A DNA stretch of 64,000 nt, taken from positions 1 to 64,000 of the forward strand of contig BDSL01000074.1 of the NCBI GenBank assembly GCA_003116995.1, read 5' to 3'. The notes below the pieces were generated by a model. The model ran no database searches and was not told the origin of the DNA. It saw only the letters and a list, made by a program, of their open reading frames with translations. The stretch is from Yamagishiella unicocca. Taxonomy: Eukaryota; Chlorophyta; Chlorophyceae; Chlamydomonadales; Volvocaceae. Below are positions 1 to 64,000 of this stretch, piece after piece. The stretch's first letter is position 1. Every line of letters starts with the position of its first letter. The translations under genes were made by a program, and so were the position numbers.

Positions 1-760
1 GCAATGCTTGGAACGCCTATACTTGGGCGCAACCGCATAGCTCGCGCAACCCGATAACAAGCCTAAACGCATTCGGAGGCTAGAAAAGGACAACTAGACG
101 ACCTGCACTCTGCAGGAGAGTTAACCGGCTGAGGGTCTTCAATAACTGCAATCCCCGTGTTTCAGCGAGGTTCCGGAGCTCCGAGCCAAGGAGTTAACGG
201 GCCCATGGAAAATTTCGCATGTAACCGTGGTTCGTCAGGGTTCGTCTATGTCCACACGTTCCAAATTGTGCTTAGAGGTAAGTTCAGGAACTAGGAGACA
301 GGGAAATGAGCGACGCCCGACGTTTCGCGCCTATTCGTGCTTCGCGTCTAGCCAGTAGCCTCTAGCTGTTAGCATCTGTTTGTAGCCCGCCGGACGTTCA
401 CGCATGTGGTTCTGCTGACGTGTGCCCAATTGTAGGACTGGAGCCTTGCAGCCTCGGGATATCTCGCTGCGACATACGAGCTAGTAAGGCCCACCAGGTA
501 CGTAGTAGAGCGCCAAGGCCACCGCTGCACTGTCAGCAGCTTCATTGACCATGGCCAGTAATAAGCGGCTCCACCGACCGGCCAGCCATGGCCGTGTTCC
601 CTGTTCCCAAATTAAGGCTGGACGCCCCCAAGAAGTACGAGCTGGCAAACCAGTTTCGGACACGCTTTTGAGGGTACATGCTGGAAAACTTTAGTGCATA
701 GGCAGGAGCGAGACCGAGGTCGAGACTAACTCACGCCCTGCCCCTGCGTGCGCAGGAATA
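1..760. repeat. Dispersed repeat, copy 1
   Basis: Most of this stretch is recognisably repeated at 18767-19475, with small insertions and deletions. Shared stretches include CTTGGAACGCCT near the left end, the segment around 420-480 (GACTGGAGCCTTGCAGCC) and the segment around 590-700 (CATGGCCGTGTTCCC). No open frame is conserved between the two copies, so it looks like a non-coding end of a transposable element rather than a gene. Family not recognised. Confidence 0.7.
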
Positions 761-881
761 ATAATAATAATAGTGTCGCTGGGCGTAGCCCTAGCGTGTG
801 TTAAGGGGGTGGGGAACTGAGGGGGTCTCCCCCCTGTATGCCCGCACCACCGTGCGTGGGAAGCAAAGGTGTCAGAACCCC

Positions 882-1445
882 CTAACCCCCTTGTGTCGTG
901 TGGGTGTGGCCGCCCATTTTGCGTCGGCACTGGATTATGCTTTCCATGCTATTCACCGCGTGCTTGTGTAATTTCATGCAGCATCCTTCGGCGTTGCCTG
1001 GTGTTGCCCCAAGCTTGATGAGGAGCTGCTTAAGTGTGTTTGGGACGGTGCCTGTGGTGCCTAGGGTAACAATGTCCGTGTCGGTGTAGTGCACCGTCCA
1101 GCCTGCCCGCTGTAGTTTGTCGGCTAGTTGGCGGTGTTGTTCGGCTTTTTGTTCTTTCTTTTCAGAGTGGTTAAGGTCGCCGGTGTAGCCGACTTCAATA
1201 ATGTAGACATTGCACTTCCGTTTGTCGGCTGGCCCTTTGTAAGGTCTGCTTCTTGTACCCCGCGTACTGCTCAGTGGCAGCTCGGGGATGAAGAGGATGT
1301 CCGGTCTCATTTTTCCAAGTTCAGAGGCATCAGCATCCTCCGGCATCAGCATCCAGGCGGGGAGGCGCTGTCCGGCTGCGTGATCAGGATGTATCAGCAT
1401 CAGAACGGAAATTGGAGTAGTGGGCGGACTGCTGCGAGCTGCCAA
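882..1445 (-). CDS. Orphan open frame with a PD-(D/E)XK nuclease-like pattern
   Basis: A 187-codon frame that reads like a real protein, not a low-complexity shadow. Residues about 46-52 read RPDILFI. Residues about 80-92 read VYIIEVGYTGD, followed by a Lys/Glu/Gln-rich helix (KKEQKAEQHRQLADKLQ), then a strand-like segment with DIVTLG and an LKQLLIKLG helix. A conserved-looking Asp followed by a Glu on a hydrophobic strand is the arrangement of restriction-like (PD-(D/E)XK) nucleases, but the expected Lys after the Glu is not obvious. I do not recognise the family. There are no splice signals I trust and no gene neighbours; it lies between a dispersed repeat and minisatellites, so it is probably a fragment of a mobile element. 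The nuclease assignment is inference. Confidence 0.4.
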   Translation of the reverse strand: MAARSSPPTTPISVLMLIHPDHAAGQRLPAWMLMPEDADASELGKMRPDILFIPELPLSSTRGTRSRPYKGPADKRKCNVYIIEVGYTGDLNHSEKKEQKAEQHRQLADKLQRAGWTVHYTDTDIVTLGTTGTVPNTLKQLLIKLGATPGNAEGCCMKLHKHAVNSMESIIQCRRKMGGHTHTTQGG

Positions 1446-1539
1446 AACACACCCTCAGTAGCCAGTAGCAGTGGGTGGCTATGACTTGACGCCAGCACAC
1501 ACAAGTAGCTGGCAGGATGCTGGGAGTGACTTGACGCGA

Positions 1540-2075
1540 GCACACCACATGGGCGCGTAGATGGCAGGCAGGAACATCACTCATCATTACCACCGCACCA
1601 CATGGGCGCGTAGGTGGCAGGCAGGAACATCACATCTGCATGGGCGCGCAGGTGGCAGGAAGGAACATCACATCCGTCATCACCACCGCGTCGCATGGGC
1701 GCGTAGGTGGCAGGCAGGAACATCACATCCGTCATCACCACCGCACTGCATGGGTGCATAGGTGGCAGGAAGGAACATCACATCCATCATCGCCACCGCA
1801 CCGCATGGGCGCGTAGGTGGCAGGCAGGAACATCATCCAGCATCAGCATCAGTGCGCACTTTCAAGTAGCGGGCAGGATGCTGGGAACATGACTGGTCAT
1901 TGCCACCGCACTACATGGGCGCGTAGGTGGCAGGCAGGAACATCATCCATCATTGCCACCGCATCGCATGGCCGTGTAGGTGGCAGGCACCAACTCCTGC
2001 AAGCATATGCCTGCAAGCATACTCCTGCAAGCATATGTCTGCAAGCATATTCCTGCAAGCATACCCTGCGGTTGG
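1540..2075. repeat. Minisatellites: unit of about 50 bp, then 15-bp units
   Basis: From about 1540 to 1990, imperfect units of roughly 50 bp carry GCATGGGCGCGTAGGTGGCA, then GGAACATCA and CACCGCA. From about 1990 to 2070 the array changes to units of about 15 bp of the type CCTGCAAGCATATGT. Both unit types return at 3.3-4.2 kb, so the two arrays flank the truncated LINE at 2110-3240. All long frames here are repeat artefacts. Confidence 0.85.
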
Positions 2076-2109
2076 GCGGGGGGGAGCCGCTGGCGCTGCG
2101 GGATATGCA

Positions 2110-3240
2110 TGACTGTTCGGGTTGGGACGGCTGTGCAACTGGTCGAGTTCGCGGACGCCCGGCGGGCCGCGCATGAGAAATTTGTGCGCGAAGCGCTTGG
2201 GGGTACCGGCCCTGTCCTGCCAACGGCCCTGAATGCCTTGCAGCAAGTGTTCCGGCGGCTCTGGTCTGGCATGAAGTGGGAGCCGGCCTATAAGGAGGGA
2301 TGGTGGCGGTTGGCTGTGGATGGGATCCCCCTCCTAGGGAACTCTCATATGCGGACGGCAGCAGCAGCCCCCTGTGGGTGCGGTGTGCCGGCTGGAGAGT
2401 CTCCAGGGGCGGGTACCCCCCGCTTACACCACTTTTGGTTCTGCCCGGTGGCTCAAGCAGTGATTGCCCAACTCGAGACCCAGCTCGGTGCAGGGGTGAC
2501 ACGGGCGCAAGTTTGGTTGGTGCAAGCACCTACCGGGGTACAGTCCTGCGTCTGGGATGTAGTAGTCCTGGCGGCTATTACTGCCATGGAGGTGGGGCGC
2601 CGGTTTATGGCCGCGGCCTTGAAAAGGGCGGGGGCTGGGGGTCCCCCTCTTACTCCGGGTAGTGGTCTTCTGGATCGTGCCGTTCGCCGTGGGGTGGTGG
2701 AGTTTTGGGCCCTGCTGAGGGGCTTTGCTGCGCTGGGGCTTCCCCAGAAAGGCTGGGATGCAGTGGGGCCTCGGCATCCTTTCTTGCGGGTTGTCGCCAA
2801 TCGCCTTGTGTGCGGGGGACCGGCTGGTGGATTCCTGATCGGCTCGGGTTGTCGTGGGGAGCGGGGTTTCCCGTGCTTCATACTTTCTGGCTATATAGGC
2901 GTATTGAGCCCTACTAGGGGTCCGTGCCTTATTATGGGATGAGAGGTGGCTGGTTCCGATGTTTGTATCGTTGCGGCGCTTCACTGGTTTGTCGGATGCT
3001 GGGCTGTTAGGTTGGTTGATGGCCAGTTCCTGATAGGGGAGCCTCTAGTGCAACTTCCCCCTGGGGTGCTGGGCTGCTGGCTGCTGCTCTGTATGCCTAC
3101 GGCCTGTCAATTTGGTGTTCTGGTGGTTTGCCTTTGTTTCGGTGCATGTCGGTTTTTGTTTCCTCCGTCTTGTTCAGTGTCAGGCGATGCGCCCGATGGT
3201 TCTACCACTTGGTCTGGAACCCACTGTAACCGTTACAACA
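2110..3240 (+). mobile_element. 5'-truncated L1-type LINE (family B), C-terminal domain and 3' UTR
   Basis: The frame ending at 2942 carries, from about 2118, a segment clearly related to the C-terminal end of the intact LINE ORF2 at 21935-26992: shared WRLAVDG, a Cys/Gly-rich CGCG cluster, RLHHFW.C and VWDVV, then a Gly-rich end. This is the zinc-knuckle-like region (zf-RVT type) that follows reverse transcriptase in plant and algal L1 elements. Endonuclease and RT domains are missing, so it is a dead 5'-truncated copy. The 3' UTR runs on to the tail CCCACTGTAACCGTTACAAC near 3220-3240. It divides two blocks of the same minisatellite. Confidence 0.85.
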
Positions 3241-4180
3241 ACAACCCTGCGCAAGCATACCCCGCGAACGTCCTGCGCCTCCGCCCCTCCGCCGCCTGAT
3301 GGGTAGGAAAGGGTAAGCTCACTCGCGGAAGGGGTAACATGACTGGTCATTGCCACCGCACCGCATGGGCGCGTAGGTGCCAAGCATTGCCACCACACCG
3401 CATGGGCGCGTAGGTGGCAGGCAGGAACCCCACTCGTCATTGCCACCACACCGCATGGGCACGTACGTGCCAGGACCTCATCCATCATTGCCACCGCATC
3501 GCATGGGCGGCACATAGGTGGCACCACACCGCATAGGCGCCACCCACCACTCTGGCACTTGACCACCTAGCACCTAGCAGCACCCACATATCCTCCGACC
3601 CGCGGGCCTTCAACCCACGGGCCTCCGACCCGCGGGCCATCCAACCCGTGGGCCTCCAACCCGTGGGCCTCCGACCCACGGCCCTCCGACCCGCGGGCCT
3701 CCGACCCACGGACCACACATCCCATTATTACCTCCGTGGCACGCATGGGTGGCATCATCTGATCCGCAGGCCTCCAACCCGTCGGCCATCCGACCCGTGG
3801 GCCTCTGACCCGTGGGCCTTCAACCCACGGGCCACACGTGCCTCCCTCCCTCCCGCATGCTGGTCGACACGCCTCGTGGACCACCAACCCGTGGGCCTCC
3901 GACCCGCGGGCCTCCGACCCACGGGCATCCCACCCATGGTCCCCCGACCCGCGGGCCCCCGACCCGCGTGCCTGCGACCCACGGCCCTCCGACCCACGGG
4001 CCTCCGACCCACGGGCCACACATCCTACTACATACATCCTGGCACCATCCGACCTGCAGGCCTCCGACCCGTGGGCCACCGCACCGCATGAGCACCCTGC
4101 AAGCATACGTTCTGCAAGCATATTCTTGCAAGCATATTCCTGCAAGCATATCCCTGCAGGCATATGCCCGCAAGCATCCT
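3240..4180. repeat. Composite minisatellite block
   Basis: Three arrays in a row. From 3335 to 3560 the unit of about 50 bp from 1.5-2.0 kb returns. From 3590 to about 4085, units of about 15-16 bp of the form CCTCCGACCCGCGGG repeat many times with G/A and C/T swaps. From 4090 to 4175 the CCTGCAAGCATAT units return. A sequence ending GATGGGTAGGAA(A/G)GGGTAAGC(T/C)CACTCGCGGA occurs both at 3298-3330 and 4200-4230, so the arrays share flanks. No gene. Confidence 0.85.
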
Positions 4181-4251
4181 GCGCCTCCACTCCCTCGCCT
4201 GATGGGTAGGAAGGGGTAAGCCCACTCGCGGAGCCCCCTGCGCTGCTTGTT

Positions 4252-4518
4252 TCTGAGAGAGAGAGAGAGAGAGACCGCGTTACAGTGGCCGCACGACAGG
4301 CGGCACCCGCCCTTATCCCGGCGGGAAAGCACTGCGGAAGAGACACGGAACCAAGGTCGGGTACGGGCAACAGCAGGCAAACAGCATCATGCAAAGTCAG
4401 CACAAGCGACGGCAGGACACGGCCCCATGCAGGCCACCCTTACGCGTCAAAACCACCACAAAAGCCCCCATTGGCTCACCTGCCCATCACCCGCACCACT
4501 CGTATCTCGAACCAGCAG
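4252..4518 (-). mobile_element. 3' UTR fragment of the intact-LINE family (family A), inverted
   Basis: This matches the reverse complement of the 3' UTR at about 27050-27300 almost base for base, including the terminal GGCCACTGTAACGCGG followed by a TC run. The copy is truncated at 4518 and carries no coding sequence. GA/TC tracts lie at both ends (4256-4273 and 4517-4528), which matters for the insertion-site argument in the findings. Confidence 0.9.
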
Positions 4519-4583
4519 AGAGAGAGTTTGCCGTATCTCGATCCCATCAGTAGGGTTAGTACCATAAAATAACAAAAACAATC

Positions 4584-4686
4584 GTGCTTCGGCACAACTG
4601 TTAAAATTGGAAAAATACAGAGAAGATTAGCATGGCCCCTGCGCAAGGATGACACGCACAAATCGAGAAATGGTCCAATATTTTTT
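4584..4686 (+). ncRNA. U6 spliceosomal snRNA
   Basis: U6 is the catalytic snRNA of the spliceosome, made by RNA polymerase III. Seen here: a 5' stem-loop GTGCTTCGGCAC, the ACAGAGA box within AATACAGAGAAGATTAGC, the invariant CATGGCCCCTGCGCAAGGAT, GACACGC and AATCGAGAAATGGTCC, and a six-T terminator at 4681-4686. No disabling change is visible in these blocks, so it may be a working gene and not a retro-copy. There is an AT-rich CATAAAATAAC at 4563-4573, a little closer to the start than a standard TATA box. Just after the terminator, GTTCGAGCC at 4718-4726 resembles a tRNA-type B box. It sits between two inverted LINE 3' ends. Confidence 0.93.
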
Positions 4687-4879
4687 GGCCAAACCGGCTG
4701 CGGATTACAAGGGCCTCGTTCGAGCCCCACACGGTGCAAGGAGGGGTAGAGCTGCCCGGGAATATACACACGTCACGCTTAAAGCTGTCCTTTTAATGAT
4801 GACTTGGCACGTTGGCAGGCAATATGCCGCTGGGAGAGGCAGAGAGAGCCTGAGAGAGCTGGCTAGATAGGCTGGGTCA

Positions 4880-5095
4880 TTTTTTAAGTACTAACTGTTA
4901 CAATGCATGGGCCCCAGACCATAAGGCAGAGCCGTCGGGCGCATCGCCTGACAATGAAAGCGACGCAGGAAGGGGAACAAACCAGCCGACCGAGATATAA
5001 CAAGTACACACGGCTCCGTCCTCTTTGGGCATGGCAGGGTTTTGGGCCTTTTGGGGGCTCTGCTAGCGCCAGTCATCAGCACTGGCTTCCCGGAC
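4880..5095 (-). mobile_element. 3' UTR of a family B LINE, inverted
   Basis: Reverse complement of the 3' end seen at 3130-3235: a GTTACA tail motif at about 4897, GGGCCCCAGACC, then CCGTCGGGCGCATCGCCTGACA. The stretch at 12660-12720 is also similar. No coding part is present. Confidence 0.8.
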
Positions 5096-5879
5096 GGTGA
5101 GGTCTCGGTATGAGCCTCCCCTCTTTTTCCTTGGCTTGATTGGGCTTGCGGACACGGTAGCCTCTTACTAATAGAAATGTGCTGCGAGTGTGTCCATTAT
5201 ACGGATTGAAGCCACATGAAAGGCCTTCATGTATACGTCGGAACGGAGAATGCACCATTGTGACAATGGGAGGTGGATAGCGTGCTAGGCGTTATCCAAT
5301 CCATGGACATACAGTCTCATGAACCCTTTAAGTAAGTGGGCGTGGTCGCAACACTGCGCAAACCAACCAACATAAGGAGTGGCAGCGATTCGCGCAAAGC
5401 TAATAGCAAGGCTAATTCCATATTGCAGCTATCGATAACCCCGGCCATGTAAACTGTCGCTGTGTCACAGCTCGGTTTCTTGTACAAACGGTTGGTTGGT
5501 GCTGGTGTGAGCTCGGTTTCTTGTACAAACGGTTGGTTGGTGCTGGTGTGAGCTTCGTGAGGCAGGCACATACGGGCACTCACTGTGACAGAACCCTCTA
5601 GAACGTACGATCATCATGAATTTCGGACCGCGTAAATGAGTTATAGGATTTTTGCACGCGATGCAGTGTGACGCAGGCCCCCCGCCAGACATTGGAGAAG
5701 ACGCGACCCACGGCGGTTTGGAGTTGTTGTGACGTCGCATCCGCGTAGCGGCGACAAATCAGCAACCAAGAGCGCCTTGGTGTACTTCCAACCAATCTGT
5801 AGGCGCTTCAGCACACAGGATAGAAATATAATGGCTATCTGCAACGTTGCCGTTGCCACGCAGCCCTATGGCAGTCAAA
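5096..5879. other. No gene recognised; one 41-bp direct repeat
   Basis: The only clear structure is a perfect tandem duplication at 5469-5550 (period 41, starting AGCTCGGTTTCTTGTACAAA). The open frames here are short and unlike known proteins. Confidence 0.6.
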
Positions 5880-6240
5880 TCTTCGTAATAGGCTAATAAG
5901 ACACTCATAAAGGGTTAACGAGCCTTCTTACGAGCCTTCGTAAAGGGTCTTGTAAGAGGTTACAACGTGTCTCGTAAGTCATAAACGTTTAAGACTATTG
6001 TGATCCCTCTTAAGAGTGTATTATGATCCTTCTTAAGAGGGCCATTACGAAAGGTCGTAAGTAGTTCGTAAGTAGTTAACGGTTACGAGTCTTAACGGCC
6101 TTTTAAGAAGTGTATTATGATCCCTCTTAAGAGGACCATTACGAAAGGTCGTAAGTAGTTAACATTTATGAAGGTCTTAACGGCCTTTTAAGACGGCTTC
6201 TTAAACGTTTAATACAGTGCGAGAATTGGTGTAGTAAATA
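5880..6240. repeat. AT-richer repeats built on CTTAAGAGG
   Basis: Degenerate direct and inverted repeats: CTCTTAAGAGGACCATTACG at 6123-6142 closely matches 6034-6053, each followed by AAAGGTCGTAAGTAGTT. A similar vocabulary (TCTTAAGAGACC, CCTTTAGACC) appears at 11040-11240. The palindromic CTCTTAAGAG core suggests the end of a DNA transposon or MITE, but no transposase is visible. Confidence 0.5.
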
Positions 6241-6322
6241 GTGCCAGGATTTGTGCATAGTCAATGCCCAGCCAATTGGTATTTATTAATACCTTTCGTA
6301 TGTAGGGATGCATAACTTATAA

Positions 6323-7470
6323 TATTGCACCGTCTGAAGCGACTTACACTCCCGATGCCGATACTGAAACGAAAAACACACAGACTTGCTCTTATCCGGC
6401 CTTAGGGTGTCCGCTACCGGCCCGGTAGCCCAGCCAATTGCACCGTCTAAAGCGACTTGCACTCCCGATGCCGATAGTGTAACGAAAAACCAACGGACAC
6501 GCTATTATCCGGCCTTACGGTGTCCGCTACCGGCCCGGTAGCCCAGCCAATTGCACCGTCTAAAGCGACTTGCACTCCCGATGCCGATAGTGTAACGAAA
6601 AACCAACGGACACGCTATTATCCGGCCTTACGGTGTCCGCTACCGGCCCGGTAGCCCAGCCAATTGCACCGTCTAAAGCGACTTGCACTCCCGATGCCGA
6701 TAGTGTAACGAAAAACCACCGACACGCTATTATCCGGCCTTACGGTGTCCACTACCGGCCCGGTAGCGCAGCCAATTGCCCCGCCTTAAGCGACTTGCAC
6801 TCCCGATGCCGATAGTGTAACGAAAAACCAACGGACACGCTATTATCCGGCCTTACGGTGTCCACTACCGGCCCGGTAGCGCAGCCAATTGCACCGCCTT
6901 AAGCGACTTGCACTCCCGATGCCGATAGTGTAACGAAAAACCAACGGACACGCTATTATCCGGCCTTACGGTGTCCACTGTCGGCCCGGTAGCCCAGCCA
7001 ATTGCACCGCCTTAAGCGACTTGCACTCCCGATGCCGATAGTGTAACGAAAAACCAACGGACACGCTATTATCCGGCCTTACGGTGTCCGCTACCGGCCC
7101 GGTAGCCCAGCCAATTGCACCGTCTAAAGCGACTTGCACTCCCGATGCCGATAGTGTAACGAAAAACCAACGGACACGCTATTATCCGGCCTTACGGTGT
7201 CCACTACCGGCCCGGTAGCCCAGCCAATTGCACCGTCTAAAGCGACTTGCACTCCCGATGCCGATAGTGTAACGAAAACCCACCGACACGCTATTATCCG
7301 GCCTTACGGTGTCCACTACCGGCCCGGTAGCCCAGCCAATTGCACCGTCTAAAGCGACTTGCACTCCCGATGCCGATAGTGTAACGAAAAACCAACGGAC
7401 ACGCTATTATCCGGCCTTACGGTGTCCACTACCGGCCCGGTAGCACAGCCAATTGCACCGCCTTAAGCTG
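6323..7470. repeat. 113-bp satellite array
   Basis: The anchor CAGCCAATTG occurs at 6431, 6544, 6657, 6769, 6882, 6995, 7108, 7221, 7333 and 7446, so the period is 113 bp with two 112-bp units. A more degenerate unit precedes the array. Each unit contains the palindrome CTACCGGCCCGGTAG or a close variant, and a TATTATCCGGCCTTA segment. Short frames across it are artefacts. The array ends about 130 bp before a LINE fragment. Confidence 0.95.
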
Positions 7471-7597
7471 GGAAGAGAATCCGCGAATCTGCGGCAGCCA
7501 GGTGCAGCTTAGCCCGCAGCCCGATGCGGCTTTCAAGGTGTCCAGATGTATGCCGCTGCCAGCCAGATGCCGTTCAGGTACCCACCCCCTAGATACC

Positions 7598-8210
7598 ATG
7601 TGTGGTGGCGGTTGGCTGTGGATGGGATCCCCCTGCTCGGGAACTCTCATATGCGGACTGCAGCAGCAGCCCCCTGTGGGTGCGGTGTGCCGGCTGGAGA
7701 GCGTCCAGGGGCGGGTACCCCCCGCCTACACCACTTTTGGTTCTGCACGGTGGATCAAGCAGCAGTGATTGCCCAACTCGAGACCCAGCTCGGTGCAGGG
7801 GTGACACGGGCGCAAGTTTGGTTGGTGCAAGCACCTTTCGGGGTACAGCCCTGCGTCTGGGATGTAGTAGTCCTGGCGGCTATTACTGCCATGGAGGTGG
7901 GGCGCCGGTTTATGGCCGCGGCCTTGAAAAGGGTGGGTGCTGGTGGTCCCCCTCTTACTCCGGGAAGTGGTCTTCTGGATCGTGCCATTCGCCGTGGGGT
8001 GGTGGAGTTTTGGGCCCTTCTGAGGGGCTTTGCTGCGTTGGGGCTTCCCCAGAAAGGTTGGGATGCTGTGGGGCCTCGGCATCCGTTCTTGCGGGTTGTC
8101 GCCAGTCGCCTTGTGTGCCAGTCCACCAGTACCTCCGCCTGTCCCCCCCCCACACAGGCGGAGGTACTGGTGGACTCGTGATCGGCCCGGTTTGTCTTGG
8201 TTCGACCTCC
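7598..8210 (+). mobile_element. Truncated family B LINE, C-terminal coding fragment
   Basis: Very close to 2303-2815: the same WRLAVDGIPLLGNSHM start, RLHHFWFC, VWDVVVLA and LPQKGWD segments, with the frame open from 7546 to 8181. It lacks endonuclease, RT and a normal 3' tail. Near its end the sequence departs from the sister copy by a perfect hairpin (8120-8176). Confidence 0.88.
8120..8176. repeat. Perfect 23-bp inverted repeat (hairpin)
   Basis: The left arm 8120-8142 and right arm 8154-8176 are exact reverse complements, separated by an 11-nt C-rich loop. The right arm resembles the LINE sequence at the same place in the sister copy (CTGGTGGA near 2824); the left arm is an added inverted copy. 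Confidence 0.95.
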
Positions 8211-8385
8211 ATATAGGCGTGGTTGTTTGATTTGCATCATAGATAGAAAGGTTGCAGAGGTGATGCGGGGCCGCCGTTCGTCCATTGGACAGGGGCCAAC
8301 TAACACAAGGTAGACGAAGTCTCGGCCTATTCATGCGGGTTATTCGTGCGGTGCGCTCGTGGTACTGGATTCGGTGCATGTCAGG

Positions 8386-8775
8386 GCATATCAAATAGCC
8401 CTTATAACTCATGTAGAGGGTATCGGGCGTCCATGCGGGTGATATGAGCCGGGGAATCGGTGGGAACACGGGTGCTATTGGTGGGAACTAACACGGTGCA
8501 TGTCGTACGTCATGACCGTTTTCCCAGCCTTTTAGGCCGTGTTTCCACCCTTGCGAGTGGTGCGGACCCATCAAATAGTCCTTATAACTCCTATAGAAGG
8601 TACCGGACACCCATACGGGTGATATGAGCCCGGGAATCGGTGGGAACATGGGTGTTTTGGTGGGAACAAGCACGGTGCATGTCATGACCGTGTTCCCATT
8701 ATCTTAGGCCGCGTTCCCACCCTTGCGAGTGGTCCGGACATATCCTATAGTCCTTATCCGTCATACTAAGGGTTG
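8386..8775. repeat. Tandem repeat, unit of about 180 bp
   Basis: Two full units and a partial third. Each has ATCAAATAG or a variant, TCCTTATAACTC, GGGTGATATGAGCC, GGAATCGGTGGGAACA, GCACGGTGCATGTC and CCACCCTTGCGAGTGGT. Units start near 8390, 8572 and 8745. No coding potential recognised. Confidence 0.85.
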
Positions 8776-10140
8776 CGCTTGATGAGGCAGCGTAGGGTTA
8801 GTTCCGATTTTTACTGGCTCATTAGTGTCATTACTCAGCAAGAGGGCCCTATACTCGGATGAGGGCCCCAGGGCCGGGCCCTCGTGCCTCTAGGAAGCAA
8901 ACACGGAGTTGAATATTAACTACGTTCGATATAATCATACTGTATTTTGAAATCGGAACAGCATTCGCCCTTTCAGGGAACACTGCTGCGAACACGAAGC
9001 GGTCGGAGGCGTAGTGCTGGCGCATTTTCCACAATAACTTATCAAAAAATGATGGTGCATAAGGTTGAAATAGGACAGAATAAGAAACTAGTGCGGCGAG
9101 ACTGCGGTTGACCAGCGGCATCGCGCGCCCAAATTCAAACAGGTGGAATAGTCACCGATTGGCAGAGAAGCTTTGGCCCTCTTGTTTCGATACATTACGC
9201 TTATCTCAACGGCGGATGGAGCCAGGTCACTACGACGTGGTGCCCGGCTGCCATGACGACATCCTTAACGAGTTCTCCCTGGACGCATCACAGAGTCGAA
9301 ACGATCGTCTTCTGCAATTATTAATGTTGGCATTACAGATATGTTGAGAGTGGTTTGCATATTCTCGCAGTGACGGACCCATCCATGCGCTGATGCCATC
9401 AAGGACGGGCGACAGCGAACGCCAGTGCGCAAGGGTGAGTAAGGGATAAGTGGAAGATTTGTTAATAACACGATTTCAAGGTGATATACGAGATCACGTA
9501 CAAAGTAAGCACTGCAAACGGACTATCATGCCTTGTTGCAACGCTACGTACTTTGCTCGCTGCTGTAAAACTCGCTTTGATTAACCCGAAGTCTACGTCG
9601 TACTTCACAGGTGAACCCCGTGCAGTGGAGCAAGGCACGGACGGAAAGGGGGAGGAGCGCAGTGGTGCGTGCACTTGCAAACCCGTGAGGTAAGGGGAAA
9701 TTTTAAGGGCACCTTAATTATTATTACATTACGCCGGCACTAGGCCTGGCATGTTGTTAAGGGGGCGGGGCGGTGAGGGCATCAGTACACCCTATACGCT
9801 CGCGCCACCAGTACCAATCCACCTCATATGGCTAAGGCTCACGCCACATTGTCGCTGTGGAACACGACCAGTTAGTGCAACTCGCCGGAGGCTGGTGCTC
9901 CTGCCACATCCCTAATTCATATTTGTATCAATTATTGAGGTTCAAGCGCTCTCCGGAAACCGGTCTTCCGCCAGCTCCATGTCCAGCATGCCACCATGCT
10001 TGGTGTACTTGAGTGTACTTGATGGTTGAGCCGCCCGTAGGACGCACATGCTCCCGTCCCTGGCCTAAGCCCCAACTACCTGTACTAGAATTAGTCCTCC
10101 CTAACCACACCGATGTCTATTGGCTGCCCGCACCATCGGG
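8776..10140. other. No gene recognised
   Basis: Several frames of 60-90 codons exist but none resembles a known protein. A segment near 9715-9810 (TTGTTAAGGGGGCGGGG...GCGCCACCAGTACC) loosely resembles 775-860, suggesting another dispersed repeat. Confidence 0.5.
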
Positions 10141-10258
10141 ATCGGTGGCAGGATTCGAACCTGTATCTCCTGTGCCGCACCTTGTGGGACCTGAACCTGG
10201 GATCTCCCAGGCCACAAGGATTGGATTTTTCGGGCTCTCCCAATTGAGCTACACCGAT
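10141..10258 (-). tRNA. tRNA-like sequence with a long insert (pseudogene or SINE head)
   Basis: Read on the minus strand, a 7-bp acceptor stem is perfect (ATCGGTG with CACCGAT). It has a good D arm/A box (TAGCTCAATTGGGAGAGC) and a T arm with a perfect B box (GGTTCGAATCC). The span is 118 nt, too long for a tRNA. The middle contains a hairpin (CCTTGTG...CACAAGG enclosing CTGGGA...TCCCAG) and a second T-arm-like block, so the 3' half may have been duplicated. I cannot place an anticodon stem with confidence. It could be a tRNA with an odd intron, a pseudogene or a tRNA-derived SINE. Confidence 0.5.
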
Positions 10259-11030
10259 AAGGGCACCTTAACATTACAATATCACTCGTCGCCTTATCAA
10301 CCCGCTTGATATCCACTAGTTGGGCGATACCTTGCTTTGCAGGTGGCCATCCTGCAGAAGAGCACCGCACTGCACAGAGCGAGGAGGAGGTAGATAGGAT
10401 CTACGTGCCTCCTGCCAGCTGTGCGTGCACATGCAAACGGAAAGCGTGTTCAACCGTGGGCATCAAGGGTCCACGAGAGGTCACCTGCACCGACTAAATA
10501 TCAGTATACTATATTGAATGTTTAACACGTGCCGATGCGTGCTGTACTACTCGAGTGTTTCCTAGTCCAATGATGGATGTACGTTAGTTGCACTGGTGTA
10601 CATGGCGCTTGTGGGCGGGTGGTACCGTTGCTGGAGCAGGTGACACCAGCCACTAGGTGGTGGGTGGTGTGGCTAGTGGCCTTACTTGTAGGATATCGTA
10701 TAGGACATAATCTAGCAATAATAATGGTCGACCGGACGGATCTGATGCAAGTCGATATGCTCGATCCGACATGTCTTAGTCTGTGGCAGCAAGTGGAGAC
10801 CACGGCAGACCTGTTTGGTGCAGTTGGATGGGCTCAACCGGACTGGATCGGTCATAGGGAAGTAAGGGTCGACTGGTTAGGTCTGATTTAATCGGAATGG
10901 TCATAGATAGGCAAGGCGTGATCGGGCGGACTAGTATGCAAGGGTGAAGGACTGAACCATGTAACGACAATGGACGAAGTCCGAATACCCTCAACCCGGC
11001 ATGTTACATACCATCATGATAAGCCTGTTA
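10259..11030. other. No gene recognised
   Basis: Short frames only. No repeat or RNA pattern that I can support. Confidence 0.5.
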
Positions 11031-11335
11031 CAAGGTCAGGACTACTAACAGCCTTTAGGCCTAGATAAGACGTTAGGAGCCCATAGTGTCTTAAGAGACC
11101 TCTTTTCCCTATTACTAGCCTTATAATGTCTTACGAGGTTACGACTCCTAATAGCCTTTAGACCTGTATAAGACAATCTGAAACCATAGCGTCGTAAGAG
11201 ACCATTAAGACAGTCTTAAACGGTTATGAGCCCTCTTAATGGTTATGAGGTTAGGAGTTCGGACCTAAGGAACGACTATACGACTCCTAACTTCTTAACA
11301 GCCCTCGTAGCCCTCGTTATTAGCCTATTAAGAGG
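11031..11335. repeat. CTTAAGAG-type degenerate repeats, second block
   Basis: Same vocabulary as 5880-6240, including TCTTAAGAGACC, CCTAATAGCCTTTAGACCTG near 11150 and an earlier CAGCCTTTAGGCCTAG. It may be the second end or another copy of the same element; no transposase lies between the two blocks. Confidence 0.4.
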
Positions 11336-11748
11336 ATTTGACTGCCATAGGGCAGTTTCCGCCGTACGGCAATCCGCCGGCAAAACTCACGAGCTGTCCG
11401 GTACCCGTCGGGTCTGCTGCTACGTTAATGATGAGTATAAATGGGGTGCAGGCTTCTGTTCAAACTTATAAGCTGCTTGAGCCGCCTATAAAAACAATAT
11501 CCATGGTGCTTGTGACCATGTCATGCTGTGCCCCAGCACCGGCATGAACGATTCGCGGGCATTAGTCATGGTTTCGGCGCCGCTCCTGGAACGCGTATCT
11601 GGGCATGACGCGCGGTTGGAGTGAAATATCTCGCAAGTGTGTTGTTAGGTATGGTTCGTTGACACTAAGTAACGGACGTCGGTCTTATATCGTCTGGTAA
11701 ATTTCGGTGTTGGGTGGTAGCTGGCTCACGATCGGAGCTGCAGGGAAA

Positions 11749-12220
11749 AAGGTGCGCCCATCGGGCCCACAGAGCCTCCGCCGCCTTAGCACGAGCGGGA
11801 TGCCACTTCTGGTATTCCCGGCCGTGCTCGTACCCTCTCGCACGAGGTGCCCAGTTGCAGACGTGTAACAATAGTGTCGAGCATAGTTGCACCCGCAAGT
11901 AACAGTGCAGCTGTGGACCGCGCTTCGGTCGGGAGTCAGGATTCGGGCAGACCCCGGAAGAGGCAGCGACTTGCGGCGTTCACCTGCTAACGTGCCTACG
12001 ACCTGGTCAGTTGTAGCCTGAGCGCTAACGACAGCGCACGCCAGTCAGGCCTGGAGTCGGGCACGACGGTCAGCCAGGAAAGCACGAACAGCACGGCCGG
12101 GAATACCAGAAGTGGCAGTTCTACCTCTTGGTCTGGAACCCACTGTAACCGTTACAACAGAAGTGGCATCCCGCTCGTGCTAAGGCGGCGGAGACTCTGT
12201 GGGCCCGATGTACGCACCTT
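11749..12220. repeat. Large inverted repeat with a spacer of about 250 bp
   Basis: The left arm (11749-11834) reads AAGGTGCGCCCATCGGGCCC through the site CCACTTCTGGTATTCCCGG. The right arm (12088-12220) is its reverse complement with a few substitutions, interrupted by a 51-bp insertion (40-bp LINE tail plus duplicated target). The fold-back shape suggests a hairpin-type or palindromic mobile element. No coding potential. Confidence 0.8.
12118..12157 (+). mobile_element. 40-bp LINE 3' tail insertion with target-site duplication
   Basis: The insert reads from GTTCTACC through GGTCTGGAACCCACTGTAAC to GTTACAA, the 3' terminus of family B LINEs. It is flanked by the direct repeat CAGAAGTGGCA at 12107-12117 and 12158-12168. 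The other arm of the inverted repeat (about 11800-11815, reverse complement) holds the empty site with one copy of that sequence. Confidence 0.9.
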
Positions 12221-12583
12221 ATCCTAGTGTCCGTGACGGCCGAAGCCTGCTGTGGGGCATGACAACCAAACCAATCCAGTCCAGGCTGAATTGACGCTGT
12301 GCATCCACACAAACAATATTACTCGACGCCCTGCTGACGCCATACATAACAGCATCATTAACGACCACTTCAATCCTATGCTGCACTTTCTCAACCTGCG
12401 GCGGGATACAGGATTCTTGGGTCCGTCTGAAGAACATGGTCCCCGCCGCCGCTCATAACCACCTTGGGTCCCAAACGCATGCCAGCCTAATGCCGTGGAA
12501 ACTAATGCACACAATGGCCGAAAACAAAATAAAAAAGGAGGGCAAATAAACGGACCATTGGATCCTTGTGACACCCCAAAACG

Positions 12584-13215
12584 TACGAATTGTTGTAACG
12601 GTTACAGTGGGCCCCAGACCAGAAGGTACGAATTGTTACAGTGGGCCCCAGACCAGAAGGTAAAGCCGTCGGGCGCATCGCCTGACACTGGAAGGGACGC
12701 AGGAAGAAGAACAAACTGGCTGATCGAGATATGGCAAATCACCAAAAAGCCCCGACCAAGGGGCTAGAGAACAAATAGTGGCATCAACCGCCTAGGCGGA
12801 AGTAGCCTGAATGGGCCCCCTATAAGAAGTATACCGACCGTATTTCAAGCAGCCCCTCTATCAGAGCAACCAGCAGAGCGCCTCAACAAGTCGAACAGAA
12901 GCCTCCCACCTGAGACCCAAGAGAATTCCTCACACACCAGGCCAACACCCAGCCCGAAGTAAAGAGGAGCAAAAAGGGAGCTCCCGCAGGAGCACCAGCC
13001 AGCCGGGACCAAATCCGACCCCTCACAGTTGGGTGCCGAGCCAACACACACTAGGCGGCCCTGAACAACCCGCAACAGAGGGTGGTGGGGACCAACCCCT
13101 CCCCACCCCTTATTCGGTACCACCTCCTAGGGCCGCGAAACCCCGCAAACGGGACCAAACGTCCACTACCCCACGCCGAATCGCGCGGTCACGCAAACTG
13201 ACACCAGGGGAGAAC
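12584..13215 (-). mobile_element. 5'-truncated family B LINE, inverted
   Basis: On the minus strand the coding remnant includes NKGWGGVGPHHPLLRVV, matching QKGWDAVGPRHPFLRVV of the other copies, then the 3' UTR with the CAGGCGATGCGCCCGACGG-type segment and the GTAACCGTTACAAC tail. The last 34-44 bp of the tail is present twice (12584-12627 and 12628-12661). Confidence 0.8.
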
Positions 13216-13239
13216 CCATCTGACGCCTTTGCAGCTGCC

Positions 13240-14000
13240 CCGCTCCCTCCTTGCCTGTCCCTTAATGACGCCGGGAACGACTGGGATCAGGAGGTGTTTA
13301 AGGCCGTCTACGGCTACCGGGCTGCGCGCCAGGATAGCACCCGTGTGAGCCCCGCGCTGTGTCTGTTTGGCCGGGAGCTCACGGCCGCCGGAGAGCGGCG
13401 CGCGGCGCGGCCAGCCGAGGCGCAGTCCCCCGCCGACTCAGGGGACGACATGCCGGCCGCCGACTATGAGGCTATGCGGCGGCGAAGGCAGCAGCTGGAG
13501 GCCATAGCTGCCCGGGTCGACACTAGCCTTTGTCAGGCCAAGGAGCGAGATGTCCGCGACCATGCGCGCCGACGTCGCCCCGCGCCCGGCAGCCGGGTGG
13601 CGCCCAGGACCGGCGATGATCCTGCCGAGGCGGCGGGCACAGGAGGGGCGCGCCCGGGCGGCGCTGTGGCTACCAAGGAAACGACGGCGGGACACCAAGT
13701 CGGGGGATCACGAGGCTGGCGGCACGCAAGCAGGTGGAACGAACCTGGTGACGTCGGCAGGAGAGATGCCCGGAACGTCAGGCAAGGCGGGCGAGGATGC
13801 CGCTCTGGATTACCTACGTACCGGATTTGCAGCTACACGCTAAAGTCTACATACAGGTGCGGCGTACGCACAAGCTGGCGCGGGACCGGGAGGGTCCATC
13901 CTTCTTCGACTGTTGGAACACCAACGGCACTCTGGCCAAGGTCGTCACAGCGGATGGACGCGCTTTCACTATCCCGGCCCACCAGCTGTACGTACCGTAA
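13240..14000 (+). pseudogene. Ty3/gypsy-type integrase C-terminal remnant
   Basis: Translation in one frame gives WDQEVFKAVYGYRAA then RVSPALCLFGREL. This is the pattern at the end of the retroviral-type integrase core and just after it (W...V..AYN....ST..SP..L.FGR). It continues with a Gln/Ala/Arg helix (LCQAKERDVRDHARRRR). A shift to another frame at about 13797-14000 continues with VYIQVRRTHKLARD and VVTADGRAFTIPAHQLYVP, as expected downstream of integrase. Protease, RT and RNase H are absent and the frame is broken, so this is a decayed fragment. The Ty3 class is the best fit; copia was not excluded. Confidence 0.65.
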
Positions 14001-14442
14001 GTCGACCGCCCCATGGGTCGACGGTCTGATGGCTGGTTCCGCGCACTCGACCCAGCCGGACCAGTGGCGGACGCTGGGCGCTCCGCGTCAGATGATAATG
14101 CGTGGGTCATCCCGGTACTAATGGTGGAGCTAACGGGAGCGGCCAGGAGGACCGCGCCGGGCCGACGAGACGCGGACGAGCACGGTCCGCTCGGCACCCA
14201 GTCGGATCCTGGTCACCGGCAGTTGTGGCGAATCCAGAATGAGGAGGCTGGCGGCAACCGTGCGGGAAGAGTTACGCATAGGGACGCGCTCTACAACCCC
14301 GCACGCCAAGTACCGCCGCAGCTGTACCGGCGGCTAGCTGAGAAGGTCCCCCCCGGGTGGTACTCCCAGGACCGGGACGGTTGTTGGCTAGGCCAAGGTT
14401 CTAGGAGCGGTTGTTCCGGCATAAGACCGTTCACCGTTACCC

Positions 14443-14790
14443 CGTCTGGCAATAAATACGTCTCGGTGGCATACGTCTCGGGGGCAAGAGGTCAGTGGGG
14501 TTGCAGCGGCCGCCGCCGACGTGATAAGGAACCCCACGACGGCGTGCGGCGGCCGCCGTTACCAGAGCGGCGCCGGAACGACGGGGAGCCGTTTCCCATC
14601 CGCTCATAGGTGGGTACGCCCGCGACCTTAAGGCGGTCGGAGCGCCTCACTATGGACAGGCCCATCCTTGACGGTTTGTACCTAGCGGCGGCCTTGGGCG
14701 AAGTTCGTCGAGGGCGCGGAACGCGGTGGTAGCGCGTAACGCTGCAACCCCACTGACCTCTTGCCCCCGAGACGTATTTATTGCCAGACG
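14443..14790. repeat. Inverted repeat with arms of about 51 bp
   Basis: The right arm 14740-14790 is the reverse complement of 14443-14508. The left arm has 15 extra bases that look like an internal duplication around GTCTCGG. Outer sequence CGTCTGGCAATAAATACGTC, inner GGTCAGTGGGGTTGCAGCG. The spacer is about 230 bp and GC-rich. It lies between the integrase remnant and the duplicated block. Confidence 0.85.
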
Positions 14791-16705
14791 TCTAACGGCC
14801 AACCGACGCCGGATCCACCCGCGAAATCCATCCGACTCGTACATCGTAAACCGTTCGGTGCCGATTTAGCCCTTAGAACCATGTTTCTTCTCAACTCGTC
14901 CAACGCGTCCGGTCAGCTAGCCTGGCTGCCCAGGGTTCTCCGCGACAGCGGCACCGTTGGACCTGATGGCCGATTGGATCGCGGACGGACGGAGAGGCAC
15001 GTTAGTCAGCGATCACAAGCTTAAGTAGCGCACGTGCACATGCGTATACAATCATTCTCGGTACAGCTTGGCGTGCATGTTTGGATTGAGTTTGCTAGGC
15101 ACAGCTTGACGGTTTCAACAACCATGCGCCGCGAGCCTATTCCCATCGTCTCGAAAGCCCTAACAGGTTCGCATTCCTAAACTCTAACCCTCCCCTAGAT
15201 GTACCCACCGGCGCTGGAGGCAACGGCTTCCTTCCACAGGTTGCAACCCTTAGCGTGCATAGGTGGGACAGTTCCACGCTGTTCCCAGGGGTATTCAGCA
15301 GCACGGCGGGCTGCCATCCCTGCAATCGTCCATCTAGGTTACCTAGGACTAACGACAGGCTTGCTCTTCGCTCGCCGCTACCGTCGTCACTGGCCCTCCC
15401 AGTCCACAATTAATGTGTCCAAGTAAAGCGGAAATGGCGCTAATAAACGCCGTCGTCTTGTTGTTAATTCAACCCATTTGTATCGATCCATGGACTTGCC
15501 AGCTGCATGGTAACACTATGTAAGGACCGACTCACGCGATAGCTGCCAGCTTTGCCCCATGTGCTGTTTTGCAAACGCGGCCAGGGTCAGCAGCCAATCC
15601 CTAATCCAATTACGTCTCCCCGTGCTTGCTTTTAAGCCCCCCGATTCGGTACACCAGGCGCGAACATGCCATCTGCCACGCCTGCCCTATGTACCAACGC
15701 ACCTCCGCCTCTCCGTTCCAGCAGCTGTGAGTCCGCAATCCGTTCGCTGCTCGCCACGTCCCCAGCGTCCTCGGCAACCTTGCATTGACCCTGAAGCACG
15801 GTGCCGCAAACAACGCGAGTAACAACATTCAGCATGAACAATGAGGCACGTGCTGACGTTCGGTTGATGCTTGGATGACATCAGGCGCGCCCGCAATTCC
15901 CACCATCCTCCTCCAACTGCGCAAAATGGCCGTCCACTCGTTGGCCTGCCCACTCAAAACAACGTACATGAAATGTAGCATTGCCGAAACCCACTGATGC
16001 ACCACAAGTGCTGAGCACTGCACACTGTCCTCGCCGCTAGGAAGCCCGGGCCGTGAGCCATTGCCTGCCACCAGCACTCCGCCGCGCCTCACTGTCTTCC
16101 ACCTTCCCGCTGCCCTCCGCATTGCCCCCCAACACTGCCCGGCACCACGCTCCATACGATATTTAATCATGGGCTCAGACTCCATCCCTGAACGTTAGCT
16201 CAAACTGCCCTGATCCAGCGGCAGCTGAGGCCCTGCTGGCACTTGAGGGCACGCCTGCGTCTCCAGCACGGACGACGGGCCCTATCATGGCCTGTCCCAG
16301 CGACGATTTTCCCAGCCCAAGGATTCCGGCACCGCCCACGTCCCGTGCCATTAGCCCTGCCGCACCACTGTCCCAACGGAACGGCCCACGGCTGGGCCTG
16401 AGACCGCCTGCCTGGCCCTGTGCCTGTCGCTGCTGCTGGTATTGCTCCTGCTGGGGCTGCAGCTGCAGCAGCGGTGCCGCCACGGTGTGCATAGCGTCAT
16501 AGCCAGTGGCGGCGTGGCCTCACAGTCTGTGGCCCCACAGTCCGTCGCTGAGTATACCACGCTGCCGGGTCCGTACGGCGACGGCGGCCCCCTCGTCCTA
16601 CAGTTCATGTTTGCAAGGGGACGAGCAGCGGCGGGTCAGGATGCCCCCAACGTACCGATGAGTGGTCCCGTCCTGCATAAGAGGCTGCAGAAATACAATA
16701 AAGTC

Positions 16706-16810
16706 GCCGACACGGGGAATCGAACCCCGGCCTCCCGCGGACAGGTTCCAGTACCTCCCTGAGGGGTACCTTCTGACAGGCGGGGATACTGACCACTATA
16801 CGATGACGAC
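16706..16810 (-). tRNA. tRNA-Asp(GTC) with intron
   Basis: Decodes aspartate codons. Minus-strand D arm is GTATAGTGG, anticodon stem CCCGC/GCGGG with loop CTGTCAC (anticodon GTC), and T arm CGGGGTTCGATTCCCCG. A 34-nt intron lies between position 37 (A) and 38 (C), the canonical nuclear site, starting GAAGGTACCCC. Without the intron the RNA is 71 nt. The acceptor stem GTCGTCA/TGTCGGC has one G-T wobble and one T-T mismatch at 5:68, also present in the second copy. Confidence 0.88.
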
Positions 16811-16867
16811 ATGATCCCTTGATCCAGCAGGATCGGGGGAACAGAGCCCACACGATCCCAGTGCCGT

Positions 16868-16939
16868 TTCGCTACAGGGACTCGAACCCTGGTCTCAAGA
16901 GTGAGAATCTTGTATCCTGACCGCCTAGACTATAGCGAA
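16868..16939 (-). tRNA. tRNA-Glu(CTC)
   Basis: A 72-nt minus-strand cloverleaf. The 7-bp acceptor is perfect (TTCGCTA/TAGCGAA), the D arm begins TAGTCTAGGCGGTCAGGATAC, the anticodon loop is TTCTCAC (anticodon CTC), and the T arm is AGGGTTCGAGTCCCT. All features fit eukaryotic tRNA-Glu. It lies 57 bp from tRNA-Asp and is absent from the second copy of the duplication, where only the last few bases remain before the LINE boundary. Confidence 0.93.
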
Positions 16940-18766
16940 CGAATACAGGTGCAAACACAAAACGTGCGTCGCGACTCCGCATTGGCCAGGGACCCGACAT
17001 CCTACCGCCCCGCGTAACGCGGTCTCTCTCTCTCGCGGTCTCTCTCTCTCTCCCGTTGCCCCCCAGGCTAGCAAGTTGTCGGAATGAGCACCCAACGTCT
17101 CACGGACAAGGAGGATAGACGGGTCGTTCCGGAGGTAGTGGGAGGGGCCCGGAGCTGACGCGAAATCACAAGTGGCCTCATTGAGAATTGCTGTTGCCGC
17201 GCCAATGTAACCCGAACAACGCCCGCCGCATCAGCGCCCGTAGCTACCCACCCCCCCACCCTTAGCAAGGGCCGATCAAGCTGAGCCGCTTATCACATCT
17301 GCCGGTGGGAGGCCCCCTTCCGCAGAATCAACGCATCCCGCAGTCATGCTCTGGCGGGAAGGTGACTCACCGTTGAGCTCTGTGTTCGGGGTCGACGCCG
17401 CCGCCGCACCTGCCGGCGTGACAGAAGGCCCCGCCGCACTTCCAGCAACTGCCATTGCCACCCCGGGAGCGGCTCCTGCCTCCGCGAAGGCTGCCATCAC
17501 GACGATCATCACCTCGACGATCGCGACCACCGTGGTCGCTGCGACCGCTTGGTCCTGTTGCCAGGCCGGCCATCTGAGCTGCTGCTGCTGCTGGCGCCGT
17601 CGCTGCTGGCGCTGATGTCGCTGCGCTCCGAGCTGCATCGCGCGGAGTTGTGCGGGATGTTGCCAAGGAGCACCTGAAGCACTGACCGCGGCGCGTTGGC
17701 CAGTAAGGACTCACGCCACCGTGCGCGTTGTGGATTTGCCTTCCTGGCGAATGGGACACGACGACCTGGGCGAGCGATTCAATGCTCCTTTGCAGCTCAT
17801 GGCCGCTTGCTGCTGCACGGCAACCTCTCTCGGCCCGCATGACGGAATCGCTGAGCTGTTCGATATCAGCCACCAGCAAGCACGGCCTCCATGGCTGACT
17901 GGGCATGGCTGCGGCGGCGCCCACTGTGGGGCTGGTGAAGGTAACGATGGAGGGCTCTGACAGCGTTCCTAGTGCTGTCGAATGGCAGCAGCAGCTTGCC
18001 CATGCGCACATCCACGTAGGCGGGGTACACCATGGGGCGAGCAAGGCGGCGACCTGCAGGTGGGGAGGAGGGGGGGGGCGAGAACGGGGGCGGGGAGGGC
18101 TGAAGTGGGGCGACGCGGGTGATGTAACCGAAGTGAGATGGCCAGCCGAGGTGACGGGGCCGTGATCAACAGGGATGTGGTCGACGTCAAAGGGTAAGCC
18201 GCTAGCAGCTAGTGGGGGGTCAAGACCTCAGTCAGCCCGCTGTCGTGGTGTAGGAACAGGAGTACGAAACACCATGGGTACCATAGAGACGCCCGAGGTT
18301 CCCTGGAGCAGTGCCCGCCACTGAGGTGGTGCGTGGATGCCGTTGGGAGGGGAGTTGCGATGCTGCGGTTGGTCGCACCTTGGCCCAGACCCACACTGAC
18401 ACCCGGCCGATGACGAGCTCCCCCGACAGCTTACGGTTGCCCAGCACGGGCGCGATGACGAACTTCATATCGGGCGCCTCGGCGAAGCTCAGCACGGAGG
18501 CGCAGATCGCGGATATGGAGCAGCGGTGGGGCCAGGAGCGCTTGGGGCCCCGGCCGCAGCAGCTACGCCAGAATCGGTGCGAGGTGCTCCTGGGTCAACA
18601 GCTCCGACAGCATCAGGCAACCTCTGCTTCGCTACGGAGAACGACGAGGGAATGCTAAGGTCACAATGGCTCGCCTGCGGCTTTCATCCCCGCCGATTTT
18701 GTGATGGCCTTGTTATGTTCCGACGGCCTGTTCATACGGAAGGTAAGCAAATGACGCAGGTCACCA

Positions 18767-19475
18767 TCGCAAAGCTTGGAACGCCTGTCCTTGGGCGCAA
18801 CCAGATAACGAGCCTAAAACGTATTCGAAGGCTAGCAAAGGACAGCAACACAACCTGCACTCCACATTATGGTTAAGAGGCTGAAGGTCTGAATTAACTG
18901 CCATCCCCGTGTTTAAGTGAGGTTCCGGAGCACGAGTCAACGTGCTCATGAAACCGTATGTTCGTATGTATCCAAACGTTCCAACTTATGCTAAGAGGTA
19001 AGTTGTGGATCGAGGAGACAGGGGGAAATGAGCGACGCCCGACGTTTCGCGCCTTTTCGTGCTTCGCGTCTAGTCAGTAGCCTCTAGCTGTTAGCATCTG
19101 TTTGTAGCCCGCCGGGCGTAGAAAGCGCGATGTTCACGCATGTAGTTACATTGACGTGTGCCCAATTGTAGGACTGGAGCCTTGCAGCCTCGAGATATCT
19201 CGCTGCGACATACGAGGTAGTAAGGCCCACCAGGTAGTAGGGCGCCAAGGCCACCGCTGCACTGTCAGCAGCTTCATTGGCCATGGCCAGTAAGCGGCTC
19301 CACCGACCGGTCAGCCATGGCCGTGTTCCCTGTTCCCAAATTAAGGCTGGACGCCCCCAAGAAGTATGACCTGGCAAACCAGTTTCGAACACGCTTTTGA
19401 GGGTACATGCTGGAAAACTTAGTGCATAGGCAGGAGACCGGAGGTCGAGGCTGACTCACGCCCTGCCCCGCGTAT
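18767..19475. repeat. Dispersed repeat, copy 2
   Basis: Diverged copy of 1-760, same orientation, sharing the CTTGGAACGCCT start and the CATGGCCGTGTTCCC region. It lies directly between the two copies of the segmental duplication. Confidence 0.7.
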
Positions 19476-21423
19476 AGACAGTTAACGTGGTTGTCATGGT
19501 TATCGTGGCACACCACACTTACTCACAGCGGTGCAGCGGCTCGCCGGCATAGAGGCAATGGGACATCAAGTGCGGTGCTGCCCGCACCAGCGCACCCCGG
19601 TCGGTCTTGGTGACGGTAGCCGCATCATCGTCGCCCACGAACATGGCGGCACCGTTGGACCTGATGGCCGATTGGATCGCGGACGGACGGAGAGGCACGT
19701 TAGTCAGCGATCACAAGCTTAAGTAGCGCACGTGCACATGCGTATACAATCATTCTCGGTACAGCTTGGCGTGCATGTTTGGATTGAATTTGCTAGGCAC
19801 AGCTTGACGGTTTCAACAAACATGCGCCGCGAGCCTATTCCCATCGTCTCGAAAGCCCTAACAGGTTCGCATTCCTAAACTCTAACCCTCCCCTAGATGT
19901 ACCCACCGGCGCTGGAGGCAACGGCTTCCTTCCACAGGTTGCAACCCTTAGCGTGCATAGGTGGGACAGTTCCACGCTGTTCCCAGGGGTATTCAGCAGC
20001 ACGGCGGGCTGCCATCCCTGCAATCGTCCATCTAGGTTACCTAGGACTAACGACAGGCTTGCTCTTCGCTCGCCGCTACCGTCGTCACTGGCCCTCCCAG
20101 TCCACAATTAATGTGTCCAAGTAAAGCGGAAATGGCGCTAATAAACGCCGTCGTCTTGTTGTTAATTCAACCCATTTGTATCGATCCATGGACTTGCCAG
20201 CTGCATGGTAACACTATGTAAGGACCGACTCACGCGATAGCTGCCAGCTTTGCCCCATGTGCTGTTTTGCAAACGCGGCCAGGGTCAGCAGCCAATCCCT
20301 AATCCAATTACGTCTCCCCGTGCTTGCTTTTAAGCCCCCCGATTCGGTACACCAGGCGCGAACATGCCATCTGCCACGCCTGCCCTATGTACCAACGCAC
20401 CTCCGCCTCTCCGTTCCAGTAGCTGTGAGTCCGCAATCCGTTCGCTGCTCGCCACGTCCCCAGCGTCCTCGGCAACCTTGCATTGACCCTGAAGCACGGT
20501 GCCGCAAACAACGCGAGTAACAACATTCAGCATGAACAATGAGGCACGTGCTGACGTTCGGTTGATGCTTGGAAGACATCAGGCGCGCCCGCAATTCCCC
20601 CCACCCTCCTCCAACTGCGCAAAATGGCCGTCCACTCGTTGGCCTGCCCATTGACAACAACGTACATGAAATGTAGCATTGCCGAAACCCACTGATGCAC
20701 CACAAGTGCTGAGCACTGCACACTGTCCTCGCCACTAGGAAGCCCAGGCAGACACGGCCCCAGTGCCGTGAGCCATTTGCATGCCACCAGCACTACGCCG
20801 CGCCTCACTGTCTTCCACCTTCCCGCTGCCCCCCGCATTGCCCCCCAACACTGCCCGGCACCACGCTCCATACGATATTTAATCACGGGCTCAGAACTCC
20901 ATCCCTGAACGTTAGCTCAAACTGCCCTGATCCAGCGGCAGCTGAGGCCCTGCTGGAACTCGAGGGCACGCCTGCGTTTCCAGCATGGACGACGGGCCCT
21001 ATCATGGCCTGTCCCAGCGACGATTTTCCCAGCCCAAGGATTCCGGCACCGCCCACGTCCCGTGCCATTAGCCCTGCCGCACCACTGACCCAACGGAACG
21101 GCCCACGGCTGGGCATGAGACCGCCTGCCTGGCCCTGTGCCTGTCGCTGCTGCTGGTATTGCTCCTGCTGGGGCTGCAGCTGCAGCAGCGGTGCCGCCAC
21201 GGTGTGCATAGCGTCATAGCCAGTGGCGGCGTGGCCTCACAGTCTGTGGCCCCACAGTCCGTCGCTGAGTATACCACGCTGCCGGGTCCGTACGGCGACG
21301 GCGGCCCCCTCGTCCTACAGTTCTTGTTTGCAAGGGGACGAGCAGCGGCGGGTCAGGATGCCCCCAACGTACCGATGAGTGTGTCTCGTACTGCATAAGA
21401 GGCTGCAGAAATACAATAAAGTC

Positions 21424-21528
21424 GCCGACACGGGGAATCGAACCCCGGTCTCCCGCGGACAGGTTCCAGTACCTCCCTGAGGGGTACCTTCTGACAGGCG
21501 GGGATACTGACCACTATGCGATGACGGC
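21424..21528 (-). tRNA. tRNA-Asp(GTC) with intron, second copy
   Basis: Same structure and identical 34-nt intron as 16706-16810. The acceptor arm here is GCCGTCA/TGTCGGC, so the G-T wobble of copy 1 is a C-G pair and only the 5:68 T-T mismatch remains. The change of base 2 improves pairing, which fits a functional gene. Confidence 0.88.
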
Positions 21529-21677
21529 ATGATCCCTTGATCCCAGCAGGATCGGAGGAACAGAGCCCACACGATCCAAGTGCCGTTTCGCCACTGTAAC
21601 GCGGTCTCTCTCTCTCCCCTTTGCCCCGTGGGCGCCCGCCCGCCCCAGCCCTGGAGCGCCGCGCGCGCCGCGACCGG

Positions 21678-21929
21678 ATGGAGGTGGACGTCAGTTCAGT
21701 GCTGGGCCGCCGTGGCCGCTCGGGCTCGCCGCTCTCGGTGCGGCGCAAGCCGGCCCTACCCTCGCCACTTCTGCTGTTGCCGCCGCCGCCCGTGGGCAGT
21801 GGCGACGGACCCTCTCCGCTGCTGCTGTTGCCGCCGCCGCCCGTGGGTGGTGGCGACGGACCCTCTCCGCTGCTGCTGTTGCCGCCGCCCCCCGTGGGCG
21901 GTGGCGGCGGACCGTCGCCCGCCCAGTAA
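21678..21929 (+). CDS. Short upstream ORF of the LINE (ORF1-like)
   Basis: An 83-residue frame starting MEVDVSSVLGRRGRSGS, with an Arg-rich N-terminus followed by three tandem copies of a 17-residue unit (LLLLPPPPVGGGDGPSP type). It has no RRM, coiled coil or CCHC knuckle, so it is not a standard L1 ORF1 protein. Its TAA stop (21927-21929) is five bases before the ORF2 ATG (21935), a spacing that suits termination-reinitiation. Whether it is translated cannot be seen from the sequence; it may simply be a 5' leader. Confidence 0.45.
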   Translation: MEVDVSSVLGRRGRSGSPLSVRRKPALPSPLLLLPPPPVGSGDGPSPLLLLPPPPVGGGDGPSPLLLLPPPPVGGGGGPSPAQ

Positions 21930-21934
21930 GGCCC

Positions 21935-24900
21935 ATGCCGGCCCGTGGGGGGCGCTCCGCCCCGCGGCCCTGCCGGCCGCTCCGTGTGGGCTCACACAAC
22001 TTGGGGGGCGTGCGGTCAGGCGCCGCCGCTCCCAAGCTGCATGCTGCTCTACTGCTGTGGGCGCAGCTCCGCCTCGATGTCGTCTGTATCCAGGAGACGC
22101 ACTTGTCTACGTTTGGAGATCGGGGGCTATTCGAGCGGCGTCTCCATGCGGCCGCTGGTCACCTCCATGTCGCTCCCTGGCGTGTGGTGTCGTTCCGCAA
22201 TGCTACGCTGGCGGACCCCTGTGCTGGCGTGGCGATTCTCGTTCGCTCGGACCTGATCGCTTCTGGCCGGCTGGTGGCAGCGGCCTCACCACTGCTCCCT
22301 GGTCTCGCGGGTGATCAACCTGCAGTTGCTGCTTCCTCCCCCCCCTCTCGTTCCCTGTCACCGCCGCCCCGCTCACCGTCCCCTGGACCGGCCGCCGACG
22401 CGGGTCCCTCCGCCGCCGCCGTGTCCGTGGCGGCGGCCTCGGGGGTGGCGGCCTCGGTGGCGGCGGCCGCCGCGGCCGCGGCCGTGGCGGCCACGGCGGC
22501 GGCGGTAGCCTCGGCCGCCACGGCGCCCCGTGGTGGGGACGCCGCTGCGCCTCCCCCCGCCGCGGTGGCCCTGGAAGGGGCCGGCCTGGCCGCGGCTGAC
22601 CAGCCTCCGGCGGTCCCGGCCGCGTCCTCATCCGCAGCGGGGCGCCTCGCCACCTACTCCTTCACCTGGCTGGGTCATCGCCTGCACCTCACCACTGTTT
22701 ATCTGCCCGCTAGTAGCTCGGCTTCACGCGCTGCTTTCCTCCAGCAGCACCTGGCGCCTGTGCTGGCGACCAGCACCCCGGGCCAGCATGTCCTAGCCGG
22801 CGACTTCAACTTCGTCGCTGGCCCGTGGGACAGCAGTGCGGGGTCGGCGCGAGTGGTTCGCGACCGCCCTGCCGCTCGGGTCCTCGCGACAGTGGGCCCG
22901 TCGTTGGCTGATGTGCATCGTGAGCGCTTCCCCACCAGCACGGATTACACCCACCTCTACTCCGCCCCCTCCCCCGGTGGTTCCCGCATCGACCGCATCT
23001 ATGTGTCCCGCTGCCTCCTCCCCTTCGTGGCGGGCTCCGCCATTGAGCTGGGCTCGCCTTCCGACCACCGCGTCCCCTGCATCCAGCTGCTGCCCCGGGT
23101 TCCTGCCTCGCGCGGCCCCGGCCTCCGTCGCACCCGCATGGCCTTCTCTGGCCACCGCGACCTCAAGGATCAGCTGCAGGCCTGGCTCGACGCGGCGTTC
23201 GCGGCCATGCCGGCTGAGGGGGAGCACGCTGCCCTGCTGGCGTGGTGGCCGGGCTTCAAACGGCGGCTGGCGGCGGTGGCGGCGATTCTCAATCGCACCG
23301 CTCGCTCTCGGCGCCTGGCCTCGGGCGCGCAGGTGGAGGCAGCCCGAGCCGCCTTGCGGGCGGCCCACCTTGCGGCCGCGATGCCGTCGGCGGCGCCCGA
23401 GGCCGTGGGTGGTGTGGTGGCCGCCCAGGCTGCCTTGGCGGTGGCCTTGCGTGTGGCGGCGGCGGGCGAGGCCGCCCGGGTACGCGTGGCGTGGGTGCGC
23501 GAGGGGGAGCGCCCGTGCCCCGCACTCACCGCCATGATTCACCCACCGCGGTCGTCCCAGGACATTACCGCGCTGCGCGACGCTGCTGGGCGCCTCGTGA
23601 CCGACCCGCGCCAATTGCCCAATGTCGTCGCTTCTTTCTGGGAGCGCATCAGCTGCCTGCCGTCAGGCCTGGACTCGGCGGATCAGCAAGCGGTTCTGGC
23701 AGCTGTCGACGCCCACTCTACTCCGATCTCGCCCGATCTTCGCCCCGAGTTGGGCTCCATCGCAGTCTCAGCAGCGGAGGTGGCGCGGGCCCTGCAGCAA
23801 GCCAAGCCTGGCACGTCCCCAGGCTGGGACGGAATCCCTGTGGATCTCCTCCGGACCTACAGTGGCTGCTTTGTGCCGGCACTGGCCCGCCTTTTCACTG
23901 CTATCGGCCATCTGCGCGCCGTCCCGACGGGTTTCCTGAAGGGTGTTATATCCGTCATTTACAAGGGCCATGATGCGGACCGGGCGGCGGCCGGCGCCTA
24001 CCGCCCCATCACCCTGCTCTGTACTGATTACCGCATTCTGGCGAAGGTCCTCGCCAACCGCCTCAGCCCTGGCCTTTCCGCCGCCATCCCCCTCGAGCAG
24101 TCCGCCTTCCTCCCCGGCCGCTCCATTGGCGCCAACACCCGCTTCCTTCGCTGCCTCCCCCCCCTCCTACACCAGCAGCAACGGAGTGCTCTCATCGCCT
24201 TCTTGGATTTCGCCAAAGCTTACGACACCATTGACCGCTCCTTCCTCTTTGCTGTCATGGAGCGCATGGGTGTTGGGGCCGGTTTCCTGGGCTGGACGCA
24301 GCTCCTGTTGGGCCGTACAGTGGCCATGGCGTCCGTCAACGGCTACATCTCCCGCTCTGTCCCTATCCGGGCCGGCGTCCGGCAGGGCTGTCCCCTTGCC
24401 CCGCTCCTATACCTCTTCGTGGCCCACGCCCTCCTCTGCTGGCTGAAGCGGCACGGTGTTGGCGTGCCGCTGGCCCCGGCGGACCCGGCCAGCCTGGTTA
24501 CCGGCGTGCAGTTTGCTGATGATGCCCAAGTCGCGCTCCCAGATGCAGCTGCAGTACCGCCATTTATCGCCCTCATGGCCGCGTTTGCCCGCGCCTCTGG
24601 CCAGCACCTGAATCCCTCCAAGGTCGAGCTGCTGTGGGCTGGTCGCCAGGTGGCGCCGGCGCCCGCCGCCCCGGCTGCCGTCCTTGCCGCTGCGGTGGCG
24701 GCCGTCGCCGCCCCTGCCGCCGCGTGGACCGCTGCGGGCGGTGCCGCCGCTTCACCCGCCGCCCCGAGCGCCGCTGCTGCCGAGGCGCCGGTGGAGGCCG
24801 CCCCGGCAGGCGCTGGCGCCGCCGCCGTACCTCCTGACGCCCCGGCCGCCGCCGCTGCTGCCGCTGCGCCGGTGGCTGCCGCCCTGGCCGCCGCTGCTGC

Positions 24901-26992
24901 TGCCCCGCAGGCGGCTGCCGCCCCGGCCGCCGCGGCTGCCGTAGCCGCCCCAGCCGCCCCTGCTGGCGCCGCCAGCTCCCCCGTCGCCCGTCACCCGCCT
25001 CGCCTGGCGCGCCCACCAGGGCTGGCTCGCCGCGGTCGTCGGCGTCGTGGCCGCGGTGCTGCAGCTGTCGTGGTCGTGGGCGCCCTCGCCGCAGCCGCTG
25101 GCGCCCTGGCCGCCCCGGGTCCCTCCACATCGCCGTCCCTTGCCGCCACCGCTCCCGGGGTGCCTCGCCCCTCCCCTTCTCCCCCGCCCCCTGCCCTCGC
25201 TGGCCTTCGGATCGTGCCCGCTGCGGTGGCGCTGGGCATCCCCTTCACCAATCCGCCTGCCGCCCCCGTCCTCGATTGGGCGTCACGGATGTCGGAGGCC
25301 CGCCGCCGTCTCCAAAAGATCTCCCGCATGGCCCTGTCGATGTTCGGCCGTGCCACTGCGGCTGCAGCTTATGCTCTCCATATGGCGACGTACCACATGG
25401 AGCACTCGGGGCTGCCGCCGGCGGAGGTCCTTGCTGGCATCATGGCCCTTGTCGCAAAGCTGGTGGATCGGGAGCTAGGCCCTGATGACGCCCAGCGCCG
25501 TTTCACTGGTGTCCCCCTCCGCCTGCTCTCCGGTCATCCCACCATCGGCGGCTTCGGTGTACTGCCCCTTCGGCTGCATGTCCTCAGCCGGCATGCCAAG
25601 TGGAGCCTGACGGTCGCCCGCTCCGCGCTGCAGCCCCCGGCTGCCCGCGCGCCGTGGATCCGGATTGCGGTCTCCTTCCTCTCTACCCTCCACCCTGCCT
25701 TCCGCCCGCTGGCCGTCACCACAGCTCGCCCGGATGGCCCGTGGCTCGGCGCCCCCTTAAGCTTGCCCCCGGACATCCACCGGCTTGCCACGAGCCTCGG
25801 TCACCTCCCCCCCCTGTCTGACGTCGCGGACCCCCCCCTGGCGCCGGGCGTCTGGTGCTTCAACGCGCCGCTGTGGGGCAACCCGCTCCTGCCCAACGCG
25901 GGGGCGCCGGGCCGGCGCCGCCGCCTGCTGACCGTCGGCGACGCCGTCCGGGTGCAGGACGCTATGACCGCGTTTGAGGTGGAGCGCGCCCATGCCCTGG
26001 CGACGACGCCGGGCATGGCCATCTTCAGCCGGCTGGCTGAGCGCTGGACGACGCTCGTACGGCACGAGCTGGCGCCCTCCGAGCTGGCCATGGGTGCGCT
26101 CCAAGATCGCATCGCGGCGCGGGCTGCGGTGGCCGCTCTCCTTTCTGACATCTCGCCCGCATGGCTCGCTGCTGCTCGCCTGGCGCCCGATGGCCCCGCC
26201 CCGCCGTCGCCTGACGAGGTGGATGCTCTCCTCCTTGCTCGCCTGGGGTGGCGGCTGGGTGTGGACGCCGTGCTGCCCCTCACCTCCTTCACCGTCAAGC
26301 TGGGCACCCTGCTCCAGGCGGCGGAACTGGAGCGCCCCAGGCAGGCCTGTCATGCGGCGTATGTGCGGGAGGCGCTCGGGCTGTCCCCTGCTGTGGCTGC
26401 CCCGCCCGAGGCGGCCCTTGTGGCGTTACGCGCGGTATGGCGGCGGTTGTGGAAGCGTCTTAAGTGGGAGCCGCGGTGGAAGGAGGTCCTCTGGCGGCTG
26501 GCGGTTGACGGGGTGCCCATGCCGGGCTCCTCTCACCTCCCGCTGGTCCCACCCGAACCGTGTGCTTGCGGCTGTTACCCCGCTGCAGCGAGTGTGGCCG
26601 AGTCGCCGCGCTTGCATCACTTTTGGTCTTGCCCCCTCGTCCGCCCGCTCTGGGATGAACTGGAAGTCTGCTGTGGGTGCGGGGTCACGCGTGAGCATGT
26701 GTGGTTGTGTGTGTCGCCGGATCCGACCACTGTGCTGCAGTGTGTGTGGGATGTGGTGGCGTTGGCGGCGCTCAACGCGATGGAGTGGGCGCGCCGGTAC
26801 ATACACTCTCATCGGCTCTCCGGCACCACCCTCCCTGCTGCTATGCGTTCTGGCCTCCTTGCTAAGTTCTGGGCCTTGCTGCGGGACTTTGCGGGCTTGG
26901 GTTTGCCCCGCAAGGACTGGGGTGACGTGGGGGTGGACCACCCATTTTTGTTCGTAACCGGGGGTCGGCTCATGTGCGCCGTGCCGCCCTAG
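21935..26992 (+). CDS. LINE ORF2: APE-type endonuclease, reverse transcriptase, C-terminal zinc-knuckle region
   Basis: A 1685-residue protein that nicks target DNA and reverse transcribes its own RNA. An endonuclease/exonuclease/phosphatase domain spans about residues 17-385: QETH with Glu54, GDFN with Asp290 and Asn292, SRIDRIY, and SDH with Asp377 and His378. Reverse transcriptase spans about 600-900: YRPITLL, LDFAKAYD (Asp758), RQGCPLAP, and FADD at 860-863 with both catalytic Asp present. The C-terminal 300 residues hold WRLAVDG, a CACGC cluster and LHHFWSC, the zf-RVT type seen in plant L1s. Two long Ala/Pro-rich stretches are inserted, at about 130-235 inside the endonuclease and about 905-1090 after the catalytic RT motifs. 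No RNase H is apparent. All catalytic residues I can name are intact. Confidence 0.93.
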   Translation: MPARGGRSAPRPCRPLRVGSHNLGGVRSGAAAPKLHAALLLWAQLRLDVVCIQETHLSTFGDRGLFERRLHAAAGHLHVAPWRVVSFRNATLADPCAGVAILVRSDLIASGRLVAAASPLLPGLAGDQPAVAASSPPSRSLSPPPRSPSPGPAADAGPSAAAVSVAAASGVAASVAAAAAAAAVAATAAAVASAATAPRGGDAAAPPPAAVALEGAGLAAADQPPAVPAASSSAAGRLATYSFTWLGHRLHLTTVYLPASSSASRAAFLQQHLAPVLATSTPGQHVLAGDFNFVAGPWDSSAGSARVVRDRPAARVLATVGPSLADVHRERFPTSTDYTHLYSAPSPGGSRIDRIYVSRCLLPFVAGSAIELGSPSDHRVPCIQLLPRVPASRGPGLRRTRMAFSGHRDLKDQLQAWLDAAFAAMPAEGEHAALLAWWPGFKRRLAAVAAILNRTARSRRLASGAQVEAARAALRAAHLAAAMPSAAPEAVGGVVAAQAALAVALRVAAAGEAARVRVAWVREGERPCPALTAMIHPPRSSQDITALRDAAGRLVTDPRQLPNVVASFWERISCLPSGLDSADQQAVLAAVDAHSTPISPDLRPELGSIAVSAAEVARALQQAKPGTSPGWDGIPVDLLRTYSGCFVPALARLFTAIGHLRAVPTGFLKGVISVIYKGHDADRAAAGAYRPITLLCTDYRILAKVLANRLSPGLSAAIPLEQSAFLPGRSIGANTRFLRCLPPLLHQQQRSALIAFLDFAKAYDTIDRSFLFAVMERMGVGAGFLGWTQLLLGRTVAMASVNGYISRSVPIRAGVRQGCPLAPLLYLFVAHALLCWLKRHGVGVPLAPADPASLVTGVQFADDAQVALPDAAAVPPFIALMAAFARASGQHLNPSKVELLWAGRQVAPAPAAPAAVLAAAVAAVAAPAAAWTAAGGAAASPAAPSAAAAEAPVEAAPAGAGAAAVPPDAPAAAAAAAAPVAAALAAAAAAPQAAAAPAAAAAVAAPAAPAGAASSPVARHPPRLARPPGLARRGRRRRGRGAAAVVVVGALAAAAGALAAPGPSTSPSLAATAPGVPRPSPSPPPPALAGLRIVPAAVALGIPFTNPPAAPVLDWASRMSEARRRLQKISRMALSMFGRATAAAAYALHMATYHMEHSGLPPAEVLAGIMALVAKLVDRELGPDDAQRRFTGVPLRLLSGHPTIGGFGVLPLRLHVLSRHAKWSLTVARSALQPPAARAPWIRIAVSFLSTLHPAFRPLAVTTARPDGPWLGAPLSLPPDIHRLATSLGHLPPLSDVADPPLAPGVWCFNAPLWGNPLLPNAGAPGRRRRLLTVGDAVRVQDAMTAFEVERAHALATTPGMAIFSRLAERWTTLVRHELAPSELAMGALQDRIAARAAVAALLSDISPAWLAAARLAPDGPAPPSPDEVDALLLARLGWRLGVDAVLPLTSFTVKLGTLLQAAELERPRQACHAAYVREALGLSPAVAAPPEAALVALRAVWRRLWKRLKWEPRWKEVLWRLAVDGVPMPGSSHLPLVPPEPCACGCYPAAASVAESPRLHHFWSCPLVRPLWDELEVCCGCGVTREHVWLCVSPDPTTVLQCVWDVVALAALNAMEWARRYIHSHRLSGTTLPAAMRSGLLAKFWALLRDFAGLGLPRKDWGDVGVDHPFLFVTGGRLMCAVPP

Positions 26993-28160
26993 CTAGCCTG
27001 CCTTGGATGCTGTTTGTTCTTTCGTTCTTTCTTTCCTGGTGCCACCTTTGCTGGTTCGAGATACGAGTGGTGCGGGTGATGGGCAGGTGAGCCAATGGGG
27101 GCTTTTGTGGTGGTTTTGACGCGTAAGGGTGGCCTGCATGGGGCCGTGTCCTGCCGTCGCTTGTGCTGACTTTGCATGATGCTGTTTGCCTGCTGTTGCC
27201 CGTACCCGACCTTGGTTCCGTGTCTCTTCCGCAGTGCTTTCCCGCCGGGATAAGGGCGGGTGCCGCCTGTCGTGCGGCCACTGTAACGCGGTCTCTCTCT
27301 CTCTACCGCCCCCGTTGCCCCCCAGGCTAGCAAGTTGTCGGAATGAGCACCCAACGTCGCACGGACAGGAAGGATAGACGGGTCGTTCCGGAGGTAGTGG
27401 GAGGGGCCCGGAGCTGACACGAAATCACAAGTGGCCTCATTGAGAATTGATGTTGCTCCGCCAATGTAACCCGAACAACGCCCGCCGCATCAGCGCCCGT
27501 AGCTACCCACCCCCCCACCCTTAGCAAGGGCCGATCAAGCTGAGCCGCTTATCACATCTGCCGGTGGGAGGCCCCCTTCCGCAGAATCAACGCATCCCGC
27601 AGTCATGCTCTGGCGGGAAGGTGACTCACCGTTGAGCTCTGTGTTCGGGGTCGACGCCGCCGCCGCACCTGCCGGCGTGACAGAAGGCCCCGCCGCACTT
27701 CCAGCAACTGCCATTGCCACCCCGGGAGCGGCTCCTGCCTCCGCGAAGGCTGCCATCACGACGATCACCACCTCGACGATCGCGACCATCGTGGTCGCTG
27801 CGGCCGCTTGATCGCTTGTTTCTGTTGCCAGGCCGGCCATCTGAGCTGCTGCTGCTGCTGGCGCCGTCGCTGTCGCTGCTGGCGCTGATGTCACAGGGTT
27901 CGCCACTGCGGTGGTGCGTGAGTGCCGTTGGGAGGGAGGTGTGATGATGCGGGTGATTGCACTTTGACACAGACCCACACCGACACCCGGCCGATGACGA
28001 GCCCCCCCGACATCTTGCGGTTGCCCAGCGGGCGTGATGGATAACTCCATCTCGGGTGCCTCAGCGAAGCTCAGCCACAGCCGGCGAGGCGGCGATCGCG
28101 GATACGCAGCAGCGGTGGGGCCAGGAGCGCTTGGGGCCCCGGCCGCAGCAGCTACGCAAG

Positions 28161-28815
28161 AATAAAGCGGCGTATAATAATATTAATTGGTTGTGAAATG
28201 AAGGATAATGAAGGATAGTATCAGAATCCAAGGGCCGGACAAAGAAAAAGGAGCCCAGATGCATCTTATGAGCTGCCAGATGCCAATTTTGCTGGCGACG
28301 CGAGTCGCGTTTAACGCAACGCACGACCTAAGGATATCGATAGGGCACTATTATATTTATGTGGTACGATGCCACTACTGCGAACGTTGTAGGCCGCGAA
28401 AGATTTGCAATGTTCCGGCACAGTTTCAGCACAGCCCGTACGCAAGGAAAGCCATACGCCCCTGGATACCCATAGGAGCTACATATCGCGGACATTACAT
28501 TCGCAACCTAGGTCAGATATACAGAGCAGTTGCTTGGCAAATAATGCCAGTTCCGCACGTATAGCGTTGCATCGAACGCTCTGTGCTGCCGGAGGTAATT
28601 CAGTACTTATCCCAACCTCCAAAGCGCGCCGCAAGAGTCGATACGCTGTCAACTCCGCACGTCGCTTCGCCAGGCGGAGTGCAAGCCAGGCCCTGAGGGG
28701 CGCCGCAGCAATGAAAGACAGCGGCGGCCGTACGACATGCAACTTGGTACAGGGCGCGTACATGCGGTGGTAAACCCGAGGCATGAACAGGTTGGGGTAC
28801 GACGGCAGGTGCCCG
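28161..28815. other. No gene recognised
   Basis: The end of the duplication passes into sequence without a supportable frame. Short minus-strand frames at 28479-28886 may be decayed continuation of the retroelement to the right, but I cannot align them to RT. Confidence 0.4.
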
Positions 28816-29643
28816 CTAAGTACTACTTCGGTTGGTTCGAGTTTGGGGGGAACGTGCTGCCGTAGCTGGATAGCCATCTGGTGCACTCACATAGGGTTCA
28901 TGCAGAGACGAAGCTTGAGGCCTTTCTTGCTTTCGACCACTCGGATCCCGTTGATCACGGTAGGGCGGCCCATGTCTGCCGTCCAGCGTGCTACCACTCC
29001 CCGTTCCAGGGCTTTGGCCACCTCTTGGTGGACAAACTCTGCGTGTGCTGCCGCGCTCCGGTGGTTGGGAAACTGGACGGGGTGGGGGACTTCCCCTTTT
29101 AGGAAGACCTCCGGGTTGCAGCCCGGTACCGCTTGTCGCAGCATCTGTACTACTTACCCGCCTCTTCACCCGCTGCCGTGGGCTGACTTTCTCGTCCGGT
29201 CCCGGGGCCCCTACGAACTCGAACTTTACCCCTTCTTCCAGGAGCTCTAGCACCGTTCGCTGTGCGACTGTGAACGACTTAGCGCCGTTGGCCAAGGTGA
29301 AGTAACACCGCCAGGCTGCGACGTTCTGGCCCAACAGGCCGGGCTTAAACTGCGCTGGGTCTCCGAGCGCTGCGTGCAACTGTCGTTCGAAGGCGGCGCT
29401 CGGGGTTGGGTCTACTCCATCCGTGTGCCCGACCTCTGCAGGTCTTCCAAGATATGGTCCACGGCGGTTACATTTCCCGTCGAGTCCGTGATACCATCTC
29501 GGGTGCTGGGCTTGGCTTCCGCCCGCTCGAATGGCCATGGTAAGAACGCTGATGGCACGACAAGGGGCTGCAGCGGGTCTGCCTCCAGCTCTAGTCACAC
29601 GTCGCCTTCCGGTCCGTCGTCCTCTTGCCCCCAGTTCGCCCAA
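28816..29643 (-). pseudogene. DIRS-like retroelement, N-terminal reverse transcriptase remnant
   Basis: Two overlapping minus-strand frames carry the segment. One has FKPGLLGQNVAAWRCYF and a VLELLEEGVKFEF helix. After a frameshift, 29144-28887 reads PHPVQFPNHRSAAAHAEFV, QEVAKALERGVVARW, then PTVINGIRVVESKKGLKLRL. The order (N..S, a helix with LL..G.I, then P.V..PL.VV....GK.RL) is that of the RT start in DIRS/Ngaro-type and some other retroelements. The catalytic YXDD region, RNase H and tyrosine recombinase are missing. Class assignment is tentative; the element is dead. Confidence 0.5.
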
Positions 29644-29872
29644 AGACTAGCGTCCTGTTCCTCCCACGCCTCTCCTACCATCTCCTGCGGCCAAACGGAA
29701 CGGCGGGCGAGTTCCGTCAGCGATGCTAACTGCGCATCGGCCCTACTCATATTGTCTGCGCCTCGCCGCCCGCCGGACCGTCGCGGGTCTCTCCTCTTCG
29801 TCCGCTTCCTCGAGCCACGGCACCAACTTCTTCGGCTGGCTCTTAGCGAAGTCCACCAGCTTATCAGCCAGC

Positions 29873-30958
29873 TCATCCCAACTGTGGGCTTTGCCAGGAG
29901 TGCATTTTGCCGAGTTCCTTTAACAACATGGTAGGTTCTATGGCTTTGCCGGGCCCGAACTTGGTGTACGGGCACTGGCCCGTGCGCGGGCACGGTGACG
30001 CGCCCAGCGACCCTGTCACACAGACCCTGGGTTCCTTCAACCGCAGCACTGCGCTTACTACATCCCGATTCGTACCCAACTTCCGCAGGCCTGCTGCCTG
30101 GAGCTTCTCATCCGCGCGCGCACGCACCGCTTTCAACGCCACCGGGTTGGGTTCCGGCAGTAGCCTCACTCCTCCTGCCCTCGGCGGGCGTGGGTCGGCC
30201 CGGGCGGCGCCACGATCGCCTTGGGGCATCGCCACGCCCGGGTTCTCCCGCTCACGGCTCAGGTGGTAAGCCATGCGCGGGCCGGCCGCCGGCGGCGGCG
30301 CGCTCGCCGCCGGGAACCCCGGGCCCGTGACACCCGTGAACGCGGCCTGCATACCCGCCGTCACCGTCCTAGCATAGCTCTCCAAACCTTCCGCCTTGGC
30401 CTGGAGTGCCTTGCAGCGGGCCTGGAGTGCCTTGCAGCGGGCCTGGAGTGCCTTGCAGCGGGCCTGGAGTGCCTTGCAGCGGGCTTGCAGAGTGGCCAGC
30501 GCCTCGTCCGTCCCGAAGGTCAGGGGGCCCCAGAAGGTACGGAAGGCCTTCCGCCTTGGTGGTAATGCGCGATCCAAGTCCTCGAGCTCGGTGCATGCGA
30601 TGGCGACCAGTGGCGAAGCTGGCCATTGCTTCCGCAGCGCGCCCTGGCACAGGAACGCGACCACATCCTGGGCCGAGAACGACCCGCACACGGTTTCTGC
30701 CCAGCGCGCGTTCATCCGCAGGACGTCCGTCTCCCCGCCGATGGCTGCGTCCCAGTTCGACCGCAGCTGCCCGGCCACGTGCTTTCTCAGCGTCTGCACG
30801 CCTTCCATGCCCAGGAACCGCCGCAGCGATCTCTCTCGGGTCTCGAATGCCGTGTCGACCTGGCCCTGCATATCGTCGAGCATGATCTGGCTCAGGTCTG
30901 CTGCTCGCACATTCTGACGGGTGTCGAGGACCTCCAGGGGGAACGCGTTTGTACGCAC
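29873..30958 (-). CDS. Gag-like protein of the DIRS-like element
   Basis: A 361-codon frame directly upstream of the RT remnant on the same strand. It is helical and charged in the N-terminal half and has a heptad unit LQARCKA repeated in tandem (30394-30486), predicting a coiled coil. A Pro/Gly/Arg-rich C-terminal half contains CPRTGQCPYTKFGPGK. The frame is then lost, and coding potential continues in another frame at 29993-29595 (acidic, Trp-rich). Position and composition suggest gag; no homologue is recognised, so this is inference from context. Confidence 0.5.
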   Translation of the reverse strand: MRTNAFPLEVLDTRQNVRAADLSQIMLDDMQGQVDTAFETRERSLRRFLGMEGVQTLRKHVAGQLRSNWDAAIGGETDVLRMNARWAETVCGSFSAQDVVAFLCQGALRKQWPASPLVAIACTELEDLDRALPPRRKAFRTFWGPLTFGTDEALATLQARCKALQARCKALQARCKALQARCKALQAKAEGLESYARTVTAGMQAAFTGVTGPGFPAASAPPPAAGPRMAYHLSRERENPGVAMPQGDRGAARADPRPPRAGGVRLLPEPNPVALKAVRARADEKLQAAGLRKLGTNRDVVSAVLRLKEPRVCVTGSLGASPCPRTGQCPYTKFGPGKAIEPTMLLKELGKMHSWQSPQLG

Positions 30959-31214
30959 GTTAACCGCTCGGCGAAGTTGGCGACGCTGGTCTGCCCTGTC
31001 CCCGTTCTAAGTCGGAAGCGGCTCTCGTATGGTGAGGCCACGGTCATGGGCCATTCTTCTTGCCCTGGGTTCGCCAGGGCTTGAGGACGCTACCGGAGAA
31101 ATACCTTCTTATTGTTTTGGCAGTGTAAATGCGGGACGTAGCACAGGGTTGTAAATCACGAATGTTATCCCGTTGGCAGTACACCCACGCGCCTCGGATG
31201 GCGACGGGTACCAG

Positions 31215-31375
31215 ACGATGGCCTGCCAGTTGTTTGGGATGTGGTGTGCTTGGCGGCCGTCGCGGCGTTGGGCTTGGGGCTCCGCCTCCTGTTTCGGGTG
31301 CAGGCTGGGGCCCCCGGGGGGCGCCTGCAGGTGGTGCGGGTGTGCGCAGCGGTGACGGCAGACTTCTGGGCCCCA
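31215..31375 (+). mobile_element. Small LINE C-terminal fragment
   Basis: Translation gives PVVWDVVCLAAVAALGLGLR and later VTADFWAP, which aligns with QCVWDVVALAALNAMEW and AKFWALL near the end of LINE ORF2. It is truncated at both ends. Confidence 0.65.
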
Positions 31376-32918
31376 TCGGGTGGGGGGTCGTGGTGGTCTG
31401 GTCGTGGTCGTGGTGATCTGTGTCGTGGTCTGGCCCATCGGGCCCGCCTGGTTGCGCTTCCGCGCTTGTAGCCGTTCTGGCTCCCTTGTAATACTCGCAT
31501 TCTGCCAGTCAAGGCATGAAGGGTCGACAAATTATTATTAATAGGATAGTAAGCGTGAGATGTTACGTTCTGCATCGCTTGTGCGTGGCTTTAGGCCCGC
31601 CCCGATGCCCAGCTGTCGTGTTCGCCTCGCACGAAGAATTCGCAACGGCACGACCGTTTCCGTTTGCATCCTAACACGCACAACTCAATATCGTAACTGG
31701 CACGAAATCGCAAATGCTGCTGGGCTAAAATAAACATCAACCGGGGATGCCTTCGTATCGCAAAAGCGTTGCAGTTGGGTCTGCACCATCCATCCAATGC
31801 AGCAAGTCGGCATAATAACGTCATATTTGCTGGCGTTGCCACAAATTGCCGCCGCCGCAGTGTGCGTTATACAATCGCGACGCGTGGGGAGCCCAAAACC
31901 CGCAGCTGTACTGATCCTGCCTGCCATGCATTTGCTACCCCATCTGTTTGATTTGAAGATGAAGGTAATTATGTATTTTGCTGCTTACACGCACGCATTC
32001 TACTGAATGCTCAGCCACGGTTGGCGGGGGACTTGCTCTTTCCTGACGGTCCCCTTTGCATACCTGCTTCCAGGGGTCAGATGTGCTACAGAGGCAGTGG
32101 GGCGTCAGCCAGTAAGGAAGTACTTGCAAAGTTAGGCAACCGCTGTGCCCCCTCTCAGACGTGCTTTCCTAACCCGGAGGCGAACAGGCATACTGGCTCT
32201 GACCTCTGAGCTCTTGCCATTTAGGAACAGCCGTTATGTTGGCTGTGTGCCCTTATGAAATCTGGATGATGTGGCGAGATTTTGTCCCCAGACATTACGC
32301 TGATGCTGCTGACTGCCGGCGTTTGTAGAAGGATCACGCAAGCCGCAGTATTTGCCAACGTTTAGATTGGGAGTCCTGTGGCAGAGTATTAATTAATTTT
32401 GGCAAGCAATATGTCGTGTTACAGGTGTTACCGTCGTAGTGCCATACGGCGATGAGCCCACCGTTTATATCATCTCAGAAGCAGGGCCAGGTCGTGACGC
32501 TAGCCCTGATTGTAAATATAACACGTATTACTCATGCCGCCCTTATGCCATTTTGCCGTCTTGCGGTGGTTGGAAAATTCTCAGCACAATGGACGAGTCT
32601 TCTTGTGCATAGCGTGCTGACGCACATACCTTGAGTGATGCATATGAACAAGTTCTATTGTTAGTGACGCATATAACTGATGGGGTGTCCGTAGCTACAC
32701 GTTTGTGCCAGGCTTTTGAATGCTATGTGCCTCTTTCAAACCTGCTCCTGACGGGAAAGCCGTTGCGACCGCTGGATCAAACTCAGACAGAAAATTGTAT
32801 CGTCAAGACGACGCCGGGCGTCGCTTCTTCTACACAGCTTTTGCCATCGAGTCCAGCATTGACCCTGCAACGCGTCAGCCCCGCCACTTATGCCTTCGGC
32901 GCATGCTCCAAAGCCTGT
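31376..32918. other. No gene recognised; probable 5' region of the next gene
   Basis: No repeat or protein pattern to about 32.6 kb. The frame of the following gene is open from 32631, but its first exon and promoter could not be fixed. Confidence 0.5.
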
Positions 32919-35900
32919 ATGGGTGCGCTGGTGTGGCGGGGCTGCTGCCAGTCGCGACTGCCGCTGCAGCTCCAATGTCACAGGCGCGCTTGCACTGGTC
33001 TTATTCAGCCTTCTCAGCCGAGCCGCTGGTGGACACCTGCTTCCACACGACAGCGGCGATACCTCCTGGATGTCCTAAAGCTAGCTATTTCGGTCCTGCT
33101 GTTGCTGTGCCTTCCAGCTCCCGCAGCCGGAACTTCAGTCCCTCTGCTACTGGGCCAGCCGCCCCCTACCTTGATGCCGCCACCGCGCCCACCGCCACCG
33201 CTCCCATTGCCGGCGGATTGCCCACAGCAGCTAGCTGACTGTGCACTCAGGGAAGTCGTGGTATACGCAGCGGCAGCCTCTTCGTCACCGCCCCCGAAGG
33301 ACCTGGCGTCTGCAAACTACAGCGCCTTGTTCGGGCCGCCGACCTACGCTGGACCATGTCTGTCGGGCCCGCCAAGCACAAAGACTGACAAGTTAGCTTT
33401 ATGGTCCCTGGCCAGTGGAGATAGCACCTCGCAGCCGGCCCAGGCGGCCCTCACGATAGATTTCGGCTCCGCAGTCTACGCTGTGAGGGTGAGTGCCTCG
33501 CGCTGGCACCGGGTCCGCTGTTCTGGATGTGTATCACCGCTAGCATAATAGAATGCGTAGACGAGCGGCCATGCCAGCTGCGTGTGTCGTATTTAGGCAA
33601 CCAAGCGGCTTGGCTCTGGTGCCGATGCTGCCCGGTACTGCACCGCAGGTTGAAGTGTCTGTGGCGAGCAGCCAGGGTCAGGCCATACGAGGCGTCGTAC
33701 TCCGCCTCGCAGCTGGTGGAGTTGCGAAGGTGAGTTGGCTCGGGGCTCGGGTGTGGATCTCCGTATATGCCGCCTTATGTAGCAGTGCTGGGTAAACCGT
33801 GTCCTTCCATTAACTTGGATAGGCAGTAGGACGATGTGGGCGTGTGTTGCTAAAGACTTCTGGGTTGCGGGTAGTGATAACGGGGCGTGCATGTGCCCCG
33901 CCCTACTCACAAGGAAGCGGAAGAAAAGGATGTGCATGGGAAAAGGAACGCACAAGGGAAAAGGAATGCGCAAGGGAAAAGGAACGCGCGAGGGAAAAGG
34001 AATGCGCAAGGGAAAGGAACGCACAAGGGAAAGGGAATGCGCAAGGGAAAAGGAATGCGCGAGGGAGAATGATAAATGTATTTGCATGGGCTGGAGCGGG
34101 GTGCGGTGCGGCGCGGGCATGTGGAGGGCTGGCGGGATGCGCTGGTGCTTGGTAATGCGTACCCACGTGGTGGCGGTGGTGTACTTGTCCGGCCTCCGCA
34201 CGTGGCCTGCGCACCAAGAGTTGAATCGTTCGGGCCATGCGCGGCACTCGTAAGGGCGTACTCCCTCCGGCTGCTCTAGGGCACGGGGCCAACGCCCCAG
34301 TGGGGGAAGGGGGGGGGGTTGCAAACAGACTGTAAGTGGGGATCGGAACCCAGAATGCAGTTGTTGTGTAAAGGCAGTGTTAACGGAAAGGTCAGGGTAG
34401 CGGTAGTGTACGTCGAACAGGCAGAATTGGCGGGATACCGGTCATTGTCGCCATCACGCTCAGTCCAGAGCGAGATACAACAGCGGACGTATGGATACAC
34501 ACTGTACTGTGTATCCATAGACCAACGGTGTGATGGGGCCCACGGGTTGCTGCATTGCGCTATGCGCAGGCAGGCGGGGCTGCATCATATCTGGGGCTGC
34601 GCAAACCTACTAGGGCGCAACGTGGGTTTAGGCCGTAGGGTCGGCGGGTGAGGAGTCGGGCATACATGCCGTGCTGACTGCGGACGTGCGTGCACTGCAC
34701 TGGCTTCCGTTGCACTTATTTAGGGAGCCATCCCACGGGCGCAGGATCCGGGCGCATGGTTGGGTGCAGTCGTACGGCATGCATGGCACGAAGAGACGGT
34801 GTTGGGGCTGTTCCAGAGTGCCTAACTGAATGGGTTTTTGGTCATCGTCACAAACATGGGGACGAAACGCGGCGTTCCTACTGGGTTTCTTGGCCTGGCG
34901 CGGTCCTTAACATGCAGTTTCGCGGCTTACTGCTAACTGAACAGACGCGGGCGGTGCATTGACACATACGGGCATTGCAACATTCTTCCCGGTAAGCCTA
35001 AGACACACAGGCGCTCGTAACGTGGGCCGACATGGGCAGCACGTATCATCAGAAACATCGCTAATGCTCTCAAAACGGTAAAGCGAGGCAGCGCACACAG
35101 CTGACTCGGCTGCACAGACCCTCCCTGGAGCCCCGCGTGTATGCAAATGCTGTAGTTGCAGACAACGTGCTTGCGCTTTGCCACCGCAGCAGGTGGCGTG
35201 TCCGATGGACGTGAGCAAGGAGTGTCTGGGAGGCAGCGCAGCCGAAGTCAGCTACACCTACGTGTGCAGCATGGCGGATGACGTCAGCTTGGGAATCATC
35301 GCGGACAGCCTGGTGGATGCCGTCACGCTCCAGGTGTCCCGCTGGGCCGTCATTGACGCAGTTGCGTTGGTTGGCTACTCTCCATTGTCTTCCGCTACAC
35401 TGACACCGCTGTCGCCGGAGCCGCCATCACTGGAGCCGCCATCACCTCGACCACAGTCGCTGCTGCCGCCGGCACCGAAGCCACCATCGCCGCTCCCACC
35501 ACCACCACCGCAGCCGTCGCCACCACCACCGATGCCACCGTCGCCGCTGCCACCATCACCTCCACCACCACCGAAGCCGTCGCCACCGTCGCCGCTGCCA
35601 CCATCACCTCCACCACCACCGAAGCCGTCGCCACCGCCACCAGTGCCACCGTCGCCGCTGCCACCGTCACCTCCACCACCACCGAAGCCGTCACCACCGC
35701 CACCGGTGCCACCGTCGCCGCTGCCACCGTCGCCGCTGCCACCGTCGCCGCTGCCACTGTCACCTCCACCACCACCGAAGCCGTCACCACCGCCACCGGT
35801 GCCACCGGTGCCGCTGCCACCGTCACCTCCACCACCACCGAAGCCGTCACCACCGCCACCGGTGCCACCGTCGCCGCTGCCACCGTCGCCGCTGCCACCG

Positions 35901-38900
35901 TCGCCGCTGCCACTGTCACCTCCACCACCACCGAAGCCGTCACCACCGCCACCGGTGCCACCGTTGCCGCTGCCACCATCACCTCCACCACCACCGAAGC
36001 CGTCACCACCGCCACCGGTGCCACTGTCGCCGCTGCCACCGTCACCTCCACCACGACCGCAGCCGTCACCACCGCCACCGGTGCCACCGTCGCCGCTGCC
36101 ACCGTCACCTCCACCACCACCGAAGCCGTCACCACCGTCGCCGCTGCCACCATCACCTCCACCACCACCGAAGCTGTCACCACCGCCACCGTCGCCGCTG
36201 CCACCATCACCTCCACCACCACTGAAGCCGTTGCCACAGCCACAGGTGCCACCATCGCCGCTGCCACCGTCACCACAGCCGCCATTGCCGGAGCCACCGT
36301 CGCCGATGCCGCTGTCACCACAGCCGCTCTTGCCAGGGCCGCCATCGCCGATGCCGCCGACACAACAACCGCTGGAGCCGGAGCCACTGTCACCACAGCC
36401 GCCATCTCCTGAGCCGCCAGCCCCCCTGCGGCCGTTGCCAAGACCGCCAGCCCCGTCGCCGCTGCCGCCATCACCAGAACCGCCATCACCAGTGCCGCCA
36501 GCCCCATCACCGCCGTCGCCGCTGCCGCTATCGCCGGAGTCGACGACGGCTCCGGAGCCACCGTCACCACTGCCGCCATCTCCAGAGCCGCCATCACCAG
36601 AACCGCCGTCACCAGTTCCGCCAGCCCCATCGCCGCCTCCGCCGCTGCCGCCGACGCCACAGCCACCGACGCCAGATCCGCCATTGCCGGAGCCGACGAC
36701 GGCACCGGAGCCACCATCACTGCCGCCAGCCCCCCTGCGGCCGTCGCCAGTGCCGCCGGCCCCATCGCCGCCATCGCCGCTGCCGCCATCGCCACAGCCG
36801 CCGACGCCAGAGCCGCCATCGCCGGAGCCGACGACGGCTCCGGAGCCGCCGTCACCACTGCCGCCATCTCCAGAGCCGCCATCACCAGAACCACCGTCAC
36901 CAGTGCCGCCAGCCCCCCTGCGGCCGTCGCCAGTGCCGCCGGCCCCATCGCCGCCATCGCCGCTGCCGCCATCGCCACAGCCGCCGACGCCAGAGCCGCC
37001 ATCGCCGGAGCCGACGACGGCTCCGGAGCCGCCGTCACCACTGCCGCCATCTCCAGAGCCGCCATCACCAGAACCACCGTCACCAGTGCCGCCAGCCCCA
37101 TCGCCGCCGCCGCTGCCGCCGCCCCCGCTGCCGCCGTCGCCACAGCCACCGACGCCAGATCCGCCATCGCCGGAGCCGACGATGGCATCGGAGCCACCGT
37201 CACTGCCGCCAGCCCCCCTGCGGCCGTCGCCAGTGCCGCCAGCCCCGTCGCCACTGCCGCCATCACCAGAGCCGCCGTCGTCGGTGCCGCCAGCCCCATC
37301 ACCGCCGTCGCTGCTGCCGCCATCGCCACAGCCGCCGACGCCAGAGCCGCCATCGCCGGAGCCGACGATGGCTCCGGAGCCGCCGTCACCACTGCCGCCA
37401 TCTCCAGAGCCGCCATCACCAGAACCGCCGTCACCAGTGCCGCCAGCCCCATCGCCGCTGCCGCCGCCCCCGCTGCCGCCGTCGCCACAGCCACCGACGC
37501 CAGAGCCGCCGTCGCCACAGCCACCGACGCCAGAGCCGCCATTGCCGGAGCCGACGATCGCATCGGAGCCACCGTCACTGCCGCCAGCCCCCCTGCGGCC
37601 GTCGCCAGTGCCGCCAGCCCCGTCGCCGCTGCCGCCATCACCAGAGCCGCCGTCGTCGGTGCCGCCAGCCCCATCGCCGCCATCGCTGCTGCCGCCATCG
37701 CCACAGCCGCCGACGCCAGAGCCGCCATCGCCGGAGCCGACGACGGCTCCGGAGCCGCCGTCACCACTGCCGCCATCTCCAGAGCCGCCATCACCAGAAC
37801 CGCCGTCACCAGTGCCGCCAGCCCCATCGCCGCCGCCGCTGCCGCCGCCCCCGCTGCCGCCGTCGCCACAGCCACCGACGCCAGATCCGCCATTGCCGGA
37901 GCCGACGATCGCATCGGAGCCACCGTCACTGCCGCCAGCCCCCCTGCGGCCGTCGCCAGTGCCGCCAGCCCCGTCGCCGCTGCCGCCATCACCAGAGCCG
38001 CCGTCATCAGTGCCGCCAGCCCCATCGCCGCCGTCGCTGCTGCCGACAGTGCCACAGCGGCCGACGCCAGAGACGCCATCGCTGGAGCCGACGACGGCTT
38101 CGGAGCCACCGTCACCACTGCCGCCATCACCAGAGACGCCATACCCCCTGCGGCCGTCGCCGCTGCCGCCATACCCGTCGCCGCCATGGCCACAGCCGCC
38201 CACGCCAGAGCCGCCATCGGCGGAGCCGACGACGGCTCCGGAGCCGACGTCACCACTGCCGCCATCTCCAGAGTCGCCAGACCCCCTGCGGCCGTCGCCA
38301 GTGCCGCCAGCCCCGTCGCCGCTGCCGTCATCACCAGAACCGCCGTCACCACTGCCGCCATCACCATCCCCACCGTCGCCGCTGCCGCCATCGCCACAGC
38401 CGCCCACGCCAGAGACGCCATCGCCAGAGCCGACGACGGCTTCGGAGCCACCGTCACCACTGCCGCCATCTCCAGAGACGCCAGCCCCCCTGCGGCCGTC
38501 GCCAGTGCCGCCAGCCCCGTCGCCGCCGTCGCCGCTGCCGTCATCACCAAAACCGCCGTCACCACAGCCACCGACGCCATCGCCACTGCCGCCATCGCCG
38601 GAGCCGACGACGGCTCCGGAGCCACCGTTACCGCTGCCGCCATTACCAGAGACGCCAGCCCCCCTGCGGCCGTCGCCAGTTCCGCCAGTCCCCTCGCCGC
38701 CGTCGACGCTGCCGCCATCACCAGAACCGCCGTCGCCAGAGATGCCAGACCCGTCGCCGCTGCCGCCATCGCCACAGTCGCTATCGCCGTTGTTACCATT
38801 ACCGGAGCCGCCGTCACCGCTGCCCTTATCACCAGAGACGCCAGCCCCCCTGCGGCCATCGCCAGGGCCGCCATCCCCGTCGCCGCTGCCGCCATCGCCA

Positions 38901-41900
38901 GAGCTACCATCGCCAAAGCCGCCGTCGGTGCTGCTGCTGTCACCAGGACCGCCGTCGCCGCTGCCGCCATCGCCGCTGCCGCCAACACCACAGCCGCCAC
39001 CGCCGGAGCCGATGACGGCTCCGGAGCCACCGTCACCGCTGCCGCCATCACCAGAGTCGCCAGACCCCCTGCGGCCATCGCCAATGCCGCCACCACCGGA
39101 GCCACCGTCGCCAATGCCGCCACAGCCGCAACCACCGACACCAGAGCCGCCATCGCCGGAGCCGCTAACCCCGCGGACGCCGTCGCCAATGCTGCCATCC
39201 CCCTCGCCGCCGTCGCCACAGCCGACGTCACCATTGCCACAGTCACCGGCGCCGCTGCCGCGATTGCCGGAGCCGCCGCCACCACAAGCGCTGTTGCCGG
39301 AGCCGCCGCTGCCGCCATTGCCGAAGCCGCCGTTGCAGCTGCCGCCGACACCCCCTCCTCCATCGCCGGAGCCGCCGTCGCCTGGGCCACCATTTACACA
39401 GCCCCCACCGCCTCATCCACGGTTTCCGCTGCCGCCATCTCCACAGCTGTCAGCACCCCAGCCGCCGTCGCCAGATCCACAGCCAACGGTGCCGCCTTCA
39501 CCACAGTCGCTGGCACCGCTGCCGCCATCTGCAGGGTGGCCACCACTACAGCCGCCGGCACCCCTGTCGCCGGCACCGCTGCAGCCGGCACCGGATCCCC
39601 CAGAACCGCTGCCATCATCACCACAGTCGCCATCACCGTTGCCGCCGGCAACACAGTTACCAGGGCCGCTGCCGCCGGCACCGATGCCGCCATCACCACG
39701 GCCGCCGACACAGCTGCAGCCAGCAACGATGCCGCCATCACCACAACCGCCGGCACCGGAGCCGCCCGCACCGCTGCAGCCGGCGCAACAGCCACCACAA
39801 CCACTGCCGCCGGCATTGCAGCCACTGACACCAGAACTACCGGCAAGAGAGCCGCCAAAACTGCAGCCGCCGGCATCAGCGCCACCACGCTTAGAGCCTT
39901 CCCTTCCTCCGGCGACACCTGCAAACCAGCCGCAAGAAAACCCACAACTTCCACCACCAAACGAACCTACCGTACCCCCCTTACTACCACCTCCAGCCGC
40001 GCTGCCGCCGCCCTCACCCGCGCCACAACCACTGGCACCAACGCCATTAGCACCTTCAGCGCCCCCACCTCCCCCCCCACCGGCGAGGCCTCCTTCGTTC
40101 CCAACCCGACCCCCAGAACCACCAACACCGCAGCCACCACCAGCACGGCCGCAGCCTGCCACACCACCACCAACACGGCCGCAGCCTGCTACACCACCAC
40201 CAACACGGCCGCAGCCTGCTACACCACCACCAACACGGCCGCAGCCTGCTACACCACCACCAGCACGGCCGCAGCCTGCTACACCACCACCAACACGGCC
40301 GCAGCCTGCTACACCACCACCAACACGGCCGCAGCCTGCTACACCACCACCAACACGGCCGCAGCCTGCTACACCACCACCAACACGGCCGCAGCCTGCT
40401 ACACCACCACCAGCACGGCCGCAGCCTGCTACACCACCACCAACACGGCCGCAGCCTGCTACACCACCACCACAGACAGCACTACCATCACTGCCAGGGT
40501 TACCACCAGTGTCACCGACATCTTCAGCTCCCGTAGCGCTGCCTGTATCACCGGTTCCCGCACAGCCGCCGCCAGCGCAACCACCGCCAGCCAGGCCGCC
40601 GGCGCCACCGACACTGCCAACGCCGCAATCCTCCCCCTCGGTCGTGAAGCCTGCACCGCCGGCTGCACCTTTAGGACCCCCTCCACCGGCTGCAGCCACA
40701 CCCGTGGACTCGGGTGCGGCACCTCCTGGCCCTTCCCCGCCACCACCGCGGCCACTCTTTCCCGCCGCACCACCGCGGTCCCCACCGCCACGCCCTCCGC
40801 CGAACCCGCCCCCTCCGCCCTTTCCCCCGGCGTACGTGTTACTCGGGATACCACCCGATATGGTGGACGAGGCCACTCCGTACAGCCTCCTGTCCGTGAG
40901 TCGCGACTTGGGCCTGGTGGGTGTGGAGCTGCAGCTGGACACCGCCGTACTGTCGTCCTTCTTCCCTGGAGCTACCGCGGTGGTGGTGCTGGGCTGGAAT
41001 ATTGGGGCGCTGGTGCAGCTGGTACCTAGGGAGTCGGGGTCGCTGCAGCAAGCGGAGGTATGCAAGGGCGCTGTGTGGTGTGATGTTGTCGGGATGGCTA
41101 AGGATATTGTCCGGTGTTGAAACTGCGTGCTCTAGGGGGCTTACTGGGCTGGGTCTGAGGCATGCGGCTGTGTTGACGCCATATTGGATGTAGGCAGGAG
41201 ACGGCTGTTTCAACGATGTTAGGCAAAAGACAGCCGTGATAAGGCCGTTCGATAGAGCACGGCCGTGCTTGCGCCGCGATTGCTTGATGGTGGGGCCAAC
41301 ATAGACGGCTCATTTTTAGCGGCCATGGCGATCAGCCTGCCACCTGCCTGGCCGCCTTTCCGCCGCCTGCCGCTGTGTGCCAAGCTAGCCTTCTGGCTGA
41401 CCGTCTACCCAACCTCGCGCTGCATCCTTACGCGGCCGCCACCTTTGCTCATCTCCACGCACATTCCCGCAGGACTCGTGCGACGCCAGCCTGCTCGCCG
41501 CCATCCTGGTCGACCTCAGCGGCCGCCTGCAAGTGCCCCTGGCTCAGCTCAACATCACCTGCACCAGCCAGGCGGGCGGGACCGAGCTGGTGCAGCCTGG
41601 GGCCTCCACCAGCAAGACCTCCACCGGCCTTCCGACGGATACCGACGAGGGCAGCGCTACCCAGGAGCGCCGGCGGGCGCTACTGGCTGCTGCTGCTGCT
41701 GCTGCTGCTGCTGCCGGCACAGACGTGGCCGCTGCCGCCGCCTCCGGCGGCAGCGGCTCTGCAGCCGAGTGCGAGAGCGCCCCGGCGGCCAAGGGAGTCG
41801 TGATCACGAGCTCCGTGGGGGCGAAGGACGGCTGGGTGGCGGAGAGCCCGCTCGCGGGCCAAGTGTACGGCTCGCTGCAGGACGTCGCGGCGGCGGAGAA

Positions 41901-44900
41901 GTCGTCGGTGGCGATGTGCCTGCCGCCGCCGGAGGAGCTGCAGGTGTCGACGCAGGTGAGCCGCGGTTGGGCCGGGGGCGCTGGGAGGCGTGCCGCTGCC
42001 GCAGGCTCGCCCAAGGGTGGTTGTTGGTGTTCTCTGGTTCCTCTGCACACCAGGTCGACAGTGCTCGGCGAGTGAACCTCATCGCTAGGACTTGCTCGTC
42101 ATGGATACGATGGGGTGCAGTCGCTCACTGCCGGAACGCCAAAGCCCATGACGGCGCCCTCTGCGTTGCCTGTTTCATGTTGCCTGTTTCATGCTGCGTG
42201 TTTCGTGTTGCCTGTTTCATGTCGCCTGTTTTGGCTATTTCCCAGGTCCGGGTGACCTACCAGGTGCCCCTCAGTCGAGCCGGCTCAGATTTGTACGCCG
42301 CGGCATGCGCCGGCAGCGGCGCCCGTACAACTGAGAACGGTGGCGGCGGTGGTTCAGAAGCGGCTGCGCTGGGGCTCAATGGCGTAGCTGGATGCAGCAT
42401 GGTGTCGTCAGCAGACGCGCAGGTGTGTTTCGGGTGGGCGCGCCAGGGACGGCGGTTGATATTGGGTTGCAGCTTGCCGGGGTTCCCTTCTGTAACAAAC
42501 GCCGCACCTGAGGAGGGAAGCTGCGAGCGAGGGACACGGCAGGGGCAAGCTTGCTAGTGCGAGCGAGGGACTGGGATGCTTGAGAGAGGGGCGGGGCTAG
42601 GGGTTTTGCGTGTCGTTGCGAAGGGGTTGGAGCCGTTGTTGTTGTTGTTGGTGGTGGTGGTGGTGGCAGAGGGCAGAGGCAGAGGCAGCGAGAGGGCGGG
42701 TCGCGCGGTCTAGTGTTGTTGCACTCCCACGGGCACGCCAACATCTAGGCACAGGGTCGAGGTTAGAGCTCACATAACCATGTTCCTCTGTGTGCGTGTG
42801 TGTGTGCGTGTGTGTTACATCATCTGGCGGTGTGTATGTGTGGGTATGTGGGTACGTGTTAGAGATGTATGGCCCACTGTTCGGTGGCGGACGCTGTCCT
42901 GATTAGAGGGGTTCGTCCCTGCCGTCGCGGGGAGCAAGGCGCGACTTTCCTACCATGGTGTCACGCCGCGAATATGCTTTCCAAGTCTCCTCCATGGAGC
43001 ATCGATTATGCTTTCTCCTCCATTGAATATCGAATATGCTTTCCAAGTCTCCTCCATTGAATATCGAATATGCTTTCCAAGTCTCCTCCATTGAGCCCAG
43101 TCTGGCCCAGTCCGGTCGAACGCAGGACCGCAACTCGACCGACGGCGGAGGCGGAGGCTCCTCGTCCGCCGCGTCCACGATGCTGGCTGCGATTGTGTCG
43201 GCAGTGGTGGTCGGCTCGGCGGTCATTGTGGCGCTTGCAGCGATCGTGGCGGTTCGTCGCCGGCGCCGTCGGAACCGTGAGGTTCAGGAGCTGGCCGTTG
43301 ACACTGCAATGGTGGGTCGCACACTCGCAACCGGCGGACCGTGGGGTCTAATTTGGAGTGACCACAGCTGACCATGGCTGAGACTCTCATGAGCACCCGA
43401 TGTACACGCACCCCACTCAGACGGCCCCTTGGCACGAACCCACTCGCCATATCCTCACCTTGCACCTACGGCGCTTGCGCATCCGATACCCACCTGCCTC
43501 TCCCCGCAGGCGCTCGCGCAGCCCTCGTACATAAACGTGTACGGCAGCTTTGCGCCGCCGCGGACGCCCCGCAACGCCACCGTGGGTCTGGCGGTGCGGC
43601 TGCCGCTGGGGGCGCGGCAGCAGACACGCCGACCCACGGGGCGGCGCGCCGCGGTCCAGCTGGGAGCCGGCCGAGAGAAGGCATCTTCGGACGACGACGG
43701 GAAGGAGCACGCTTCAGGCACGCAGGGAGGCAACCAACTGGGCCCAGCCGCGGGCAGCAGCTCCAGCCGCAGCCGCAGTCGCAGCCACAGCCGTTCGCCA
43801 ACGCCCCCGCGCAGCCGAGGCCGCGCGCTCGCGCTGTTTGAACACGCGGCGCCCAACAGCCCGCAGCCTGCCGGCGCGCGCAGCCGGCGGCTGGCGGGCG
43901 CGTCGCGTTTCCGTGCCGCCGCGCTGACGGCACGGCTGGCGGCCGTGGGCCACCACGCCATGTTGTCAGGCGTCAGCGAGAGCGCCACGGCGACGTCGGT
44001 GACTGCGGTGAGTGGCGTCAACCTAGGAGCCCGCTGCCGCTCCACCCCTAGCGCCGGCCGCATGCCGTCGGAGAGCCCCTCTCGAGAGGAGTCGTTCATC
44101 ACGCCGGCTATGCTCCGAAGCCGCGCCGCTGCTGCGAAGACGGCGGCGACGGCGCTGCTGGGAGGGGCGCCGGGGGTAGGGATAGGAGGGGCCATGCCGT
44201 CCCGGCCGGCAGTGACGCGCACCTCTACGGGGCCACGTCACACCCACATGGGGTCGCACTCGCAGCTGGCGCGGAAGTCGATGCAGGTGGCGGCGGCCGG
44301 GGCGGTCGGGAGGTCGTCTGCCTCGGGCCTGGTATTGGAGGCCGCAGGCGGCACGCATGGCGGCAGCGGCGACGTCACTGGGAGGCCTAGCGCCGAGGGC
44401 AGCTGGGAAGCTGCAGCTGGCGGCGGTCGTGGCAGCGGCAGCGGCGGCGGCGGCAGCGGTGGCGGCAGCGGCAGCGGTGAACCCACGACGTCGCATTACG
44501 TCTTGGACAGGTTGCTTGGCACTGTTACAGGAAGCAGCGGAGGCCCCAGCCGGCTCAGCGGCAACGGCTTTTCGGAGGAGCGCGACAACGAGGACGCAGC
44601 TGGCGGGCGAGGCAGCCCCAACTCTCTGTCCTCGTACCCGCACCAGCTTGCGGCGCGCCGCGTCGAGGGGGTGAACCACCTGCCGCAGGTCCGCGTAAGG
44701 CCCTCGGAGCTGACCGCCTTCGACCGGTTGCGTCTGCGGTCTAAGATACTGGCCGACTGGGTGCCGCCCAGCCACAGCGGCTCCGCGGGAAATGCGCCCA
44801 CCAGGCTGCAGCAGCGGTCCGGACCTGACGATGAGCCCGCAGGGGCAGTAGCGGAGATGGCTTCGGAGCCGAGGGAAGTGCACACGTCAGTGGAGAGCAG

Positions 44901-45450
44901 CGGCAGCCGCGTTCTGTCGCCGCTGGCGCTGTCGCCCAAGTGGTTCCGGCAGCGCCACCTGCAAGCGCACCTGATGGACACGGGCGAGGAGGTGGTGTGC
45001 GGCACGGCCGCCAACTCCGAGGACGCCGACGAGGCGGGTGCGGGCGATGTCACCTGGGCCGCGCCCAGGCCCGATTCGGCGGCGTCCTCGCTTCAACACA
45101 AGGCCAAGTTCCAGCTGGCGGCCCCCGTGGCGCCTGCGCCGGACCCAGCCAGCCTGGAGCCGTGGAACCTCGCGCCCCCCCGTGCGGCCCAGCTGCACAC
45201 GGGCACCAGCACGAGCATGGACGGCCGCAGCCACGGCCGCAGCCGGCTGGGTAGCACGGCCAGGAGCTGTAACGTCGACGCGTGTAGTACCATGCCTGCA
45301 GGGCGGTTAACCGAGCCTTACCGGAACAGAGGCCGCACGATACCAGAGGCATCGCAGCCCGGCACGCCGCGCTCGGCGCCGTTGCCGGTCCTCGTGCTGC
45401 CGGCGCCGCTACCGAACCGGCCGGACTCCGGGACTGAGGAGGCTGACTAG
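32919..45450 (+). CDS. Giant transmembrane hydroxyproline-rich protein with a galactose-binding-like ectodomain
   Basis: Seven exons fit: 32919-33488, 33649-33729, 35190-41057, 41473-41955, 42246-42422, 43126-43311, 43510-45450. All six introns are phase 0, with GCAG or CCAG acceptors. Length is about 3101 residues. The start is unsure: the frame is open to 32631 and a first exon may be missing. A hydrophobic segment (LAISVLLLLCLPAPAAG, about 53-71) could be a signal peptide or anchor. Exons 1-3 then encode a beta-sandwich pattern (ANYSALFGPP, LWSL, ALTIDFGSAVYAVR, WAVIDAVALVGY) like the galactose-binding-like module of FBXL4-type proteins. Residues about 286-2101 are Pro-rich SPPPP/PPSPEPPSP repeats, typical of volvocine wall glycoproteins. 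Exons 4-5 are a globular segment with a few Cys and a poly-Ala run. Exon 6 has a 25-residue transmembrane helix (about 2412-2436) followed by RRRRRR. Exon 7 is a Ser/Gly/Arg-rich cytoplasmic tail without a recognised domain. It probably links wall and membrane; function is inferred. Confidence 0.7.
33914..34075. repeat. Purine-rich minisatellite in intron 2
   Basis: About nine units of roughly 17 bp of the type AAGGGAAAAGGAATGCGC, inside the 1460-bp second intron of the giant gene. Frames rich in Lys/Glu/Gly across it are artefacts. Confidence 0.85.
34490..34519. repeat. Perfect 12-bp inverted repeat in intron 2
   Basis: TATGGATACACA at 34490-34501 and its exact reverse complement at 34508-34519, separated by six bases. 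It can form a cruciform or RNA hairpin. No function is evident. Confidence 0.85.
40141..40472 (+). repeat. 30-bp tandem array coding (T/A)RPQPATPPP
   Basis: Eleven near-identical 30-bp units within exon 3 of the giant gene, each encoding a ten-residue RPQPATPPP-type unit. Thr or Ala precedes Arg in the order A,T,T,T,A,T,T,T,T,A,T, which suggests duplication of blocks of four or five units. Near identity at DNA level implies recent expansion or gene conversion. Confidence 0.92.
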
Positions 45451-46541
45451 GTGGGAGCGGTTGGTAGCAGGTTGGGCATCGGCATGCGCTCGCGGGGTGA
45501 GATGAAGCGCGTAGGTCGGCGGTGGGGTGGGGGGGGAGAATGAATGTATGCCGGCGGAAATGATGATGCCAGGGGAAGCTGCCCTCGTGGGTTGACCACG
45601 GCCGGGTGGCGCCGTCGAAATCCGACGCGCGGTTTGGCTCTGTCGCTGGCGTGTTGTCGCTTCGAAAAGCATGTGCAGCGCATTTCGACGCAAGGTGGGT
45701 TTTTATGCCGACTGACGTCCTTTCATATGCCATCGAGACAGTTTTCCATGACGGCGTGTAGCGGTCCTCATGGAGGAGAGGGGCCGCATGCGGCTTGGCT
45801 ATGATCGGTAATGGTAGGAAGAGGGTTTTTGAGATAATGGTTATGGAGGATACCATTCATACATTCGCTGGTCGTGGCAGGTGTCGGGCCCACCAGCATG
45901 GTACGACATATTGCAGAGTAAATATAGCAAGCGCAGACTCAGGTGACGCCAATAGAGAAGCTCAGAGTTTCATCCTGCACTCGGTACTGGTGCCTCCAGC
46001 CGTAGGGCCATCGTACATAGGCCATGGTATGCTGGGTATATATTTGTCGCAACATGTTGCAGGAGTCTGTCTGTGACAGAGGTCGCAGTCCCGGTGGCTT
46101 CTCTGGCCGGGTTCTTGCGAATTTAGGAGTGGTTTCAAGGTAGAATAGAGGGCATTGCACTCCCGTTTTCAAGCCCTGATCCCGCCTCGCGTGCTAGTGC
46201 CTTTTGCATATGTTTCCCATGGTACCGTGTCTTTTGTTTTCTCGCTGTTGCCTTGGAGCTGCCCGCGCGTCCCAATCGCGGAGCCAGCAGCATTTATTGC
46301 TCATGACTTCTGGGTCGCTGACGTATCTTTGCATATAAGCCCGTAATGCACATGTGCATGGAGAACCATGCAAGCGCTCATGCCATGCATTACCATGGAA
46401 CCTTGCATTAAGCCTCATGTTAGAAGTTAGGTGTGGCTCAGAGGGCGCGCGGGTCTTGTAGCAGTGGCCGATTTTGTGCAGGCTTTCATCAATAGACGAC
46501 TATCGTGACATCTTGCTTGCTCCCGTACTGCATGGTTTGTT
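45451..46541 (+). other. Likely long 3' UTR of the giant gene
   Basis: No supportable coding frame lies between the TAG stop and the first TGTAA motif on this strand. Splicing within it cannot be excluded. Confidence 0.4.
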
Positions 46542-46546
46542 TGTAA
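46542..46546 (+). terminator. Candidate polyadenylation signal TGTAA
   Basis: TGTAA is the usual polyadenylation signal of volvocine algae. This is the first one found downstream of the giant gene's stop, about 1.1 kb away. Confidence 0.35.
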
Positions 46547-47051
46547 CACTTTTGTTCCCACATCTGAGCGTGTACTCGTGCACTGTGAATCTGCGACTTC
46601 CCTCCCTCCCCAAGAGCTTTCATTGGAATATCGAGATTGATACATAGTTTGTCGGGGCCGCCCGGCTTTGCCGTGTGGCCTTCTGTGGCCTCCCCGGCAC
46701 ACAGTGCAATTGTCGACTGACAAGCCACATGCTGCGCACACCGCTGCACCCCCTCCTTGGTTAGCGAGGTGCAGGAGAATGTTGGTGCCATTATCAGGTT
46801 TGACGCGTGTATAACGGTACCCAAACAAACACAATTAACAATACAATCCACGGCCCCCCACACGCGTGGAGCTGCGCCTGCTTGCATCTGGCAAGAGATC
46901 CAGTGAAAGCGTAGTGGACGTAGCTCTTGCCACCGCGCTTCAGTAGAACCCATCCTCAAGCACGTCCGATCCGCGTTCGAGTCCCGAACGTTGGACCGTC
47001 ATCTGGAACAAGGAGACGACAGCCTCAGCGGACCGACGCGTCCCTCCGCAC

Positions 47052-47056
47052 TTACA
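47052..47056 (-). terminator. Candidate polyadenylation signal TGTAA for the augmin gene
   Basis: TTACA on the plus strand, reading TGTAA on the minus strand, about 75 nt after the TAA stop at 47130-47132. The position is typical for this signal. Confidence 0.6.
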
Positions 47057-47129
47057 CCATACACCTCTACGCATACGTTCCCTAGTCACAGCCAGGCACA
47101 CCGCGTGCTAGGCTTCAAGCCGCCTGCAC

Positions 47130-50100
47130 TTAACTGCCCCACGCAGACTGCCTTGCGATGGCCTGCATCCGCGCTTTCAATGCCAGGACATCCGCCCCAA
47201 GCCCACCCACCGCCGGCGGCGCCACAGCCGCTGCGGGCGCGGGTGAGATCGCCATGCTCTCATTTTGACCCTGGCCAACGCCATGCTGCTGCGGGGATAC
47301 AAGGGCTCCAAAAGCATCAAATATAGCATCTTTCGAATGGCCGGCAGCGCCCATCCCTAGCCAGCCTCCCCCCAAGCCCTTGGGGCTCAATCCCATAGCA
47401 GGATCCTTATCTGTATCTGCCATGAGCACGTCGTCACCGTTGTCCCTGTCTGCCCCATGTGCCGCGGCGCCTCCCACAGATGTGGGGTCCACGTCGACGT
47501 CGCTGCCGTCCGCCGCTCCGCCGCAGTAGCTGCCCCACGCACTGCCCGCGTCTCCGAGCACTCCTGTCGTTGCCACAACAGCAGGCGCCACAGTAAGTGG
47601 GCTGCATGGCGTCGCACCGCCCCCGAAAATCAGCGCTTGGCTGACCATCTCGCCCTCCGCGGCGAGGAGGTTGAAGTCTGCATCGACATCGGTCTCAGCC
47701 GCAGCATGCGTGCAGGCGGCGGCCGTTTCTGCAGGCGCACCTACGGGTGCGGTCGCAGTGGACCCGAAGCCAGAAGCAGTGAAATCAACGCAGGTTGCGT
47801 GCTCGACGGCACTGAGGTTCCTGACGGACCGAGAATGGACCGGGTCTTTCTCGTCATCGTCATCATCAAGCAAGCGGGCGAGGTTCACTCGATGGCCATG
47901 GCTGGCAGGAGGCCCCGCCATTGCCCAAGCTGTAGCGGAGTCAGTCGCCAACGGTGCGGAATGCGCGTTACCGTAGGGCATCGCTGACGGGGCCAAGTGG
48001 GTCGCGGCAACGGTGGCAAAAGCGCCTTGGCTGCCGGTGCTGTCAATCGCCATGTGCGCGGAGAGGAACATCTGGGCATCCAGCCGCTGCGTCGCCAAGC
48101 TGCCGTCTGCAGGTGGCTGCTGCTGCGTTGGATTCTGACCCGCCTGCCGCGCGAAGTGCCCGTCAAGTGCTCGCCTGGTAGACGGGGAGGCGCCGCGGTG
48201 CTCCAGCATGTGCTGAAGCAGCCAACCCTGCGACGCCGCGGCGCCAGGATCAGGTTCCGGAGCGCCCCATGGCTGTGACATGGAGCCGGTCGGTCCGGCG
48301 GCAGGTGCGGCACCCGCGTTGCCGTTGGGCGACATCGCAATCCACGACGCCGACGGCCAGGCCCCAACGAAGCCGGCATCGTTGCGCCCTTGAGCGTCCT
48401 TGCCGGACTCGGCTGTAACGGGTTGTTGGAGTGGGACGTCATCACGACCCGCGACGTCGTGGCGTGCAGTGTGGATGGGACTCAACGTGTTGGCGACCCG
48501 CAAACTGGTCATCAGGGCGTCATACGCTCCTTGGCTCGAGGCAGAGCCGGCATGCACCACTGGGTTTGAGGCGGAGCCGGCATGCACTGGGCCCGCAGGG
48601 CGGTTGGTTGCCGCGCCAGTCGCGAATGCTGGTGGACTGAGGGACGCGAAGGCGCCATTGCCGCCTACGCTGCCAGCAGCTGACTGCGCCGAAGTCGGGA
48701 TATGTGCTGTGGAGGTACCCGCTGCGTTGGCGGCTGATGCGGAAGCGTCACCAAGCCGTAGGCTGCGGATGCGCGCCTGCAGCCTGGCAAAGTCGTCCGG
48801 CTCGCCCCGACCGCTGTCAGCTGGCGCGGCTGTAGTGGACGTGGCCACCACCTGCGAGGCCCATGACGGCGCGGCTGCTCCTGCGCTCGCAGCCGCCCCT
48901 GACGCCATGTGCACACCCGTCGACGAGGGGCACGGCGATCCGACCACAACCGCCGACTGCGCCCCGCTTGCCACCAGCCCCTCATACGCCACAGCGAGTA
49001 CGTTGGTCTGAGTAGCTGAGCCGGGCTTAGGGCTGCTCATCGAGGCGCGGTTGATGATCCGAGTCGGTTGTGTCAGTGCAGCAGGCAGCGCCAGGCGAGG
49101 CCCGAGGTCCAGGAAGTCGTCGTCCAGCGCGCCGTAGCCTGCGGCGTCACACCTGGCCGCCAGCGCTCGGGAGCTCTCCATCCGGAGTGTCCGCAACAAC
49201 GGCCCTGCGGCGGCCGACAGCCGGCCAAGAGGGCAACTGCTGAGTTGTGCATCGCGCGGACAAATGTGGGAACGATTGAAAGGCTGTTTGCAATAGGAGA
49301 GGCCCCGGCCGCATTACTAGGGCTAGGGTGTCGCCCGCCATGCCACCGCGGAAGGGAAGGGTGGCTGTAAGGAACGTTTGGAAACGTAAAACGAAGGGCG
49401 TCTGAGTGCGCCGTGCACGTCGGACGCGCCTAGCTGTGCATTTTGTGAAGGTGGAATTCTGCATGAGCAACCGGTTACCATGGAGAGCGCGTAGGCAGGT
49501 CCCTCCCGACCCCGGATGATGCGGCCTGCGCCACAGGGTGCGATCGGAACTAGCAGATAGAGGCGCAGCTCATCGGCTGGACGTGAACGCGAGCAGGCGT
49601 ACCATATGTTATAGCCTGGTCCTGCAACTTGCGGCTAAGTTGCGCAATCTGTCGGCTGGTATTCTCGTGAAGCTGCAGCTGGTGTGCTGCGTGTGCGGCG
49701 TGGCTGCTCGGATGGCTTGGTGGTTGCAGCAGCGGCGGTGGGCCTGCATGATTCGAGGAAAGACAGTGAGCCAGGATACGCGGTGATGCATTGGAAGCAC
49801 CCAGAGCTACCCTTTCGTAGTTAGTCTAACGCGCGGTGGCTGAACCAACAAAAACAATTGAAAACGGGCTGACTTCTTCCTGTTCAAAAACGGCATCGCA
49901 TCATATAGCATCTCCGCATCTCCTGTGTAGCTCACTATGCAGCCCCACCTGCATTCTCTCCCGCCATGGCCAATTGCGTCACGTGAGGCGCCAGTGAGCT
50001 GAGCAGGGACGAGAACGACATGAAGGCCCCCACGATGTTGTCGGGGCCAAACGGCATTAGCATGTTCTTCTGCTGCCGCCGCTGCGGCTGCTCAAAGGCT

Positions 50101-51944
50101 CCAGCGCGACCCGCTGGCTCCGGTGCGGCTGCGGCGGCCGCTGCAGCAGCCTCCGCCGACAGAGCCTTCCCATCCACCTGGTGTGGGTGCAACATCGGCT
50201 GCTGTGGAGGCTGTCCAAAGCCAAGGCCACTGCCAACGCCACCAGCACCGCGAGCATTGCTGCTGATGCCGTCGGCGCTACCCTTGCCATCAGCCTCGCC
50301 GTCCGCTGTCATGAGCGCTTTTCTCAATTCCATATGCACCCGCAGGTGCTCGTCCAGGCCAGTCAGCAGGGACGACAGCGTGGCCAGGGATTCGGCGTGA
50401 GGCCGGCCGCGTGGGCTGCGCCGCGCGTGGGACGGCTGGCTCCCGTGAGCGGACACGGCAGCATTCGACGACGGCGAGGATAGTGCGTTGGCGCCAGCAG
50501 CGGCGGCTGTAGCTGCGGCGGAGGCAGCTGCCGCCGGCCCGAGCAGGACACCCGATCCACCGCGCGCGCTGGTGGCTGAGGATGTCGGGCTACCAAGTGT
50601 TGAGCGCGGAGATCCGCCAGCAGCAGAAGCGTCGGGGTTTTCGGCCTGAACTCAAAACCGTTTCCAGAGCAAGGCACATGCGAAGCACACCGTATGGAGT
50701 GAATTAAAAGTGCGTGGCCAGACGGGTTCTGCAGGCTTAGTTAGCTACGGGCACCATGATTAAGGCACGCCCGCAAGTCACGTTTCCGCTTACCTGCACA
50801 GCTTCCTGGTGCCGCATCTCCGCTTGCAGCTCATAATAAATCCTCTTGAACACAAGGCTGCGTTGCTCCAGGGCGTCGCAGACAGCAGAAGATGAAGAGG
50901 CGCAGCCCAGAAAGTCATTGAAGGCCTGCTTGGCCCTGGTCACACCTACACCCAGACGCACGTCTGCCGGCAAAAGAGTGTCCTCCAGCAGGCCCCCAAC
51001 ACCAATGCCAGTGCCGCCAGCTGCTGCTGAGCTCTGCGCGTGTAGACAGGGTGGGCGATAAATAACGACAGCCAATTTAGTCAGGGTATGATTACTAAAG
51101 ACGAGTTTGGGTTTGGAGCCAGGGTTTCAAGGGCCAAAGGGTCCAAAGGCCACACTTACCAGGGGCGGAAGGCACTGGCTTGCCCCAGGGCAAGATGTAT
51201 CTAAGTCTTGGTGGAGGGCCACCGTCGACAACTCCAATAAGAGCAAGACAAGTCTGCAGCAATCAAACGGTCGGCCAGCGGTGAACGACACAGCATGAAG
51301 GAGCCGTAGCCAAATGTCCCGATGTGTTAGCAGCACCCTTCCCAAAATATTTTCAACCAAAGCGAAAAGCGTGAAGGCACCTGTTGGATGTATTGGTTTT
51401 GAGCGCTGATACGGGCAAAATGACAGACGGCTCCAATCGGCCAGATTTCTTTAGCTCCATCATCCAATCTCCGATTCTCTGCACAACATGAGTTCGTGAG
51501 CTTGCTTGCCTAATCGGGCGGATGAACGCTTGCTTCGCGAATTAAGTGCGGACCTGGTAGAACGGCGCCTGCTGAACTTTGTCGAGTACAGGCAACATGC
51601 CCTTAAAGTCCTGCAATATATTGTGAACATGGGCAGCCAACGTCCAGGGCGCGGTCACGATCGCGGCGTCAAAGCGCTACGCAGAAAACAAAGACTGCCT
51701 GGTTCGGCCCTGACTCCCATACCTTTTGGGCCCGAGACTTGCCCTCAATGATGCTGTACAGGCGATACAGCACATACTCAAGCGCCTTGTTGTTACTGCG
51801 CCTGAAGGTGGTGCGACCGAGTTCAATGCCTTCATGCCGGAGGCTGGGGCTGACGATTCCCAGGATACAAAGGTTGTGGTACAAGGCCTGCTCATCCAAC
51901 GTCGGTATATCCTGCTTGCCAGCAGTTGCCGAAGCAGCCCGCAT
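47130..51944 (-). CDS. HAUS6: Augmin complex subunit 6 (HAUS6/AUG6)
   Basis: Augmin recruits gamma-tubulin to existing microtubules for branching nucleation in spindle and cortical arrays. Minus-strand exons: 51944-51723, 51610-51554, 51478-51381, 51253-51160, 51033-50794, 50645 to about 49936, and about 49239-47130. Phases agree at every junction. The first four exons match the HAUS6 N-terminal domain in order: LYHNLCILGI, FRRSNNKALEYVLYRLYSI, DFKGMLPVLDKVQQAPFYQ, IGDWMMELKKSGRLEPSVIL, then LVLLLLELSTVALHQDL. Exon 5 is helical (RAKQAFNDFLGC, FKRIYYELQAEM). Exon 6 has Ala/Ser-rich disorder around a helix (LSSLLTGLDEHLRVHMELRK). The last exon, about 700 residues of Ala/Gly/Ser-rich disorder, is joined by inference; a TAG at 49937-49935 would end the protein if the last intron is not spliced. 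An in-frame upstream ATG at 51989 would add 15 residues. Total is about 1160-1176 residues. Confidence 0.75.
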
Positions 51945-52263
51945 GGCAGCAGCAGTCCCTCTAGCTTTATGCAAGAGGGACAGGTGCAAAGCAGCGTGTC
52001 AGTGTTAACTGTCAATTGATCTAAATGTAATGAAGAGACTATGATACGAAGGAGGTGGGCACTGAACATCTCTAGCTGCTGCGATGCTCCCGCTCGTTTT
52101 TTCTGCACCAGTTTTGGAATTTGGTACGGCGATACTTGATCATGTCTACCGGGACCACCGCACTAGTTTTCGATTGTTACCCTGCAATGGATAATAGCGT
52201 TCAACGACTTGTTGACGTTAAGTAGAAGCGTGCATTGTACAGCGGCTCTGCAACTGGGTCTTA
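51945..52263. promoter_or_regulatory. Shared divergent promoter of the augmin and PARP16 genes
   Basis: The two start codons face away from each other with 319 bp between them. No TATA box is clear in either direction. The arrangement suggests a bidirectional promoter, but transcription starts cannot be read from the sequence. Confidence 0.5.
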
Positions 52264-55200
52264 ATGTCGTCGGACTCACTGCAAGAGCTGCTGGCCGAGA
52301 TCAAGGCCCACCCGGATGGCGCAGATCTGTTGATCACTGCTTTTTATACAGCAGCGCACCACTACCGGCGAAGTACAAGTGAGCGGAAAGCGGTTGCCTT
52401 GACTCTTTGAACCAGGATTTGCAGCAACCCGCTGGCGCAACTTATTCATGCATAAACCCCCTGGTCAACCGCCTGTGCGTGCCCCCCGTCCAAACCTTCA
52501 CTACCGGCCGCTCCCTCGGGATCAACTGCCCGACTCCCCTCCAGTTCGCAACTCTGCCTCATCTCCTCCGCCCCCACCTCACATTCCTATTGCGGATACG
52601 CTAAGGAACACCAACGCACCCTTTCCCACCACCTCCCACTGCGCGCCCTCCAACCTGCTCCTCGTAGCCCAACGCCCCAACACCCGCCCTGCCGTCGCCC
52701 TCCCACAGCTTCCCCGATCACACCCATCCCAACACACCGTAAGCCCCCCCCCACCTTCCGCAAACACCATCCAAAACCCTTACCACACCCTCACGGCATG
52801 CCACCGCACGCGACCCGCCGCCACCCACACAGTATGCACGCCCTTCCCTACGGAAGTCTTCCCGCCCGCTCCCGACACCAAGGAGAAGGACTTCGGAGCG
52901 CTCCAGCATGCGCTGGCTGAGCTGCCGGCGGTGCACTCGCTGCTGGGCGGGGATGACGTGGCGCGCGGGTTGAAGCCGCAGGTCGTGGGGCTGCTGCAGT
53001 GGCTGCTGCACAACCCGGCTCGGCGGCGGCGGTTCTCCCTGGCGCCCCTGGGTGAGATGGTACGACAGCTGCGGCAGCGCGGCGGCAGCAGCAACTGGCA
53101 GCTGCCGGCGTTCTCCGGGAACAGCTCCCCGGCGTTCGTACTTCGAGCGCACGAGGAGAACGCACAGGTGCGTTGCTGCAGGGTTTCGCACGGGTGCCAT
53201 GGCCGGCGAAGCGTGACCGGCGTGAAGGCCCCCCCGGATTTGTGTGCCTGGCAAGTAGGGATTTGCTTCCCCGGGATGCGGGTGCGGGCGGCGGAGGCGG
53301 GTGTGGGGAGGCGGGGGGCGGGTGCGGAGGCGGGTGTGGGGAGGCGGGAGGCGGGTGTGGGAGGCGGGGGGCGGGTGCGGGTGTGGGGAGGCGGGAGGCG
53401 GGTGTGGGGAGGCGGGGGGCGGGTGTGGGAGGCGGTTGTGGAGGCGGTTGTGGGAGGCGGGGGGCGGGTGCGGAGGCGGGTGCGGAGGCGGGTGCGGAGG
53501 CCCGTGTGGAGAGGCGGGTGTGGGGAGGCGGGAGGCGGGTGTGGGGAGGCGGGGGGCGGGTGTGGGGAGGCGGGGGGCGGGTGTGGGGAGGCGGGGGGCG
53601 GGTGCGGAGGCGGGTGTGGGGAGGCGGGTGTGGGAGGCGGGGATGAGAGCGCGGTATGTCACATGTATGCTGCACGGAGGCGCGCAGGCCGGCGGTCTGC
53701 GCGGAACAGCAGCAGCAGCGGCGGAGGAGGGGCACATGCCGCGGTGCACGCGGTGTGTTTTGGGAATGTTGTCTTGCAGTACCTGCCAGCTGCACACAAC
53801 AACGCCACCATGCCCGCAGGCGGCGGCACGCGCCCCTCCGCCCGTATCCCGCCACCGTGTGAGGATGATGCTGCGTCATGGTCGTACTTTGTACCGCGCG
53901 TGGATCATGCCACGTCACGGTCGTATTTTGTACCGCGTCTGGATCATGCCACGTCATAGTCGTCCTTTGTACCGCATCTGGATCATGCCACGTCATGGTC
54001 GTACTTTGTACCGCGTCTGGATCATGCCACGTCATGGTGGTACCTTGCACCATGACGGAACATCTCCGACTGCAAGCTGGCAGCTGTGGAGTCCCGCTGA
54101 GCGGCCGCTCACTAAATGTATCGTGCACCGCCCCCGCCACACGTGTCCCCGCAGGAGCCCTTCTCGCACAGCGCCATCGCCTACCACGGCACCCACCTGG
54201 AGAACCTGCACTCGATCGTGCACACCGGGCTGCAGAACCTCAGCGGCACACGGCTGCAGCGCACCGGCGCGAACTTCGGAGCGGGGATATACATGAGCAC
54301 CAACTACGACACGGCTTTCAGGCGCGCTGCGCGCGGGGGGGAAGGGGAGGCGAGGCGAGGCGAGGGGAGGGGAGGGTTGCACGGAAAACCCGTGTACGAA
54401 AGAAGAACCGGTTAGGGGAAGGGGGATTTCGAGGAAGACCCGTGGATGCGAGGAAACCCGTTTAGGAAAGACGCTTCGAGGTACCCTGCTGGAGAACTGG
54501 GGTGAGGTTACGAAAGACGGTGGTCGTATGCCGACCTTCGGCGGCAAAGCTAAATCGGCGGCGGTTAGACGAAATGAAGCCAGGATCCCGCGTGGTGCTA
54601 GCTGGAGAACTGGGGGAGGCGGCGAGCGATGGGAGAGCGGACAGCGCGGCAAGGCCCCGACCCGGCGAATACCGACCATAATGTTGGCCGGAGCCGAGCC
54701 GAGCCGCCATGGGGGACTGGAGACCGCGAGAGCCTAGACGCAGGTCCCGATGCCCGCACACAAGAACGCAACGACTAACCAAAAGCGAACAGGAACAGGG
54801 CCCGACCCGGCGGCGGAACTCAGCTGGCCCGGGCCCAGAGCGGGCGGCGATGGCGGTCGGCGTGAAGCATGCGGGCAGGGGGCACCGGCGGGCGTCAGGA
54901 ACAACACCCATTTGCGGAACGTGTGGGCAGAGGCCAAAAGGTCTTGGGCGGGCGGCGGTGGGTGGCGATGCGCTGGGGCTCAGCGGCCGCGGCGGAGCGC
55001 GGGGTCCGGTGGGCGCTTGCGGCTCCCGAGGAGGGCGTGCCGAGCTCTTCACTCTGGTTCCTGGGAGTTTAGAGCGGACGGGTTTGGTAGCGCGCGCCTC
55101 CTGTTTTGTGCGCCTCCTGCTGGAACAGCATTGCCTTGCCCGCCACCCCCGTCACTCAACCCGTCACTCAACCCCGTCACTCAACCCGTCACTCAACCCC

Positions 55201-57592
55201 GTCACTCAACCCGTCACTCAACCCCGTCACTCAACCCGTCACTCAACCCGTCACTCAACCCCGTCACTCAACCCCCCGTCACTCAACCCCGTCACTCAAC
55301 CCGTCACTCAACCCGTCACTCAACCCCGTCACTCACCCCGTCACTCAACCCGTCACTCACTCAAACCCCGTCACTCACTCAACCACGTCACTCAACCCCG
55401 TCACTCAACCCCGTCACTCAACCCGTCACTCAACCCCTCACTCAACCCGTCACTCAACCCGTCACTCACCCGTCACTCAACCCCGTCACTCAACCACCGT
55501 CACTCAACCCGTCACTCAACCCCGTCACTCAACCCGTCACTCACCCCGTCACTCAACACTCCGTCACTCAACCCGTCACTCAACCCCGTCACTCAACCCC
55601 GTCACTCAACCCGTCACTCAACCCCGTCACTCAACCCCGTCACTCAACCCCGTCACTCAACCCCGTCACTCAACCCCCGTCACTCAACCCCGTCACTCAA
55701 CCCGTCACTCAACCCCGTCACTCAACCCCGTCACTCAACCCCGTCACTCAACCCGTCACTCAACCCGTCACTCAACCCCGTCACTCAACCCCGTCACTCA
55801 ACCCGTCACTCAACCCCGTCACTCAACCCCGTCACTCAACCCGTCACTCAACCCCGTCACTCAACCCCGTCACTCAACCCCGTCACTCAACCCCGTCACT
55901 CAACCCGTCACTCAACCCCGTCACTCAACCCCGTCACTCAACCCCGTCACTCAACCCGTCACTCAACCCCGTCACTCAACCCCGTCACTCAACCCCGTCA
56001 CTCAACCCCGTCACTCAACCCGTCACTCAACCCCGTCACTCAACCCGTCACTCAACCCCGTCACTCAACCCGTCACTCAACCCGTCACTCAACCCCGTCA
56101 CTCAACCCGTCACTCAACCCCGTCACTCAACCCGTCACTCAACCCCGTCACTCAACCCCGTCACTCAACCCGTCACTCAACCCCGTCACTCAACCCCGTC
56201 ACTCAACCCCGTCACTCAACCCCGTCACTCAACCCCGTCACTCAACCCCGTCACTCAACCCGTCACTCAACCCCGTCACTCAACCCCGTCACTCAACCCC
56301 GTCACTCAACCCCGTCACTCAACCCGTCACTCAACCCGTCACTCAACCCCGTCACTCAACCCCGTCACTCAACCCCGTCACTCAACCCCGTCACTCAACC
56401 CCGTCGACCCCGTCCCGCCGGCCTCTTGCCGCAGCTTCTGCCAGCCCTGCGCCTCCTGGCCCCGGTCTCGCTTCGGAACCAAGCTGCGGGTGCTGCTGGT
56501 CTGCGAAGTGGACACGGACAAGTGCAGCTCGGAGCCGGGGGAGGCCATGGGGGGGTGAGTGGGCGCGCCGGGGGGAGAGGGGTTATGAGAGGAAGCGCGC
56601 GGGTCGGCACTGAAGAATGAAACCGACTAGGAAACGTGGGGAGAGGGGAAGGGACGGAACGGAACGGACGGATGGCTTAGTAGTGGCTTGACCACATCCG
56701 GTGCGATACGGGGGCGCACGTGGTGCTACCAGTGCGTTGGTAGCATGAGGTGACATCGGGGCGCGGTATACGGCTGGAGAGGCCGTCATGAAGGGTGGAG
56801 CGAGGAATGGGGATTACAGAAATGGGGAGGGTTCGAGGGAAACCCGTGGATGTCCGAAAAAACGTTTAAAACAGGGGGGGTATGTGAGGACACCCCGTGG
56901 AAAGGGGGAGGGGGGGGGCGGCAGTCCCTGCAGGCTGACCCGCGGGAGCTCGTTGCGCGCATTGCTCAACGTCCTCCTGACTGGGCGTATTGCGGGACGG
57001 GCCACACCGTCGCTCCCCGACCTTGCCATGTCTTTGCGCTGGCTGGGCCTAGGGTCATTCGGTTGCCCCTGACGTTGGAACCGCACTCCGCCCCGCCCCT
57101 TCCTACCGTTCCCCGTTCTGCCCCCTGATCTCCATCTGCACCCTCCCCCCGCCCTCTCCCCCCCCCCCCCCACACACACACACCGAAGCATATGCATATG
57201 CACCAGCTACACTCCCAACGTCGAGTATTTTCCGGTCTTTTTGTACCCCCTCCCCCCCCCCACATGCGCCAACTATCCTGTCCCGTTGCGTGAAACGGTT
57301 TTTATACACCCCCTCACACACAATCTACCCCCCTCCCCCGTCCTCGCACAGCATCGCCGCGGGCGCCTCCCCGGCGCTCTCCGGCGTCGCCGCCTCGGCG
57401 CCCCTGCCTGACACGTACCTGCTGGTCCAGCGCGCGGACGCGGTGCGGCTGCTGTTCGTGTTGGTGTTCTGCGACGCGACCCGCACGGCGCGACCCGCGC
57501 GCATCAACTGGTGCACCGTCATGGTGGTCCTGTACGCGGCTTTCCTGGTGGGCAAGGCGCTGCTTGCGGCGTTCAAGGGGCACCGCTACTAG
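52264..57592 (+). CDS. PARP16: PARP16-type mono-ADP-ribosyltransferase, ER tail-anchored
   Basis: PARP16 transfers ADP-ribose from NAD+ to proteins and sits on the ER/nuclear envelope, where it modulates stress sensors in animals. Exons 52264-52378, 52833-53167, 54155-54321, 56435-56554 and 57352-57592 join in phase (1, 0, 2, 2) to give 325 residues, close to the roughly 320 of animal PARP16. Residues 1-38 are helical. Exon 2 holds the helical regulatory domain (KDFGALQHALAELP, LLQWLLHNPARRRRF). The catalytic fold shows AYHGTHLENLHSI (His161), GAGIYMSTNY (Tyr196), VLLVCEV and DTYLLVQ (Tyr268), the H-Y-Y triad of PARP16 rather than H-Y-E. Residues about 299-320 form the C-terminal membrane anchor, followed by KGHRY. 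Intron 3 starts AG|GCGCGC, a GC donor; no GT donor fits. Introns 2-4 hold minisatellites and SINE-like pieces. Confidence 0.88.
53285..53645. repeat. G-rich minisatellite in PARP16 intron 2
   Basis: Units of about 15-20 bp built on GGGAGGCGGGTGTGG, repeated across about 360 bp with runs of four to six G. It can form G-quadruplexes in the transcript. Gly/Arg-rich frames across it are artefacts. Confidence 0.88.
53876..54054. repeat. 39-bp tandem repeat in PARP16 intron 2
   Basis: Four full units and a partial one of GTCATGGTCGTACTTTGTAC... ending GGATCATGCCAC, a few substitutions apart, just upstream of exon 3. Confidence 0.9.
54399..54572 (-). mobile_element. SINE-like repeat, 3' part, in PARP16 intron 3
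   Basis: Shares with 61188-61425 the blocks TTCGAGGAAGACCCGTGGATG (in two parts), TGCTGGAGAACTGGG, CGACCTTCGGCGGC-type and AGCTAAATCG. It lacks the tRNA-like head. Confidence 0.7.
55140..56402. repeat. 12/13-bp minisatellite, about 1.26 kb, in PARP16 intron 3
   Basis: About one hundred units of CGTCACTCAACC or CGTCACTCAACCC. Mixing of 12- and 13-bp units keeps all three frames open on the plus strand, giving spurious proteins with SLNP/VTQP/RHST repeats. It ends 32 bp before exon 4. It is not the algal telomere repeat. Confidence 0.96.
56818..56870 (-). mobile_element. SINE-like repeat, short fragment, in PARP16 intron 4
   Basis: GGGTTCGAGGGAAACCCGTGGATGTC followed by AAAAAACG matches the distal part of the family at 61188-61425. 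Confidence 0.55.
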
Positions 57593-57794
57593 GTGCGGCC
57601 GAGCGCTGGGCCGCGGGGGAGGCGTGGGGGTGGGGATGTGCTGGCTGGCGGTGTCGTTGACCTGAAAAGCTGCTCATGATGGTTGGCCGTTTGTGACCGT
57701 TGTGTATGTGTGTGATTGGGGGGGGCGTCGAGGTCGGGGCCCCCTGGCGTTGCGCCTTCCCTGCCACGGGACAGTTGGGTGGTTGTTGGTATTG

Positions 57795-58030
57795 TGACAG
57801 TGGGCTCCAGACTTTAAAAGGTAGAGCGATCGGGATGGATGGTGCTAGCGGACCTGGAGCAGGCGCGCGTGAGACTTTCGCATGTTGGCATCAGTCAGTG
57901 CACACGGACTAGTGGTGGGGGGTCCTTGGGTCCTCGAGGAACGTGTTTGCTGGTGATGTAATACACGTGACGTGGTTGTAGTAACTGTTATAGTGGGCCC
58001 CAGGCCGCAAGCCATTGGGCGAAGTGGTGG
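57795..58030 (-). mobile_element. Two short LINE tail remnants
   Basis: GACAGTGGGCTCCAGACTTT at 57797 and GTAACTGTTATAGTGGGCCC at 57981 followed by CAGGCCGC both resemble the reverse complement of the family B tail. They are short and diverged. Confidence 0.55.
57957..57961 (+). terminator. Candidate polyadenylation signal TGTAA for PARP16
   Basis: First TGTAA downstream of the PARP16 stop, 365 nt away, just before a LINE tail remnant. Confidence 0.45.
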
Positions 58031-59494
58031 TGGCATCTGGACGCCATGGCGTGCGGGGAGGGGAGGGGCGAGAAGACCCGGTTACACGACATAGAAAGCG
58101 GAGGGCAGAAACTAATTGGCGCGCGGGGGGAGGGATTCTGCTGTGTTTTCTCTGTCGTACGAGGAGGGAACCGTACGGTACTGACGGACACATGGCTGCG
58201 ACTTTCTTTTTTCCAGCTGTCGCTTCCCTTCCCTATGCTTAACAACGATCCGGCATGCTTCATCGGGCTCATTTTGAATATCGTGCCTGCTCCGGTCTGT
58301 CGTACACTCGTACAATTGGGTTCCAAGAGCCCGCGTGAGCGATCTGGGTCAGCTCTCGCGCCCGGGACATGTGCTCTATCCTGAGTAGCGCAAAAGCGTC
58401 GGCAGGTGTGACCTGATGTGACCGGAATCGGTTAGTTACCTGGCGAGGACATACGCTGCGTTTGGCAACACCTAAACACCGGCTTGATCAGGTGGCGAAC
58501 GTCGGCTCAGTAGTCGTGGTGAATTTAGCACGTGTATTGTGCTGCCGGCGCTTCGGTACAGTGCGTAGAGGCGCTGAGAGGGAGGGCCCAGCCGCGCGCG
58601 GCGCGGTGCGGCAGTGGCAGGCAATGGCTATGGTTCTAATGTACGCCGGGACCGAGTACGATGCGGCAGGCCTTTGGGGCAAGGCGCCGTGCCTTGCTGC
58701 TCATGGAGTGACCTCGCGCGTGCCAATATTCCATAACCCAGTTATTATAAGAAATTTCTGAGGTCGGCCTGACCAGGCGACACCTTTGGGGCCTCGACAG
58801 AACGGGAAGTAGCTGCATAACAACAGACGGTGCCTAGGCATGCAGGACGTGCAGGACGTGTTCGCTATGCACTCATCATCTTGTTCTTTACCTCAAGTCC
58901 GCGAGAGGTATTTTTCCTCCCTGGTGTGTCGCGCTGGAGCCTGAGGTACAATGAAATCCCTTGAAAGCCTTTGGATTGGTGGAAGGGAAGACCTTTCTGG
59001 CCAGTGATCAGCAGAATGCGAGTATTACAGGGGATCAGCAGGGCATGGCCGCGTGACTCCTCCAAGCCGAGCAATTACCGAGGATATTCTGGCGGGTCGA
59101 GGGATCGTGAAACAATCCCAGAATTGACCTCCTCGCAAACACATCCGCCCCTACTACACACCCTTGACCCAGGGCCCCTACGACAATTCTGCTTGCCAGG
59201 TCTCACTTCCCATCGCCGCTTGTCGTTACCTACATGCACATACCTATTTTGCGCATGCGCCTCGTGCGCTCGCAGAGCCCGCAAACAGCACGAGCCGCAC
59301 GAGCCCGCAAACGTTCGGAGCCCCAGCGCGGATTTCCGCAACCCGCAAGTCAATCGACATTCTGATAAATTCCATGCTTCGAGGCTCAAAATAAGGCCCA
59401 GTCCTTGCCCACAGCGCTTCAGCTCGTTGCACATCGCGAGCAGTGGGCAAGCCGGCCAGTCAGGGTCAACTTGCGACCCCATCCAACATGCAGT
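58031..59494. other. No gene recognised
   Basis: Frames of 60-220 codons exist, mostly Pro/Ser/Arg-rich and without domain patterns. A minus-strand stretch near 59440-59320 reads VQRAEALWARTGPYFEP and EFIRMSIDLRVAEIRAG, which looks protein-like but has no usable splice signals that I can find. Confidence 0.4.
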
Positions 59495-60040
59495 TCAGCC
59501 TACAACATCAACCTGGTCGATGAGAATACGAAAAGCAGTCAGTGCATCAGCGTCCCCGCGCTGCAGGTCGTGTAAAACAAGAAAGAACATGCCGTGCGCA
59601 AGGAGTACATGCGGGGGGTGCATCATGCGGTGATGGCGGAGCCGTGCAGCTTCTTCAGAATGGCAATACAAGCTGCGAGGTTTGTTCGTCACTACTAACC
59701 CAATTGCGGTCCCAAGGTCATGAGGTAGAACGGTACGAACATTAGAATGAAAAGACCGAAGAGCGATTGACCGGCACGTGATGCATCCTTTCGATGCAAC
59801 TCATAAACTTGCGTACTCTCGCGCAGCCTAGAACCGCCCTGCCTGCCACCACCGCCCCTCAGCGGCCCCAATACCTTCTCTTCCAGCCGGCCCCAAGGCG
59901 TGACCACATTCCTCGCCAGCCTCCGGCCCACAGCCTCGAATCTTCCTCCCACGCAATGCCCCGTCTGCTGGACCATCAGAACCGTCACGCTACAGTACGG
60001 GCCTGGGTGCTCGCCGAACTCATTGCGAATTCGTTGCCCC
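59495..60040 (-). other. Uncertain minus-strand coding segments
   Basis: Three pieces have protein-like composition. About 60039-59880 reads VLMVQQTGHCVGGRFEAVG and ARNVVTPWGRLEEK, ending at AAG|GTATTG. About 59829-59695 reads STQVYELHRKDASRAG, then a hydrophobic helix FGLFILMFVPFYLM and a stop. About 59680-59530 reads HPPHVLLAHGMFFLVLHDLQ and ALTAFRILIDQ. They may be exons of a gene, or the 3' UTR of the gene that stops at 60046. No family recognised. Confidence 0.3.
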
Positions 60041-60045
60041 ACTCA

Positions 60046-61147
60046 TCACAAGTGCTTATCTGCTTGCTTAGGTGTAGAAGACATACCACCGCCCGTCACG
60101 CCTCGTCTCCCAGCCGCAACCCCTGCTCGATGAGTCATGATGCACGCTGCCGCCACCGCCGCCAGCACCACCGCACCAGCCGTGGCCGCGAGCAGCTGGC
60201 CCCCGTGCGACTGGTGCGGGGCAGGTAGGCTGGCAGCCGGCTGGCTGGTGGTGTGCGGCTCGGATGCGTATCCTGAGAGGGGTGGTTGAGAGGTGGTTGG
60301 GTACCGGAGCGAAGCGGAGCATGAGCCCTTGGCCTACCTCCCGGCACAAATGCATCCCTGTACGCCAAACAATGCCGTCACAATGTTTCATATCCTACAA
60401 AGCCCGCGGTTCCTCAACAGGAGGAAGCAGTCGTAACTTAGGACTCTGCAGCGCGTAGCGCTGCCGCTACGCCAGCGCAAACCTACGCCCTCATTCCCAG
60501 CCGATAACGTTTTCCTTCACCTCGCAACCTATTTTCGTCGCGCAGGCCGTACGACACAAGAGGCCGCTGCAGCAGCCGTGCGCAGGCAGTGCCTGGACGG
60601 CTGGGCCGGGTACACACAACAACGTCCGAACGTCGTGCGGTCTAGAGGGAGGCGCCGACGAGACATCTTTTAAAGTAAACGGTTTCACGCGATATATCTC
60701 GACCCGCCGGGCGCAGACAGCCAAGTGTGCGCAATTGTTGCTTTTACTGCTGCTGTTTCTGTTGCTGCTTCTGCTGCTGTTGCTGTTACCATTGCTGCCG
60801 CTGCTTCCCTCAGCCGCTCAGGAGGTTGTGAGTGGGCTCCAGGGGCCGCGCCCTCAGCTGACCCACCGCCGCCGCGCGCTGCCTCCCGTTCGGCCTTCGC
60901 TCCTCTTACCCGCTCCTCCGCCTTCCATCCACAGCCGTGCGGCAGATGCCGGCCAAGGCACTCCGCCGGCGCGGCCGTCAGCGACGCCTCCGTCGACGCC
61001 GCTGCTGCTGGACCCGGCCTGCCTGCTTCCGTGCTGCCGCGGTGGCGCCAGCGCCCCCAGCTCCTCGCCCCCCGGGCCCATCTCCTCCACCTCCACGTAC
61101 TTGAGGGTGGCCAGGAAGGTCTCCAAGTCCGCAACAGCAGCAAACAC
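60046..61147 (-). CDS. 3' exons of an unrecognised gene with a C-terminal hydrophobic segment
   Basis: Two exons join in phase. 61147-60910 has acceptor GCTCAG|GTG and donor GCGG|GTAAGA, and encodes VFAAVADLETFLATLKYVEV and EEMGPGGEELGALAPP, then Gly/Ser/Ala-rich residues. 60272-60046 has acceptor CTCTCAG|GAT and encodes a Ser/Pro/His linker, then QLLAATAGAVVLAAVAAACIM, a probable membrane helix, and a basic tail ending SSTPKQADKHL with a TGA stop. The helix followed by a short basic tail suggests a tail-anchored or single-pass protein. Upstream, a small exon near 61578-61546 (KESALSGLTTS, phase 0) is possible but its donor is weak. The 5' part is not resolved. Confidence 0.5.
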
Positions 61148-61187
61148 CTGAGCACGGAGGGGTGGTGGCTTAGTGTATTGATACATG

Positions 61188-61425
61188 CTAAGGGAAGGGG
61201 TTCGAGGAAGACCCGTGGATGCCAGAAAAAACGAGATGCATGCTGGAGAACTGGGTTGGGGATACGAAAGCCGAAGGTCGTAAGTTGACCTTCGGCGGCT
61301 AAGCTAAATCGGGAATCGGCTAAGGGAAGGGGTGGGGTGGGAATACCCACCCGGTGCCTGTAGACACCAACAGCACTAGTAGGCTGCGTGCCAACCGACT
61401 CCGCCACCCAGCTACAGTGTTCAAA
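61188..61425 (-). mobile_element. tRNA-derived SINE-like element
   Basis: On the minus strand it starts with GGTGGCGGAGTCGGTTGGCA, the D-arm/A-box type of tRNA-Leu or tRNA-Ser, then a decayed T-arm region. A body of about 130 bp with a hairpin (CCGAAGGTC...GACCTTCGG) ends AGACCC...CGTGGGTC-type sequence near 61200. The body recurs at 54399-54572 and in part at 56818-56870. It lies in or just upstream of the minus-strand gene. Confidence 0.6.
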
Positions 61426-62339
61426 AGGCGCTAAACAAAACACCGCTGCAGCATACGTTTATCCTTGAAATGCGGTAACGAGCCAGCCACAGCCAGCGGC
61501 AGCAGCGGAATGCATGACGGTTACCGCCCAACCACCGAAGTCGTAAGGCCCGACAGCGCCGACTCCTTCTGCGCCCTATCTAGTCGGTGCCCTCAGGGAA
61601 CCCTCGCTGCAGTACGACATCTTCCGTTTCCCCCATGCGGTTTGGGATCCCTCCTCCCACCGTCCACCCATCAACTCGTCACCCCTCTCGGTAACCGCGG
61701 GTTTCCTCGCTCGTTATCCTCGCGCCAGCCCCGCCCGTGTCCCGCCCGCCCATTCGCACCAGATGCACTGGCCCCCACTCCAGTGCGTGGGCAGCTCGCT
61801 GGCATCGCAGCACCTTTGGCAGGCCGCGCAGCGAGTAGAGGAACTGGGAGCCGTGCAGCAGCTGCAGCCTGGTCCGTGCGAGGAGTGCCAGGAGCGAGGA
61901 AGAGGAAGATCGGGAGGCAGGCAAGGGACAGGGCTGAGGCTTGTTGCGGTAGCGCTGGGTGGGGCCTTTGCAGGTCTGACGGGTTGACGGAAAAGCGGAG
62001 AGACGGGCAAAACGTGCGCCTTTTCGGCACGTCTAAATGGTCGTGCTGCGAAAAGCCCTCCTGTGCCCATCAGCACCTTGGATAGCGCCTGGCCATCCCT
62101 GTATCTCGGCTGTTTACCTGCGTTTTCGAGGCCTTCACGCCCTTTTATCGTTTCAAACGTACGTGTGCAACAATAAGTTGGGCCCCACCTCCGCACCCAG
62201 CGCAGCTCGGTGGGCTTGCAATGATCGGCTGAGAGGTTCTGAGCTTCTGACGGAATGGGGCCGGTTTCCTCTTCGACAGCGCCCGTCCAGTGGTCACGGT
62301 TTCCGGTTCGTAAATCTAGTTAGGTGACCTTAAACCTTG
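61426..62339. other. No gene model supported
   Basis: A minus-strand segment near 61870-61790 reads LQLLHGSQFLYSLRGLPK and could be an exon of the gene to the left, but the splice signals around it are weak. Confidence 0.4.
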
Positions 62340-63484
62340 TCAGCTGTTCCGGGTACGGTATAGCACCAAAAATCGGCTAGCACATGGGACTGATGCCCAC
62401 ATATGTGCTTTCGTATGTTCCCTGCATCTCTGCACTACTCCCGGCTGTACCCTTGTTCCTTTGAGTTCTTGCCTGTAGGAAAGACAGCCAGGTCGCTTGC
62501 GACTGAATTTGGGCGAAGGCGGCTCATATTTGAAGCTCATCTGCTGGTCGGAGCCAAGGGGTGACAGAGTGTAGCCTGGGGGTCGAGTGGAGACGAGCGG
62601 AGGACGGGCGAAAGGGATGAGCTGGGACTGACGCAATGCGATGACGCACGGCGATTGGCTGTCGCCGAAGGGCTCAGCCAGCTAGCAAGTTCCAGGTATG
62701 AACATATACCTGAAGCCGTGCTTGACACTTCTGCCAGGAAGCCCTCGCACATGATGGTCGGCCTGAAGCCGGACCTTGCTTTACTGAGTTCCTTTACTAG
62801 AAATACTTGTCGCCGAGCGCCCAACAAAGCTTTGCTTGCCAGACTAGGCACCTCGAAGCCATCCTCGTCGGAGTCATCGGGGTCTGTATAAATGTCAATA
62901 GCTCCTTCAACGTCTTCGCTGTCCAGGTCCAGAAGACCGGCGGTCAAATCGTCTGAATCACAGGACATACATTAAGGTGATGTTTTAGTTCTCAATGGAT
63001 GTTACCGGCACAGAACTTGGAGGCAGACTTTGGGGGAAAGGTAGGGTGGGCAGTCTGCTGCGGCCTGGCTACCCTGGTTTCTCACGTCGTATGGCTTTTA
63101 CAACATTATATAATCCAACGCTTACCTGATGTTCCGGAGCGATCCTTGTCGCCAGCGTCCTCGCTTCGCCGCATGAGCTTCACGGGGCGGACCCGAGCTG
63201 CGCGAACGACTGTCCGCCCCTTTGGGCTCGGGTTCCTGGAATTACTGTCTTGATCAGACTCGCCTGTCCTTCTATCTGTGTGCCATGTATCCACCAAAGC
63301 TGACACTCGCGCTCATTAAAAGTCCTAAAGTGTGAGAGCGCAAGAATATGGGCAAATAGTATTCTAACACCACACTGACGGCTGAGTGAATACCTATCTT
63401 GTCACTGTGCAATAGCAAACGGCTGCCAGCAGGATCCGTCCATACTGTACGGCAGTGTATTGCCGGCAGCCCGGCATGAATCAT
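62340..63484 (-). CDS. Unrecognised acidic 239-residue protein, four exons
   Basis: Minus-strand exons 63484-63394, 63275-63126, 62952-62710 and 62575-62340 join in phase 1 each time, with donors G|GTATTC, CAG|GTAAGC and CAG|GTATAT and acceptors CACACAG, GATTCAG and CCCCCAG. The 720-nt reading frame starts at ATG 63484 and ends at TGA 62340. Residues 1-30 include TDPAGSRLLLHSDKI. Residues 31-80 are basic and Ser/Arg-rich. Residues about 81-115 are strongly acidic (LLDLDSEDVEGAIDIYTDPD, DDSDEDGFEV). A mixed segment (RRQVFLVKELSKARSGF) follows, then YEPPSPKFSRKRPG near the C-terminus. The layout resembles a disordered nuclear or regulatory protein, but no domain is recognised. Further 5' exons are possible. 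Confidence 0.6.
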
Positions 63485-64000
63485 GAAGGCTGCAACGTTA
63501 GAATGCCATTACGTGCCTCGGAAATTTGCGACATCAGCAATGCCATCACATTTCATCACAGCGTCGCCCGCCACCGTTACGGCCTACACAGTGTCGCCGG
63601 GGCACTCACGGCAACACTCAGCAAGCTCAAGCGTTATTCGATTATAACATGTTGGTTATCCACATATCACTTGACGGCCAGGGCGTGCGGATAGTCACAG
63701 TGCGCGAGGGCGCTATAAGGGCACTGTGCGCGAGGCAAAACTCGGGTATAACGAGAGGAACGATTTCATCATGCAATCCTACAACCACCAGCTTGCTTAT
63801 ACCTTGGTGCAAGCAGTTGCGACTGCGGCAACTGATAAATAAATCGCTAAACAGTTCACATTTTGCCATCGCGAGTTCAAGAAGTACAGTAGATTGAGAA
63901 AATAAAGCGCATGAGGACTGCGGGTTTAAGCAGATGTGACTTGCGGATGTGTCATTGTCGCCGTCAACGTTTTCGTCGTTTCCTGATCGAAACTATCCAG
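63485..64000. other. No gene recognised
   Basis: Upstream region of the acidic-protein gene. Frames here are short, and no repeats or RNA patterns were seen. Confidence 0.5.

Follow-up and report, generated by a model that had tools for sequence, protein, structure and literature searches.

A predicted seven-exon gene for a very long protein

The window, a 64,000-nucleotide stretch of Yamagishiella unicocca DNA (contig BDSL01000074.1, positions 1 to 64,000), carries on its forward strand a gene of seven predicted exons spanning 32919–45450 (Table 1). All exon borders are GT–AG, all joins are in phase 0 and every exon length is a multiple of 3. The spliced product is a chain of 3106 residues with a single stop, at its end, which confirms the seven exons and approximately 3100 residues proposed in an earlier note on this DNA. 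Splice sites, here and at all other loci described below, are predictions called by eye from the consensus.

Table 1. Position and content of the exons and of other features in the window
Feature	Position	Strand	Content
Open frame	21533..26992	+	1819 aa; RVT_1 E 8e-26, Exo_endo_phos E 4e-10; frame of a non-LTR type retrotransposon
Exon 1	32919..33488	+	aa 1–190: N terminus, signal-like hydrophobic segment aa 49–67, first part of distal head
Exon 2	33649..33729	+	27 aa of head
Minisatellite	33923..34073	+	within intron 2
Exon 3	35190..41057	+	end of head, Pro-rich rod aa 283–2098, start of membrane-proximal module
Exon 4	41473..41955	+	module cysteines C1–C4 (C2176, C2203, C2273, C2322); RRR at aa 2239
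Exon 5	42246..42422	+	module cysteines C5 and C6 (C2355, C2384)
Exon 6	43111..43311	+	predicted transmembrane helix, ~aa 2417–2441, then RRRRRR, 2442–2447
Exon 7	43510..45450	+	646-residue tail rich in Ser, Gly, Ala and Arg; probably disordered and in the cytoplasm
Open frame	47130..49313	-	727 aa, downstream of the gene; Pfam search negative at E≤0.01
Minisatellite	54682..56613	+	about HSTPSLNPVTQPR-type repeats; several frames open

The rod comprises 1816 residues, 53% of them proline, and holds 102 PPSP motifs, two tyrosines and no cysteine. Hydrophobicity along the 3106-residue chain is maximal at 2421–2439, within the predicted helix, and at 49–67; the next peak (1.71) lies at 2144, inside the module. 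From the first arginine of the RRRRRR run to the C-terminal end there are 665 residues. The earlier description of about 1800 proline-rich residues, a helix, six arginines and a tail of about 665 residues therefore agrees closely with the gene model.

In the proline-rich exon an open frame is by itself weak evidence: three other frames are open as well, each over more than 1300 codons (1332, 1345 and 1538). Mismatches between repeat copies, which are not independent of one another, number 189, 139 and 248 at codon positions 1, 2 and 3 of the Pro frame, and this excess at position 3 favours the Pro frame as coding. Stronger evidence for one gene than frame openness comes from relatives in the genome, which have the exons in the same order and most splices at matching places. 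Moreover, the join between exons 1 and 2 is backed by one of these relatives (C131), in which both pieces lie in one unbroken frame. The start codon of the window gene is uncertain, since its hydrophobic segment starts approximately 48 residues in, whereas a relative (C118) has a short MRFRPPALLLLLLLQLSLALV start.

We considered whether two adjacent genes, one for a secreted hydroxyproline-rich glycoprotein (HRGP) and one for a separate membrane protein, had been wrongly joined. TGTAA is the algal poly-A signal; it occurs in intron 5 at 42491, as a fusion of two genes would have it. Intron 2, exon 7 and the 3′ flank contain it as well. Against such a fusion, the module starts inside the Pro exon and the same order recurs at seven loci, so we regard it as very improbable. 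The product is most likely a single, very long protein that crosses the membrane once, its head and Pro-rich rod lying on the outer side and its floppy tail within the cell. The single chain from the outside through the membrane to the cytoplasm, as first proposed for this gene, is well supported by its relatives in the same genome.

Relatives in the genome and the six-cysteine module

At six further loci in the same genome the module again stands between a Pro-rich frame and a helix with an Arg-rich run behind it, with mostly matching splice sites. Together with the window gene, the Pro-rich frame, the six-cysteine module, an Arg run between its second and third cysteines (C2 and C3), the helix and the Arg-rich run behind it are found at seven of the seven loci read, a count that is a description and not an independent test because the features were defined on these same loci.

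C131 is a full relative, with a head, a rod of 534 residues (44% Pro), the module, a helix, RRRRRGR and a tail. It splices at places matching those of the window gene and lacks the window gene's intron 1; its rod, head end and module start lie in one exon, as they do in exon 3. C51 has a rod of at least 957 residues, the module, a helix, eight arginines and a tail, and its contig ends within the rod, while at C118 a matching head lies near the start of its contig. We infer that C118 (L033, contig start) and C51 (L034, contig end) could be halves of one gene, the break between them probably falling in the Pro-rich repeat. C136 and C73 show this arrangement of Pro-rich frame, module, helix and Arg-rich run. 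C20 and C74b, with Pro-rich frames of 1970 and 1686 codons, respectively, were found with a consensus query and read from the end of the Pro-rich frame through the module to the helix region; C74b (L074, C74:430501–432700) is a second family member on the window's contig, ~385 kb away. The boundary between exons 4 and 5 is in the same place at six of the seven loci read. At C136 module and helix share one frame, and C74b has no intron after the first module piece.

Queries from C20 and C74b pointed to a likely eighth member, C53:212477–214065, which matches C20 at E 1.3e-38 and in part falls within an open frame listed at 2809 codons. Given further weak matches to the helix region (for example, C11 at E 4.5e-4, C36 at 8.9e-4 and C59 at 0.0025), the family may be larger than eight loci. 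Five candidates were set aside as members, L035 (C57, E 9.1e-5), L040 (C100), L038, L039 and L041, because their frames were Ala-rich or limited to the helix, or their matches weak. In a same-genome search at E≤0.001, the window gene's tail and exon 4 matched only themselves. Protein-database searches, with candidates limited to 0.55–1.75 times the query length, gave no homologue among 7987, 7992 and 7977 scored candidates; their volvocine coverage was uncontrolled and we do not claim absence elsewhere.

With the helix removed, the module scored 30–120 bits against the relatives' profile in eight tests, in each of which none of 1000 local shuffles reached the real score; the best shuffle score was 10.0 bits. 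The module is homologous across all seven loci read. Six cysteines recur at these loci (C131 carries extra ones), and the spacing between the fourth and fifth is 33 or 34 at all seven. Each locus also has a run of at least two arginines between C2 and C3, the nearest cysteine being taken as the third at C131. In permutations with the cysteines fixed, at most four of the seven loci had such a run and none of 5000 reached seven of seven, for an interval that was picked after inspection; C51, C136 and C73 have more than one Arg run in the module region. The run between C2 and C3 is perhaps a protease site.

We rejected known module families on the results of Pfam and PDB profile searches. The window module without its helix matched no Pfam family at E≤10, with no SEA, WSC or other juxtamembrane domain. 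With the helix included, the modules of five members gave 16 weak families, mostly membrane-segment models, the best being VPDSG-CTERM (E 0.0023, in two of the five); the window member's weak matches were all under the family cut-offs. Searching the PDB with a module profile gave only unconvincing hits, the best at E 0.021 over profile positions 272–355, and a PDB sequence search with exon 4 gave ten chance matches only (best E 0.17).

Processing of the module is plausible because both processing sites and cleavage are reported among Chlamydomonas pherophorins: in the portion of PMC6313938 available to us, most have peptide-processing sites and 7 of 11 were seen cut. Six Hyp-rich wall proteins in the same portion seemed uncut, with no cleavage site mapped, which would count against cleavage of the module. 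A cut there could make the protein a delivery precursor, freeing head and rod as a wall component and leaving a stub in the membrane. The Arg run in seven of seven modules suits such a precursor, as does SAG1, whose cleavage yields a membrane polypeptide and the agglutinin, its N-terminal part (PMC4362204, in part). However, the six recurring cysteines around the Arg run could hold the two halves together, and a stub leaves the long tail unexplained at all four loci with the tail read. We think such a delivery precursor unlikely.

The head, the rod and the tail

The head of the window gene matches the C118 frame (49%) and the C131 frame (37%), where a second piece matches at E 1.6e-5. Being common to all three, it is therefore a real module. 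Its earlier assignment to a galactose-binding type found no support in sequence searches: the spliced head matched no Pfam family at E≤10, galactose-binding or F5-8C-like families included, and in PDB sequence searches it gave one chance match only (E 0.67), with no match for exon 1. C73 (L071/L037) starts with a signal-like stretch, and the ectodomain ahead of its rod looks different, a hint that the head type may differ among family members.

Polyproline-II rises by 0.31 nm per residue. If the rod of the window protein takes up this conformation, it could reach a length of up to ~560 nm.

Tails were read at four of the seven loci and measure 441 (C131), 646 (window), 852 (C136) and 1036 residues (C51), with the tail starts of C51 and C136 placed by eye. 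All are rich in Ala, Ser, Gly, Pro and Arg. Among the six pairwise alignments, between 6 and 196 of 200 shuffles matched or beat the real score, the lowest figure belonging to C51–C136, uncorrected for six pairs and obtained with a shortened C51 tail. Homology among the tails was rejected, the alignments being unconvincing against shuffles. At E≤1 no Pfam family matches the window tail, and the tail's AlphaFold model, predicted from the single sequence, has a mean pLDDT of 35.9 with no residue at 70 or above, which lends weak support to a disordered tail.

Tails that do not align convincingly, and a window tail with no Pfam match, would suit a passive, mucin-like membrane coat or spacer that takes no part in signalling. 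Against this, the tails stay long despite their sequence change, and the window gene, C131 and C118 have a distal head in common. A purely passive coat seems to us improbable.

Known surface proteins and a working reading

Pherophorins have a Hyp-rich rod between globular domains (PMC6313938, in part), and the window protein likewise has a rod of Hyp-rich type with globular-type parts around it. We rejected its membership of the pherophorins because PF12499 had no match in the pieces scanned, which lay outside the rod: neither in seven pieces at E≤1 nor, with the limit at E≤10, in the spliced head or module. With 150 of 183 candidates scored, PF12499 has at least 161 matches in the 133.4 Mb genome, none of those listed falling on the window's contig, and matches were found in 0 of 14 control genomes, a distribution in keeping with a volvocine alga. 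To our knowledge, pherophorins are secreted and have neither helix nor tail. For these proteins the earlier statement that known volvocine wall HRGPs lack a large cytoplasmic part stands.

It does not stand for MAR1, a protein of Chlamydomonas gamete adhesion that a review, in the sections available to us, describes as single-pass, with 1018 residues, a long cytoplasmic tail and five PPSPX repeats (PMC8777248). Single-pass, long-tailed HRGPs are thus already known in kind. The window protein is also single-pass, with a PPSP-rich ectodomain and a long tail, but has 3106 residues and 102 PPSP motifs. The sexual agglutinins SAG1 and SAD1 are HRGPs whose membrane part the same review describes as multi-pass, whereas the window protein has one strong helix besides its N-terminal segment.

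Adhesion between gametes or cilia, in which the head would bind a partner on the other cell as in MAR1 or SAG1, stays a serious rival because of these two proteins (PMC8777248 and PMC4362204, each in part). MAR1 shares the layout at a smaller scale, and a diverging family of many members suits recognition. The likeness to MAR1 is one of described layout, and we hold adhesion to be possible though rather doubtful.

Presumed wall sensors and other surface proteins offer further comparisons. Chlamydomonas has a wall-integrity response for which plasma-membrane sensors are presumed, and the candidates named in the part of PMC6704257 at hand are Hyp-rich TRP-family proteins, likened there to yeast Wsc1 and Mid2, and SRCR proteins that carry Hyp-rich domains. 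The idea of a Hyp-rich receptor at the cell surface is therefore not new in itself. The yeast wall sensors Wsc1 and Mid2 are themselves single-pass proteins with an O-mannosylated, Ser/Thr-rich ectodomain that acts as a spring (PMC6704257); they belong to an unrelated lineage, and the comparison with the window protein is one of working only. No WSC or other Pfam domain was found in the window ectodomain pieces scanned. MST3 resembles the window protein in its large extracellular region, which is Pro-rich in most of its relatives, and in its membrane tether, but it has a PKD-like membrane domain of channel type (PMC11015965, in part) where the window protein has a single helix and gave no sign of such a domain in the hydrophobicity and Pfam scans. 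The parts of PMC10762512 and PMC8289870 available to us hold nothing on proteins of this kind. Among open-licence papers we found no account of a very long rod combined with a six-cysteine, Arg-run module at eight or more loci in a genome; the same family may already be annotated or named otherwise elsewhere.

The anatomy predicted here is that of a type I membrane protein and is repeated in the relatives. We favour, with a probability of roughly 0.5, a single-pass (type I) hydroxyproline-rich cell-surface protein that tethers the matrix to the membrane and possibly reports the state of the wall; this reading and its rivals overlap, and their probabilities need not sum to 1. In such a tether, a hydroxylated and glycosylated polyproline-II rod would carry the head well out into the wall or matrix. 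A subtilisin- or furin-like protease might cut the module at the conserved Arg run, and disulphides would then keep its halves together or release them under load. The helix and the Arg run that follows it would anchor the protein in the plasma membrane, while the disordered tail would bind cytoplasmic partners. A role as a wall-integrity sensor is possible; adhesion or tethering would suit the anatomy equally.

A broader and more tentative reading, which we find doubtful, takes these proteins for a dedicated family of the volvocine algae. Its members may be two-chain receptors, matured by proteolysis and held by disulphides, whose proline rods form a physical link between wall or matrix and cytoplasm. 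They would then be a counterpart, evolved independently, of the mucins of membranes and the wall sensors of yeast and, conceivably, the missing sensor of the algal wall-integrity pathway. The Arg run between recurring cysteines makes a sharp prediction of how these proteins would mature. Finally, a family whose members are predicted to run in one chain from wall through membrane to cytoplasm supplies specific genes for work on the presumed wall sensors.
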